Part shown: one piece after another, positions 1 to 64,000 of the stretch
Numbering within the stretch: position 1 is the stretch's first letter
Layout of the letters: every line of letters begins with the position of its first letter
Assembly (NCBI RefSeq): GCF_964204645.1
Contig: NC_134025.1
Coordinates: forward strand, 24,024,001-24,088,000
DNA from: Tubulanus polymorphus
Lineage: Eukaryota; Nemertea; Palaeonemertea; Tubulaniformes; Tubulanidae
Direction of reading: 5' to 3'
DNA: 64,000 nucleotides
Position numbers and translations under genes: made by a program
Notes under the pieces: model-generated
Told to the model about the DNA's origin: nothing
Databases searched by the model: none
The model's input: only the letters and a program-made list of their open reading frames with translations

Positions 1-194
1 CTAATGAATCAAGGCAATGTAACGTTCAATCTGTTATCTCAATATCCCGGCGAACGCCCGGGCTATATGGATTTCTATAATACACCACAATTGAAAGACT
101 TTGTTCTCGCTGAAAAAGTTCGAGTCACGTTGAAAGGACATCTGTCGCAATTGTACTTGTATTACGGCCTCTTTCAGTACATAATCATTGGCAG
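1..194 (+). other. USH2A: USH2A exon: C-terminal end of laminin N-terminal domain
   Basis: Open frame from the window edge to a donor at 195 (GTATGA), ending in phase 2. It encodes the last strands of a LamN domain, including YYGLFQY, just before the first laminin-EGF repeat. The next exon starts at 297 after ATGCAG and completes the codon to R, followed by CQCNGYAKSC. The upstream part of the gene is outside the window. Confidence 0.85.
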
Positions 195-3100
195 GTATGA
201 AAAAAACCTTCACGTTATTTCTACCCATCTTTTTACTCAGCAATTAGTTCTGTATGCAAAAGTATAACTGATGATATTTTTCTCTGGTACATGCAGGTGT
301 CAATGTAATGGGTACGCAAAATCATGCGACTTGTCTGCTTTACCGTATAAATGTCAATGCGATCCTCTCAGCAACACAGAAGGGAGTCGGGTTAGTATGC
401 GAATGCGATGAAATTGAAATAGAAATGTTTAAGAATTGAAATTTGCAAGTTTTGAATGTATTTATCGATCCTGTGATAAAACTATGGTTTCATGAAATTT
501 CAGTGCGATAGGTGCAAGCCGTTATTCAATGATAAACCATTTAAATCCGGCATGCAGGATAAGGCGTTCAACTGTAAACCCTGTCGATGTCACAATCACG
601 CCTCGAGTTGTAGATACGACGCGAGTTTAGATTCAGCACCCAACAATCACGATGCGGGTGGCGGCGGAGTTTGTATAAATTGTCAACACAATACTACCGG
701 GCGGTTATGCGACGTATGCGTACGGCTGTATTATCGCGATTATGGAAAGTCGCTTGAACTTCAAAATGTTTGCACGTTATGCAACTGTTTTGCTCCAGGG
801 GTTAATGGTTCAGATTTGGATTGCGAAAAGGTATAATAGCGAATTCCTTCTAAAACTCATTCACATGACAAAATTTTCAAAGTCTGTTTTTTTTTTTCAT
901 TTCTACACATAGATTGGAGGCCAGTGTAGGTGTAAAGAAAATGTGGATCAGCGCCAATGTGACAAATGTAGAAATGGATTCTACAATTTACAAGCGTCTA
1001 AACCTTTAGGGTGTGATGCATGTGGCTGTCATGCACCAGGGACTATAAATGGAGATATATCCTGTCATGCTACTTCTGGACAATGTAATTGCAAAGCTAA
1101 TGTCAGAGGTAAAATATCTTTTTAGATCCCTGTTTAGTCGTAGAATCTGAAACAAACTTCTTCCTTCCAACTTTCTTTATTACTGTACATGTAATGTTCA
1201 TTTATGTTTGTATATATGATGTCTGATTCAGATCGACAGTGCAGTAGGTGCCAGTATGAATACTACAATCTTACTGAAATTAATCCTGATGGCTGTTCTC
1301 CGTGCGAATGCAACCCTTCGGGCTCGATGAATAGAAATTGTGATCCGTCGAATGGAAAATGCTTTTGTAAAGACCGAATCACTGGTCGCCAGTGTGACCA
1401 ATGCAAAGATGGCTTCTACAACTTCGCAAACGGTTGTTTGCCCTGCGGATGTGATACGAGTGGGTCTGTAGACAATGTTTGCGACAAAAAGACAGGAATG
1501 TGCCGATGTAAGATAAACGTCGAAGGTTTGAAATGTGACCGATGTAAAGACACTTTCTACAATTTGAAAGCGACGAATCAGAATGGCTGCGATGCGTGTG
1601 GTTGTAACATAAATGGGACGATGAATAGTTCATTAGTTTGCGACAAGATGAACGGTTCATGTTCCTGTATGCAAAATGTTCAAGGGAGAACTTGTAATCA
1701 GTGTAAAGGAAATACTTGGGGTCTAGGAATGAACAGTACTGTTGGATGTTCGCCGTGCGATTGCGATCCGTCGGGAACATTCCAGGGTGATCAAGTGGCT
1801 CCGTATCAACTTGCTTGTGATCAGAATAACGGACAGTGCGCCTGTCTCAGTAACAGAATCAATAGACGTTGTGACTCATGTGCAGTCAGTAAGTCTTTAT
1901 TCATTCATTTTTAATGTTTTTGGTTTTCAAAATCATGTTGAATTTCACATAAATGTACATGTGCATTTTGCTCTTAGGCCATTATAAGTTGGATTATAGA
2001 TTTGATGGACTGTGATTGGAGAGGGGACAATTTTTCAAGATATTGAATTCATTACTAATTTAGTGATTGGAGAGGGGAATTTGAAAAGAAAAAATTTAGA
2101 ATTCATGTGGAGGTGTTTTTGGAAAATGATACCGATATATTGCCTATTTTTTGCCTACACATAGCTGATGCCGCCATTTTTGTAAGTCACACAATTTACT
2201 GAATGAACCCGACAAATATATTTTATTTGAGGGGTGCCGGGAAAAAAACTCATAGGCCTACCTAAAAACCAGAAATGTTTGTTGCAGATCCGTAATCCAA
2301 CTTATAAAAAAAAAACAATCTTTTCTATTGCTATTTAATCTCTACTTGTTTAGATCATTATGTGTTGAACCAGCCGGGTCAGGGCTGTCAGCCGTGTAAC
2401 TGTGGACGTACTGGTGGTTCCTACATAAATGTTCCGTGTGATCCGAAAACGGGCCAATGTAGCTGTATCGCTGGGAGTGGACTGACAGGTCGCACATGCG
2501 ATATCTGTGATAAAGAATACTACAGATTTGATTATAATGAGTAAGTTATAAACATATTTCATGTTTTCAGTTAGACTATATATATATATGTATGTGTGAG
2601 AGTGTGCACATTCGTTGAGTGAATTTGCATATCATTTGTATTTATATTGGCAACTATGCATATCTATAACCACAATCAATTTCGAAGTCATATATTAGTT
2701 ATAGCTCTTGACATGGTCCATGATTTTGCTTGAGTTCTGAAGATATTGGTTTCTGTATCTGTTACAATCATCAAAATCAATCAATTGTTGTTAGATTGTC
2801 GATGTTGATGAGTATATTGGTACTTTTCCCGTCCCTGACTATAAGTTGGTCTTAGTAAACTTCTTAGTAGAAATAATGACTTTATTCTTGTTCCAATATT
2901 TTGATATCATGAAATATTCTATTGACGCCACTCTAATTCTTTAAGATGTAGGAAGTGTAACTGTGATATGGCTGGAAGTGTTAACAAGACTTGTGAAAGA
3001 ACTGATGGTCAGTGTCAGTGTAAACCATTTGTTTCTGGATTGAAATGTTCTGTATGCGTAGAAGGATCGAGTAATTTGGATGCTAACAACCCATATGGCT

Positions 3101-6100
3101 GTAGCAAGGGTAAGTGGTGATTTGGAAAATATGTGAAGAAGCTGATGGGATAATGTGAATGTTTTGCTTCCATTTATTTACTGTTGTGTGGAGATGTTAT
3201 TGTATCTTTTATGTATTATACTGAGTGGCTTGCACTAATTTTTCAAAGATTTTATGAAATTTTGAGACCAATCTAAACCGATCTGTTTCCAGCCCCCGAT
3301 CAGCAGCCTCCTCCGACATATGCCCATGTTAGTCCCACCCAGCTGCGTATTATGTGGGGCCCACCGGACAATAAAAATGGAGTCATCATTAAATACGCGT
3401 TGATGAGAAATGATAAGGAGATATATGTTTCAAGTATCAATGATACATCTCAAGCCAATACAATTGGTAAGTTGAAAAATCGTCATATAAACAGATAAGC
3501 ATTTGTTCTCGGAATTCATTGAAGTCGAACCATTCAAATCATTAGTTTACATGTACAGGTATGTATAAAAAACATTGTTAGCTATGATTCTCTTTTGTAG
3601 TTCGATCTTATTTGGATACTGGTCTCGAACCATTTACTCAGTACTCGTACTTTGTAACGGCTTGGAATGTGAATGGAAGTGTGAGCAGCCCTACTGTAGT
3701 GGTCGAAACGCTCCCAGGACAGCCAAGCGGAGTATTCTTGCTGAACCTGACACGGATAATGCAAACGTCGGCCTCATTTGAATGGGCGCCGCCTTCAAAA
3801 CCGAATGGATACCTCATCGGCTATACGCTTTATGGACGAGAGCAAGGAAAAACTGTTGCTTCGTCAATGTTATCGACAAACGATACAACTGCAACAGTCA
3901 CTAATCTTGTGCCATTCATGAACTATACATTTGTTCTAGAAGCGTGCACTCATGGGGGTTGCTATAACAGCACACCAACGCAGGGTTTGACTCTCGGAGC
4001 TGCACCAGTGGGTCAGTCAGCTCCAAATATTACGGCTTTCAATAGTACTACGTTGTTTCTAAAATGGGGCCCACCAACGGAACCGAACGGTAATAATCCT
4101 TTAGTATCAAATGTAAAATATTAGCAAATCTATTTTAAATTCCTCATTGCTGAATCAATTTTTATATACATTCATATATAATGGAGGATGGCCTCGTTTC
4201 AGGGATTATCATCTTTTATGAATTATGGAAAAAGGACACCGCTACTGGAACTGCAGAACTGATATTTCATCCAGCTGGCCAATATAACCCACGTCCATCA
4301 ACCACCGATGAAAATGCGTTGCCGCCTCCGGCTACGAATTACACGGTGACTGGATTGAAACCATTCACCGAGTATCACTTCCAGATCCTTTCTCAGAATG
4401 ATAATGGCAAGGCTGCGAGTCCTTGGGTGACAGGGAGAACAGGAGAGGCCTGTAAGTTAGATACCTATAGACACAGTAATATTTATTAAGCAACCAATCA
4501 TCACTCGACTTATATGATACACTTTACAAAGTTAACAAAAAAGCATTATTTGACATACATTCTTTCAATTCTGATTTCCATGGCTGTTTGAATATGTTAT
4601 GTCAAAAATTCATAAAGACTATATCTATTTTTGGTATGGTTTTTATTGCAGCATTACATACACATTGTTGTCTTTTCTTTCATTTCAGTACCATTTTACA
4701 TGCCCATTCCAACCTCAATAGGCATCGATAGCTCGTCCTTACAGATCATATGGACTGCCCCATCAATAGCACAAGCAAATGGTATCATATTACATTTCAA
4801 ACTGTTGGAATTTGTACCCAATAATAAAACTATAGATCCTTTCGGTAAAGATATCATTGAAAAGGTAAGAAGATTCCTTTGAATTTTGCATTAGGATTCA
4901 TTCGGAATACCGCATTGTGCTTAACATGTATATGTGTTGTTCATATTTTCAAGCTTATCGCAACTGTGCCTGCTAATGTCACCAAGTATGAGGTTACTGG
5001 CTATAAGCCTTATAGCGTTCACAAATTCAAAGTCGATGCATGCAACTCAGTAGGTTGCGTGAGCAGTGCTGATTTTACTGGCCAGACCTTCCCATCGGGT
5101 AAGTGACCGGTGAAGAATGAAGTAATGATGAAATGAAATGTAAATGCAATTTGATTCTCATATTTTGCTCAATCATGTTTTCAGCCCCATCGGCTGTGAT
5201 GAAACCAGTTGCTACCGGTTATAATTACTCGACAATGCAGATCAATTGGCATCCGCCTTCAGTTCTGAATGGACCCGACCCATACTATCTAGTTGAACGC
5301 ATGACGATACCTTTTTCAAGTCCTCCACCAGCGGTGGTTCCCGGTACCAGATTTACCGGCGGAGGTTACTATCATTTCCCGAGAACAGTCCTTCCATTTG
5401 ATGTCAGTTTCACTGGTAAGGCGCTCAACAGTATCTGCTTTTCATTGAATTTTTGATCAAATTACGTGAATGATTACGTGCAACATTTTGAAATCTAGGA
5501 ATTCGCATGAAGTTTCGCACGACTGCTCAAAACGCGGCGCTTTTTTATGCATCCACTCAGCAACAAGATGAATTCGTCGTGATTCAGATACGCGACGGAC
5601 GAGTTTGGTTTCTATTCAATCCTCAAGGTAAGAACAAATCCAGTTTGTTTTGTAGATTTTCACCAGTAATCAAATGATATGATATGATATATGTGGTCAC
5701 ATCATTTATACATTAAGAATAACACAAGTCGCGCCCGTCTTTAGTCAATCCAAGCGTTGAAGTAGTACCAAAAATCATGAAAATTAGAGAAAACAGACTT
5801 ACCTTTTTACATCATTTGCAGTATTTTTATTTCGATCACTGTCACCGAACACTTTTTGAATCATTCAGAGGCTTTTTATTTTTAGGTATCCGTATTTTCA
5901 GAAATCATTATCACAGAGATGTGTACATTGGCTTGTTTGTTTGATACGGTACTAATGAAGTGGTCACATATTTTGGTTTAAATCTTGCCTAAAAAACTAG
6001 CCTATCTCTGTTACAGGATTTTTTGAAATCATGATTTCGTTTTCATCAATTCATGAAAAATGAAAATATACTATTTATTTACTAAATGCATGAGAGCTAT

Positions 6101-8585
6101 AAAAAAGGCTAGAATACTTACGTTGAATACTGTTTGATTTAAGTTTAGAGGTATTGATTGTTCTGGGAACCTGACAGCAAAGACTTACTAACACATTTAA
6201 CTAAGAAATGAATATTAGTAGAAAATTTGAATGTGAAGTGTTGCACCATATTTGTCATGTTAGGATGCAACACTGAAGTTGAGATTGATCCTGCAATTGA
6301 TGGCAACAGAACATACTCTGACGGGCAATGGCACTCTGTCCAAGTATATCGGAAAGACTTTGATGGCCAGTTGATAGTTGATGATTTAAAAGGTTAGGCA
6401 ATGAATGATGATGATCATGACGATTTCAACTAGAAAACCTTGAATTGCCATCATCTATATTCAATGCACCTGTTCTGATGTTGCTGTTCAACACTTGATT
6501 GTGTGTGGTCGTGTGGTATACTGGACTGATTAGACTAGATTTGCCGCTTATGCCGCGCTTCGCTGTGATAGAAAAACGTTTTGCCGGTACATGATCGATC
6601 TCTGCAAGAAGCAAAAACTTTGAAAATTTCGGAAAATCCGAATGAGAAATTGAAATTGATTTGACCGCTACCCAGCTTCTGTCGAGATCTCATGAAAGCC
6701 GCTGTTCGCTTGCTAAGTTGCCTTGTCTGGACCCAATTGCACAGTCATTGCATCTTGCTCATTTTGTTTCTAAGTTCCAATGGGAATTTAATAAAACTAT
6801 GGACTTCTGAGCTCATGACTTTGCAACTCGGCCCAAAGCGTTACTGATGTACTAGTACATGGTTAAGATTTTATTTCGCAATTTCGTTTCCGTAGATGTA
6901 TATTCGTTTGATTTCAATCTCACCATTTTCTATACCCTAACAGTAGTTCAATTACACACCAAACTTTTCGTTCATAACATTTCTTCAGTAGGATTGAAGT
7001 TATGGTTTGTTTTATCACTTATTGATGAAGCCTTTAAGTTTCCTTGGTTTTGTTGAGATAGGTCATGATCGATTTTCAGTGCAAAACGACCGTACTGAAA
7101 TGGAACGTGAATTTAATTATTGATTATAAACATAAATGCTTTAATCAAACTTTTAAATTCCAAATTTATTGACATTAAGATATGCTTCCCTATTAGATAT
7201 TACTTTATTTGCGTTTGGGGACGCCTGCTGCGGAGGACTTTTAACACAAAAAATGTCTTGTTTATTGTCACCAAAAAAACAGGATGTGTTTCGTATCTTT
7301 CAATAACAAATGATGAGGGATCACCCCACAATAGTAACCAGTGGTTAGAACTAGAGGCTCGACGTAGTGGGAAACATGGAATAATTTATATGAACAATTT
7401 CAATGGTATGATTTTTACAAGTGTCTAGGAACGTTTATGTGAAAAACCTTTTATTCCTCAGTTTTCTCCAACCTCATTGTACTAATATGAATCCAATATT
7501 TTTGATATTCACCTCATTTTGCAAACTATTTAGTTTGCGCATCAATTAATCAAAAACTAATAACAAATTGTGTATGGATGTAATTTAAACTAGTTTCAAA
7601 ATATGGTGCTTGTAATTAAAATACACATCGATGTCTATTTATGATTATATTTGTTTTTCATATTGAACTAACCACTGAAAGAATGATACATCTAATGCTG
7701 TTGTATGTACTGGTACATTTGTACTAGTTCCCTATGGCGGCCAGTGCTGGGAACTTGCTATTACTAACTAACTGCTTAAATATTGCGCATACTCTATCTA
7801 TAATATCTATGCTTGCTTAGTGGAAATTTCCTTGATTTCATCGATTTCCTTGGAAACAAGATATATTTCCACTATTTGTACCTGCGTTCTTGAGTGTCAT
7901 ATCTTATGGTCTAGCCGAATAAGTATGATTCGATTCTTTTGCCCGATGATCGGCTCTTAATTTTTCTCTGAAGTGACTACCATTAAGACTGAGTATATGT
8001 TTGGGCTACTCAATCAGAATTCATGTAAGTTTAAGGACATAATATTTGTTTTTATCTATTTACCAATGATAATGATGGGCATTAATAGAGTCACTAGATG
8101 AATGAAGCTAGACCATAAGAATAATACAGAACTTTACCTACTCAATTGGTTTCTAATTATGTTATGTCATGTTTCCTGACCAGGATGCGTTACCTTCATC
8201 TCAACCACTGATGATGAAGGTTTACCTTATTCTGACAATGAATGGCACGATCTGTTTGCCTATCGAGATGGCAAATATGGTATCCTTAGACTAGATGATC
8301 TTTGGACAGGTTTGAACATTTGATTCGGTTTGTCTAATCAATAGAATATAATATGCATATATGTGCGTCCGAAAGAGATCACCTCGGCTTCAAAAATTTC
8401 AATTTTACTGATAGAAATATATCATTCGAGTACTCCCTCTGAAAAGCCAGGCTGGACTCTCTGCAAGATCCTTTGCCTTGACCCACTTGTACTTTTGTGT
8501 GCGTGTGTGAGCAGTCTATCTTTGCACTTAAACGAAGCTTATGCAAAATCATTTCAGAGAAAAAAATATATAACATGTATATATC

Positions 8586-8619
<34 letters not shown>

Positions 8620-11600
8620 TGACAACGGAAGATATGATTTTGTATGAAGTTAGCACATCATATATATTTTGACACCGGTGGTATTGGCGTTAATACATGT
8701 ACATTCATTATTCATTTGTTTTGGTGATGGTTCTATTAAAAGGTTGGTGGTTCTATTCATTGTATATATGAAACCTATATGCAAACAATTAATCTGTTAA
8801 TCAGCATAATGTATAATAATGTATTGATCCTTTCGTTCACATGTAATTTGATGGAAATGTCCATAAGACTTTGTTGTATCATTTCCCTTTTAACTTCGAT
8901 TCTTTGCGAAAAATATGAATATCCTTAAAGTAAACAACTGATTTTCATGCACATTTTGTCCATATAATTTTAACATTTTTTGAGAATGGATCGACTTTCT
9001 TCATTTAGGTACAAAAAATCTTTCTTGTACGAAGGGGAATCTTATCGGTGAAAGTACTGGTGTTTTTGTTGGTGGTATTCCAAATACTGTGGAATTAAAG
9101 CAAGACGCAAAGGACCGAAGAGCTCAGGTATTTATCATTCGAAATTCCGTGTTAACTGATACGAAAGTTCCGTGCCATTCATTGAAAAATTGAATTGTTT
9201 ATATTCTGCTTTATTCAGATAATTAAAGATAGCTTTCACGGTTGCATCAAAGATATACAAATTCTTCAGCAAGAATCTCCGGTAAACGTGTGGAGAACGC
9301 TAGACTGGAATTTAGCGATTGATCGAAGGCAGGCGATGCCTGCTTGGGAAGGCTGTCCCGGTATCATGAACATTTCTGCCGTACACTTTCTAGGAACAGG
9401 TAACCTGTCAAGGTATTTTTGGTGATTGTTAATTTTTTTCCTGACGGATACTGTAAGTCTTATTCATCTCTCTTCAATTTCAGGATATTTAACGATTGAC
9501 GTCGAGGCTTTTTCGCTAACTAATAAAAACTTTGTTTTGCGATGGCAAATTCGAACTACGCTTCACTCGTTTTTTGTTTTGTTTATGCATGGAGGTGATG
9601 ACCGGTTTCTTTATCTGCAAGTTAGACAGGGCGCAATGGAGTTTACTGCACGTGGTATCAACACGCCGTCACTGGAAAGTACCAGTCAAATCATTCAGCG
9701 GACGATCACGTGGAACAATTCAGCCGTCAACATCTGCGATGGTTACTGGCATACATTAGAAATCTTCAAATCTGGAGGCCAACTTAGAGCATCTGTCGAT
9801 GGCAAACATGAAGTGGCTGAAGGCAATCCGTCTGACTCCTTTCGGTTTGATATCAAGTCGAATATCTATGTTGGTGCAATCGATGAAAATGATGCTCTAA
9901 TGCAAAGCTATCTGAAGAGGAATAATCTAATAGACAAATTCATGCCGCGTAAGTCATGTTAACCAATTATTGCTCATGAATTTCACTATGTAATGGCTAT
10001 TACTAATCAGAAAATTCGAAGAAAAACTCACATTTATCACGATACAAAATAGCTCATTTCCTGTTGATTTTCATGAATTACATGTTATTTTGTAGTAGAT
10101 AGTCAAGGCTTTCACATAGTATAAGATTTGATGAGATGGGCCGCCAAAATTGTGACCTTCTGACCCCCAAAATTCATCCTGACTTACTTAGATGGAGTGT
10201 TCAGTTTTGTCATGTTCATACCAAAAATACTCGAGAATTTCAAATAGAAAGATGTTGATTTCTGTACAGAATATTGATGCTTGGGTGTCTAGTTTACCTT
10301 AAACTAATGGGTTTGAATCCCACCGTAATCATTTTTGCTTAACACACAAAAAAATAGTCAGGGCGGATTTGGGCGGCTTGAGGAGTAATACTCAGGGCGG
10401 ATTCGGACAGCTCGACGGCTAATAGGTTTATCTGTTAAGAAAACCTAGGTTAGGGCATATCAATATATTTGTCTAAAATCAGTTAATCTTGCTTTTACCA
10501 GCTTTCGGCGGATGCATAAAAGACATGTTCTTGCGAAAGCCGTGGAATTTTGAGAGAATCGCTGCCATGCGAGATGTGAACATGGATGGTTGTCCTCTAG
10601 AATCTGTATTCAATCCCATTGGTTCATGCGAAAATTCCGTCAAAGTTCAAATAAGTAATACGACCAATAATCAGTCATTTGATTATGGACTTCCTGCATT
10701 TTCAGGTAAGTGGTTTTACATCAAGAACACCGGAACTTGGAATTCTTGATATTTTTACCCTGTTCATTGAACGTCAATTAGATCATCTCTATACATCCAC
10801 TGATGTTTTTTATCTTGTATTTTCAGCATATAACTATCGGGTTGTTGCTAGAAATGCTGGAGGAGTATCATATAGTCCATGGACAAGTGGTCGAACGAAA
10901 GAAGGAGGTAAGTTCGTGTCAACAATTAGTTTATGTTTTTAGCTAAATAGTCCATTTTATGCAAACTTCATAAGATTGAATTCAAACCTTGTTTCCTTTT
11001 TGTAGCTCCTAGTGGCGTTTTTGCACCCGTATCAGCAATCTCGAAAACTGGCTACGTTGTTGCTGTTGAATGGAAACCCCCGGTTCGAAAGTCAGGACTG
11101 CTCGCGTCCTATATTCTCAAGTCTTACAATAAAATCAATACATCAATTCCTGCGATTGAAACCGTATTTAAGAATACAGAAATCACGAAAGGGGATATAA
11201 CCAATGCTATTCCTGCTACTAATTACACAATAACTTTAACTGCTTGTACAAATGGTGGATGTACCGAAAGTGATCAAGGAATTGATGTACAAACAAAGAC
11301 TGAAGGTATATTGCTATAATCCTTGAATTTGGATTTTAGAATAGAGATTCCTGTTTTTATCTTCTCTGATGCATTTTTGTAGCCCCCGAAGATGTCCCAG
11401 CTCCTAGAGCGATCGTCGGCCCAACTTTTATGGAAGTTGTTTGGGATAAACCTGGAAAGCCAAATGGAGATATCATTGGCTACTTCTTATATAAAGATAA
11501 TGTTGAAGAATATGCTGGTACCATGCAGAAAAAAGTTCTAATTAATCTTCAGGTACTTATATATCTAAGTAGTGCATTGATCATCATCATCAAAAGTGTT

Positions 11601-14600
11601 ACTAGAAAATGCAAATAATAACAAATTAATTTGATAAAACCTTTTCTATTTCAGGTTTACACTACTTATTCATTGTATGTAAAAGCTTGTACTGTTGTTG
11701 GCTGTACGAGCGGTCCAAAAGCCCCAATTACAACTAGTCAACTGCCCCCTGCAGAAATGCAGCCTCCAGTTTTGCAAGTTTTGGGTAAGTTTTCTCTAAA
11801 GCACAGCAAGTAGTCATGCCCTGGAAAGATGAATGCAAGATTTATGGAATTTTCTGATTTAAGGAACGAAAAGCATGCGTGTTGACTGGAAATTACCGAA
11901 TCAACCTAATGGTGTTATTCAGCGCTATTTGATATATGCATCAACTAATCCCTCAGCGAATGGAACTGCACTTTACAATAGTACTGATGTAGCATTTCTT
12001 TTCTATGAATTAAAGACATTGATTGCAGGAACTAACTACTTTATTCGCATTGCGGTAAGCAATTTGCAATCTTTTCCTATAAAGATAGATACAATCTTTT
12101 TCACTGTCGATATTGGATGATTATGTATATTTAGGCTTGTACTGGAGGTGGTTGTACGATTAGTAATGCAAGTCAGGCAAGAACTGAAGAAAGTGCCCCT
12201 GAAGGAGTACAGGCACCAAATGTAACTTCCCCAAGTCCTCAGGAGCTGGTCGTTACATGGCGAGTACCAACTTTACCTAATGGTATGTGATAACTCTTGT
12301 CTATTGTTGTTTTTTTTTTTGTATTACGTAATGAACATGTGCTCACTTACCTCAATGACTGTACATAATCGACAATGAAAATTCTTTTCTTCAACAGGAA
12401 ACGTTGTTAGGTATGAGCTCTATCACAATGGTAAGTTGGTGTACACAAACACACGAAGGTATTATCAGATTAGCAATTTGCAGCCTTGGAGCGTACATCA
12501 ATTTTACGTCAAAGCATGTACAGTGAAAGGATGCGGAACAAGTCCAACTACTACTGTCCGTACGCAAGAATCGGCACCTGATGGCAGTGTAGTTCTTATC
12601 GCTTTAGTAAAAGATGCGCGATCGGTTACTGCCAGTTGGAATCGGCCTACAACTCCAAATGGCTTCATGAATTATAATGTAACATTTGAAGGTTTCTTCT
12701 ACAAAGATCCAGGTAAGTGCATGGCAAGGAACTACATGTAGTTCTACCTAGACATTTAAGCCAATGTATGAACGTGCCAGTATATACTTATTCCTTTTTC
12801 TAGCAACATGGGATTATAGCATCATAACAGAAAAACGTGTGCTCTTGAATACAACTGAGGTTGGACAAAATGTTGTCATATCCGGGTTGATTCCATATTC
12901 TACATATAGTGTTCAAGTTGTTGCTTATAACACAAAAGGATCCATTCCAAGCAATGTTGAGCGTCTTGTCATGCCAGAAGGAAGTAAGTACATGTAGTTA
13001 ATTTTGTAAATGTATATTCTCTTATTGAAAGGTTATAGACATGATGTGCACTGACCGCAAACATGAAATTTCTTTTTAGCGCCAGATGGTGTAGCACCAC
13101 CTAATCTTGTCAGCGTCACATCGGAAGTAATTCAGGTAACTTGGACAAAGGTCGGAAGGGCCAATTCAGCAGATCAGCCATTATTTCAGTTGCAGTTTAA
13201 ACAGAAAGGAGCAACCACTCCGGCAGTGAAGTAGGTTGAAGACATCATTAAAATAGCAATATAGAAATTCCTTCATTTTGCAAGTGTGATCATAGTTGTA
13301 TTTTCTTTTTTCTCAATTGCAGCTTATTTAATCAACCAACCACTTCCAATTCGTATCTGAAAGATAAATTAGACCCATATACAGAATACGAATTCAGGTT
13401 GGGAGCAAAAAATAAATTGGGCTCAACTTGGTCCTTATGGTCGTCTGTTTATACGAAACAAGACAGTGAGTATATTTCACCTAAGTTCTTAGGAAAATAT
13501 ATTCTGTGGTGGTTGAGAGGATCTTCTTAACGGTATATTCTTTTTGTAGAACCAGCAATTTTGGATCCACCTCGAATGAAAGATGTTAAGCAAAGGGAAA
13601 TAACCGTATTTTGGCTGAAACCGAGTAAGCCTAATGGAATAATCGAAAAGTACATTCTTGAGAAAAATAACAGCATATATGCACAGGTCTGTGGTTCAGT
13701 TTGATTAGGGAAACCTCTGAATTTTGAGCCTTTTATTGATATATTTCGATGTTCTAATTTGTTCTTCAACTGATCTCCCTTTTTCTTTCATTCGCATATA
13801 TACATAAGTATCTGTTTACTTTATTTTAGGTTGAAAGTAACACAACGTTGCTAATTGTGACTGGCTTAATACCCTATACTAACTATGTGTTCAGGGTATC
13901 TGCATGTACTGGTGGTGGCTGTACAAAAAGTCAAGACTCCGATACTGTCAGGACATCATCTGCAGGTAATTGTTATGATAAGTTGATACATTTGCATTCA
14001 AATGATAGTTGTTATTTTGACTGAATTTCAAATGTTTTTTGTTTTCCTACAGCTCCTGAAGGTATTGCTGCTCCGACAGTTTCATCTCAAACGCCGACAT
14101 CAGTTCTGGCTGTCTGGACAGCTCCCAAATTACCAAATGGTATTCTGACTAAATACACGCTTCAGCGAAGATTGAAAGATTCCAACAAAACAGTAGACAT
14201 AAGACATGTGACTCCTAATGAAGCATTTACCTACCTCGATCAAGGTTCACCGTTACAGCCATATACTGCTTACCAATACCGTGTAGCAGTATCTACTGGG
14301 ATTGGTACAGGATATGGACCTTGGGCAACTATCTTCACAAGACCTTCACGTAAGGCAGATCTGCATTAAATCTACTGTCTTTACAAAAAACGATGAAAAC
14401 AAATTCTCAGTTCTATTTAAAGCTTTTGTTATAATTTTTTGGTTCCAGGGCCTGCTGGTGTTTTGCCACCGGAGGCAGTTGTGCTAAGTCCACATTCTTT
14501 GAAAATAAGATGGCAAATACCACTGATTCCAAACGGAATAATCGAAATGTACGTTATCAAAATGCCTGTTCCGCAGATAGAGGTCCGCAATGGAAGCCAA

Positions 14601-17600
14601 ACTGAACTTATTGTGGAAAATCTTGTTCCATACACTACTTACTCCATTACGATTATTGCTTGTACCTTTGGTGAGTAATCTGGTACTAGTTTCACAATAT
14701 TTTTTCATAACCTTCGTACACAGATTTGCTGTTATGTATTCTGTTATGTATTCTGTCTAGAGGGTGGTTGCACTGAAAGCTCCACTACAAATGTGCGCAC
14801 AAGCGGTAAAGCTCCAGAAGGCCAACCCGCACCCACTGCCATACCGATCTCACAAGACTACATATCCATTATATGGCGGCCACCAATCAGCCCAAATGGT
14901 CCTAATATTCGTTATGAGCTCTCACGAATGAAAGTCGCACAACCATTGTTAGGTAAGTTCCACATTCGTGTACATTATCAAGTATCAAAATGTATACTGA
15001 GAGTTAAAATTTTTCTCTAACGTTTTGTTGACAGTGCATGATTCATATAATTGCAGCTTCAGTAACAGACCTTGGTATTTGGAAAACGGTTTACACGGGT
15101 ACTGCCAACTCGTATGAAGATCGAGGCCTGAGTTTACTGACAACAAATCAGTACCGCCTTAGTGTTTACAATGATTTTGGATTTTTGAACAGCGCCGAAT
15201 CATCTAACGTGACTACTTTTGGTGGCCAGCCTACCGTACCGGCAAGCTTGAGCATTGCGCCGTTGAGTCACGTATCGATACAACTTCAATGGGTTGTACC
15301 AGGTAATGATAGTTAGATATACGTTTCGTGGTAACGATACTTTAAACCGAAGTAGACTAATGTGAAAATACCTGTATCTAATTTAGGTGTGAAAGAGTTG
15401 CAGGGTTATGTAGAAAAATTTGTCGTTGATATTAGAAGTAGTCATATGAATATCAGTAAGACTTATCCAGGAAATGCAACTAGCTCAATATTAACCGGCC
15501 TTCAACCGAATACGCTGTATAGTTGTCGGATTTCATTGACTATCAATGGAGGAGCCTCAATTACCGGTGATTGGAAGACTACATCCACACTAGATGGAGG
15601 TTTGTTTTCTTTTTTCATTCAGGGGTTGTTAGAGAGAACAGGATCTTAGAAAGCAAAGATCATTTCTTTTGAGTGACAATATTTGCACAAATCATTTACA
15701 TGATACAATATTAAAACTTATTAAGGGCTGCTGAACTTTTGAAAATTGAGAGCTACCTATACTCAGTTCAAATGAAATGGATATACATGTATTTCATTTA
15801 TGAGTGTTGTCTACTGTGCATTTATATATTTACAGCTACTGGCGGTAAGTTCACTGTATAAAGAGAAATGTTAGCATAATGCTAAGTATGATTTCTGTGG
15901 CATAATGGTTTACTCACTCCATTTTATACTTTCCCGACTTTCGCTTGGATTTAATTTGAACCCATCTCATAAATAAGTAATGAAATCGATGAACCCTGCT
16001 CTCGGAATAGCTGCTTCGTAGGAGAAATTTCATTAATAATTCAGTCTTATACATCACCTGTGGTCTGTAACTAGTTAATTATTCAGTTGTACATGAATCT
16101 AAGTTTTAATTAAATTGGCAAATTCCTGTGGCTCGTGAAACTTATCATACATATGCTGCATTCATCATGCTTGAAGTTTACCAAAAATCCAGGGTGTTTG
16201 TGTCAGCATTATTACAGTCATTATTAATGGCTGGTTTGCAGGTAGAAATTGGAGGTATCTGTTATTCATAAGTTGAAATATGCTTATTATGTATGACTTA
16301 AGAATAAGAGCATTTTGTTCACATTCTCATTAAATCTTCCTACATATTCACAGATGCGTCTTTCCTCTTTCAGCTCCAGCTGGTCTTTCTCCACCAATAC
16401 TTCGGGTATTGAGCGAAAACAAAATACGTGTCACATGGGCTGCGCCAACAGTACCAAATGGGCGTATTACAGCATACAATATCTTGGTGGACAACCGGAC
16501 AATTCTCACTAATTCCACAGTTCCTGGTTCTCTTGTTATCGACAAACTGAAACCATACACTGTCTATAATATTAGAGTAAGTATGACTTAAAGAATTACT
16601 GGAAAAGTTACCGGGTATTCGAAAGCGCAATGAATATCTACTGATGGTATTATAACGTTCCAGATTGAAGTTTGTACTATTTTTGCCTGTGTGGAAAGTA
16701 ACGCGACCAAGGGGGTAACTCTTGAGGATATTGCACGGGAGATAGGAAGTCCGAATCTGAGTGTGCGAAATTCCACGGCAATAGAAATAGCATGGACACA
16801 ACCCAAAAGACCAAATGGAATAATCAAACATTATGAAATACATCGCAAAACGCAAATACAGTGTTCTAAAAGGTATCTCCAAAATTCCGGTGAATTATTT
16901 TTGCTCAAATGCTGTCAGATCATTTCATATGCACGTGTATTTTCAAAAAATTTCAGACCCACCCCAACAGCACTACCGATGAAGAAGATATGTACTTATA
17001 TTGAATGTGGAGCTTTGGAAAGTCTGTGCGGAACTCAGTGTTTCACTGGCACAAAGGTATATGTTACATGTTACATGTTCATGTATATTCACATGTACAT
17101 GTACAAGTTGGGATTGATGATATTTCAAATGTAGTATTTGATGTGAGCTTAAAGATTTCACTGACTTATATTTCAGACATGTTGTCAAGATGTTTTGTAT
17201 GACAACAAGCCTAATCACGAATGTTGTGGAACGGCTTACATTCCCAAGAAATCTAGTCCTGATGATATCTGTTGCGGAGGACGTTTCTATAAAAAGATTG
17301 TAAACTATCAGTGTTGTAGTGATAAGTAAGTAAATTAGAATATATTTTTAGACTGAACCAGTGAAATAACTTGGATCTTTACATGTTATGTGAGCACATA
17401 GTACTTGTGCTGAGTTATTTTAAAGTTTTGGTACTTTTTGATTTGAAGGTATGTCGAAGTACTTCCCGGACAGATTTGTTGTCCTGATCTTATTCAGAAT
17501 CGTGTTGATATTGGTTTTGGAAATCGATGCTGTGGATCAATACCTTTTCAGGATAATGGAGCTCAGATCTGTTGTTCAGGTAAAACGCTATCTGCTACCA

Positions 17601-20600
17601 CATTCATCAACTTGGATTGACTTCAAAGCTTTATTCAAAAATGATTTTGATTTTTATCAGGTCAGTTGCATAGTCGATTTGGGAGACAGTGTTGTGGGAA
17701 AGCTATTGTCGATGAAAGTCTTGTTTGCTGCGGAAATTCTGAAAAAGGTGTTACTTTTACAAAGAATTTTGACAATAAATGTTGCGGCAATGAATACATC
17801 ACAAGTAATACCACTATCTGTTGTGTTGATGGAGGGCGAGCAAAGGTATTCAAATGCATGAATTCAGTAGTCTTTTATCAAAGATTATATTTAGTGATTG
17901 ATTTATGTTGATTTACTGTAATTGAACGGAAATTGTCTGTGTTTATTACAGTCTTACACTTATTTAACCGCGGATGCCCTGTTAGCTGATAATCGCAAAT
18001 GCTGTAAGACAGAACTAATCTCTAGTGGTCTTAGTTGCTGTAACTCAGTTGGGTACAATATTGCATCTCAAGTGTGTGCCGATTCGAAAGGTTTGCTTAT
18101 GTTTGAGTTACTTCGAATTAATTGCCGAAGTAGTTGAGTTCCTTTCTTATTTACGAAATATTGTTTGTAAATGGTTATTTATCTGTACAATTTATCATTT
18201 GTAGGCTGTGGAGATGGAACTATTTGCCCCCTGAGTAAGAAATCGCAGGCTAACTGCAATAGATGCGATTTCAATCCATCTGTAAATAGCTGTGGATCAG
18301 TCTCGGGAAATTACATTCCCGGTCCTACTCCGTCACCAACTCCGCCACCAACTAAGTGTTATATCGGCCCAGAGAATGTGTATTCAGGCAGAGACTTTCA
18401 ATTCTTAGGTAAATAAGTAATTTGAGAGGTAAATTGGGTAATATAAAGCAAATGCATGAACCTTCCAATTGACAGCATTTATACTAAATCATCGTGATTC
18501 AATTCATCTTGTAGATGGAAACCTGAGCCCTTATACACCCTATGAATATGTATTGGTTGTTGTTAATGGAGCTGGTAATGGTATGAGTGCTTACAGCTCG
18601 ACGCGAACTGCTCAATCTGCCCCGGAGGGTGTCTTGCCACCGACAGCTGAAGTGAAAAACAACCAGTATGACACAATATACCTTTCATGGAAAATTCCGC
18701 TTCAACCCAATGGTAAAGATGCACCCAGGAATAAGATTTATATCATTCGTTTTTATAACATTAAGGATGAATTTCTATCTACAGTATATAATTGTAATAT
18801 TTTCATCCGCGAATAATCTGTGTATGCATTTTTAGGTGAAATATCACAGTATATATTACTCAGAGGAGGGTTAGAGATATACAGAGGTGCAGCTATGTCT
18901 TATATCGATAATAATGCTATACAACCCTATAAGACATATACATATCAACTCAATGCATGTACTGTAGCCTGCACTTTGAGTTCAATGGTAATGATGGAAT
19001 AATCTTACCGGTAATTTTCTAATTTTTTGGAATGTAATATTGCATAAAACTAATGACCATTCTCCTTTGTTTTAGATATTAGTTGCAACTCTGCAAGCGC
19101 CACCAAGCGGCCTTTCATCTCCAGTTGTCTCGAACATCACATCAACTTCATTTTCTTTGGCATGGCAGCCACCAACAATCCCAAATGGTGTTATCACTCA
19201 TTACCTGATAACTCGATCGGATGTTGGAATAATTTATAATGGGACCAACTTAAAACTTGAAGTTTCAGGTTTGTTAGCTTATTTATTTTCTTAAGTTTCA
19301 ATACCAGTATATGCAATGTGAGATTTTACATAATTGAATGTATTTACCATTTTTAGGTCTGATGCCATATACTTCTTACAGCACATCTTTGGAAGCATGT
19401 TCAGTTGCTGGGTGTACAAAAAGTTTCCCTTCCAACATTTTAACCTCTGAAGCTTTACCTTTGGGTAAGTGAGTCAAAGTAATAGTAATTTGATTTCTAT
19501 ACCTGTGATTTATAGGGTCCAAGCCCACACCAATCTGCACTATATACTCAAATATAAGATGTGATTGGAATGAATTACTTCCATATGAATTGTACTACAA
19601 ACATCAAAGTATTCTATCCCTAATTGTATTCACAGGTTTTGGTACTCCTAGGATAGTAGTCCTGAGCTCCCGAAGCTTAGAATTGTATTGGTCTCCTCCA
19701 GAAGTTCCAAACGGTGTGATTACTAAATACAAGGTTTACCAAACTTCCACTACGATTGGAACTCAAATGATAAGGCAAACACTTGACCACAACATTACTA
19801 TTAGCGGTGTCGTTGCTGGTGCCCAGTATCAATATTTTGTCGAAGCACTAAATAGCGCTGGGGGAATAAATAGTTCAATTATCACTGTCACATTACCGTC
19901 CATGACTCCAGAAGGAATCTCGGCGCCAACAAATATTACTGTTCTCAGCGCATATAGTTTGTTTGTTGAGTGGGCTCCAGTTGCAAAACCGAATGGTGTA
20001 ATCGAACAGTATAAGGTTTTATTAAATGACGGCACTACAGAAATTGTGAAGAGTTTCAGCGGGAATAGCAGCAACGCAACAATCGATGGTTTGAAACCAT
20101 ACACTGAATATGAATTGCGTATTCGAGCGTGTCTTCCAAACATCAACGGATGTGGCACTGGACCAGGTACAATGATAAGAATGGACGAGGCTGCCCCGCT
20201 AGGTCTTATACCACCTACACTCCAGGCACAAAGTGCAACAGTTATTCGCGTAGTGTGGAAAAAACCATCTGCTCCGAATGGCAAAATAACACAGTATTTG
20301 ATTAACAGAAGAAGGTTTGGTGATCCCATTCAGCTAACTATTAATTTGGTAAAAGGCGACGTCTTCAGCTATGTTAACACCGATGTTACCTTATTGCCAT
20401 TCACCGATTATGAATATCAAGTTGTCGCCTTCAATTCTAAAGGATCAATGAAAAGTGCTTGGGCCAGGATTCGTACTCTTCAGACCATTCCTCAGGAAGT
20501 AAATGCACCTCGTATAACTGAAAGTAGTGCATATGGTTTCAAATTAGATTGGGCCTCTCCTACGAAGCCTAATGGAATCATTGTTAAATTCATTATTCAA

Positions 20601-23600
20601 TATCAGGAAATATTCATGGATCCAACGCAGAAAGCTGCTATAAGAAATATATCGGTGGCAAGTACTACCAATGCAACATCTTTCAGTGGACTGAATCCAT
20701 TTAGTGAATACCGCGTTCGTCTCATAGCTGTTAATTCTGCTGGTGAGGGTATTAGCTTCTGGGCGTCTGGAAAAACTGGTGAGACGGCACCTGCAGATAT
20801 TGCAATAATGATAGTGATAAAAAATCCTAGTGGGACCTCACTGAATCTCAAGTGGCAAGTACCAGGCAAACCAAATGGCAATATCAAGCAATATAAGATT
20901 TATGAAGTGGGAACGACAACTCCGATATATACAGGTTTGACTCAAGAATTTGAATACCGACGGTTAACACCTTTCACTGAATATACCATCCAGCTAGAAG
21001 CTTGTAACACTTTAACTGGAAACCTGTGTGGGAAAGGTGGCCCACAGAAGGTTATAACGGCTGAGATTTTGCCGAATACACCTGTTGCTCCGGCATTTGG
21101 TAAAGTGAACGCTACTCATGTTGAAATTCAATGGACACGACCGTCTAAATTAAATGGAAAAATATTAGAATACAAGGTTCTCAGACAGGCGAGTCCAGTA
21201 ACCAACCGCAAGAAGAGATCATTGTCTCAACCTCAGATTGTTTACAGGACAAAGGACACATCTAAGGCAAATAACCAGTTTGTCGATAAGACAGTTAAAC
21301 CATATACTAATTACAAATATCAAATACAGACTTGTAATAGTGTTGGTTGCGTTTCGAGTCCTGTGCAGTCAGTGCAAACACCACAGGCACCTCCCAGCAG
21401 TGTCAGCAAACCAACTGTCCAGCATATAAAAGGTCATCCCGATAAACTGAATATAACTTGGACAGTTCCGACTGAACCGAATGGCATCATACAGGACTAT
21501 AAATTACAACAGAATACATCGGTTCCATTAAGTTTTGGCGCACAGGATCCGAAAGTTTACCAGGACACGGGACTAATAGCTTATACTAAGTATAGTTATA
21601 CAATATCTGTTTGTACACAAGGAGGCTGCACGAAGAGCTCACCAACTCACATTACAACCATGGAAACTCCGCCGTTGCTTGTCACTCCTCCGACTATCGT
21701 AACAATGTCTTCAACAAATCTAAAAGCTCATTGGGTAAAGCCACAAATAACAAACGGACAAATCATCGCTTATCACCTGTATATGAATAATGCGAATGTT
21801 TATTCAGGAATGACCATGGATTTTACGCTGACTAATCTTATCCCGTTCAGGGCCTACACGTTCATACTGTCTGCTTGTACAAACGGTGGTTGTAAAAACA
21901 GTACATCAGTTGTTGGGCGACCGGATGAAGCAGCTCCTCAACGCATGAAAAAACCGAAACTTCAAGTCACCAGTTCAGTATCGATCGAAATTACTTGGAC
22001 TCTTCCGTTAGATCCAAATGGAATTATAACATCCTTTGAGCTTAGGCGAAATGGCACGATAATTCAGAAGACCAATGGTTTTCGATATACTGACTATGGT
22101 TTGACGCCGGGAAAGATCTACGCATACACGGTGACCGTGTATAACAGTAAAGGCAATGTGACTAGTGCAGCTTCCACAGCTACTACATACTCATCGTCGC
22201 CAGAAGGCATTTTACCTCCTCAGCTGACACCTTTATCTTCGGAATCGATCAAGGCTACATGGTCTAAACCTGCCCAGCCAAACGGCAAAATACTCAACTA
22301 CACACTGTTAATTGATGACAAATCTGTCTACACTGGTAATAAAATGACGTACACTGTTTTGGGATTGGCGTTTTTTACCGAGTTCAGATTTTATGTGCGG
22401 GTGTGTACATCTGCTGGATGCACTTCAAGCGGTGAAAATAAAGCCCGTACAAAGGAAGCTTCACCAAGTGATGTACAAAAACCAACGTTAGTTCCACTTG
22501 AAAATATAAATGGTATGCACAATGGAGTACGTGTTCAGTGGAGATATCCTGGTAAACCAAATGGCAATATAACCAAGTATGAGCTGTTCAGAAGAAAAAT
22601 TGAGGCATCTGGTCCAGCATCAGGTACAGACAATATTACTTATGTGTTGCGATAATCAAATTGCAACCTAAATCAATAAGAATTCATACCTTATAATTGA
22701 AAAATTTGTTTCAGGAACTACATATGGACCAGAGTTGAAGATCTATTCCGGGTTACCTTTGAATCTGGAATTTGAAGATAAAGATTCAGTACTGAAACCA
22801 TTTACTGATTATCAGTACAGATTGGTGGCATTTAATAAAGTTGGTCAGAGTAGCAGTGGATGGCAGACAGTTCGTACTCAGGAGGCTCCACCAGCTAGAG
22901 TAGATAAACTTACTATTCTGGTCAGTATTTCCTACATAAATATCTATCATTTTGATATTTTGCTGTATTTTTTTTTGTACTCGCTTTTTTCACTCCTCGA
23001 TCTTATATATTTTCAAGGGGGTGACAGCTACTTCGATCAAAACAGAGGTGCCAATTCCTGATCAACCAAATGGCATTATTCAGACATATGAAATAGTGGT
23101 AGATAGACTTGGAGTAAGTTTCGTTTGCCTTGAAAATTCACCTTAGCTGAATGTTTCAGTATATATGCAACTCATAATGTTTACAGCTTGCCAAGTCAGA
23201 AAATACAACTATAACTGTGAGGAACTTGAACCCATATCAAAATTACAGCATACAAGCAAGAGTTTGTACCAGCGTGGGATGCACAAACAGTCCGCCAGTT
23301 CTTGTCCAAACCAAAAGTGCTCCACCATCAGGACTTTCTTCCGTCGTCGTTTTGGAAACAACAATTACGAGTGCTCTCATTTCTTGGTCAGCTCCTAGTC
23401 GGCCAAATGGTGTAATAACTAGGTAACTGTTCAATTCTGTGTTGATGAAATCGATAGATTCTGATCGACTAGTTTAAGCGTTGTGGTGTTTATTTCAGTT
23501 ATGAGTTGTCATATCGCTTAACCTGCCTTAAAACAAGTAGTGGTGCCTGCACTCATGGTGCCACATATGTAGCAACTAGAGGTTTGGTGCTAAGACACAA

Positions 23601-25978
23601 CATCACAAATCTTCAGACATATTCAAACTATAGCTTTGCAATACAAGTTTACAATGAAGTTGGCCGATCAGAAAAATCAGCATGGGTCGATGCCATGACT
23701 AAGCCTTCTGGTGAGTAAAGAAAGTGATCGTAAAACGTAGATAGATAATGTAAGTGATTATCTTATGGCACATGACATGGAAATTATTGTGGGGTGCTTG
23801 ATTGCTGGTGTTCTATTATTCATCATTCAGTCTATTAACCATACACTTTCTATTCGTTCACATGCAAGAGTTAATGAAGAAATGCGTGACAGCTTGTGAA
23901 AAAATCAGTGCTACACATTTGAGCCTTATGTTTCAACTATCCGTATGTAGCATATGTTTGAGAAGAACAATATAACTTTGCAAGAGTTGCAAATGATTTT
24001 TTATGGGTGGTTTTGATAGCCTAGAAATTCAAGACTTTAGTGTCGTATTCCGGATGTTTGAATGTATTTTGTTATTACTGATTCACTATGGATATTGTTT
24101 TTCTATAGCGCCGGTCATATTGAACCCGCCTGTTATGACCACAAATGGCTCGTTTGTTATCGTCAACTGGAAGAATTCGTTCATTCTGAACGGTGAATTG
24201 TTGGAGTATTTGCTGTACACAGATAACCAGTTAACGTATAGCGGAACTGCTACGTCCGCTTTCGTTGAAAGATCAACTAGAAATCAAAGTAAGAACATTA
24301 AAAACTTTCTCTACATGATGGTTATCTTTTTGATTCATATAGTGCATTCTCCTAGTACCAAAATTGTCATTCTTTACAATGCTATCATATTTTCTACTCT
24401 TTAAGAGTTCAGATTCATGGTACGATGTCGCACAAGACAGGGTATTGCTGATACAAAGTCCGTTGTCTTTGATCCTCAATCACCAGGGAATATAGGTAGG
24501 TTTTCTTATCAATATATAGCGGATCGAATTGATTAGAAATCTATACAAAACACATCACTATGTACTGATTGCGAAGCCCTTCACTCCTTCCTTTATATCA
24601 ATTATTCATAGCATTAAGCTAATTTGACTGTGATGCCGTGCAAAAAAGGAATAAATATACATCAGTATGGTATAATTGGTTCTGAACTGCTCTTGAAAAA
24701 ACTTCCTTTGTTCATGCTGCATCTCTTTGATATGAATAGTTCACTTGATATGAAGAACGATACCAGTGCCATAGGATTAGAATTAACCATTGCCATATAC
24801 AGTCCGATTGATAAGAAACATTTTGAAATGAATATTCATTTGATTGGCGAATGGGGGTACACAGTATTTTTGTTATTTTCCTTACATTATAACATTATCA
24901 AAACCTACTAACGGGAAACAATATCCATTTCCAGGGAGCACAGTCGCGCCACAGCCACCTCTGGCACGTAGCATGCCTTTCTATCAAGAAGTGTGGTTCA
25001 TCGCATTTGTTCTAATCGTCGCGTTAGTTTTGTTGTTCATCGGCATCGTATTTTGTATCAAGTACACGGGAAGAAGTACGCCATTTATCAGAGAACGGGC
25101 ACCGCTTCAGCCTCGACAGGCCATGTCAAATGTGAAACCGGGATATATGCGAGAACAGTATGAAGACAGCTACGTAGCAGTAAGTTTTTGGCGTGTTTGT
25201 CTTGTCTAATCGAAACTATATTTGGAGGATCAATACTTGTGCTTAGAGCATTCCTCATGGAAATCAGTTTAAAGCTAGACTATTCATTGTCTTCCCCAGA
25301 GACATATTCTGGTATCTGAATTGTTGATACATGAAGAAGTCCCACATTTCAAATTTCATACGATAGAATTTATCAAAATAGAACCACAAAATTTTGTCAG
25401 TTTTCGTCAGTCATCATCAGGTGGAATGTTAGTCAACAGCCGAAACGTTGTGGTTTAATTTTGATAAATTCTATCATATAAAATTTGTATTGTGGGACTT
25501 CTTCATTTATCAACAGTTTACACGGATTAGAGTGTTTTATTTGACTACTAATCTGAAATGTTTTTCGTATATTTTTTAGGATAATCATAGACCAGATAGT
25601 CAAGCTAGTATAATAAGCGCTGGTAAGCTTCACCCCGGCTATGTGAATCCTGCATTCGCGACGGTGCGTTCCAGTCGTCCGAACAGTGTACACGATCTGA
25701 CATTTGATCACCGGTCGCAAAAATCGTCAAAATATATGAGCGACGATGAAGATGATCTGATTTGGTCCGGGCAGGTTCCATATGACAGCGGTATACATAA
25801 TTTAACCGTAAGTAGATTCATGTTCTGTCTTCATTTCATCGTTTTCTTCATGGATATCACTGATTACAAAATTTGATGTTTATTTCAGTTTAATGCATCC
25901 GAGGACTACGGACCTAGTGAAAATCAACCATACAGTATAGCCACTAAAGAACAACTTTTTACCGATACACATCTATGA
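1..25978 (+). CDS. USH2A: Usherin (USH2A orthologue), 5'-truncated by window edge
   Basis: Large multi-exon gene for a giant extracellular-matrix/stereocilia-link type membrane protein. Read in splice order the product has: end of the laminin N-terminal domain, about ten laminin-EGF repeats, four to five FN3, two LamG, many FN3, a region with thirteen CC pairs, more FN3, one membrane helix, and a tail ending DTHL then TGA at 25976-25978. This order matches vertebrate usherin throughout. About 60 exons can be followed by GT-AG borders, most of phase 1, so most domain exons can be skipped in frame. Signal peptide, the first LamG-like domain and most of LamN lie left of the window. In vertebrates usherin forms the ankle-link/periciliary complex with ADGRV1, whirlin and harmonin; an invertebrate role (sensory cilia) is inference. 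Exon borders are read by eye and a few may be off by one or two bases. Confidence 0.96.
297..3109 (+). other. USH2A: USH2A laminin-EGF repeat array
   Basis: Exons at about 297-390, 504-830, 913-1108, 1232-1888, 2354-2540 and 2946-3109 encode about ten repeats with the laminin-EGF pattern (C-x-C, GxCxC, GxxCDxC, GC). The exon 1232-1888 carries several whole repeats in one block. Motifs such as GGGGVC, NDKPF and NPYGCSK fall where vertebrate usherin has similar words. In laminin-type proteins these repeats form a stiff rod next to LamN. Confidence 0.92.
1981..2308. mobile_element. MITE-like element in USH2A intron
   Basis: The intron between 1888 and 2354 contains terminal inverted repeats: TATAAGTTGGATTATAGAT near 1983 and its imperfect complement ending in TAATCCAACTTATAA near 2307. 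The interior has two direct copies of GTGATTGGAGAGGGG about 50 bp apart. No coding capacity. The size of about 330 bp fits a non-autonomous DNA transposon; no clear target duplication was seen. Confidence 0.55.
3293..5415 (+). other. USH2A: USH2A first fibronectin type III block
   Basis: Exons about 3293-3466, 3601-4089, 4203-4451, 4689-4864, 4954-5098 and 5185-5415 encode four to five FN3 domains. Each shows the W-x-x-P strand, the PNG turn (for example PPDNKNG, PSKPNG), and the L-x-P-x-x-x-Y core followed by ACTxGGC, typical of usherin FN3 units. They separate the laminin-EGF rod from the LamG pair, as in vertebrate usherin. Confidence 0.92.
5499..5627 (+). other. USH2A: USH2A LamG-1 constant exon (5' half)
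   Basis: Exon after TCTAG at 5497-5498, ending at donor GGTAAG. It encodes the first beta strands of LamG-1 (MKFRTTAQNAALFY, then EFVVIQIRDGRVWFLFNPQ) and ends in phase 1. It is followed by three alternative-looking versions of the next exon (6264, 7283, 8184), each beginning and ending in the same phase. Confidence 0.88.
6264..6392 (+). other. USH2A: USH2A LamG-1 alternative exon version a
   Basis: 129 nt, phase 1 in and phase 1 out, acceptor GTTAG|GA, donor G|GTTAGG. It encodes 43 residues beginning GCNTEVEIDP, with TYSDGQWHSVQVYRKD in the middle and a final VDDLKG. This is the LamG segment that vertebrate usherin encodes once (there with YSDGKWH). It is paralogous to 7283-7405 and 8184-8309. 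Confidence 0.85.
7283..7405 (+). other. USH2A: USH2A LamG-1 alternative exon version b
   Basis: 123 nt, phase 1 in and out, acceptor ACAG|GA, donor G|GTATGA. It encodes GCVSYLSITNDEG, then SNQWLELEARRSGKHG and a final MNNFNG. It aligns across its whole length with versions a and c. The usual W-H pair is W-L here, so this version is the most diverged at that site. The polypyrimidine tract is weak (ACCAAAAAAACAG), which fits regulated use. Confidence 0.75.
8184..8309 (+). other. USH2A: USH2A LamG-1 alternative exon version c
   Basis: 126 nt, phase 1 in and out, acceptor GACCAG|GA, donor G|GTTTGA (weak). It encodes GCVTFISTTDDEGLPYSD, then NEWHDLFAYRDGKYG and a final DDLWTG. It is closest to version b in the first third and has the W-H pair of version a. 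All three versions have lengths divisible by three and stay in frame with the constant exon at 9009. Confidence 0.82.
8579..8617. repeat. (TA)n microsatellite
   Basis: Near-perfect alternating T and A in the intron after alternative exon c. Probably polymorphic in length. Confidence 0.9.
9009..9399 (+). other. USH2A: USH2A LamG-1 constant 3' exons
   Basis: Two exons, about 9009-9127 and 9219-9399, close LamG-1. The first gives STGVFVGGIPNTVEL, the second SFHGCIKDIQI and WEGCPG, the usual LamG ending with the C-I-K-D strand and a final disulfide. The second ends in phase 1 at donor GGTAAC. Confidence 0.88.
9484..10705 (+). other. USH2A: USH2A second LamG domain
   Basis: Exons about 9484-9948 and 10502-10705. 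Strand and turn words typical of LamG are visible: LRWQIRTT, FVLFMHGGDDRFLYLQV, CDGYWHTLEI, SNIYVGAI, then FGGCIKDMFL and MDGCPLES. Only one version of each exon is present, unlike LamG-1. The intron 9949-10501 has no feature I recognise apart from a short duplicated AGGGCGGATT-x-GG motif near 10360-10410. Confidence 0.88.
10827..16872 (+). other. USH2A: USH2A second fibronectin type III block
   Basis: About 25 short exons (for example 10827-10907, 11006-11305, 11383-11552, 11655-11784, 11864-12054, 12135-12282, 12398-12712, 12804-12983, 13080-13230, 13323-13465, 13550-13686, 13830-13965, 14053-14349, 14449-14670, 14761-14952, 15057-15302, 15387-15599, 16374-16576, 16664-16872) encode roughly a dozen FN3 domains. 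Repeated words are KPNG/SPNG/QPNG turns and ACT-x-GGC. Many domains are split by an intron in the middle, right after the PNG turn or just before AC-x-x-GGC. Confidence 0.92.
15836..15844 (+). other. USH2A: Candidate 9-nt in-frame microexon of USH2A
   Basis: CTACTGGCG is bounded by a good acceptor (TATTTACAG) and a consensus donor (GTAAGT). The flanking exons end and start in phase 1, so inclusion would add exactly three residues (A-T-G) between two FN3 domains. It lies in a 774-bp intron (15600-16373). Splice signals alone support it; transcript evidence is lacking. Confidence 0.45.
16957..18408 (+). other. USH2A: USH2A cysteine-rich CC-pair region
   Basis: Exons about 16957-17056, 17177-17325, 17449-17579, 17661-17845, 17952-18090 and 18205-18408 encode a region between FN3 domains with about thirteen CC pairs (TCCQD, ECCGT, ICCGG, QCCSD, ICCPD, RCCGS, ICCSG, QCCGK, VCCGN, KCCGN, ICCVD, KCCKT, SCCNS). 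It ends with NRCDF and a short TPSPTPPPT linker. Vertebrate usherin has a matching cysteine-rich insertion in the same position. The function of this module is unknown; dense disulfides suggest a compact rigid spacer. Confidence 0.9.
18476..24495 (+). other. USH2A: USH2A third fibronectin type III block
   Basis: About fifteen FN3 domains. Exons are about 18476-18712, 18836-18987, 19076-19268, 19357-19464, 19636-22623 (one very long exon), 22715-22920, 23018-23113, 23187-23422, 23499-23710, 24109-24288 and 24406-24495. The last exon precedes the membrane stalk. The sequence keeps the PNG and ACTxGGC hallmarks to the end. Confidence 0.92.
19636..22623 (+). other. USH2A: USH2A giant uninterrupted exon (about 10 FN3 domains)
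   Basis: A single 2988-nt exon, phase 1 to phase 1, preceded by CACAG and followed by GTACAG. It encodes about 996 residues and ten FN3 units, while exons elsewhere in this gene are 80-500 nt. Inside it, 21207-21218 encodes R-K-K-R, a basic stretch matching the furin consensus R-x-K/R-R, in a loop of one FN3 unit. Confidence 0.93.
24935..25978 (+). other. USH2A: USH2A membrane helix and cytoplasmic tail with PDZ ligand
   Basis: Exons 24935-25179, 25580-25807 and 25889-25978. The first has a stalk, then VWFIAFVLIVALVLLF as the core of a single membrane helix, then basic residues and FIRERAPLQP, matching the juxtamembrane word in vertebrate usherin. The tail ends FTDTHL followed by TGA; DTHL is the class I PDZ ligand that vertebrate usherin uses to bind whirlin and harmonin. 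The middle of the tail is divergent and rich in S, D and E. Confidence 0.94.
25323..25514. mobile_element. Foldback/MITE in USH2A intron
   Basis: A 192-bp element in the intron 25180-25579. Its arms of about 65 bp are inverted copies: GTTGATACATGAAGAAGTCC on the left pairs with the end of GGGACTTCTTCATTTATCAAC on the right. The centre has GTCAACAGCCGAAACGTTG. A related piece in the opposite orientation lies near 35730-35790, so this is a dispersed family. Confidence 0.75.
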
Positions 25979-27045
25979 CGAAATGTACTGCAGTGTTTCG
26001 GAGTTACTGAACAATTTTTATACGATCAACGACGCATTTTTTACAGTATTCTACTGCGGTATGTGCTTTTATCATAGAGATCATTGAATATTTTAGAAAT
26101 CTTTCGGAAAACAGTCTACATGCTTTGTATACATAAGTATGAATTATGGAATACTCATTTGTATCTGGTATCCAGTTAGGCGTGCTGTCCCGTCCAAACG
26201 AGATGTAAGAGGCTAGGGTTATATTGACGTTAATAAAAATATATTGTTTAATTGAGGTAACATATAAAATCATTGAAAATACTGGTTCAAATTCAACGTA
26301 GAAAAATTACTTCAGTGTACATGTAGTTTTAAAACACTTAATCAGATTTTTAAGTGATCATTACCTGTAAAAATTTTAATCTTTAATATCTGTTCATCCA
26401 ATTTGTAGGTTTTATTCAGATAAACATTGGAGCAAATTGCTTCATTATTTGTCTTGCTTATATTGTCACTTTATCATATATAATATCTTGAATTGGTGGT
26501 CTGCATGATCATGTATATACTGACTTGAACTGCTGATTTTTTAAGCATTTTTGTTTTTTTTTTCAAGAATGCCAATTTTTCTGAAGAGATTTTGAGTTTC
26601 TTTCTACCGGTTGATGCATTTTATTCTGCTTTTATCAGTGAAAATGCATTTTCTGTATAGGCGCAATGTTTGATTATAAGAACATGTTATATCTTAGCTA
26701 TACATTTTGGGCTGTTTGTGGAATCATAGATGCATAATGTATCCGTCCTTATTATCACTATTGTTCATACCTTTCATATCTAAGTAGAGGAAAATTATTC
26801 AGGAATGTTGTTTCTCTGTTTATCAGTTTAACTGTTGGTGAACATCACGATATTCCATGTTTAAAGCATTATGTTTAATGCAAGTCTCAAACTTTACAGT
26901 TCAAAAGTCATTCCAAATGTTGTACACGATAGTTCATAACTTTATGTATTAAAATACCATAAGTAGAGTTTATCATGGAAATTGTACCACAGTAATATTT
27001 TATAATTTTTTGTCATATTTCCAATAAACATTTTGTAATAATGTT
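25979..27045 (+). other. USH2A: USH2A 3' untranslated region with poly(A) signal
   Basis: AT-rich non-coding sequence after the stop. A canonical AATAAA at 27023-27028 is followed by a T/GT-rich stretch, so the transcript probably ends near 27045. Nothing coding is visible. Confidence 0.6.
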
Positions 27046-27868
27046 ACACAAGTAAAGTACATTGATTCAAGTTTTTGCAATGCTACAACTTTTCTGTGTT
27101 CATCCTTCTTCCAATTCTAAACTTATGATGGAAAATGAAAATGCATGTTCCAGTGCTTATCAGAGTAGATGGGCATCACGGATTTATCGCAGCCGCCGTC
27201 ATTATTATGGGTATGATTCGGTAAAATGGAGTCCAGTTGACTTGGATCTAATCTACCATCTTGGTAGTAAATGTTTTCTTCCCAGATGTACATGTATCAT
27301 GAAAACTACTGCAACCAATGCTACATAATAAATCAACTCGTCACTTATCCTTAACATAACATCCTTCTGTTTACTCATTTATAGTTGTTGACAATGAATA
27401 ATAATCGGAATCATACTTGAATGACACCTATTGGCTCATTCATATACATGTACATGTAGCTCACAATGGCACATTTTCATCAAATATGTATACATAATCT
27501 TATTCAAAATTAAGCGAATACAATATCAAAATGAACGTAAAATACTACAAAATATCTTTCTGACTAATGCGATCAATATGTACTTCATCAGTATTTTTGT
27601 CATGGAGTTATATTGTACTGTTATAATGGAAGCCCAAATGTATTAGATGTTTTTTATAAGGACAGAAAACCATGTAGTTCTTTCAGTGAGTAACAGCTGT
27701 ACTTATGACAACAGATGAAAGCAGAATCGCATGGAAATAATCTGCACAATGCATAAGCCACAATTAAATACCTGGTATATTCAACAAAATACTAATAGTA
27801 GAAGCACAAAACTTGAAACAAATATGTTTTGGCAATAATCATTACGTTGTTGGCTGTACTCGTATTAA
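27046..27868. other. Intergenic gap between USH2A and DCAF4
   Basis: The two genes converge here. I see no gene; there is a short palindromic run of ACATGTACATG type near 27445-27460 and AT-rich sequence. The 3' UTR of the minus-strand gene probably occupies its right part. Confidence 0.5.
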
Positions 27869-30666
27869 TTACAATGAGTAAAAGTGTATCTCGTCTTTGA
27901 TTCCCATTAATAATCCTGCTTGACTAGACCTCGCCCATTCGGTTGAAAAACGTATAGCAGGTATGATGTCCCGAGAGGCAGGGAAAGGCGGTGGTATCGT
28001 GTGTAGCAATGTGCTGTCCTTCAAACTCCAAATGCGAGTATAACAATCTTGGCCAGCTGTAAAAACCAAGAGGATATCGATATCAACATCCTTTCCAATA
28101 AGTTATTTTTCATAGCACACATTGGAATCGATAAATGATTGTCTGGTTACCTGCACATAACACTGTTTCTGTTGAATCAATATGAAATGGTATCCGACTG
28201 TATTCGTTTACATGTCCGGGAAATTCTTGTACTACTTTTCTCATTCGTAAGTCCCAGCATTGTATCTAATAAAATAATAATTATTATTATCTATCTATTT
28301 GTTACATAGCGCACTCCTATAAATTGTAATCAGTGCACTTTACATAAAGGCCATCACATATAAGCATGTAAGTGCGCTGAACATGAGCTGAGTTGATGAA
28401 AATAGTAATTTAAAACAATTGGAGAATAAATGTTAAGTTGAAATTTACAGGTGACTAAGATTAATTACAGTTATAAATTTTCCTAAAAAAAAGTAAGTTT
28501 TCAAATTCTTGAAAACAATGAATCGATGGACTTTGTCTAATACTTTAGGGCAGTTAGTTCCACACGACAGGTGTTATACATTTAAGGGCCCTGTCACACC
28601 TATTACACGCATTAAGACACGTTTAACTAAAAGACTTTAATGTATCGAATGATACAATAAGTACGTTAATGAGAAAAATTGTTTGCCGTAAGCGTAATTG
28701 AGCAAATGAAATCATTGATAAATTCGTTCTCATGTTAAAGTATTTACCCGGCCGCTAAATGTACTGCAGATAATATAATTTTCATCTTTTAACAGCTGAA
28801 TACAACAGACGCTGGACTCGTGAACAAGAGCTGATACGTAATATGTCGATGAACTCCTTAGGTCGTGACAGCAGACTAAACCTTTTCGCGTTCCACTGTA
28901 CAACAGTGACTTTTCCTTGAGACATGAAAATGAATGAAAAACGGATGATGTGATTTTAATAAATCATAAGCTACGGTTGCCAACAGCGATTTATATACCA
29001 AATTTAGGTTAAGTCAGGACCGGTAACTGAATTTACCGAATACACTGCAGAGGTACTGGTATGTAATTTCTGATATTAATCTAATCAACATACCTGATTG
29101 GAAAAAATCTGTGTCAGTACATCACCATCTCTAGTATTCAATTCCCACAATCGTCTAGTTTCCACGTCGATTAGAATAGCTTTCTTTTCCGAGCCGATAC
29201 TGAACTGTTGATTGTAGCTGTTCCACGCACACGTCCACGCGGCGTTTTTACCTAAATTGAATTCCGTCGATCGATATTCTTGCACCGTACTCGAGTCGAG
29301 ACGTCGAAACAGCGCCAAACTCGGAAATCGTCCTAAAATGCACATTGTCGTGTAAAGTACGGCGCTATTGGAACGATCGTCCACGGACAGCGGCGCCCAA
29401 CAAATATGAGTCACTTTACTGAGAGATTTCATGATGGCAGTTCCCGACGGTTTGATGCCGATTTCCGTCTCGATTTTGACGTCTCTACTTTCGTTGCCCA
29501 TCGAATCGTAAGACGAATCGTTTAAAAATTTCGATGTCGGCGACAAATCTAAAACCTGTATGCGTTGGACGGCGGTCGTTCGTACGGACCATAAACCGAG
29601 AATTTTCGTATAATCACTACTCGGTTGCATCGTATGCATGTGATCCATTACTTCGTACATATTTGCCGGTTCGGGAAAAACCTTCCGACGTAGAGTAGTG
29701 TTCATAAACGGAACTCTAGCTCGTATCATCGGAGCTTTGAATCCATCGGACATTTTGAAACCGAGTCTACGTCTTTCTATCAAACTATCGACGACGTTCG
29801 AAGATCGTAATTTCCTATGATGAACTAGAGTACACGTGACTTTTCGGTTTTCCGACATCTGACATAAAGTCTCGATTCTTCGCTTTTCGTCGTGTTCTCT
29901 TTTGATGCTTTCTCTCGTTACGTTTGAAGAACTCGCGGCTAGATGACTCGGCATAATCTTAAAGTACTTCTTCTTTTCTTTATCGTAATGAAATCCGGGA
30001 AGCTGTTCGCAGATAGTTAAGGTCAATGACAACGCATCAGAACGCTTGGAAAATTGCCTATGAACTCAACAGGGGCGGAGCTTAGAAAATTTGAAGGGTG
30101 TGGTCTAGAAGAAAAGAAAATGCATTTCTCAGATAGAGCAGCCGTGTCAAAGGCCACAAGTGGGTCGCACCCTCGGCATTAACATATTTTTGAAAAAATA
30201 CATCTTAAAAGATGCAAATTCTTCTGAGAGGATGAGTATTTGTAGGTTGTAACAATCTCCGTCTAAACGAAAAAGGGCAAACTCAGTGGGAAGGCAGGGG
30301 TCCAGACCCCTTAGATCCACCCCTGCTCAACGAAAAGTTGTGAGAAAATAGAAACTCACTTATAATTCACCACTTCAAGCCAAGAAAAATCATCTCCAGA
30401 AAGCGTGAATTTCAAAAAAGGATATGAATATGTTCATCAGTACTACTCGAACGACTGTCTTGTCTCATATATATTGGTTGCGGATGTGGCCCTTCTGAAT
30501 TTCGGTGTCTTGAATTCGATGTTCGTTTTTTAGACCGCGAGCAATGTTGGTGGTCGGTTTCCATGCTGTCGTCATCGTCGCTCTCATCTCGTTGAAATGC
30601 TGGTTCTTGACGCCTGTAATGATGACTCTTTCCTTTTCCTTTACCCTTAGACGGCTTCGACGTCAT
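27869..30666 (-). CDS. DCAF4: DCAF4-like WD40 protein (CUL4-DDB1 substrate receptor)
   Basis: Minus-strand gene with start at 30666. The first exon encodes a basic, serine-rich N-terminus (MTSKPSKGKGKGK). A long exon, about 29094-30002, opens with LPGFHYDKEKKKYF, the signature N-terminal word of DCAF4/WDR21, and runs to DVLTQIFSNQ. Exon 28151-28265 gives QCWDLRMRKVVQEFPGHVNEY, whose WDLR is the WDxR motif used to bind DDB1. The last exon, 27869-28056, gives AGQDCYTRIWSLKD and stops. DCAF4 proteins recruit targets to CUL4-RBX1 ubiquitin ligase. Odd points: about 60 residues that vertebrate DCAF4 has between the long exon and the WDLR exon are not found, although the borders are in phase; and the join from the first exon to LPGF is unresolved. 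Confidence 0.85.
28266..29093. mobile_element. Repeat-like sequence inside DCAF4 intron
   Basis: Contains words such as ACATAGCGCACTCC with CAGTGCACTTTACATAAAG (28305-28350) and GGGCCCTGTCACACC (28587-28602) that look like dispersed marine-invertebrate repeats. No WD40 coding sequence could be found on either strand. This is where the missing DCAF4 middle exon(s) should be. Confidence 0.4.
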
Positions 30667-30710
30667 TATCTAAAAAAGAACGATTATGATTTAAAGTGAT
30701 AGGCCCCCTA

Positions 30711-31660
30711 CGGGATCGTTAACTGAATACAGTACACCAAGTATCATTGTTATGAAGATTGGGTCTTGGAGTAATTATTTAGGGTAATTACTCCAAGATT
30801 GAACTAAAATGAATCCAGCCGCAAATTCTAGAATTATGCCATCTCCATTCGGCATTTCTGTAGGCCTACTAACTGTTAAATTGCAGACCTTACTTGACCT
30901 GAGCCAATAATGTAAACATAATAAATAACAAGTAAGTAACAGTAGCAAGCAGACTGTAGGCCTAGAGTAAATTAACATTGATTAAGTGTCGTGAGTCTCT
31001 GATTGAATAGCCTGGAAGTTGACAGTTTTTTTCAAATTGTATCAAAGTTTACTAAGTTCAAACTCATCTATCTTATCATTAAGAAAAATGCACTTACAGT
31101 GGGGGGGGGGGTGCACGGTAGGTTTCTCTGGTCCCTAAAACTTTATATTTTGGCTGTTGATACAATTCAAGGGACATCAGGAGAAGGTGAACGGCTGTAT
31201 ATTGTACTCACGCACCAGTGTGCACTTCAATTAATAGAAAATCAAATTATATTGCTCAATGTAGCGATCGGCGCGCGATTTTTACTATAAGACTACGGCA
31301 TCGAATTTTTAAATTTCCTCATTTTCGTATTTTTGTAAAATCAACCTGAAAAAAAATACTCAAATAGAAATTTGACTGAACGAAAAGTTCTCCGAATAAG
31401 ATGCACGGTTACACAGGTGCCCGCGGGATCCAGGGGGTGGGAATTGTGGAAGCCCGCAAATCTGACTACGCTGCTACTAAATTGCCAGCAGGGAAAAACC
31501 ACTTGGTGATTTTTTCTAAACCTTGTGTACTTAAAGATAGATCTTCGAACGAAGACGGAAAATTATTGTTTGGTTAACCCGTATGGAGTTCTATGGTTAA
31601 CCAGAACTAGGGTGGACAGGCGGGGATCAAGATACGGGAGAGAATCACACATCGAATAGT
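30711..31660. other. Intergenic sequence, no gene seen
   Basis: Upstream of DCAF4. Contains a G homopolymer near 31101-31112 and a GGGATCCAGGGGGTGGG scrap near 31426, resembling repeats also at 30290-30330 and 36525-36560. No coding exon is supported. Confidence 0.4.
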
Positions 31661-31707
31661 CGATTCATAAGTGAAAAATCCGCTAACAATGAGCATAGCG
31701 GCAGCAC
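31661..31707. repeat. Half of a foldback element (3' arm only)
   Basis: Matches the right arm of the 139-bp foldback at 48245-48383, including AAAAATCCGCTAAC, GAGCATA and CGGCAGCAC. The left arm is absent. The homology to the 48-kb copy continues to about 31790, so this lies at the left border of the duplicated block that carries pseudo-astacin copy A. Confidence 0.7.
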
Positions 31708-32020
31708 GTCACGGTAATGTGAGGCAGCCCCTATTTCCCGTCTGTAAACCTACTATTACACCCATAAAATTACGGACCTAATTTGTATTAAGCCCATGAT
31801 ACTAAGAACACATTTTCTTGACAGCTAATTACATGTCAATTTTTACATTCAAGAATATCAATAACATATGGCAAAGAGTAAACCTATTGTTTATTTTAGA
31901 GAAATATGATTCATCGTATTCGGAAATTTAAGGACTCCTTGCAGTACATTGTCAATAAACTGTGATGGCTTACCTTGCGATAAATGTTAAATAAATCATT
32001 TGTAGTGAATATCGTCAAAG

Positions 32021-34661
32021 ATGCAACCGCTTATTTTACTACTAGGGGTAAGCCTGAATTTGACAACCATGATTCAATTTGAAATCGGACAGAAATACTT
32101 AGTACCGTAATCAATTTTACATTGCAGATTTTGATCGCGGGTAAGTATAGACTCGTTTATTTTTTATCATGTACCCTCATTTTGATTGAAAATATCAAAA
32201 AGATTAAAATTCGTCTAAATTATTAAAGAAATCCGAAATATATTTCTGTGTTGTATGTTCAGGCATTGGGGCCGCAGTCGATGAATCGCGGATTCAGGTT
32301 TGTGATAATTTGTCAAACTTAAAATCTTATTTGGAACTTGGCCTTTCTATTTAAGCTTCATTCAAACCTTTCAGAAACGAACGGCCGCGATAAGATATAC
32401 GCAACAACGATGGCCACTAGGCATCGTGCCTTACATACTGACTGGGTTCAGTGAGTTGAGTTCTAAAAATGTGCATCTTTAGGTCAAAATGTTCTTAAAA
32501 TCATTTCTAGGAATGTATTTAGAAATAACCTGTAGTATGTGTTAAATCGTGATAAAAAGTAGAAGACTACATAATAAAGGTCAATCGAATTTTCATAGCC
32601 GACGTAACACGTTCATAAAAAAATTATGAGGGAATCTGTATGCCCTTATAATTCTTTTATGATTACGCGACTGATTCATTAAATCATATATAACTGATAT
32701 ATTTCAGCGGAAAACCAAAAAGCTGCGATACAGTTGGCTATTAATGAACTAGAAACTGAGTTGGGGCCAAGATGCGTGCGATTTGTACCGAAAGACAATC
32801 AAGTCGATTACCTTAACATGAAAAATTCTCCGGCTAAAAAGTAAAAGAAGTTTTCACGAAAAAATATCGATTCCCAAATCTAAAACATAGTCACTCCAGC
32901 AAATAAATTATTATGGAAATGAAAAATTTGAATTTGAAGGTGTGGATCTGTGGTAGGAATGACGGGGAAGGAGCAAATAACAAACTTCGCTGCGACTTGC
33001 GTAGATGGTCTTCATCAAGGACTCATAAAACAGCAATTGTTGACTGTTTTGGGCATGAAACCCGAACATCGGCGACCCGATAGAGATAAATACGTGACGA
33101 TCATTACCGACAATATCGACCCAGGTATATGATCCAATGTGAAAATAATCCTATATTTCTTATTAGAATAATCTCCATCATTCTTTGGGTGAGTGGATTA
33201 CAGAAATGAAATTTGGAAATGCTAGATTTTCTCTTCATTATAATTTTTTCACTTTACCTGAAATGTTATCACCCCTTTTATATCTTGAATTTGACATCAA
33301 GCGCAAACATACAGATTTCGTAAGGATCCGAGCGTCGAAACGTTTGGTCTACCATACGATTACGATAGTCTTCTACATTTCTCCGAGACGCAATTCGCCA
33401 AGTCAGTTGGGCTGAAAACGATGGTTCCGATAAAAAGTGGCGTAACGATCGGTCAGAGAACTCACCTGAGCAAATACGACATTCAAACCATTCACAAAAT
33501 GTACAACTGCGGAGGTATCTATCGTATCATTAGGTTAAAAATTGATACCTTGTTTCTCCTAATCGGCCGGGTAATATGGTAAATTGTAATACAATGTTTC
33601 TGTACAGCTCGTTTCTATAGCTGCTGGGTCTGTAATGGTTAGCTTGATCGTGATTTTTAAGCAGCCAGCCGGGTCAACTCAGCACAGATGAGAAACACGG
33701 TATAATTTTTAACCTTAGACGGAGTTAGATTCTTAGAGCGATATTAAACTTTCCCGTTGGAGAAGTCTTCTATTACACGTGGATGAATATTTCTTGTACA
33801 ACATCTGACCTCGTTTTACAAGATTCGTTTTTTCCTCCGTTTTCCTCATTTTTCTGATTGTAGGGGATATCAATTTCTTCTGCAACTTTTCGGCTAATGC
33901 ATGTGGATTCAGACCAAGACCTCCGGGTGACCCCCTGCGATGGAAACGACTGTTGGCACCGTCACCAAGCGGCCCACCAAATGACCACACTGGAGATGGT
34001 ACGGATATGGGTTCAATTCACCCAAGTTTTCGAGTGTCTGTTTTTAATACATAAAATTCACGGATAATTGCAGGGCTCTATATGGGTATCGATATGACCG
34101 GAGAACAGAGAGGAGCGGGCGGAGCGCTACTATCTACAGAACTACCCAAAAGTGATAAAGGATATTGTATTACATTCTGGTGCGTGCGAAGTTCGATTCT
34201 TTCAAATGTACATATGCAAATATCATTTTCAAAGATTTCCAATATTCCTCTATAATTCAGGTATTACAGATATTCCAAGACTGAATTGACTTCCTGGGCA
34301 CCAATAGTTGCGTACAGAGCGAAAGGATTTGTGAAACTGGGTCAGGTAGCCTCCCTTACACACCGAGATAACTACCCATTAAACTGGATCGTATCCAAGA
34401 ATCATTTCACATGGCCATCCGACTCTGGGGTATCTATTATTTTGATATATCGTTTATCACCAGGATATCCTAAATTAAAAACCCTTCATACATGCACTTA
34501 GTTCTTTTATTTTCTTGATCCTATAACTGATGGCTATGCAATTGAAATTCGTTTTACATTTTCACCAGCTATTGCTGTACGCCATGGTCTCTGGAGGGTT
34601 CTACGGTCACAAGAATTTTGCAATTGACGACATCAGCATACAGGAAGCGTCCACCTGTTAA
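32021..34661 (+). CDS. Secreted pseudo-astacin with MAM domain, copy A
   Basis: Eleven exons: 32021-32047, 32128-32140 (13 nt), 32263-32297, 32375-32450, 32708-32840, 32940-33124, 33302-33514, 33864-33998, 34074-34179, 34261-34429, 34569-34661; 394 residues. Order: signal peptide (MQPLILLLG then ILIAG), a short stretch ending RIQKR, an astacin fold (RWPLGIVPY, RPDRDKYV, GLPYDYDS), then a MAM domain ending FAIDDISIQE. The zinc motif HExxHxxGxxHE is replaced: QQLLTVLGMKPEH aligns on it, so all three His and the catalytic Glu are gone. The Met-turn is SLLHF. The four astacin cysteines (RCVRF, KCGS, TCVD, YNCGG) remain. It is therefore predicted to fold but not to cleave; a binding or scaffold role is inference. 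AATAAA at 34687 may end the transcript. Confidence 0.86.
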
Positions 34662-34869
34662 ACTGCAGATTTCCGCCATCTTTCGAAATAAAATAATTCT
34701 ATTATCAAAAGGTTGATGGTATATCTCTTAATAAATTGACTGTTCCTCACTCAAAAAACCTTGTTGTTGTAAATATGATTTTAGTGATGATTACGGTACA
34801 AAGAGACACAAAGAAATAACGCAATGATTTCTCATATTAGCTCAAGGTTTTGTTTATTACGGTACGAAT

Positions 34870-35360
34870 TTATGTCAATCTTGACTAGAATCCAGAACCA
34901 CAGAATACAGAATGACTAGAAAATTTAAACCTTGGTCCACGTATCCCTTGCGTCCATCTTACACTAGATGTACATATAAGCATTTGTTGTATTCCAAAAG
35001 TGTAAAAAATACATCAAATAGTAGATGCGTTAATCTAAAAAAAAAACGTTATAAATGTTTGTGCTCACACAATCGAAAAATAAATTACACTAGCATACTT
35101 AACTATTTCATACAAAAAACCTCGCAATACACACACAGGTGCTTTATGATGTCTATGAGAATGGAAAGGAACAACATCTAGATTAGTATCAGTTTGCAAC
35201 TGTACGTCATAATAGAAACTATAATATAATGATTTGGACGTAGTGAAATTGATATCGTAGATATTCTGACAACAATAAAACTTCATTTGATGCATCAAGC
35301 CGCTATCGTAGATGTACTGTCAAAAACTTGACGCGTCAAACCACTATCGAAGATATACAC
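34870..35360. pseudogene. Duplicated flank with relic of arylsulfatase 3' end
   Basis: 34870-35050 resembles 51300-51480 downstream of copy B (TCAATCTTGACTAGAATC, ACACTAGATGT). 35140-35175 resembles the last codons of the arylsulfatase at 51640-51672 (AGGTGCTTTATGATGTCT), then skips to a part related to 51913 and to 47960-48125. Read on the minus strand it still spells FHSHRHHKAPVC, but the rest of the gene is missing. Confidence 0.65.
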
Positions 35361-35534
35361 AAAAATTGATCTAATCTAAATTCTCAGATAATGGTAGTGG
35401 TAAATTTGAGTGTAGGCGCAATGCAATACCGTACTGTATTGAAATTGATTTAGCTTTCCCTTAAATGTTACCCAACCCGCACTACATCATCTGTATTTAA
35501 TCCGTTTGACCAAGTACTGCCCGTCTACCATAAG

Positions 35535-35673
35535 GTGCTGCTGCTATGCACATCGTTAGCGGATTTGTCATACACTAATTTGAATTTTACTCTGGCAATC
35601 AATGAATCGGCTGCCAGAGTCGACTCATTTTAGTGTATGAAAGATCCGTTAACGCTGAGCCCTGCGGCAGCAC
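35535..35673. repeat. 139-bp long-hairpin foldback element, copy 1
   Basis: The arms GTGCTGC...CATACACTAA and TTAGTGTATG...GCAGCAC pair. An inner perfect 9-bp stem is ACTCTGGCA/TGCCAGAGT with a loop of ATCAATGAATCGGC. A second full copy of the same length is at 48245-48383 and a half copy at 31661-31707. Confidence 0.85.
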
Positions 35674-36700
35674 GTCACAGTAGTAGTCGAATGAAACATC
35701 AAATCCGTGTACATTATGTAATTATTAAAACCGAACCACAACGGTTCGGCTGTTGACCGATATCAGGTGGAATGACCTTTTTGTGGTTTCTGTAGGATTC
35801 GTTAGTAATTATCAAGCCAGGATTTTTAAAGGGGCGTTCTTAAATTATAAAAAATGTCATTTTTGCATGTTCTGTATCCCAGGAAAGCGAGCATCGTATG
35901 CATATGCTTAAAACCAGAATTCTGTAGCTATTCCACAAACAATAAAAACACGACAAATGAATTTCAGTATAGTTTTGGCCAGGTTTATCTCAGGTTTTTG
36001 TGCGGGGCCTTTGGAGCGTTGAACTATAACGGACAACCGACTGTTACATCTTTAGCAACCGGAGTAACGAATGTTGGATTGGTATTACAGTTAACTCCGC
36101 TGAGCACGTAATTCTGGTGGACCGGTGATTTCTGAGACCTGCACGAGAATATCCCCTGCCAGGATTCGACCTCGATTGAAACTCGATACCGACATTGTAG
36201 ATTTTGATATGCGCGGCGGCGCGGGAATCTGAGACACCTATCAACAGAAAATATCATTATCAAAATGGCGTGCTCAGCTAACGTGAAAAGCAAAAAACCT
36301 CGCCTAATTTCAAACATAGGCAGCCTCCTTTAAGACCCCAAAAATCAGTATTTCAATATTCGGTAAGTATTCGTAACATTAGTTAAAATGGCGAAAATAT
36401 TTCGTCTTAGATATTATTGCGGGTAATCATATTTCGGAGGTGAATCTAGGCGCACATAGTGAAAATCAGTCAAGCAAGACAAGTTGAAAAACTAAAAAGG
36501 GCCAATGATGAATTTACTGGCCAGGGCGGATCCAGGAATTTAGAATATGGGGCCCAAAACTTTTTGAGCTGACGGTCATCTGACACTGATATTTCTTGAC
36601 CATGGGCTTGGTCTTATGTTCTTAAATGATACTTCAGTGAATTAGTTTTTCCTTGTTTTTATGGATTTATTCTGTTTTTATCCAGTATCAATTTCATTTA
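35674..36700. other. Non-coding stretch with repeat scraps
   Basis: 35725-35790 has ACCACAACGGTTCGGCTGTT and CAGGTGGAATG, the reversed centre of the foldback at 25323-25514. 36525-36560 has a CAGGGCGGATCCAGG scrap. No gene seen. Confidence 0.45.
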
Positions 36701-37039
36701 TTTTCGGTTTTCATTTGTAGATGTGGCAAACGATTTCATCACAAAGAATTGACATCAGAAACAGTGAAAATAGTGTAAGTTTATTTTATCTTTTAAATGT
36801 TTTCATCAGTTTCAGAAACAGATAATATTCATCTATTCATGTATCTTCATTCCTTTCTTTTATGTTTGATGTTGAACTCTGGAGGCAAAACCTAAACCAC
36901 AGAAAGCCCTGGATAAATGAACTACAGATTGGAGCGAACAATTTAATTTGTAAGTTTGAATTTTGAATTTGATAATTCTGCATTTATCTAAGCAACGAAA
37001 ACAATCTTTGGTTTGTCTATCATACAGGTATCGCTACAA

Positions 37040-37435
37040 TGGGAACTTGGATTCAGGACAGGACAGCAAGGAATCAATGCTTTGCAAATAAGACTTTCTT
37101 GGAATCAGCGCAGGACAACCAGGAATCAGTGCTTTACAATAACAATTCGTTGGATTCAATACAGGGACAAGGAATTAGTACCTTACATGGCTAAGTTGGA
37201 TTCAATACAGGACAAAAAACAGTGCTTTACTATAAGACTGTCTTGGATTCTGCACAGGACATCAAGGAATCAGTGTTTCACAATCAGACTTTTTTGGTTT
37301 CGCATCGGACCCGCATTTGGATTCTGCTCAGGACAACAAGGAATCAGTGTTTCATAATCAGACCTTTTTGGATTCAGCACAGGACTTCGGGAATCACTTT
37401 TGGATTCAGCATAGGACATCAGGAATCACTATATG
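37040..37435. repeat. Degenerate tandem repeat (about 45-50 bp unit)
   Basis: Repeats of CAGGACA-x-CAAGGAATCAGTG followed by TTTACAATAAGACT and TTGGATTC, seven to eight imperfect copies. It gives repetitive open frames without protein homology. Confidence 0.75.
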
Positions 37436-37784
37436 TGGAAATTCAAGATAAGTTACATTTATCTATATTTATCGGTTGTTGAATTGATCTTAAGGGACCA
37501 ATTTTATAATGTTTGTTATAAACTATGTTTTGAAATGAAATCACAGAAACCTGTTGCATTTATTCAGTCATTTTAAATTTCTTTATATCGGTGAATATTT
37601 GGCTATAACCAGTTCATGGTTTGGATTGTTATTTCAGTAAGCCGGATTACAGGTTTTCTAAATTGTGATCAACTCAAATGTTATTTCTAATCAATATGAA
37701 ACTGGTTCCTGAGGTCAATAATACAACTGTTATCAATCATGTTCCTTCTTGACAATCAGATCATGTGTATCTTGAGAGTTAGAA

Positions 37785-37982
37785 TTTCTGAAGATTATAC
37801 TGCTGTACTTATTTCATACTGATTGAACAGTTACAGATACATGTGACATTGTGTAGAGATACAGAGTACAGATCACTGCATTACTTCATCCTGTGATTGA
37901 ACAGTGATTTAATGTTCTCTCATCTTCATTAGATTCCCATCCATCTAACTAAAACATCAGAACATTTCAACTCATCTAACCA
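37785..37982. repeat. Left arm of a 200-bp inverted repeat
   Basis: Complement of 41875-42067. Shared words include GATTGAACAGTGATTTAATG, CTCATCTTCATTAGAT and AACATCAGAACATTTCAACT. The arms enclose about 3.9 kb. The G-rich minisatellite follows directly. Confidence 0.85.
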
Positions 37983-38192
37983 TGGGGTTTGGGGAGGGTG
38001 GATAGGGTTGGGGGAGGGAAGGGGTAGAGGGAGGGCGGGAGGGAAGGGTTGAGGGAGGTTGGGAGGGATGGGGTGAGGGAGGTTGGGAGGGAAGGGTACG
38101 GGAGGGTGGGAGGGAAGGGGTCCGGGAGGGTGGGAGGGAAGGGGTGAGGGAGGGCGGGAGGGAAGGGGTCCGGGAGGGTGGGAGGGAATGCC
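37983..38192. repeat. G-rich minisatellite, left block
   Basis: Units of GGGAGGGAAGGGG with TCCGGGAGGGTG or TGAGGGAGG. Strong potential for G-quadruplexes on the plus strand. Related to 41480-41870. Confidence 0.9.
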
Positions 38193-39890
38193 CTCGTAAA
38201 GTCGTACAGTCAACCTCGCTTAATTTGTCGTCGGTTTTTTCCTCGGTTATTCCCTTTAATTTTCATCGGATAATTCGTACTTTGTAATTTGTAAATCGTA
38301 GCCGTATCCACGGTTCCCTTTTTTTAAAAACAATTGAAAATGCGACGCGTAATTCTAATCCCATTGTTCCACCTGCCGACAGTGATTGGCAAGCTCATCA
38401 ATTTCTTGTCAGTCATATTGGCATTGAGCGTAATTTCCCGCCAGTTAAGTCAAAAACAATGAATGGCCATGACACGCAGCATTTGTTCCAACGGAAGTGA
38501 AAACGATTTTTAGCAGGTTTTTATTTGTAGTTTATACAAATTAATAGATAAATCATTAATTCTACGAATTATATATAATTCATTGAAAATACAAATTACT
38601 TTATGTCGAAAAACCACGGCTCCAAGAGATATGAATTAAGCTAGGTTGACTGTAGTTATTTTGAGTCTTGAAGTTCAGGATATTTCAGAAAATGTGTCTC
38701 ATCTCTTTATTTATTCTAAGAAAGGATTGATCATTATGAAACACTTCATGTGGCCACACGTGACTGCAACATGTCATGTTTCAGTTGTTATACATGACAA
38801 GCTGTATAACCATCGGCCAATTGGACTAGTTCTATTTTACTGGACCTTGTTATTTTTATGAGACCCGGGTTCGATCCCCGGTGAGTGCGCGCATAATTTC
38901 ACCGTCACTTCTTTCATTTTTGAGATAATTGCCCCCAAATTTTTGAATTGGGACGTTTCCATTTTTAGGGCCATTATTTAAGGCATTGAATGATCACAAG
39001 TTCAGCTCCTTGGCTCCGATCAAATTATGGCTTAATGCACAATTCAATGAAACAACAATCATACGTAATAATTACTGTTGATATCTGGTGGTTTACTGAT
39101 ACATTTCCAGCAGAAAGATGTATTCTATTTTCATATTTGCTATTTTATAAACGGCTGTAAATACTGGTTCTAGTTAAACAACTGTATAGGACGATTTTAG
39201 AATTCTTTTAATTTGTAAATAGTGGGTTTTTATCTTATCAACTGTATAGGACGACTTACAAAATTGTTGACAAGAGTCTAGATGCAGTCACATTCATCGC
39301 TGCTTCCTCTCTTTTCTGCAGATTTTTAGACAGAGACCTACTCTTCATTTTTTGAAGAGTATAGAACTCATTAGAATAGTGATAGGTTTTGTAATCACTA
39401 TGGATTTTCAGGCAACACTTCATTTGGCTTCAGCAGTTTACATGGCACAGTATATCACTATTCATAGATATCCTTAATAATTAGTTAAATCCTTTTCCAA
39501 AAGATAGGACACATTTTCTGAGAATAAACTTTACAATTTATAGGTGGTATCTAGTGTATTTTGCCATTTTTCACGATCTTATCATTTTATGAAAGTCATT
39601 TCATCCTCCGCAGTTATCTAAAATTTTATCAGTGCTCGATCAATTTGTCAGTTTATAATAGCTTTTAGACTTCGATCAATGTATTATTTGACAGTAGACT
39701 CAAATCAGTGAATTATCGCATTCAGTGTGTACCTAATTCTTATATTAGTGATGAGTGAATAGTCCAATTCTCCTATTCAAAATATGCAATGCTCAATTTC
39801 TCATGTGTGCTCATATAAACTGCTCCAAGTATGAAAATTCATCTCTAGTGCAACCTTTATATACAGTTACTGAACTACGGTCCAGTGAAC
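38193..39890. other. Non-coding stretch with tRNA/SINE-like scrap
   Basis: AT-rich with no gene seen. 38864-38881 holds CCGGGTTCGATCCCCGG, a perfect tRNA T-arm/B-box, but no convincing tRNA body around it, so a SINE remnant is more likely. A short ACTGTATAGGACGA direct repeat lies near 39180 and 39240. Confidence 0.4.
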
Positions 39891-39904
39891 CAAACTTTGT
39901 TTAT

Positions 39905-40150
39905 CAAACCAGGGCCATAAAACTGACTTAACCTTTAATGAAGGCCATGAGCCAAATTTATTCTCATGTTATCAAACCAAAGCCATGAGCTATATTTACC
40001 TTGCATGGTCACCAAATCAGAACCATAGACCAAACTTTGACTCTTTGGGCACCAAAACTGGGCCGTGGACCAAACTTTGACTCTTTGGGCACCAAAACAG
40101 GGCCGTGGACCAATTTTAACTCTTTGGTCACCAAAACAGGGCCATGAATG
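39905..40150. repeat. Tandem repeat, about 48-bp unit
   Basis: About five copies of a unit with GGGCCGTGGACCAAACTTTG, ACTCTTTGGGCACCAAAAC. The central copies are nearly identical and the outer ones degenerate. Confidence 0.8.
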
Positions 40151-41479
40151 AAAAGTTGTACAAGTTATTTCTGTTGCCTTCACGACTGTATTTGAGAATG
40201 AAATGATTTATGTGGAACTAATGACGTAGTTAATGAAAGATTCATATGTATTAGTGCCGCTGCTGGTACAGCTGCTGCAGCTGCTGCTGGTGGTGCAACT
40301 AACACAAACTTTTGCTGTTTGTCTCTAAAAGATTAAACTTGATCCCAGTTGGAACTGATGAAAGTTTTAGTGAGACAACAAAATAAGGAAAAGCCATATG
40401 AAAAGAAAAAATATAAAACGAATGCGTGAGCTTCTAACAACAAAATAAAACAGCATCAAATGCTGATATAAAGAGTGGGGTCCGAGAGCAATTCGAAGGT
40501 TTAGTGTCCTGCACGCTTAGAGGGCGGGCAGGGGTCTATTCCTACCTCGACTCTAAAGGAGCTGAAAGCGCTTAAAGTCAGATAAAAGAGTAAAAACGAA
40601 AAATGGCAAATGAAGGAAAATGGCTGGAGTTTGATTTGTTGATAAACCCACTGGGTTCAAGTGTTAACTTGAAGACAATCAAATTTACAATCAAACGCAT
40701 TATTTATGACGTATATATTTTGTAAACATCAGCAGTTCATAATCAATGATTAATAAATCTTATGGATAAGATTCCATAAAACAACTTGCTTATATAAAAC
40801 CTCTTGTAGAGAGTATAGAAATATCTCATCTAACTGTCATTGGTCCGCACCGGTTTCATGATAAGAGTGACAACGTTGAATTCGAGAAGCAACATAAATA
40901 GCGTTAATTTATTTTGATCTCAGCCATCATTCTTGTCCTTGGTTTGTGTTTGCCCTTCTCACAACATTTTGTGAGTGTGGAGGTTTGGTTCGGGCTCATT
41001 TCCTTTGTTCGGGTGAACCCTCAGTATACCTCCCCCTCCCTTACAACATATTAAATTAAGTTCCTCGGGTTTGGTTTGATGTTTTGTAGATGAAACAATT
41101 CAAACTCGCATCATTTGATGAAATGAAATCTGTTTACAGACGACTGCTGCAACTTGTCGTGAAACTGAGATATATTGTGAATACTTATTGGAGGGAGTAG
41201 AAATAAAAGGAATAATTTGAATGAATTCGATGAAATTGACTAAGAAATCATCTAAAATTCAAGCCATGTGATTTTCAAGACCGCACTAGGCATAATGATC
41301 ATTTGAATGCCTACAAAATTGTAGAAAAGTATCTGTGAGTCCTGTCAATGATGCAATTGATTAAGATTTCAATTTATATATGAAATTGATATGATCGTGA
41401 AAAATGGCAAATCGTTTTGTAGTTATTGTACAGATAAGAGGTGTCTGAGGAGGAGACAAGAGAGTTGAGGAGAAGGCTA

Positions 41480-41870
41480 CGTGGGAGGGCATTAAGGGAG
41501 GGCATTGAGGGAGGGCATTGAGGGAGGGCATTGAGGGAGGGAAGGGGTCCGGAGGGCGGGAGGGAAGGGGTCCGGGAGGGTGGGAGGGAAGGGGCGAGGG
41601 AGGGCGGGAGGGAAGGGGCGAGGGAGGGCGGGAGGGAAGGGGCGAGGGAGGGCGGGAGGGAAGAGGCGAGGGAGGGCGGGAGGGAAGGGGTCTGGGAGGG
41701 CGGGAGTCAAGGGGTGTGGGAGGGAAGGGGCAAGGGACGGCGGGAGGGAAGGGGCGAGGAGGGCGGGAGGGAAGGGGTCTGGGAGGGTGGGAGGGAAGTG
41801 GTCTAGGAGGGCGGGAGGGAAGGGGTCTGGGTGGGGGGAGGGACGGGGTCTGGGAGGGTCGGGTCGGGAG
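41480..41870. repeat. G-rich minisatellite, right block
   Basis: About fifteen units of GGGAGGGAAGGGGCGAGGGA type. It creates long open frames in several phases (Gly/Arg/Glu or Pro-rich), which are artefacts of the repeat. It points the same way as the left block although the flanking arms are inverted. Confidence 0.9.
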
Positions 41871-41874
41871 GTTA

Positions 41875-42067
41875 GGTGAGTTGAAATGTTCTGATGTTTT
41901 AGTTAGACAGATGGAAATCTAATGAAGATGAGAGAACATTAAATCACTGTTCAATCACAGGATGAAGTAGTGCAGTGATCTGTACTCTGTATCTGTACAC
42001 AATGTTACATGTATCTGTAACTGTTCAATCATTATGAAATAAGTACAGCAGTTTAATCTACAGAAAT
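41875..42067. repeat. Right arm of the 200-bp inverted repeat
   Basis: Complement of 37785-37982, starting AGGTGAGTTGAAATGTTCTG and ending near GAAATAAGTACAGCAG. Confidence 0.85.
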
Positions 42068-42699
42068 CCTGTACTGTTTCTGTCTTATTGATTGATAACT
42101 TTGAGATGTTACATTCTGCTCTATTGTCACTGATTATTGTTTCGTTTTCTTTTAGTTAAACAGGCTCATTAAAAAGTTACGTAAGTACAAAACTGGTAAT
42201 GAATTTCTCTACAGAATTCTTCACAGTCTCTGTTATTGTTTTACTCTCATTTACAGGAGATACACACTGCACCACCACTGCACCACCACCAGCACCAGCA
42301 CCAGCAGATGTTTCCAGCATTCAATCACTTCAAGATCACTGCTTAGTTTGAAGTGAGTTTTCAATCGTTAAAACCAATTTATGCCCTGATCAAAGTTGGA
42401 ATTATCAAGATCTTTATGTTTTCCATACATATTTTCAGTTAACAGAGCTATGGAGGTTTTGGCACCCAACAGTCAACCTCAAACCGCTGGCTTAAAAACA
42501 TTGATGAAAATGGTAAGTTTTTGATTTGGTGTGAAACTGCTCTTATTTCAAACAGCTTAACTGACAAATTTTAACATTTGTTTTTAGGGGCTGAAATAAG
42601 TGGAACCCTTGACAGAATCTGGGAACAGTAAACATTGGGAATTCACTTCACATTTTTTAAAGATGGACATCACTTTAGATCCTCAAAACAAAAACGGTA

Positions 42700-45380
42700 C
42701 CGGTAAATATCTCTACAGATTCTAGTCTCTGTTTGACTGTAAATTTATAAACTCATTTCCTGATTAGAAGCTATGTTAATCAGTGAAGGCGAATTTTCAA
42801 TCACTTCTATTCTGGTCAAAGTTCAAATCATCAAAATTATACAACGTTAGTATTCAAGTGCCCAAAATGAAGCTGAACTTGCAGTAAACATTGCGCTCTA
42901 CAAATCTAACACAAGTCAGAAGTGGTGAGTTTCATATCGATTTATTGCAGTAATTTGTGGTGATCTTCAAATCAAGTCCAGAAAATGATGTGTTTTGATC
43001 GGTCAATGTTGGCAGGTATCAACGTTTTACTAGAAGACGCTACGCAGTTCAAATCTACGATCAAACACCTCAGAAATCTGTATACACACGGCACATTGTG
43101 ATAAATTACTCATTAACCTGGTGGGTTTTCTGTTAATCGAACACAAACAAATTGCTGTTTCTATTTATTTCATTGGCGGCTAGCAACTGTAAAATTTTAT
43201 TTGTCGCATGAAATTTGTCGAATAGAACAATTTGAAAACGGATCAAAGATTGAATAATGGTGTTGGATTATCTAGAATTATAAGGTAATTATTAATTCTA
43301 ATTTCCGAAATATATCATGAAAACAATTCCCACTTGACTGTTAATTCAATCGAACATTTTCAATGTAATATTTGCAGACGCAAGTTTTCTCTCTTCTAGG
43401 ACGGAGTGGGGACCAATATGCCATTTGACAAGGACAGGGACTAGCCATCTTGCTGGAGATTAATATGCTGCCACTTATTTCCGAGATGTGCAATTTTAAA
43501 GTTTAAAGTCAAATATATGACCGGTATTATTGTGCTGGCCGGCACGGGCAGGCGACTGTTGTTCTGTTTGTGATGGTTTCATGGACTGCGTATCACATAT
43601 TCATAAAAACAGTCATCCCCTGATTTGTCTCTAAAAGCTGTAATGTAATTTTTGCTAATAAATAGCCTGACTCGGGCATAGAATAATGATTTAAACCCCA
43701 CTATATGCAAATTTAAAAGATTAAAGGCGTAATTTATTCATCAGGAATCAGAATCAAAATAGTGAAAGCAAATGAAGAAATAACTAGAACAACCTATGCC
43801 TAAAATAACAAAACCTCTCAACAAGCACTTAACACCCTCTAGCTTTACTTTTCTCAATTAACTTGTTTTTCCCTCTCTATTTTTCCCTGTTTTAGTTATT
43901 TTTTCAGACTTGATGATGGTCTCTAGAGAAACTCCTAAATGTTGTGTCTTCAATCCTTTTAAATTTGTGTTAAGTGGGTTTTAATTTTAGAGTGAATATA
44001 CGGTAGCTGCAAAGCAGCGATAATGGGTTTTCTGCCTCGCCAAGCTAATCACAATTGAGGGAATTAGAGAAAACCCTAATGATGGGCTTTCTGAGATGGA
44101 TCAAGGGCATGAGATAATTTACGCACTCCATGTTACTGCATGAGTTTGTTTGTACCTCTGGACCCTGTTTCATTGGTCCAGTTTTGTATTAGATTTGTAT
44201 GATACACATGTACAATGTAAATGGACCTATTTTAAGTCACTCAGTCAATGAAACCAAAACTTGAATTTGTAAATGTATGAACTTGTGTGATATTGTAAAT
44301 GGAAATATTTTGTTAAATGGACATTTTTTGTATGACTGTAAAGTCCCACAATCAATGAAACCAAAAAGTTGAAATATCGACAGGTTTTCTTTGTTATGGG
44401 ACAATAATATTTTGTGCGAACTGACGTTACTGTTCTATTATTTGAAATAAAGATGAATTTTCTGTGTTGTTCTAGTTATGAATACAGAGGCCAGCAGTTT
44501 CACACACTCAGTGCGTCACATCCCACTGGTTCAGTTTCATAGAAATAATTTACTCGAGTCGTAAGTCTTTTTTAAGAAATTGAGCCGAGGGTCCAGTTAC
44601 ACAAACCAATATTGCGTTCAAACATGTTTTATTTTGAAAAGAGTCTGAATCAAAGTGAAGTTTTATGAAATTTAGCCGCGGGTCCATTCGACATTGAATT
44701 GTTGAATTGCAGTTGACCCAGTACCGGCTATGTGAACGGATCACGTGGACCCGGTTTCATGAACATACTCTAAAATTGATTCATCCTTCGTGAAACTGGA
44801 CTCGAACTGAATTGAATATCCTACTAACTCGCTATTTAGTGTGCGAAACTGCAGCATCTAAAACTGATTGAAACCCTTTCGCATAAAAAACCAAATTATC
44901 TAGGGTACGGTTTCACAGGATTAACTTAAAACGTAGATACCTGGTAATGAAGAAATTAATCTACTTAATTAAACATCAATTTCTTTAAAAAATTCAGTCA
45001 AAAAGTCGATCGTGTTTGTAAAACGGCGGCCCCTTGTATCCGGCATATGAAATTGTTCGTTTAGTCCTCGCGAGGATTCGTACCCTGGCATGCGAAGCTA
45101 TCATTCTTGCTCTGGCATGCGAGGATTCATTGATTCTTACCCTGGGTGGTGAGGGTGCCAATTCGATGTGTTTAATACCACACCAAATTCTCAAAAAGGT
45201 TGGTGCGTTTCTTATGAAAGCAGAAAATGAAAGCTTTTTATGACGAATACAGGTAACGTTATTTACGTTTTGAATATGAATGCCTTCCAAAATTAAATAA
45301 ATGTTAACAAGTCTGTAAAACAATGCAGAATAATAAGACAAATGTTGCGTTGCGGTCTTGCGTCTTTTTTTTAAAACATC
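42700..45380. other. Non-coding stretch
   Basis: AT-rich sequence without supported exons. 44570-44770 contains several words of the type GGGTCCAGTT / GGGTCCATTCG / GGACCCGGTTTCATGAA, suggesting an old inverted repetitive element. Confidence 0.35.
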
Positions 45381-45394
45381 GGAAAAAGCCAGAT

Positions 45395-45500
45395 TATGTC
45401 TACTCGAGGATCGAAACCGGGCACCCCTGGTTCTCTATTCCGCATCAGGACCACTGAAATCAGAAACCGTAATTTCTTGGATCGAACCCGGGATATTCGC
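45395..45500 (-). repeat. tRNA-derived SINE scraps
   Basis: On the minus strand GGTTTCGATCCTCGAG (45397-45412) and GGGTTCGATCCAAG (45477-45490) look like tRNA B-boxes, with GTGGTCCTGATGCGG upstream of the first. No intact cloverleaf was found. Confidence 0.35.
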
Positions 45501-45512
45501 CTAGTTTGTCAA

Positions 45513-45769
45513 TGATGCTATGATCGCCATCTATTGGAATTTGGCTGAACTGACTAGATAGCTCTTACTAGTCTCACTGACTTTTCTTTAATCCGGTAAA
45601 GTCACGCTCGCCATCTAGTGGGTATAACCATCATTAGACTGTAGCGGCATAGGAATCCACCAGCTGGCGAGTGTGATTTCAGCACATTGAAGAAGAGTCA
45701 GTGAGACAAATTAGAGCTGTCTAGTCGGGCGGTTCAGCCAAATTCCAATAGATGGCGATCATAGCATCA
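45513..45769. mobile_element. 257-bp MITE with long terminal inverted repeats
   Basis: Begins TGATGCTATGATCGCCATCT and ends with its complement; the arms of about 70 bp continue through AATTTGGCTGAAC and CTCACTGACT. It is flanked by TCAA on both sides (45509-45512 and 45770-45773), a possible 4-bp target duplication. An inner pair CTCGCCATCTAGTGG / CCACCAGCTGGCGAG makes almost the whole element one hairpin. No coding capacity. Confidence 0.85.
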
Positions 45770-45773
45770 TCAA

Positions 45774-47640
45774 GTCGTAACGAAGTGTGGCAGAGATGCG
45801 ATGAAACTCAAGTTCGTGGAACTTCGTGGAAATCAGAATTTTACGATAATCATTTTCCCACAAATATAATACAATTTTTTTCAGATCACTGATTAAAAAC
45901 AAATGTCTAGCCAAATGTGTTGCTCAGAGAACACATAACAGTAGTAATCCTGGAGAGAGTGGAAACTCACCGAGTTGTGGATATTTCATTTATGGCAGGG
46001 GTTGCCTGTCGCCAGTCATCATTCCCCACCTGGATGTATCGATTGCCAATTAATTCGTGTCAATCTTAATACTTTTAAATGGGATCCAGTTTACGAATAA
46101 ATTGTGTCATATACAAAATGGTCAGTCCTCCTGGGGTAGGCACAACAGTTGCCAGAGCAGTTGATACGATTATCCACATCTACATTAACTATGCAGTTAC
46201 CGACTGCTAATCGACATAACCATTTTAAAATACAAAACATAACAACGAAATCATCATTTAATTCCGTACATTTAATTTATTATATAAAACAACTCTAGTA
46301 GGACAGTGTGAATGGTGATGTCACATTTCTATTCTCTTCTACAACCTTTGGAAAATATAGAAAAGATAACTTCCCATTTTCATACATAATAGTAATAACA
46401 TTAATAATAATCATTATAATGCATTTTCAATAATAATAATAATGATAATGATAATAATTCAGAGCTCTTAGTTATCATGAAGGCCACAAATGATGAAGCA
46501 CCTGTGCTCAGGATATGTTCAAAAAATTATTATCAATATACATTTTATGTACATTATGAACATCTCATGATAGCAGCCAGATCACAAATAATTCTACCGT
46601 GCACCAGCTACAAAAACGATTCGTATAAATCCCACTAGTGGAACCTCTGAAAAACAAATCCGGCTAAAATGGCGCTGAAAAATTCTAAACAAACGAGAAA
46701 AGTTGAAGATATTTCGTAGCGGATATTTTTTAAAATCAGTAACCCCATGGTTAGTTCGGCAAACATAATCGCCTTGTTCAAATAATTGAAAGTGGAACCT
46801 GGTATTTGAGGGTTCCGTTTAATCTTACTATGGAATGCGAAGGTTTTAATTCACCCCGGCGTGCTCGGGTTCAGTAGCTAATCGGCCTAATCTAAACGGC
46901 TCACTAAAACGTTTTGCAACCTGCAAATCAGCTTGTCAAATCAGTTGTTGCAAATCAGCGATGTTGAAGATGGGCCAGCCCTCAAATTCCTACAGACCCG
47001 AGGGTTGTAGTGGTTATAAGCGACACGTGCATGATGCGGACGCTTCGCAGGCGCGGGTCCCACGCGGCGCTTGGTGCGATTAAAAAAAAGGTTTTGAATT
47101 CCCCGCAAAATAATCGGCGAGCTAAAAGCACCATTTTGCTCCAAGAAGCAGGGTTTCCAACGGTCCTTTTGAAAAAATTCCTTCCAAATTTCATTTGTTT
47201 GTATTTTTTGTGGGCAATTTTATCGCAAATAAATAAGGTTGTTTGACTGGGAACTTTAGCTGCAATATGTCTTTCTTGGTGAAGGTTTTGGGAAAATGCT
47301 TTTTCTATGGGTCCTCATTTTATTTGAAAGTACTTTTTCCATGGTCAATTCCGTGCTTGTGTTTTTAAATGGAATGTGAGTGATTTGTTATGCAGTACCG
47401 GATAGAGTTAGGGGTTTTGGCGAAATTGACCACAAATTATATTCGATCCTACATGACTGAATCAGATTCTAAACAAAAAGAAATTTCATGACATGGCTTG
47501 TTTTGTCTATTTTCAACCTCCGAAAAATGAACGATTGAACTATGGCTTGAATCGTACACACGTTGTGATACGATATAAGTGACTGGTTGCCTGTCCCGAA
47601 GATAGAGACCGGTAACCAGTCTACGATACCAAAATCATGA
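45774..47640. other. Non-coding stretch
   Basis: No gene seen. Contains an AATAATAATA-rich run near 46385-46455 and a short hairpin GACTGGTTGCC / GGTAACCAGTC at about 47581-47622. Confidence 0.4.
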
Positions 47641-47692
47641 AGGGACTTTCTAAAAGGGGCGTCCCGTTCGAACCCTGGCTACGGAGCTTGTT

Positions 47693-48130
47693 TACACACC
47701 CATTAAACTGGATCGTACCCAATAATCATTTCACCTGGCCATTAACTCTGGGGTATCTATCATTTTGACTTATCACCACGATAGATTATCTGAAGTTAAC
47801 CCTTCATGCATAATTTGATATAAGCTTTCAAATAGTTCTATATTAAAGGGTTAGGATGGTAGTGATCTATACTGCTCAAATGGATCACGCTCGATATCAT
47901 AAACTAACGGCTTACCGGTAATCGAATGATCGTCCATGTTCTTTGAATGAAGTCAGTGAATGGAAAGGAAGCATCTCTAGATTAGTATCAGTTTGCAACT
48001 GCATGTCCCAATAAAAACTCGTAATCATTTGGAAACGACGAAATTGGTATCCCGTAGATATTCTGTCAAAACTAAAACTTCATTTGATGCCTCGAAATCG
48101 CTATCGTGGATGTCAAACACTAGTATCCAA
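47693..48130. pseudogene. Third, degenerate copy: MAM exon relic plus arylsulfatase relic
   Basis: 47698-47812 matches the MAM exon and following intron of the pseudo-astacin (CATTAAACTGGATCGTA, CATTTCACCTGGCCAT, CTCTGGGGTATCTAT). It runs directly into 47816-47965, which matches the arylsulfatase last exon at 51771-51893 (TTTCAAATAGTTCTA, GATATCATAAACTAACGG). The remaining exons of both genes are absent. The order matches copy B followed by the arylsulfatase, so this is the fused remnant of an earlier tandem unit. Confidence 0.8.
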
Positions 48131-48244
48131 TAAAAAAATTTAATCTGATAAATCTACATACCATTCTCAAATAATGGTACCCACCCACACACTACATCGA
48201 CTATATTTAATCCGTTTGACCAAGTACTGCCTTCCTATCATAAG

Positions 48245-48383
48245 GTGCTGCCGGTTTGCACATCGTTAGCGGATTTTCCATACACTAATTTGAATTTTAC
48301 TGTGGCAATCAATGAATCGGCTGCCAGAGTCGATTCATGTTAGTGTATGAAAAATCCGCTAACGATGAGCATAACGGCAGCAC
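48245..48383. repeat. 139-bp long-hairpin foldback element, copy 2
   Basis: Same length and structure as 35535-35673. The outer stem CGTTAGCGGATTTT-x-CATACACTAA pairs with its complement with about one mismatch. It lies about 310 bp upstream of the start of pseudo-astacin copy B. Confidence 0.85.
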
Positions 48384-48697
48384 TGCACAGTAATATTCGT
48401 TTTCGTAAGGCAGCCCCTATAGCCCGTCTGTACACCTACAATTACACCCATAAAATTACAGACCTTATTTGTATTAAGCCCCTAATACTAAGTACACATT
48501 TTCTTGACAGCTAATCATATGTCTTTTTTACTTTCTAGAACATCAATAACATATGGCTGAGAGTAAACCTACTTTTTAATTTAGTTAAACATAATTCATC
48601 ATATTCAGTAATTTGACGACCCTTTGCAGTCTGTTGTCGATTACTGTTATAGATTGCCTTAAGTTGAATAAATCATTTGTAGTGAATATCATCAAAG

Positions 48698-51102
48698 ATG
48701 CAACCGCTTATTTTACTACTAGGGGTAAGCCTGAATTGACGACCAATTCGATTCGATTTACAATCGGACAAAAATTGTTAGTAATCAATCTTACATTGCA
48801 GGTTTTGATTGTGGGTAAGTAGGCCCTAGACTAGTTTATTTTTCATCATGTACCCTAATTTTGATTAGAAAAATATTAGAAAAGATTAAGAATCGATTCA
48901 ATTATTAAAGATTATCATAAGTGAGATATATTTCTGTGTTTTATGTTCAGGTATTGGCGCTACCGTCGATCAATCACGGATTCAGGTAAGTGATAATTTT
49001 CAAAATTTAAATTTTATTTGGAATTACTTACATATTGGCCTTATATTATGAGCTACGTTTAAACCTTTCAGAAACGAACGGCTGCGATAAGATATACGCA
49101 ACAAAGATGGCCGCTAGGCATCGTGCCTTACATAATGACTGGGTTCAGTGAGTTAAGTTCTATATATGTATCCTTACGTTAATATGTTCTTAAGATCATT
49201 CCCAAAATTGTATTCACAAGCATTTTGTAACTATATGCCTTAATGTCATTAAATAAGTAGAAATCTATATACGTAGGCCCTTGCAATTGTTTTTGTCCAT
49301 TACGTAACTGACTTGTTTCAATTACACGACTGTTTCAGCGGAAAACCAAAAAGCTGCGATACAGATGGCTATCAATGAACTAGAAACTGAGTTGGGGCCA
49401 AGATGCGTGCGCTTTGTACCGAAAGACAATCAATTTGATTACCTTAACATGAAAAATTCTCCGGCTAAAAAGTAATCGAATTCTAAATTCTAAAAGATTG
49501 GCAACTACAGCAAATGTATTTTGCAGATATAGAAACTTTTGAATTTGAAGGTGTGGATCTGTGGTAGGAATGACGGGGAAGGAGCAAATAACAAACTTCG
49601 CTGCGACTTGCGTAGATGGTCTTCATCAAGGACTCATAAAACAGCAATTGTTGACTGTTTTGGGCATGAAACCCGAACATCGGCGACCCGATAGAGATAA
49701 ATACGTGACGATCATTACCGACAATATCAACCCAGGTATATGATCCAATGTGAAAATAATTTTATATCTCTTATTAGAATGATCTCCATCATTCTTTGGA
49801 TGAGTTGATTACAGAAATCAAATTTGGAAATGTTAGATTTTCTCTTCATTATATATCATTTTTTCACTTAACCTGAAATGTTATCACCGCTTTAATATCT
49901 TGAATTTGACATCAAGCGCAAACATACAGATTTCGTAAGGATCCGAGCGTCGAAACGTTTGGTCTACCATACGATTACGACAGTCTTCTACATTTCTCCG
50001 AGACGCAATTCGCCAAGTCAGTTGGACTGAAAACGATGATCCCGATAAAAAGTGGTGTGACCATCGGTCAGAGAACTCACCTGAGCAAATACGACATTCA
50101 AACCATTCACAAAATGTACAACTGCGGAGGTACTCATCGTATCATTAGGTTAAAAATTGACACCTTGTTTCTTCTAATCGGCCGGGTCATATTGTGAACT
50201 GCACGTTTCATTTCTAAGCTACCGGGCCTGCCATATTTGTACATCATCTTGACATTTTTCAGGCTTCGTTTTTCCTCCTTTTTTGATTGTAGGAGATATT
50301 AGTTTCTCCTGCAATTTTTCGGCAAATGCATGTGGATTCAGACCAAGACCTCCGGGTGACATCCTGCGATGGAAACGACTGTTGGCACCGTCACCAAGCG
50401 GCCCACCAAATGACCACACTGGAGATGGTATGGATATAGGTTCAATTAAATAAAGTCTTCAAATTTTTTTGAGGGACTGTTTTTTGAAAATTCGCCGTGG
50501 ATAATTACAGGGCTCTATATGGGCATCGATATGACAGGAGAACAGAGAGGAGCGGGCGGGGCACTTCAGTTTGATCTACCCAAAAGTGATAAAGGATATT
50601 GTATCACATTCTGGTACGTGAAGCTTGTTTCTTTCAAAGTGTAGATATGAAAATATCAATTTCAAAGATTTCCATTATTTCTCTATGATTTAGGTATTAC
50701 AGATATTCTAAGACGGAATTGACTTCGTGGTCATCAATAATTGCGTACAGAGCGAATGGATTTGTGAATCTGGGTCAGGTAGCCTCCCTTACACACCATA
50801 AGAACTACCCATTAAACTGGATCGTATCCAAGAATCATTTCACCTGGCCATCCGACTCTGGGGTATCTATTATTTTGACATATCGTTTATCACCAGGATA
50901 TAGATTATCATAAATTCTAAACCCTTCATGCATGCACGTAATTCTTTCACTGTCTTGATCAACTGAAGGCTACGTATTCATAATTCGTTTTTCATCTTTT
51001 TTTCCTCAGCTGTTGTTGTACGCGGTGAAATCTGGAGGGTTCTACGGTCACAAGAATTTTGCTATTGACGACGTCAGCATACAGGAAGCGCCCACCTGCT
51101 AA
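48698..51102 (+). CDS. Secreted pseudo-astacin with MAM domain, copy B
   Basis: Eleven exons in the same pattern as copy A: 48698-48724, 48802-48814, 48951-48985, 49072-49147, 49339-49471, 49551-49735, 49917-50129, 50293-50427, 50511-50613, 50694-50862, 51010-51102; 393 residues, all in frame. The degenerate metal site (QQLLTVLGMKPEH) and SLLHF turn are the same as in copy A, and the astacin cysteines and MAM domain are intact. The exon at 49551 differs from copy A at one base in 185 (D to N), while the signal-peptide exon and introns have diverged. The exon at 50511 lacks one codon relative to copy A (LQFD for LLSTE). Its 3' neighbour on the other strand is the arylsulfatase. Confidence 0.86.
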
Positions 51103-51620
51103 ACTGCAGATTCCCGTCATCTTTTGAAATGAAATCATTTTCTATTCAAAAGGTTGGCAATATATCTCTTAATAAATTTACTTTTCCTCACTTAAAGCTT
51201 GTTGTAGTAAATATGATTTTAGAGAAGATGCCAAGACACAAAGAAACAACGCAATAAGTTATAATATTAGCTCATGATTTTATTCATTAAGGTACCAGTT
51301 TATGTCAATCTTGACTAGAATCTAAAGACAGAATGACTAGAAAACTAAAACCTCTGTCCAAGTATCTCTTGTGCCCATCTAACACTAGATGTGTATATAC
51401 ATTTGATCTTTTCCATAGTGTACAAAACACATTAAAAAGCAGATTACTTAATCTAAAATAACATTATACATTTTTGTGCTCACACTTAAACGAAAGATAC
51501 ACCATACTAACATACTAGTTCATACAAAATATCCGGGCTTTGGTCCCATTTTATTTGGAATGTGTGGAAACCATGAATTTGACCTGCTGGAAATTTAACT
51601 AAAATTTGCACTGAAATTTT

Positions 51621-54223
51621 TCAAACATTTTTCAATGCACACATAGGTGCCTTATGATGCCTGTGACAATGACAATATGGTGGATTACAGCAGGGTTGCA
51701 CGAACGAATTTCTGAAGTTCGGATGTGCAAGCATAGTAGTAGGACTAAGGGTTGCAATATGATCCATAATAATCGGATACAAGGTTTCAAATAGTTCTAC
51801 ATTATCGGGTAAGGACGGTAGTGGATACTGCTCGAACGGATCAAGTTCGATATCATAAACTAACGGTTTATTCGAATGATCATCCATGTTCTTACAACTG
51901 AATGAATGTGAATGGAAAGGAGCAGTATCAAGATACAGGTTCTCCTTCGGAATACCTTGCGGGCAGTTTAATTTACGGAATGACGGGCTGTCGTCAACGG
52001 TTTTATGAGTTTTGAAGTGAATTTTATAGTTTTTGTAGCGCATCGCGACGATGTTGTCGTCGCAGTAGAAGAACAACGTATCGTGAGATTTTCCATTTCG
52101 ATGAATTAGTTCATTGAGGATGCTGTGACCGTCAAATATCTGCCTGAAGTTTTCAGTGATTCCTGCTACGTCCAACAAAGTTGGGAAAATATCCATAGTA
52201 CTGATGATGCGACTGGACACTGTTCCAGGGGAGATTTTATCCTTCCACCAGGCTATTGCTGGCACCCGTAATCCTCCTTCAAAGAAGTTCCCCTTCCCAC
52301 CTATAAAGAAAGACGAAATTAATTTCAAATCTATAGAACCAATAAATACTCAGCATTGGCATTTCTAATTAACGTATTGCAATTCCTATAAAAACTTGGA
52401 CCGAAGTTACAACTGTTCTCTAAGTAATTACAGTAATAGAATTTACCCCTGAGCTTGCCAGCACTGCCTCCTTCAGTGCAAACTTCCAAATGAGGACCGT
52501 GATCAGACAGAAATAACACCAGCGTATCAGTGTCGATTTCTAACAGTTTCAATGTGTCAATCACCTCTCCAACAGCCCAGTGCATTTCATTCACCATGTC
52601 TCCATAAGGACCTGCACAAATTGATATATGTAGTAGAAAGAGTGAACAGTAATAATCAAAGATGCTGGAAAAGAAAGCCCAAAATCAGTGATTAATCAAA
52701 AAGTTCTACTGGTTTTTACCGTATGTTTTTTGTATTACAGTATACTTATCATCAACATGTTTAAATTCATTTGTATATACAATGTACGCTGAGAATCCAA
52801 AATAAACTACATTACTATTATCTCTATTATTAGTATTACTATGCTATCATTATCATCGCAAGTCATTTGTCTTTTCTACCTCTTTTTGAACTGCCATTGA
52901 ATCTTTCGCTAGCAAACATCGAGGAATGAGTTTGCGGCAGCGAAAAGTAAAGAAAGAACGGGTTTTCCTGTTGACTGTGATTATGGAGAAAAGTCTTCGC
53001 GTCATGGACAAGCTTCGATGTGAGATGCTTCGTTACGATAGGCTGCTCAACAATCGTACGATTATAGTAGAGAAATGACATCAGAGGATTTGGATAGGGT
53101 AAATGCAGCTGAAAATGATAAACAGAACTAATGATTAAATTGGATTTTTGTAATTCATCTATGCTAATAAGCTTATAGAGTCGCAATATAAGTCCATGTT
53201 ATCACTTATCAAATCTAATAATTCAAGCTGTGAATATTCAAATAGATAAACAATTCCAAAACCAAAGATGATTGAAGCAAATAATGGATCGTAGTGGCGC
53301 CAGATATACAAATTCCTTCTCAAACATTCAATACAGTCTACATGTACTATCAACACTGCATGGTCGATGTGGAAGTCTGGTGACACCTGCAACAAATCAG
53401 CCAATGATAAGATGAACATGTAGCGCATATGTATTATAGTATACCTTAGTATCATCTGAATTCCAAACCAGACTGAACGGTAATATCGTCCCTACATAAT
53501 CAAATCCATGATTGTGAGGCAGAAAATTTCCATCATTACTCGTGAACTCATTGATTCCTTAAAAACCAAAATTGAGATTTCTGGAGGGAATATTTCACAC
53601 ACACACACACGCTAAATCAAACTATCGATCAAACTGTATTACCTAGATGCCACTTTCCAACTATTCCAGTCGTGTAGTTAGCAGTTTTCAAAGCTTCGGC
53701 AATCGTTATCTCGGATTTTGATAATCCGCTGAAGTGATTCGGAAAGAACACCCTTTCACCACCGATGACACCAGATCTCATGGGTAAGCGACCTGCAACG
53801 TGAAAACACAATGAAAATTTTTGATAGGGTGATCGTAGTCTGAATACCAGATGTTGTTACAGTCCCCTACAACAAACGTTTCAGGAACAACGGCTAGATA
53901 CTAGACTAGGGTGATCGGGTTACTTGAAAATGACCCGGGCACTCCATATCAAGTAAAACATTACCAGTCAATAAGGCTCCTCGACTGGGAGTACAGTATA
54001 CATCAGCTGAATACCAATGTGTGAATTTCATGCCTTCCTGCGCCAACTCGTCGATGCGACCGAACTCCTGGTTTGGATGGCCATAACTTGACAGGTCTCC
54101 ATAACCAAAGTCATCAGCCAATATCAGAATGATGTTGGGTGTTCTGTTCCGTTCAGCATGCAGCCCTGACGACGCAGTACCAAGAAATACGTGCACAAAT
54201 AACAGTACATGTACATATTTCAT
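51621..54223 (-). CDS. Arylsulfatase (sulfatase family, secreted/lysosomal)
   Basis: Six exons: 53965-54223, 53643-53792, 53445-53557, 52880-53108, 52447-52611, 51621-52300. Start ATG at 54223 opens a signal peptide ([15 protein letters not shown]). Metal and catalytic words are present: DDFGYGD (first Asp pair), [11 protein letters not shown] (Cys that becomes formylglycine, C-x-P-S-R), GKWHLG (Lys/His), PQTH, SDHGP (metal Asp, with His where arylsulfatase A has Asn), and [10 protein letters not shown] (Lys). The C-terminus [15 protein letters not shown] resembles the end of the steroid sulfatase/ARSE branch, but the long hydrophobic hairpin of that branch is not seen. Substrate cannot be told from sequence. 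It points away from TBCC and shares a short intergenic region with it. Confidence 0.9.
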
Positions 54224-54792
54224 TATTGTTAATTGTGGCAGGATTATAGTCACTCGATTCGACATCCAGCTACCTGGAAATATATCAAACATGGCGCGTC
54301 TATGACCGTAACTGTAGTTGAGTAAAAACTTGGCATACGTCGATTTAAAACGCCCACCCCAGCACAAGCTGTGGCTCGTGCAAGTGACAGATGACAGAAC
54401 ACAATAATATGACAACCGGAAACAATGTGATCTTATTTATTTCTATCGAAAGGTAATGGCTATTTCGGATTCTTCGAGAACTTACACTCTCGTGTCAGAG
54501 CTTAGACTGGTTTCCTGCCTCAATCATTCCGCATTTGGCAGTAGTTATAGACAGGTTGAAATCCCTAACAATTTAATTAAAATCCGCGTCAAATAGTGTT
54601 GGTAGAACTGAGTTACAGAGAAACCATAGAACTGAGCTAGAACTTGTCAAACTATTGGCGAAAATAGTCCGGCAACCAGTCTAGCCCAAAGCTTTGCACG
54701 GTTATGCATTTCATTCATCTCAAGTCCATCCGTCAAGGTCGTTGCGCTTATTTGACATTTCTGAAGTTTGCTTGTAATAATTGCGCCTGAAA
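54224..54792. promoter_or_regulatory. Divergent intergenic region, arylsulfatase / TBCC
   Basis: 569 bp between two start codons pointing outward, so it holds both promoters and 5' UTRs. No TATA box in a convincing position was recognised. Confidence 0.5.
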
Positions 54793-55818
54793 ATGACCGA
54801 TAACTTTGATCCTGAACGGGGAATGAGTGATAAAACTTCTGATTTCAACAGCCAGAAGGTACAAGTTACTGAAAGGCTAAAGAAGAGGGATGACGACCGA
54901 TTAGCAGATGCCCAGAAACGTAGAGAAGAAAAGGAAAGTTCGGCAGCACAAAACGAGACTATCGGTTTTTTCACTAAAGGATTCAAACAAGAAAAATTGA
55001 AAGTAGAATCATTACTGGAAGAATGCGAATCTCTATCAAAGCCTGCATTGACAAATCATTTCGATAAGTTGACCGTTTCAGTCCAGAACTTGCAAAAGTT
55101 CCTCACCGACTCAACGGTATTCTTGCCATCATACGAGGTGCAAGCAGCGCAGAAAGCTATCAACAAACTACAGGCTGCAATAACTGAAAAGCGAGAAGCC
55201 CTGATTCCGAAGAAGAAATTCGTTTTCAAGGGAAAATTAAAGAAGTCCGCCCCTGTGAAAGTAGCTGAAACAAAAACCGAAGACAGCGTTGATGGCTTCC
55301 GCGATACAACGAACTATGCGCTATTTGAATGTAGCTTTATCGATATGTGCGGACAACAGCTTTCAAAATCGGAAGAAGAAATCAACAACAAAGATGTAGC
55401 CCTTAGTAATCTAAGTGACTGTACGATTAAGCTGACCGGTGCACCGAGCGCCATGCATGTGAATAAGCTAAAGGACTGCGTAGTTCTCTGCGGTCCGATC
55501 TCTGGATCTATATTCATCGATAACTGCTCGAACTGTTCATTCGTCGTCGCCTGTCAACAACTGCGAATTCACTCGACAACTGACTCGAAGTTTTACATAC
55601 ACGTCACCAGTCGAGCTATTATCGAAGACTGCAGTAACGTCGAATTCGCGCCTTATTGTTTCGCGTACGACCAAATCGATAGACATTATCTGATAGCCGG
55701 ATTGGACAGGAAACGAAATAACTGGAATGATATTGATGATTTTAATTGGTTAGCTTCCGACACGCATTCTCCGAATTGGAGTTTGATAGAAGAAAGTGAA
55801 CACAAGCATTGGAATTGA
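54793..55818 (+). CDS. TBCC: Tubulin-specific chaperone C (tubulin cofactor C)
   Basis: Intronless gene of 341 residues. The ATG at 54793 is the first in frame; the codons before it are TTG CGC CTG AAA. Residues about 30-130 form an N-terminal helical, charged region (KRREEKESSAAQ, FKQEKLKVESLLEE) like the spectrin-like bundle of the family. Residues about 170-300 form the C-CAP/TBCC beta-helix domain with repeated short strands (LKDCVVLCGPISGSIFIDNC, QQLRIHSTTDSKFY), including the QQLRIH word with the catalytic arginine used for GTPase activation of tubulin. It ends with HWN. With TBCD and TBCE it releases native tubulin dimers in the cytosol. Single-exon structure is also seen in vertebrate TBCC. 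Poly(A) signals follow near 56097 and 56141. Confidence 0.95.
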   Translation: MTDNFDPERGMSDKTSDFNSQKVQVTERLKKRDDDRLADAQKRREEKESSAAQNETIGFFTKGFKQEKLKVESLLEECESLSKPALTNHFDKLTVSVQNLQKFLTDSTVFLPSYEVQAAQKAINKLQAAITEKREALIPKKKFVFKGKLKKSAPVKVAETKTEDSVDGFRDTTNYALFECSFIDMCGQQLSKSEEEINNKDVALSNLSDCTIKLTGAPSAMHVNKLKDCVVLCGPISGSIFIDNCSNCSFVVACQQLRIHSTTDSKFYIHVTSRAIIEDCSNVEFAPYCFAYDQIDRHYLIAGLDRKRNNWNDIDDFNWLASDTHSPNWSLIEESEHKHWN

Positions 55819-56393
55819 ATACACCCATATAAAATGATTAATGGTTTTTTTATCTAATTTCATTTATTAATTAACAACTGTACCGAAAACCATTTATTTT
55901 GCTTTGACATTGGACAACAAATATTCCGCATAATTTATATCTCATTGTGAAATTGTTATACATTACTTTTAAAAAGGGTACCTTGAATAGCCATTTAATG
56001 ACAAGCTGAGCACCACGATAACTAATATTCAAATACAAGAAGGAATGTAATAAAGTTTATGCTTTGTATGTCTATTATGCTTTTAGGCTAATTGATAAAT
56101 AAATATGTACATGTATTATAATATCTCTTCTGCTTTCAATTGGTGAATAAATATATCTATATGAATTACTGAATTCTGAATAAATGTCTTTTTGATGCCT
56201 GTACATGTACTTGCAAAACTATCCATTTTCCTCAGTTCAACTGACTACTCATTACGTGATTCTTCACAATTCTGCCGCTGTTTCCTACCACTCCATGAAA
56301 AATAGTACCCTTGTGAGGTTTTCACCAAGCCCAGTTCATAAGAAAGCTGAAGACAACATTTTTGATACCAACACAAAACCAGCTCTGCTAGCT

Positions 56394-59300
56394 CAACTGC
56401 AGGCACATGATATCAGCTCTTGTTTATAATCCCAGTTGTTACCCCAGAATCCTGTACATAGGTATCCGCCAGGACCTCTAGATACAAAGTCTGGGCCAGT
56501 TATGACAAAGTCCGGAACCAAATTGGAAAACTGGAAAAGAATTACTTCTATGTAAAGGAAAGTGAACATCTTGATGCTAAAGCTGTTTTAAGGAAATTTT
56601 TCAAGTAAATAGATCAGTATGAATAAATATGGTTAACCATTTATTCAAAGCTTCTAACTTACTGGTGATCTAGTCATTGGAGGGATAGTTGGACTTGCTA
56701 GGCTGACAATATCCCTAAACCCTGATATCGAGTTGCCCAATAGAATTAATGCGAGCTTGTCCGAATGGTTCGGAGCTAAGAATAGAGCACCAGTTCGATT
56801 TTGGTTAAATTTACAGCTGCCTAATCGTATACCTGAAAATATACGTCAATAGCTTATTAGAGAAATTCTTTTTTGAAAATGTTGTAAATCTGGCACCGAA
56901 TATCTTGACATCATACATAATATTATCACCTCTATCACCTTTATTGTTGTGCTTAAGTGGTACATTTTCTAGGAATTGCTGTGTTAAACTATTTTCTTCA
57001 GGACTTCCAAGGAGAACCAGGTTATTTGATTCTGGAGATAACAAATGAAACATGTGAAGTGATGTTATACACCTGCATGTAGTACATAAAGAAAGACTCA
57101 GGTCATTTAATATCTGAAACAAACACATAAAAGTTTACCAACAACTCACCAATCAGTTCTGAAGTGCAGTCTCTATCTTTGACAATAGGAACATGTGCAT
57201 CGGATGTTAAGTAAAAGAGATTGGAAATATAAATTGCCGATTCCAGCAAAACTTGATCGACATCTGGATTGAGCAGGGTACCTGGAAAAGAATAATTAAT
57301 AAGTAACAATTATATTGAATGTATACGATTCTCTCTCCAAGATGAGCACATACCAATAACTATTATAAATGGCTTTTCAGCTACTCTCCTAGCAGGTCCC
57401 ATATTAACTGGTGTTCTGCCTTTTATTTGTTCAGCAGGCTGCCATACGCCTAAAAATATGACAACAATACGGTATTTTTTTACAGGATATGAAGGTGATG
57501 TTTGGTTTAGGGTAGAATATTCACCTTCAATTGACTTTGAAAAAACACCAAATTGTCCAGAAAGTGGGTCTCCATCGATCAATAGATTCCGATCATTCCA
57601 TCGTACCGGTTGTGTACCTGCGTATCTCAGAGAAAAGCTTGCCACGTTCACAGTATCAACCACAGCATTTTCTCCATCAACTTTGACCTCACGTAAAAGG
57701 ATAAAATATTATCTATACAAACCGTTTCTCCTATTTTACGAAACTCAAAAATAAAATGTCGACAAACGGCACCTGTATTTTACTGGTCCGGTATGGTATG
57801 GACTGTTGAAGAATCCTCACACCGTGCAAACTTTCACCAAAAGCCGGATTCATCACAGTTAATGTAAATTCTTTAAGGTCATTGATAGTAGCTGAGTATT
57901 TGGATGAAGGTTTTTCTTTCTGGCAAATGTCATCACCGCGAATGCATGCTGCCAGGTCATCAGGAATAGTAGAGTATTCCGCGGTAAATGAACGAAGGCT
58001 TGGATCATTAACTGCACCACCATCATTAGTCAACCTGTAATTCATTCAGTGTTAATCCATCAAAGCTTAAAACTTATTAAAAGATATCATGCCATATACG
58101 GGTACACTTACCAGGTATCCCACCACCAGTGCTCTTTGCCAGGTAATTCAGAGTATGTAACATTTGCTTTTTGTTCTATTAATACGCGTTGCATTCGTCG
58201 TGTGAAGTAAGGATGAACTGTTCGGTCATTCGATCCAATTCTGGTCAGTATAGGTATATCCTGAGTAAATCGATGAGAAACTTTACCTTAGAAATTTGCT
58301 ATTAAAATCTTGAGTATCTTAGTTTTACCAGAACTTCAAATTCAGTGATGATACAAAAGATATTAAGAACCTTCAAATTAGAGCTCAGCCTATCAGCGTC
58401 ATTCTCTGCTATACACATTTCCATCACAGCTTTTGTCATTGGATCAACAGAACTTGTAGATACATCATGCCTACGACAATACAATCATGTAAGATTTGAA
58501 TGCAAAAGTCATTAAGACTTCGAATTTGTGATAACCAAACTAGCATTATTATGAAAAATCATCACAACGACTTCCTTACTTGAAAAATAAGTTGCTGTCG
58601 CCATATTCTTCTTTTTTGATCCAGCCGGCTAGAGATATGACGGCTAATGCTCGATCAGGAAAATGAGTAGCTAAATGCCACGCTCCATGTCCTCCCATTG
58701 AATGTCCTCAGATTGGTGAAAGTTCATGTATTATTTTTCACATGTTATAAATGCAGGTATGTGAATCAAGGTAGCGTAGGCTTACCTGCAAATATGATTG
58801 CTTTCCTAGTTGCTTTGTCTTTTATGAAGTCAGCATGCCCAGTAAGAGTTTCAAGAGCATTTGCAGCAGACATAGCTGTTAATGCGCCTGGACCTTCCCA
58901 ATTATGGGCACCATGTCTGAAAAAGTTAGTGATTTCGTAAAACAAAACATATCAATTAACAAAAAGGATCGACCGGCAATTTCACTACTAATGATGAGCA
59001 CTTATTATACATACCTTGTAGGTGCTAACAACCATGCCCCTTCGACGCCAAAAACATACTCTCCATCGACCATGTGTTTATAGCTGTCGGCCTGATTTTG
59101 TACGGGAACACTTGTACCGTGTAAGGACAACACAATCGAACACAAACGTCCCGAGCAGGCTGATCTAGGATATACAGCAGCGGCGTGTTGTACCGAACCG
59201 TCATGATCTACGAATGTGAAAATGAATGATTGATCCAATCTTCTGCATCGCAATTTCGATGAAACCGACTTCTGACCATCGGATGTCAGCACCGAAAATA

Positions 59301-60710
59301 CAAGAGTTACATCATTACAAGCCGAAGATATCTTTGATGACGAAGACGTCATTTGAACGATCACCGGACGAACTTGTCCCGGAGCGATCGGAATAGTTTT
59401 CGATGTCTTAACTAATTCGCAATCTAAAACCTCCTCACCGCTAGATTGACTAGTCACGGAAATCTTTTTCACTTCGAGCCATTTTACGGAATGCATATTC
59501 ATAATAGGTATCGATACAAATCGTCCGACTAGATTTCCATCGTAAAGATCCGGTAGAATTGTAATGGGTAATACGTCCCAACTCGGTTGGGGAGCGATAT
59601 CGACATTGCATTGAAATACCTGTGTCCCCTGAGCCCGCAACTTCACGTATATCGTATGAATGCCTTTCGCTAATGCGACAGAAAATTGAAAATGATTACG
59701 TCTATACACATCACCCGTGACTGGTCGAAAATCAATATACATAGTATGAACTCCGAGACACTGAAATACAATATTCATGTTGTCTTCATTGACAGCAAAA
59801 TCGGAGACCGCCCATCCTTGCCATTCTGTAAGAGCTAAAGACCCCATACTGTTTATAAGCTCTTGCCAGTTCACGTTCGGAGTTATCTTGATATTTTCTT
59901 CGGCGTGGCTCTGTTTGATTTTCATCCATTTTACCTCACTGCCCGAAATCAATTCCGAATAAAATTTCGACGCCTTAGCGTATCTGTAGTTTGCAGCCTT
60001 ATGTATACCACCGATCGGATCTCCATCAAATTCAGTTTTTCCGACTGAAAATGGCGCGACGTAATGCCATAAAGTGAAATACGGACTGATCCGCCCAGAC
60101 AACTTGCTGGCTTGTTTGAAACTATTGTTGATGAGTGATGGAACTACCCCGAGATCTTTATAGCAGCTGCCTAAAGTAGACCATAACCAGCCGTCCTGGT
60201 TATCTTCTTTCAGCTTACTGATGAGGCATGGCACGGCCTTCACGCACTGGTTGGTTGAAAAATAAAAAACAAACAAAGCTAAAATTTAAAATGATTAATG
60301 AAGTATTATAAAGGCAAGTCAAGATCAAAGGTATAAAAAATCTTTGGTAAAAAATACTCTTGTTATTACTGTATTACCTTTCCAGTAAGCCGGTAATGCT
60401 CAATCAAATACGGAAATTTTGCCCCATGCGTATCGATTCCACACTTAACTTTCTCCTTCTCCAGACGCTGGCTTTCTTTTTCAAGCAACTCTTCAGATGT
60501 TTTCTTTAAATAAAAAGATCATAATTCATCAGTGGAATTCTTATGTTCATCGAAAGTTTTATACACAGACTATATACAATTACAAATAAGCAAATTTGCA
60601 CGGTTCTAAAGCATTTTTTCGGCATTGCTTACCAAAATCTTTGCTTTCTTCGAATTGACCGATATCAACATTGACAATAGATACACTGTAAAGAATTGTT
60701 TGAACCACAT
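56394..60710 (-). CDS. Secreted alpha/beta hydrolase (prolyl-oligopeptidase-like esterase/peptidase)
   Basis: Minus-strand gene. The first exon, 60633-60710, encodes a signal peptide (MWFKQFFTVYLLSMLISVNS); then come about 60379-60504, a long exon 59015-60246, about 58789-58920, 58580-58706, and further exons to a stop at 56394-56396. The N-terminal 400 residues form beta-rich domains; SGRLCSIVLSLHGTS opens the hydrolase fold. The catalytic serine is in GHSMGGHGAWHLA, the acid probably in GSNDRTVHP, and the histidine probably in GKEHWWWDTW. The C-terminal part has QNTSPSYPV-like beta segments and ends NWDYKQELISCACS. The triad is complete, so it is predicted to be active; substrate is unknown. 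Exon borders in the 3' half are approximate. Confidence 0.8.
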
Positions 60711-60898
60711 CATTGGAGTGAGGGGTGAAAGTAGAAGGATTTCCACAAAATTGTACAGGCTTCAGTTAGGTGACCAATTCAATTCAATAAGGTGACCATA
60801 AGGTGGCGCCGCCTACTGTCTGTCAAGCTAAAACCAGGAAGTGATTTGTTTACAAATGTCATGTCTGTACTAGAAATTTGAAATTGAAGTGTCTATGT
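60711..60898. promoter_or_regulatory. Bidirectional promoter region, hydrolase / TECPR2
   Basis: Only 188 bp lie between the start codon of the minus-strand hydrolase (60710) and the proposed TECPR2 start (60899). Both 5' UTRs and core promoters must share this space, unless the proposed TECPR2 first exon is wrong. No TATA box was recognised. Confidence 0.5.
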
Positions 60899-63800
60899 AT
60901 GATGGAGATTGAGACGGTTCTGGCTGAGGGTGTCATAGAAGGTATATTGTCATTTCTATTTCACTATATAGTGTAAACGTTTACGTGTTAGAGAATTTTT
61001 ACTGGAAGGCGAAGACTGTTTTACTTTTGGCAGCTGCTGTCACACTGGCATTTACACCAGACTCAACCCACAAAGGCACAAGAGCTGTCATCGATTTCAT
61101 AAAACCTATTCACCATGATCTTGAGCCATTTTTGTGGTGCTCCAACCCGCCATATTCCTGCCACCTGCCAAAATAACATCACATGCCAGTAACGTCATAC
61201 ACATGCAACTGAGCGCCAACCTGTCCGCCCAAGAAATGTTGGGCAGTATAACGGCCCAAGGAAGGGTCTGCGGCCAGGGTTTGTGTTGGTGTGAGCTTCA
61301 GCAGGAGGCAATAAAACCCTGGCAAGCAAGCGTAGTTACTTGCTGTTTTGGTGAACATCGCAACCTTGCACGTACATTTTATCTAACAGATGATGCTACC
61401 ACCGGACAAGTTGAACTCGAATCCGGTTTGCAAGGCACCCATCTGCGAGAATTTGAACCGCTGAATAAACTACTGAAAATTCTTCCTCATCGCGCACAAA
61501 AGGGTTTATTCACGGTAGAAGTGAGGTACTCGTGCATCGATGTATGCGATGAATACATAGCCGTCGGTTCGAACATCGGCGTCGTCTTCCTCTATGACCG
61601 GAAAAAAGAAACTCTACAGAGATTGAATACAGCAGTGAGTATCTGATATAAGAGTTCATAGAAAAAACTAAAACCAGGGTCATGTTTAAGGTTAAACTGA
61701 AATTTTTGGTTTGATCGCTATTGGTTACTTCATTTTTTCAATGGTTGCAATAATTCTAACTTAACTGTTTCAAGTAAATTAAGCTGAAAACTGTTAAGTT
61801 TGAATTGTTGTCCACAATGAAAACATGAAGTTATTAAACCAAAAATTTTTGTTAAACCTTTTTTTTTAAACTGGACCGCTAGACCCAGTTTTACATTGTG
61901 AGTCAAATGGAAGATTTAGTTCAGTGTTTTAATTTAATTTTCAACCATTTGAAACTATAATTCTTTAAATAATGCTGACAGACTAAGTTGTTTATGTTTT
62001 GATTATATTACATAACCCAGCATCGCAACCTGTAGCTAGCTACTAATGAGCGTTTCATGTAAGGGCTAGCTGTATGATATTTTTCAGAATAAAAATGACA
62101 GCATTTCATGCATCAAAATGCAAGCGAGTCTTGATCACATGGTTGCAGCAGGATTGTCATCTGGACTGCTGGTTGTTTTTCAACTACCTTCGATACTGCC
62201 CGGTCGAAATAAACAGGTAATTATGAAATAAGTCCATTCCTATTGTCCCATTTCCCTGGTTGAAATAAAACTGCTTGATTGATCGATATTTATGATCAGT
62301 GCATGTTTATCTGTATGTCTGAGTCCACATATTGAGTATTGCACATAAGTTTATGTATGCGTACATTTCTTATTAAACATTAAGTAGGCCCTAAGTCAAA
62401 TGTAAGTCCTACAATCACAAAGAGGAAAAGTTAAAATATTGAAACGTTAAAAAACCATTATGAAAGGAATGATGATCCTTTTTCCTTGATAAAGGTTTTT
62501 AGAGGAAAACCGAAAATTCTGATTTTAAAATGAATCTTAACGTTTCGATATTTTACCTTTTCAGCTACTTGATTGTTGGACTTTTATCTAATTCTTCGCT
62601 CGTGACTCATTGCGAAGTTTTACCTCGTCATTAAGTGAATATTTAATACTCACCTCCTGACTTTATTTCTCATCAGCTGCAGCGATATGACGTTCCAGAT
62701 ATGCATACTACACTGATAAGCTCTTTAGCTTGGAGTGCTAATGGAATGAAGATTTTCAGTGGTGATCAAAATGGAGTTGTTTGCTACACTGAATTTGATT
62801 ATAGCCAGGTATGTTTATGTACGCAACGCATGACACTTCAAAAACCAATGTAATATACAGATACCAGGTACAAATATATCACGTCAATTCATTTATCATT
62901 TCTTACAGAAACAGACGAAGTCGGCGATTATCCTGAAAGAAGGGTATGAAATCGTTCAGCTGTGCTACGCACACAAAACATTACTAGTTTCTTCGAAATT
63001 GCGCAGTATACTTCATACCATAGAAGAGAACAAGACAATACAGATCGGTCAAAGAGAAAGAAAGTGGTAAAATCTATTAATACTCATAATTATCATCGTT
63101 GGAAAACTCATTGAAATTACTATGTATATTTGAAATCCAAAAGATAAAACCTAATACAGTTTTTGTATGTAAATGCAGCATTTAATTGGATATCTAACAT
63201 CAACCCTTTCAGTGCGACTTTGCTAGTATGCCGCATCGCAGTGTATTGATTTATTAGTAATTAATTCTTATCTCTATTGAAAGATTCCAAAATAAAGTAC
63301 AAAAATATTAGAAATTAACGATACACCACACAGCGGTGTAGATGCACTTAAGTAAAATGCCCGTTATACAAAACACTGGGGTTGAAACTTTAGAAATCTC
63401 CAGCACTTTGGGGTATTGATTATTCAGCACTGAAAAGGTGGCTTTGAGAGAATGCTGAATCAGGTACCGGTAGACCTATAATTCAATACATTGATTCCAG
63501 TCTCGGTCGATTTGGAGCAGCATTCACGAATCAGATCTGTAAGCCGGCGGACGCTGTGATATATGCGTCGAGGCCTGGAATGCGGATATGGACTGCGAAC
63601 ATTCACGGCGTCGTCAACAATACTTTCATATTCAAAGACTTACTCGCGATGAAGCACCCGGATATCGCTTTGTTATCGTCATCTGTGATCATACGTAGTG
63701 CCAGTAAGGACGGCAGCGCCGTACCTGAAAATCCTTTCGGCCCGATCATAATCTACAACGACACACAAATGGTTACTTGGAACAATACGTCGATCTTTGT

Positions 63801-64000
63801 GTTGGATTTGGTGAATAACTGTGTACTGGGAAGTCACAATCATGTCGGTAATATTCTCAGCCTGTCTGTGAATAAGGACGAGATATTCGTGCTGCGTTCC
63901 GGAGCTCACAGGAATATCATTCGAATCGCGCAAAAACCTGAAGCGCCACCAATTGTCTCTCCAGGTATGCTATACTCCTCACTCATGTGCCATGTGCCAT
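60899..64000 (+). CDS. TECPR2: TECPR2 homologue, N-terminal part (runs off window)
   Basis: Exons: proposed 60899-60941 (MMEIETVLAEGVIE), then 61390-61634, 62088-62216, 62677-62808, 62909-63066, 63501-63964; the gene continues to the right. The product has an N-terminal beta-propeller: ILPHRAQKGLFTVEVRYSC, YIAVGSNIGVVFLYDRKKE, SSGLLVVFQLPSILPGRNKQ, SSLAWSANGMKIFSGDQNG and SRPGMRIWTANIHGVV. These follow vertebrate TECPR2 step by step (for example SLPGRNKQ and WSPNGMKLFSGD). TECPR2 binds ATG8 family proteins and acts in autophagosome targeting and ER exit. The tectonin repeats would lie outside the window. The first exon is inferred from phase and splice signals. Confidence 0.9.
61688..61860. 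mobile_element. Foldback/MITE in TECPR2 intron
   Basis: 173-bp imperfect hairpin: AAGGTTAAACTGAAATTTTT on the left pairs with AAAAATTTTTGTTAAACCTT on the right, and the arms extend through ACTTCAT and TAACTTAAC. Confidence 0.7.
62404..62582. mobile_element. Foldback/MITE in TECPR2 intron
   Basis: 179-bp element with arms of about 45 bp: AAGTCCTACAATCA...ATATTGAAACGTTAA on the left and TTAACGTTTCGATATTTTAC...TGATTGTTGGACTT as its complement. It is unrelated to the element at 61688. Confidence 0.75.

What the first reader, a model, noticed from the sequence alone, without database searches (positions are those of the whole stretch)
6264..8309. Three tandem in-phase copies of one LamG exon in usherin: predicted mutually exclusive splicing
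Exons at 6264-6392, 7283-7405 and 8184-8309 (129, 123 and 126 nt) all start and end in phase 1 and encode the same stretch of LamG-1, aligned on GC-x-x-x, the (Y/N)S(D/N)xxW core and a final G. Vertebrate usherin has this segment once, between strands matching the constant exons 5499 and 9009. Including two or three versions would duplicate part of a beta sandwich, so one-of-three choice is the likely use. That would give three usherin LamG surfaces, a Dscam-like way to change ligand binding, which I do not know to be described for usherin.
Basis: partly seen in the sequence, partly recalled or inferred. Interest (0 to 1): 0.9.

Follow-up and report, generated by a model that had tools for sequence, protein, structure and literature searches.

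The report
Three interchangeable usherin LamG exons
An animal usherin gene (usherin is the giant adhesion protein behind Usher syndrome) carries three old, still-functional versions of one exon that can each complete the same ligand-binding LamG domain, which points to an unverified one-of-three splicing switch on the face that neurexins also vary by splicing.

Summary
Exons 6264-6392, 7283-7405 and 8184-8309 are open, phase 1-1, flanked by AG/GT, and the only copies in the genome. The gene is a usherin orthologue by architecture, ending in FTDTHL. Each exon alone completes one LamG domain; skipping splits it and joint inclusion inserts about 80 extra residues. None looks like a dead copy: b and c differ as constrained coding sequence does (omega about 0.1; no simulation with a neutral b reproduces them). 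The case for a is weaker and rests partly on position, phase and a shared Cys. Each exon adds one Cys to three constant Cys, so one choice gives an even number. The four introns are among the longest in the gene. The segment covers the loops where neurexin inserts SS2 and SS3 sit (PMC6856630). One-of-three splicing is likely but unshown: I had no RNA data or relatives, found no docking/selector pairing above shuffles, and frame, intron length and spliceosome type do not enforce exclusion; acceptor b is weak. A new member of a known kind (mutually exclusive homologous exons).

The parts
5185..5415 (+). constant exon: end of FN3 and start of LamG-1 (no Cys)
5499..5627 (+). constant exon just upstream: LamG-1 first half (...DEFVVIQIRDGRVWFLFNPQG)
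6264..6392 (+). variable exon a, 129 nt, phase 1-1 (CNTEVEIDPAIDGNRTYSDGQWHSVQVYRKDFDGQLIVDDLK)
7283..7405 (+). variable exon b, 123 nt, phase 1-1 (CVSYLSITNDEGSPHNSNQWLELEARRSGKHGIIYMNNFN); weak acceptor CACCAAAAAAACAG
8184..8309 (+). variable exon c, 126 nt, phase 1-1 (CVTFISTTDDEGLPYSDNEWHDLFAYRDGKYGILRLDDLWT)
5628..6263 (+). intron upstream of a, 636 nt (gene median 91.5 nt)
6393..7282 (+). intron between a and b, 890 nt
7406..8183 (+). intron between b and c, 778 nt
8310..9008 (+). intron downstream of c, 699 nt
9009..9127 (+). constant exon downstream (TKNLSCTKGNLIGESTGVFVGGIP...); its single Cys is the candidate partner of the variable-exon Cys
9219..9399 (+). constant exon: end of LamG-1 with the canonical Cys pair (HGC...EGC); the start of 9218 used is one base early

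Best explanation
This is a cluster of three homologous, in-phase alternative exons in the first LamG domain of a usherin orthologue. The spliceosome most likely joins the constant exon at 5499 to one of a, b or c, and that one to the exon at 9009. This would give three usherin isoforms that share the LamG-1 frame but differ in about 41 residues covering the loop after the 'FLFNPQG' strand, the W(H)xx strand, the next loop and the following strand. By comparison with neurexins, this should alter which partner LamG-1 binds, or how tightly. Shown: anatomy, completeness of each single-choice domain, constraint on b and c. Inferred: one-of-three choice, the extra disulfide, the change in binding. 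Unknown: how exclusion is enforced. Frame, intron length and intron type do not do it, so regulated choice by RNA-binding proteins, or an intron pairing I could not detect from one species, would be needed.
For: Each single-exon version gives one uninterrupted LamG (PF02210 79.7, 62.7 and 69.4 bits); exon skipping gives a split match (45.2) and a-b-c joint inclusion an interrupted one. All three versions match the same neurexin and laminin structures over the full length. b-c: aa identity 42%, codon positions 1+2 64%, position 3 30%; best omega about 0.1, with lnL worse by 6.4 at 0.5 and by 12.5 at 1.0. A neutral b branch gives 0 of 1000 matches by similarity score at every setting, against up to about 7% under constraint. 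a-c: omega 0.05-0.1 best, 4.4 lnL better than 1. Constant LamG-1 exons hold 3 Cys and each variant exactly 1. Cluster introns are 636-890 nt against a median of 91.5, p about 4e-5 for all four being so long. No stops, and GT-AG throughout. The cluster meets the published mutually-exclusive-exon criteria of similar length, same phase and splice sites, and homology (PMC3228551).
Against: No RNA evidence of any kind. All exon lengths are multiples of 3, so joint inclusion or skipping is not punished by frame. Intron-intron pairing sums are within the range of dinucleotide shuffles. Acceptor b scores below all constant exons used as yardstick, although it has a pyrimidine-rich stretch further upstream. 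Codon-usage coding scores of a and c are in the low range, and b's is below all tested constant exons. In human RNA-seq only 1,399 of 6,541 candidates were validated as mutually exclusive (PMC5740500), so the anatomy alone is not proof.
Confidence: 0.72

Rival explanations
1. The three exons are alternative but not strictly exclusive: they work as separate cassettes, sometimes skipped or joined, with single-choice messages only the commonest.
For: Every combination keeps the frame. No competing structure was found. Weak acceptors on a and b suit regulated cassette use.
Against: Skipping or doubling breaks the LamG match. Skipping leaves 3 Cys and double inclusion 5, an odd number either way.
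Confidence: 0.15
2. One exon (a or c) is used almost always; the others are rarely used relics.
For: Exon b has the weakest acceptor and lowest coding score of all exons scored and lacks the His of the W-H motif. a-b similarity is saturated.
Against: b kept an open frame, both splice sites and conservative substitutions through saturated third-position divergence; a neutral b branch is not compatible with b-c. Very recent loss of use cannot be excluded.
Confidence: 0.1
3. All three exons are included together, giving an enlarged LamG-1.
For: Frame compatible.
Against: It would put three copies of the same strands in one beta sandwich, with three Cys facing one constant partner. No solved LamG matched here has that.
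Confidence: 0.02
4. Assembly error or collapsed paralogues.
For: None found.
Against: Single locus, no N, no second copy in the assembly. The copies are 37-53% identical in DNA and their introns share no long direct repeats.
Confidence: 0.01

Closest known systems
Neurexin LNS splice sites SS2 (LNS2) and SS3 (LNS4)
   Same: Alternative splicing changes the same loops of the same fold. The 3r05/3qcw difference in LNS4 falls at the start of the variable exon (that this is SS3 is from general knowledge), and SS2A (inserted after Q378) falls between the two strands in its middle (PMC6856630). SS2 inserts change neurexophilin affinity about 6-fold.
   Different: Neurexins add or omit short inserts in loops; here a whole 40-42-residue stretch of strands and loops would be swapped for a homologue.
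Insect Dscam1 and similar mutually exclusive exon clusters
   Same: Tandem homologous in-phase exons, each coding the same part of an adhesion-protein domain.
   Different: Three exons in one cluster rather than dozens in four; no docking or selector pairing detected; exclusion not shown.
Vertebrate USH2A isoforms
   Same: Same gene by architecture; usherin is alternatively spliced (short isoform a, long isoform b, and an inner-ear exon 71 form; PMC8417766).
   Different: The isoforms described there differ by truncation or an added 24-residue peptide; no LamG exon choice was found in the papers searched.

Membership tests
Mutually exclusive exon cluster | similar exon lengths, same phase, same splice-site type | tested here: met
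   129/123/126 nt, phase 1-1, GT-AG
Mutually exclusive exon cluster | sequence homology among the exons | tested here: met
   b-c z=13.9; a-c z=7.0; a-b z=5.1 against shuffles; a is only at general LamG level
Mutually exclusive exon cluster | each exon coding under selection | tested here: met
   b-c omega about 0.1, neutral b rejected; support for a is weaker
Mutually exclusive exon cluster | one and only one exon per mRNA | not testable with these tools
   no RNA data
Dscam-type RNA-structure-controlled cluster | one docking site complementary to several selectors | tested here: inconclusive
   no signal above shuffles in a single species; conservation could not be used
Usherin (USH2A orthologue) | LE repeats, FN3, two LamG, many FN3 | tested here: met
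   Pfam on exons in order
Usherin (USH2A orthologue) | transmembrane segment and C-terminal PDZ-binding motif | tested here: met
   WFIAFVLIVALVLLFIGIVF read from about 24993-25052...FTDTHL*
Usherin (USH2A orthologue) | closest relative is vertebrate usherin by phylogeny | not tested
   no vertebrate usherin sequence available

The most novel reading that the evidence does not exclude
Usherin in this animal lineage makes three LamG-1 surfaces by tissue- or stage-regulated choice of homologous exons, a swap of the neurexin SS2/SS3 face by whole-segment replacement. Usherin-based adhesion would then have an isoform code.
Probability: 0.45. Interest if true: 0.7.

Novelty: new member of a known kind. 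Interest (0 to 1): 0.55.

Why it matters
The ligands of the usherin LamG domains are poorly known. A natural set of three versions that differ in one face would point to the binding surface and give ready-made constructs to test it. It would also show that LamG domains outside neurexins are varied by splicing at the same rim, by swapping homologous exons rather than by inserting short loops.

Tried and rejected
Docking/selector search among the four introns: sums within shuffles, best docking -71.7 in intron a-b against a shuffle mean of -67.6 (sd 3.5; 22 shuffles); a 16-bp helix flanking exon c (7961-7976 with 8549-8564) is not unusual by energy. Steric exclusion and U2/U12 incompatibility were rejected: introns are 778-890 nt between variants, and none of the GT-AG donors resembles a U12 donor. 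Distant branch points were not supported: AG-free stretches are 25, 47 and 54 nt. Frame-based exclusion was rejected, as all exons are 3n. A crude gene-finding script over-predicted badly and was used only to help place exons. Species identification failed: no COX1 hit, no 18S hit, an error on the Rfam search, and no paper with this genome size. Intronless LamG hits elsewhere in the genome proved to be neurexin- and laminin-like, not usherin copies (named by reading).

Full report
The observation. The three exons are at the stated coordinates. They run 6264-6392, 7283-7405 and 8184-8309, all open in one frame only, all entering and leaving in phase 1, with AG before and GT after. Every exon end that could be joined leaves a G, and every start begins GA or GT, so any join makes Gly. 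A profile of the three finds nothing else in the window on either strand, searches of the 267.8 Mb genome with a and b return only this locus, and there is no second haplotype copy.

The gene. It is a usherin orthologue by architecture: laminin-EGF repeats, FN3, LamG-1 in the exons studied, LamG-2 at 9484-9948, long runs of FN3, a transmembrane segment (read) and a C-terminus FTDTHL. This is the order given for human usherin isoform b in PMC8417766. No tree was made, because no vertebrate usherin was available. The species was not identified.

Each exon completes the domain. Constant exon 5499, one variant, 9009 and 9219 give one continuous Pfam LamG for each variant (79.7, 62.7 and 69.4 bits). 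Leaving the variant out splits the match (45.2 bits), and joining a-b-c inserts two surplus copies. All three match neurexin and laminin structures from end to end.

None looks like a relic. Between b and c the amino acids are 42% identical, codon positions 1 and 2 64%, third positions 30%. The best omega is about 0.1, and the likelihood falls by 6.4 units at 0.5, roughly the value expected if one copy were fully constrained and the other neutral. In simulations with b neutral and c constrained, none of 1000 runs at any setting reached the observed similarity score with such third-position divergence; with b constrained up to 7% did. For a the evidence is weaker: a-c favours omega near 0.05-0.1 by 4.4 units over 1, but a-c similarity is within the range of unrelated LamG domains. 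That a belongs to the same duplication rests on position, phase, boundaries and the G-C start, which the other LamG domains of the genome in the alignment lack. These tests use about 40 codons and one genome, so the figures are approximate.

Why one of three. Constant LamG-1 exons contain three Cys: the HGC and EGC pair usual for LamG and one in LSCTKG. Each variant adds exactly one, at its first residue. One variant gives four Cys; none gives three, two give five. A disulfide between the variant and LSCTKG is inferred, not shown. The four introns around the variants are 636, 890, 778 and 699 nt, against a median of 91.5 for 40 other introns, of which only one is as long. Long flanking introns are common for alternative exons (general knowledge). 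The cluster meets the criteria of Pillmann et al. for mutually exclusive exons (PMC3228551), who found that only 0.56% of other exons on the fly X chromosome share those features. In human RNA-seq, however, 1,399 of 6,541 candidates were confirmed (PMC5740500).

What is missing. There was no RNA evidence. Frame, intron length and intron type do not enforce exclusion. Pairings between introns are no stronger than in shuffles, which in a single species is a weak test. The acceptor of b is weaker than that of all constant exons used as yardstick, though it has a pyrimidine-rich stretch further upstream. This may mean regulated use, rare use or recent decline.

What it would do. In the alignment with neurexin 1-alpha, the variant segment runs from just after the strand ending FLFN to just after the next-but-one strand. 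The neurexin insert that distinguishes 3r05 from 3qcw in LNS4 (SS3, by general knowledge) falls at its start. The SS2 insert, after Q378 in LNS2 (PMC6856630), falls between its two strands. SS2 alters neurexophilin affinity about sixfold (same paper). A swap of this segment in usherin should therefore change ligand binding. That is inference by homology; the ligands of usherin LamG-1 are not known to me.

Verdict. The mechanism is likely but unproven. Its kind is known; its place in usherin and its swap of a whole rim segment were not found in the papers searched, a library that lacks most subscription papers.

Noticed in passing
16957-18408: A Cys-rich stretch of several exons inside the FN3 run of usherin (CCQDV..CCG..ICC repeats) that weakly matches Pfam Galaxin_repeat, below its cut-off.
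   Followed up: partly
32263-34429 and 48951-50862: Two near-identical exon sets, by reading astacin-like protease plus MAM, about 16.6 kb apart: a recent tandem gene duplication.
   Followed up: no
38006-38229 and 41514-41870: Low-complexity open stretches of Gly-Arg-Glu repeats (GREGRGEGG).
   Followed up: no
19636-22623: One 2,988-nt exon codes about ten FN3 repeats without an intron, in a gene otherwise cut into short exons with introns of about 90 nt.
   Followed up: no
7961-7976 and 8549-8564: A 16-bp complementary pair, one G-U, in the introns on either side of exon c; not unusual by energy here but worth checking for conservation.
   Followed up: partly
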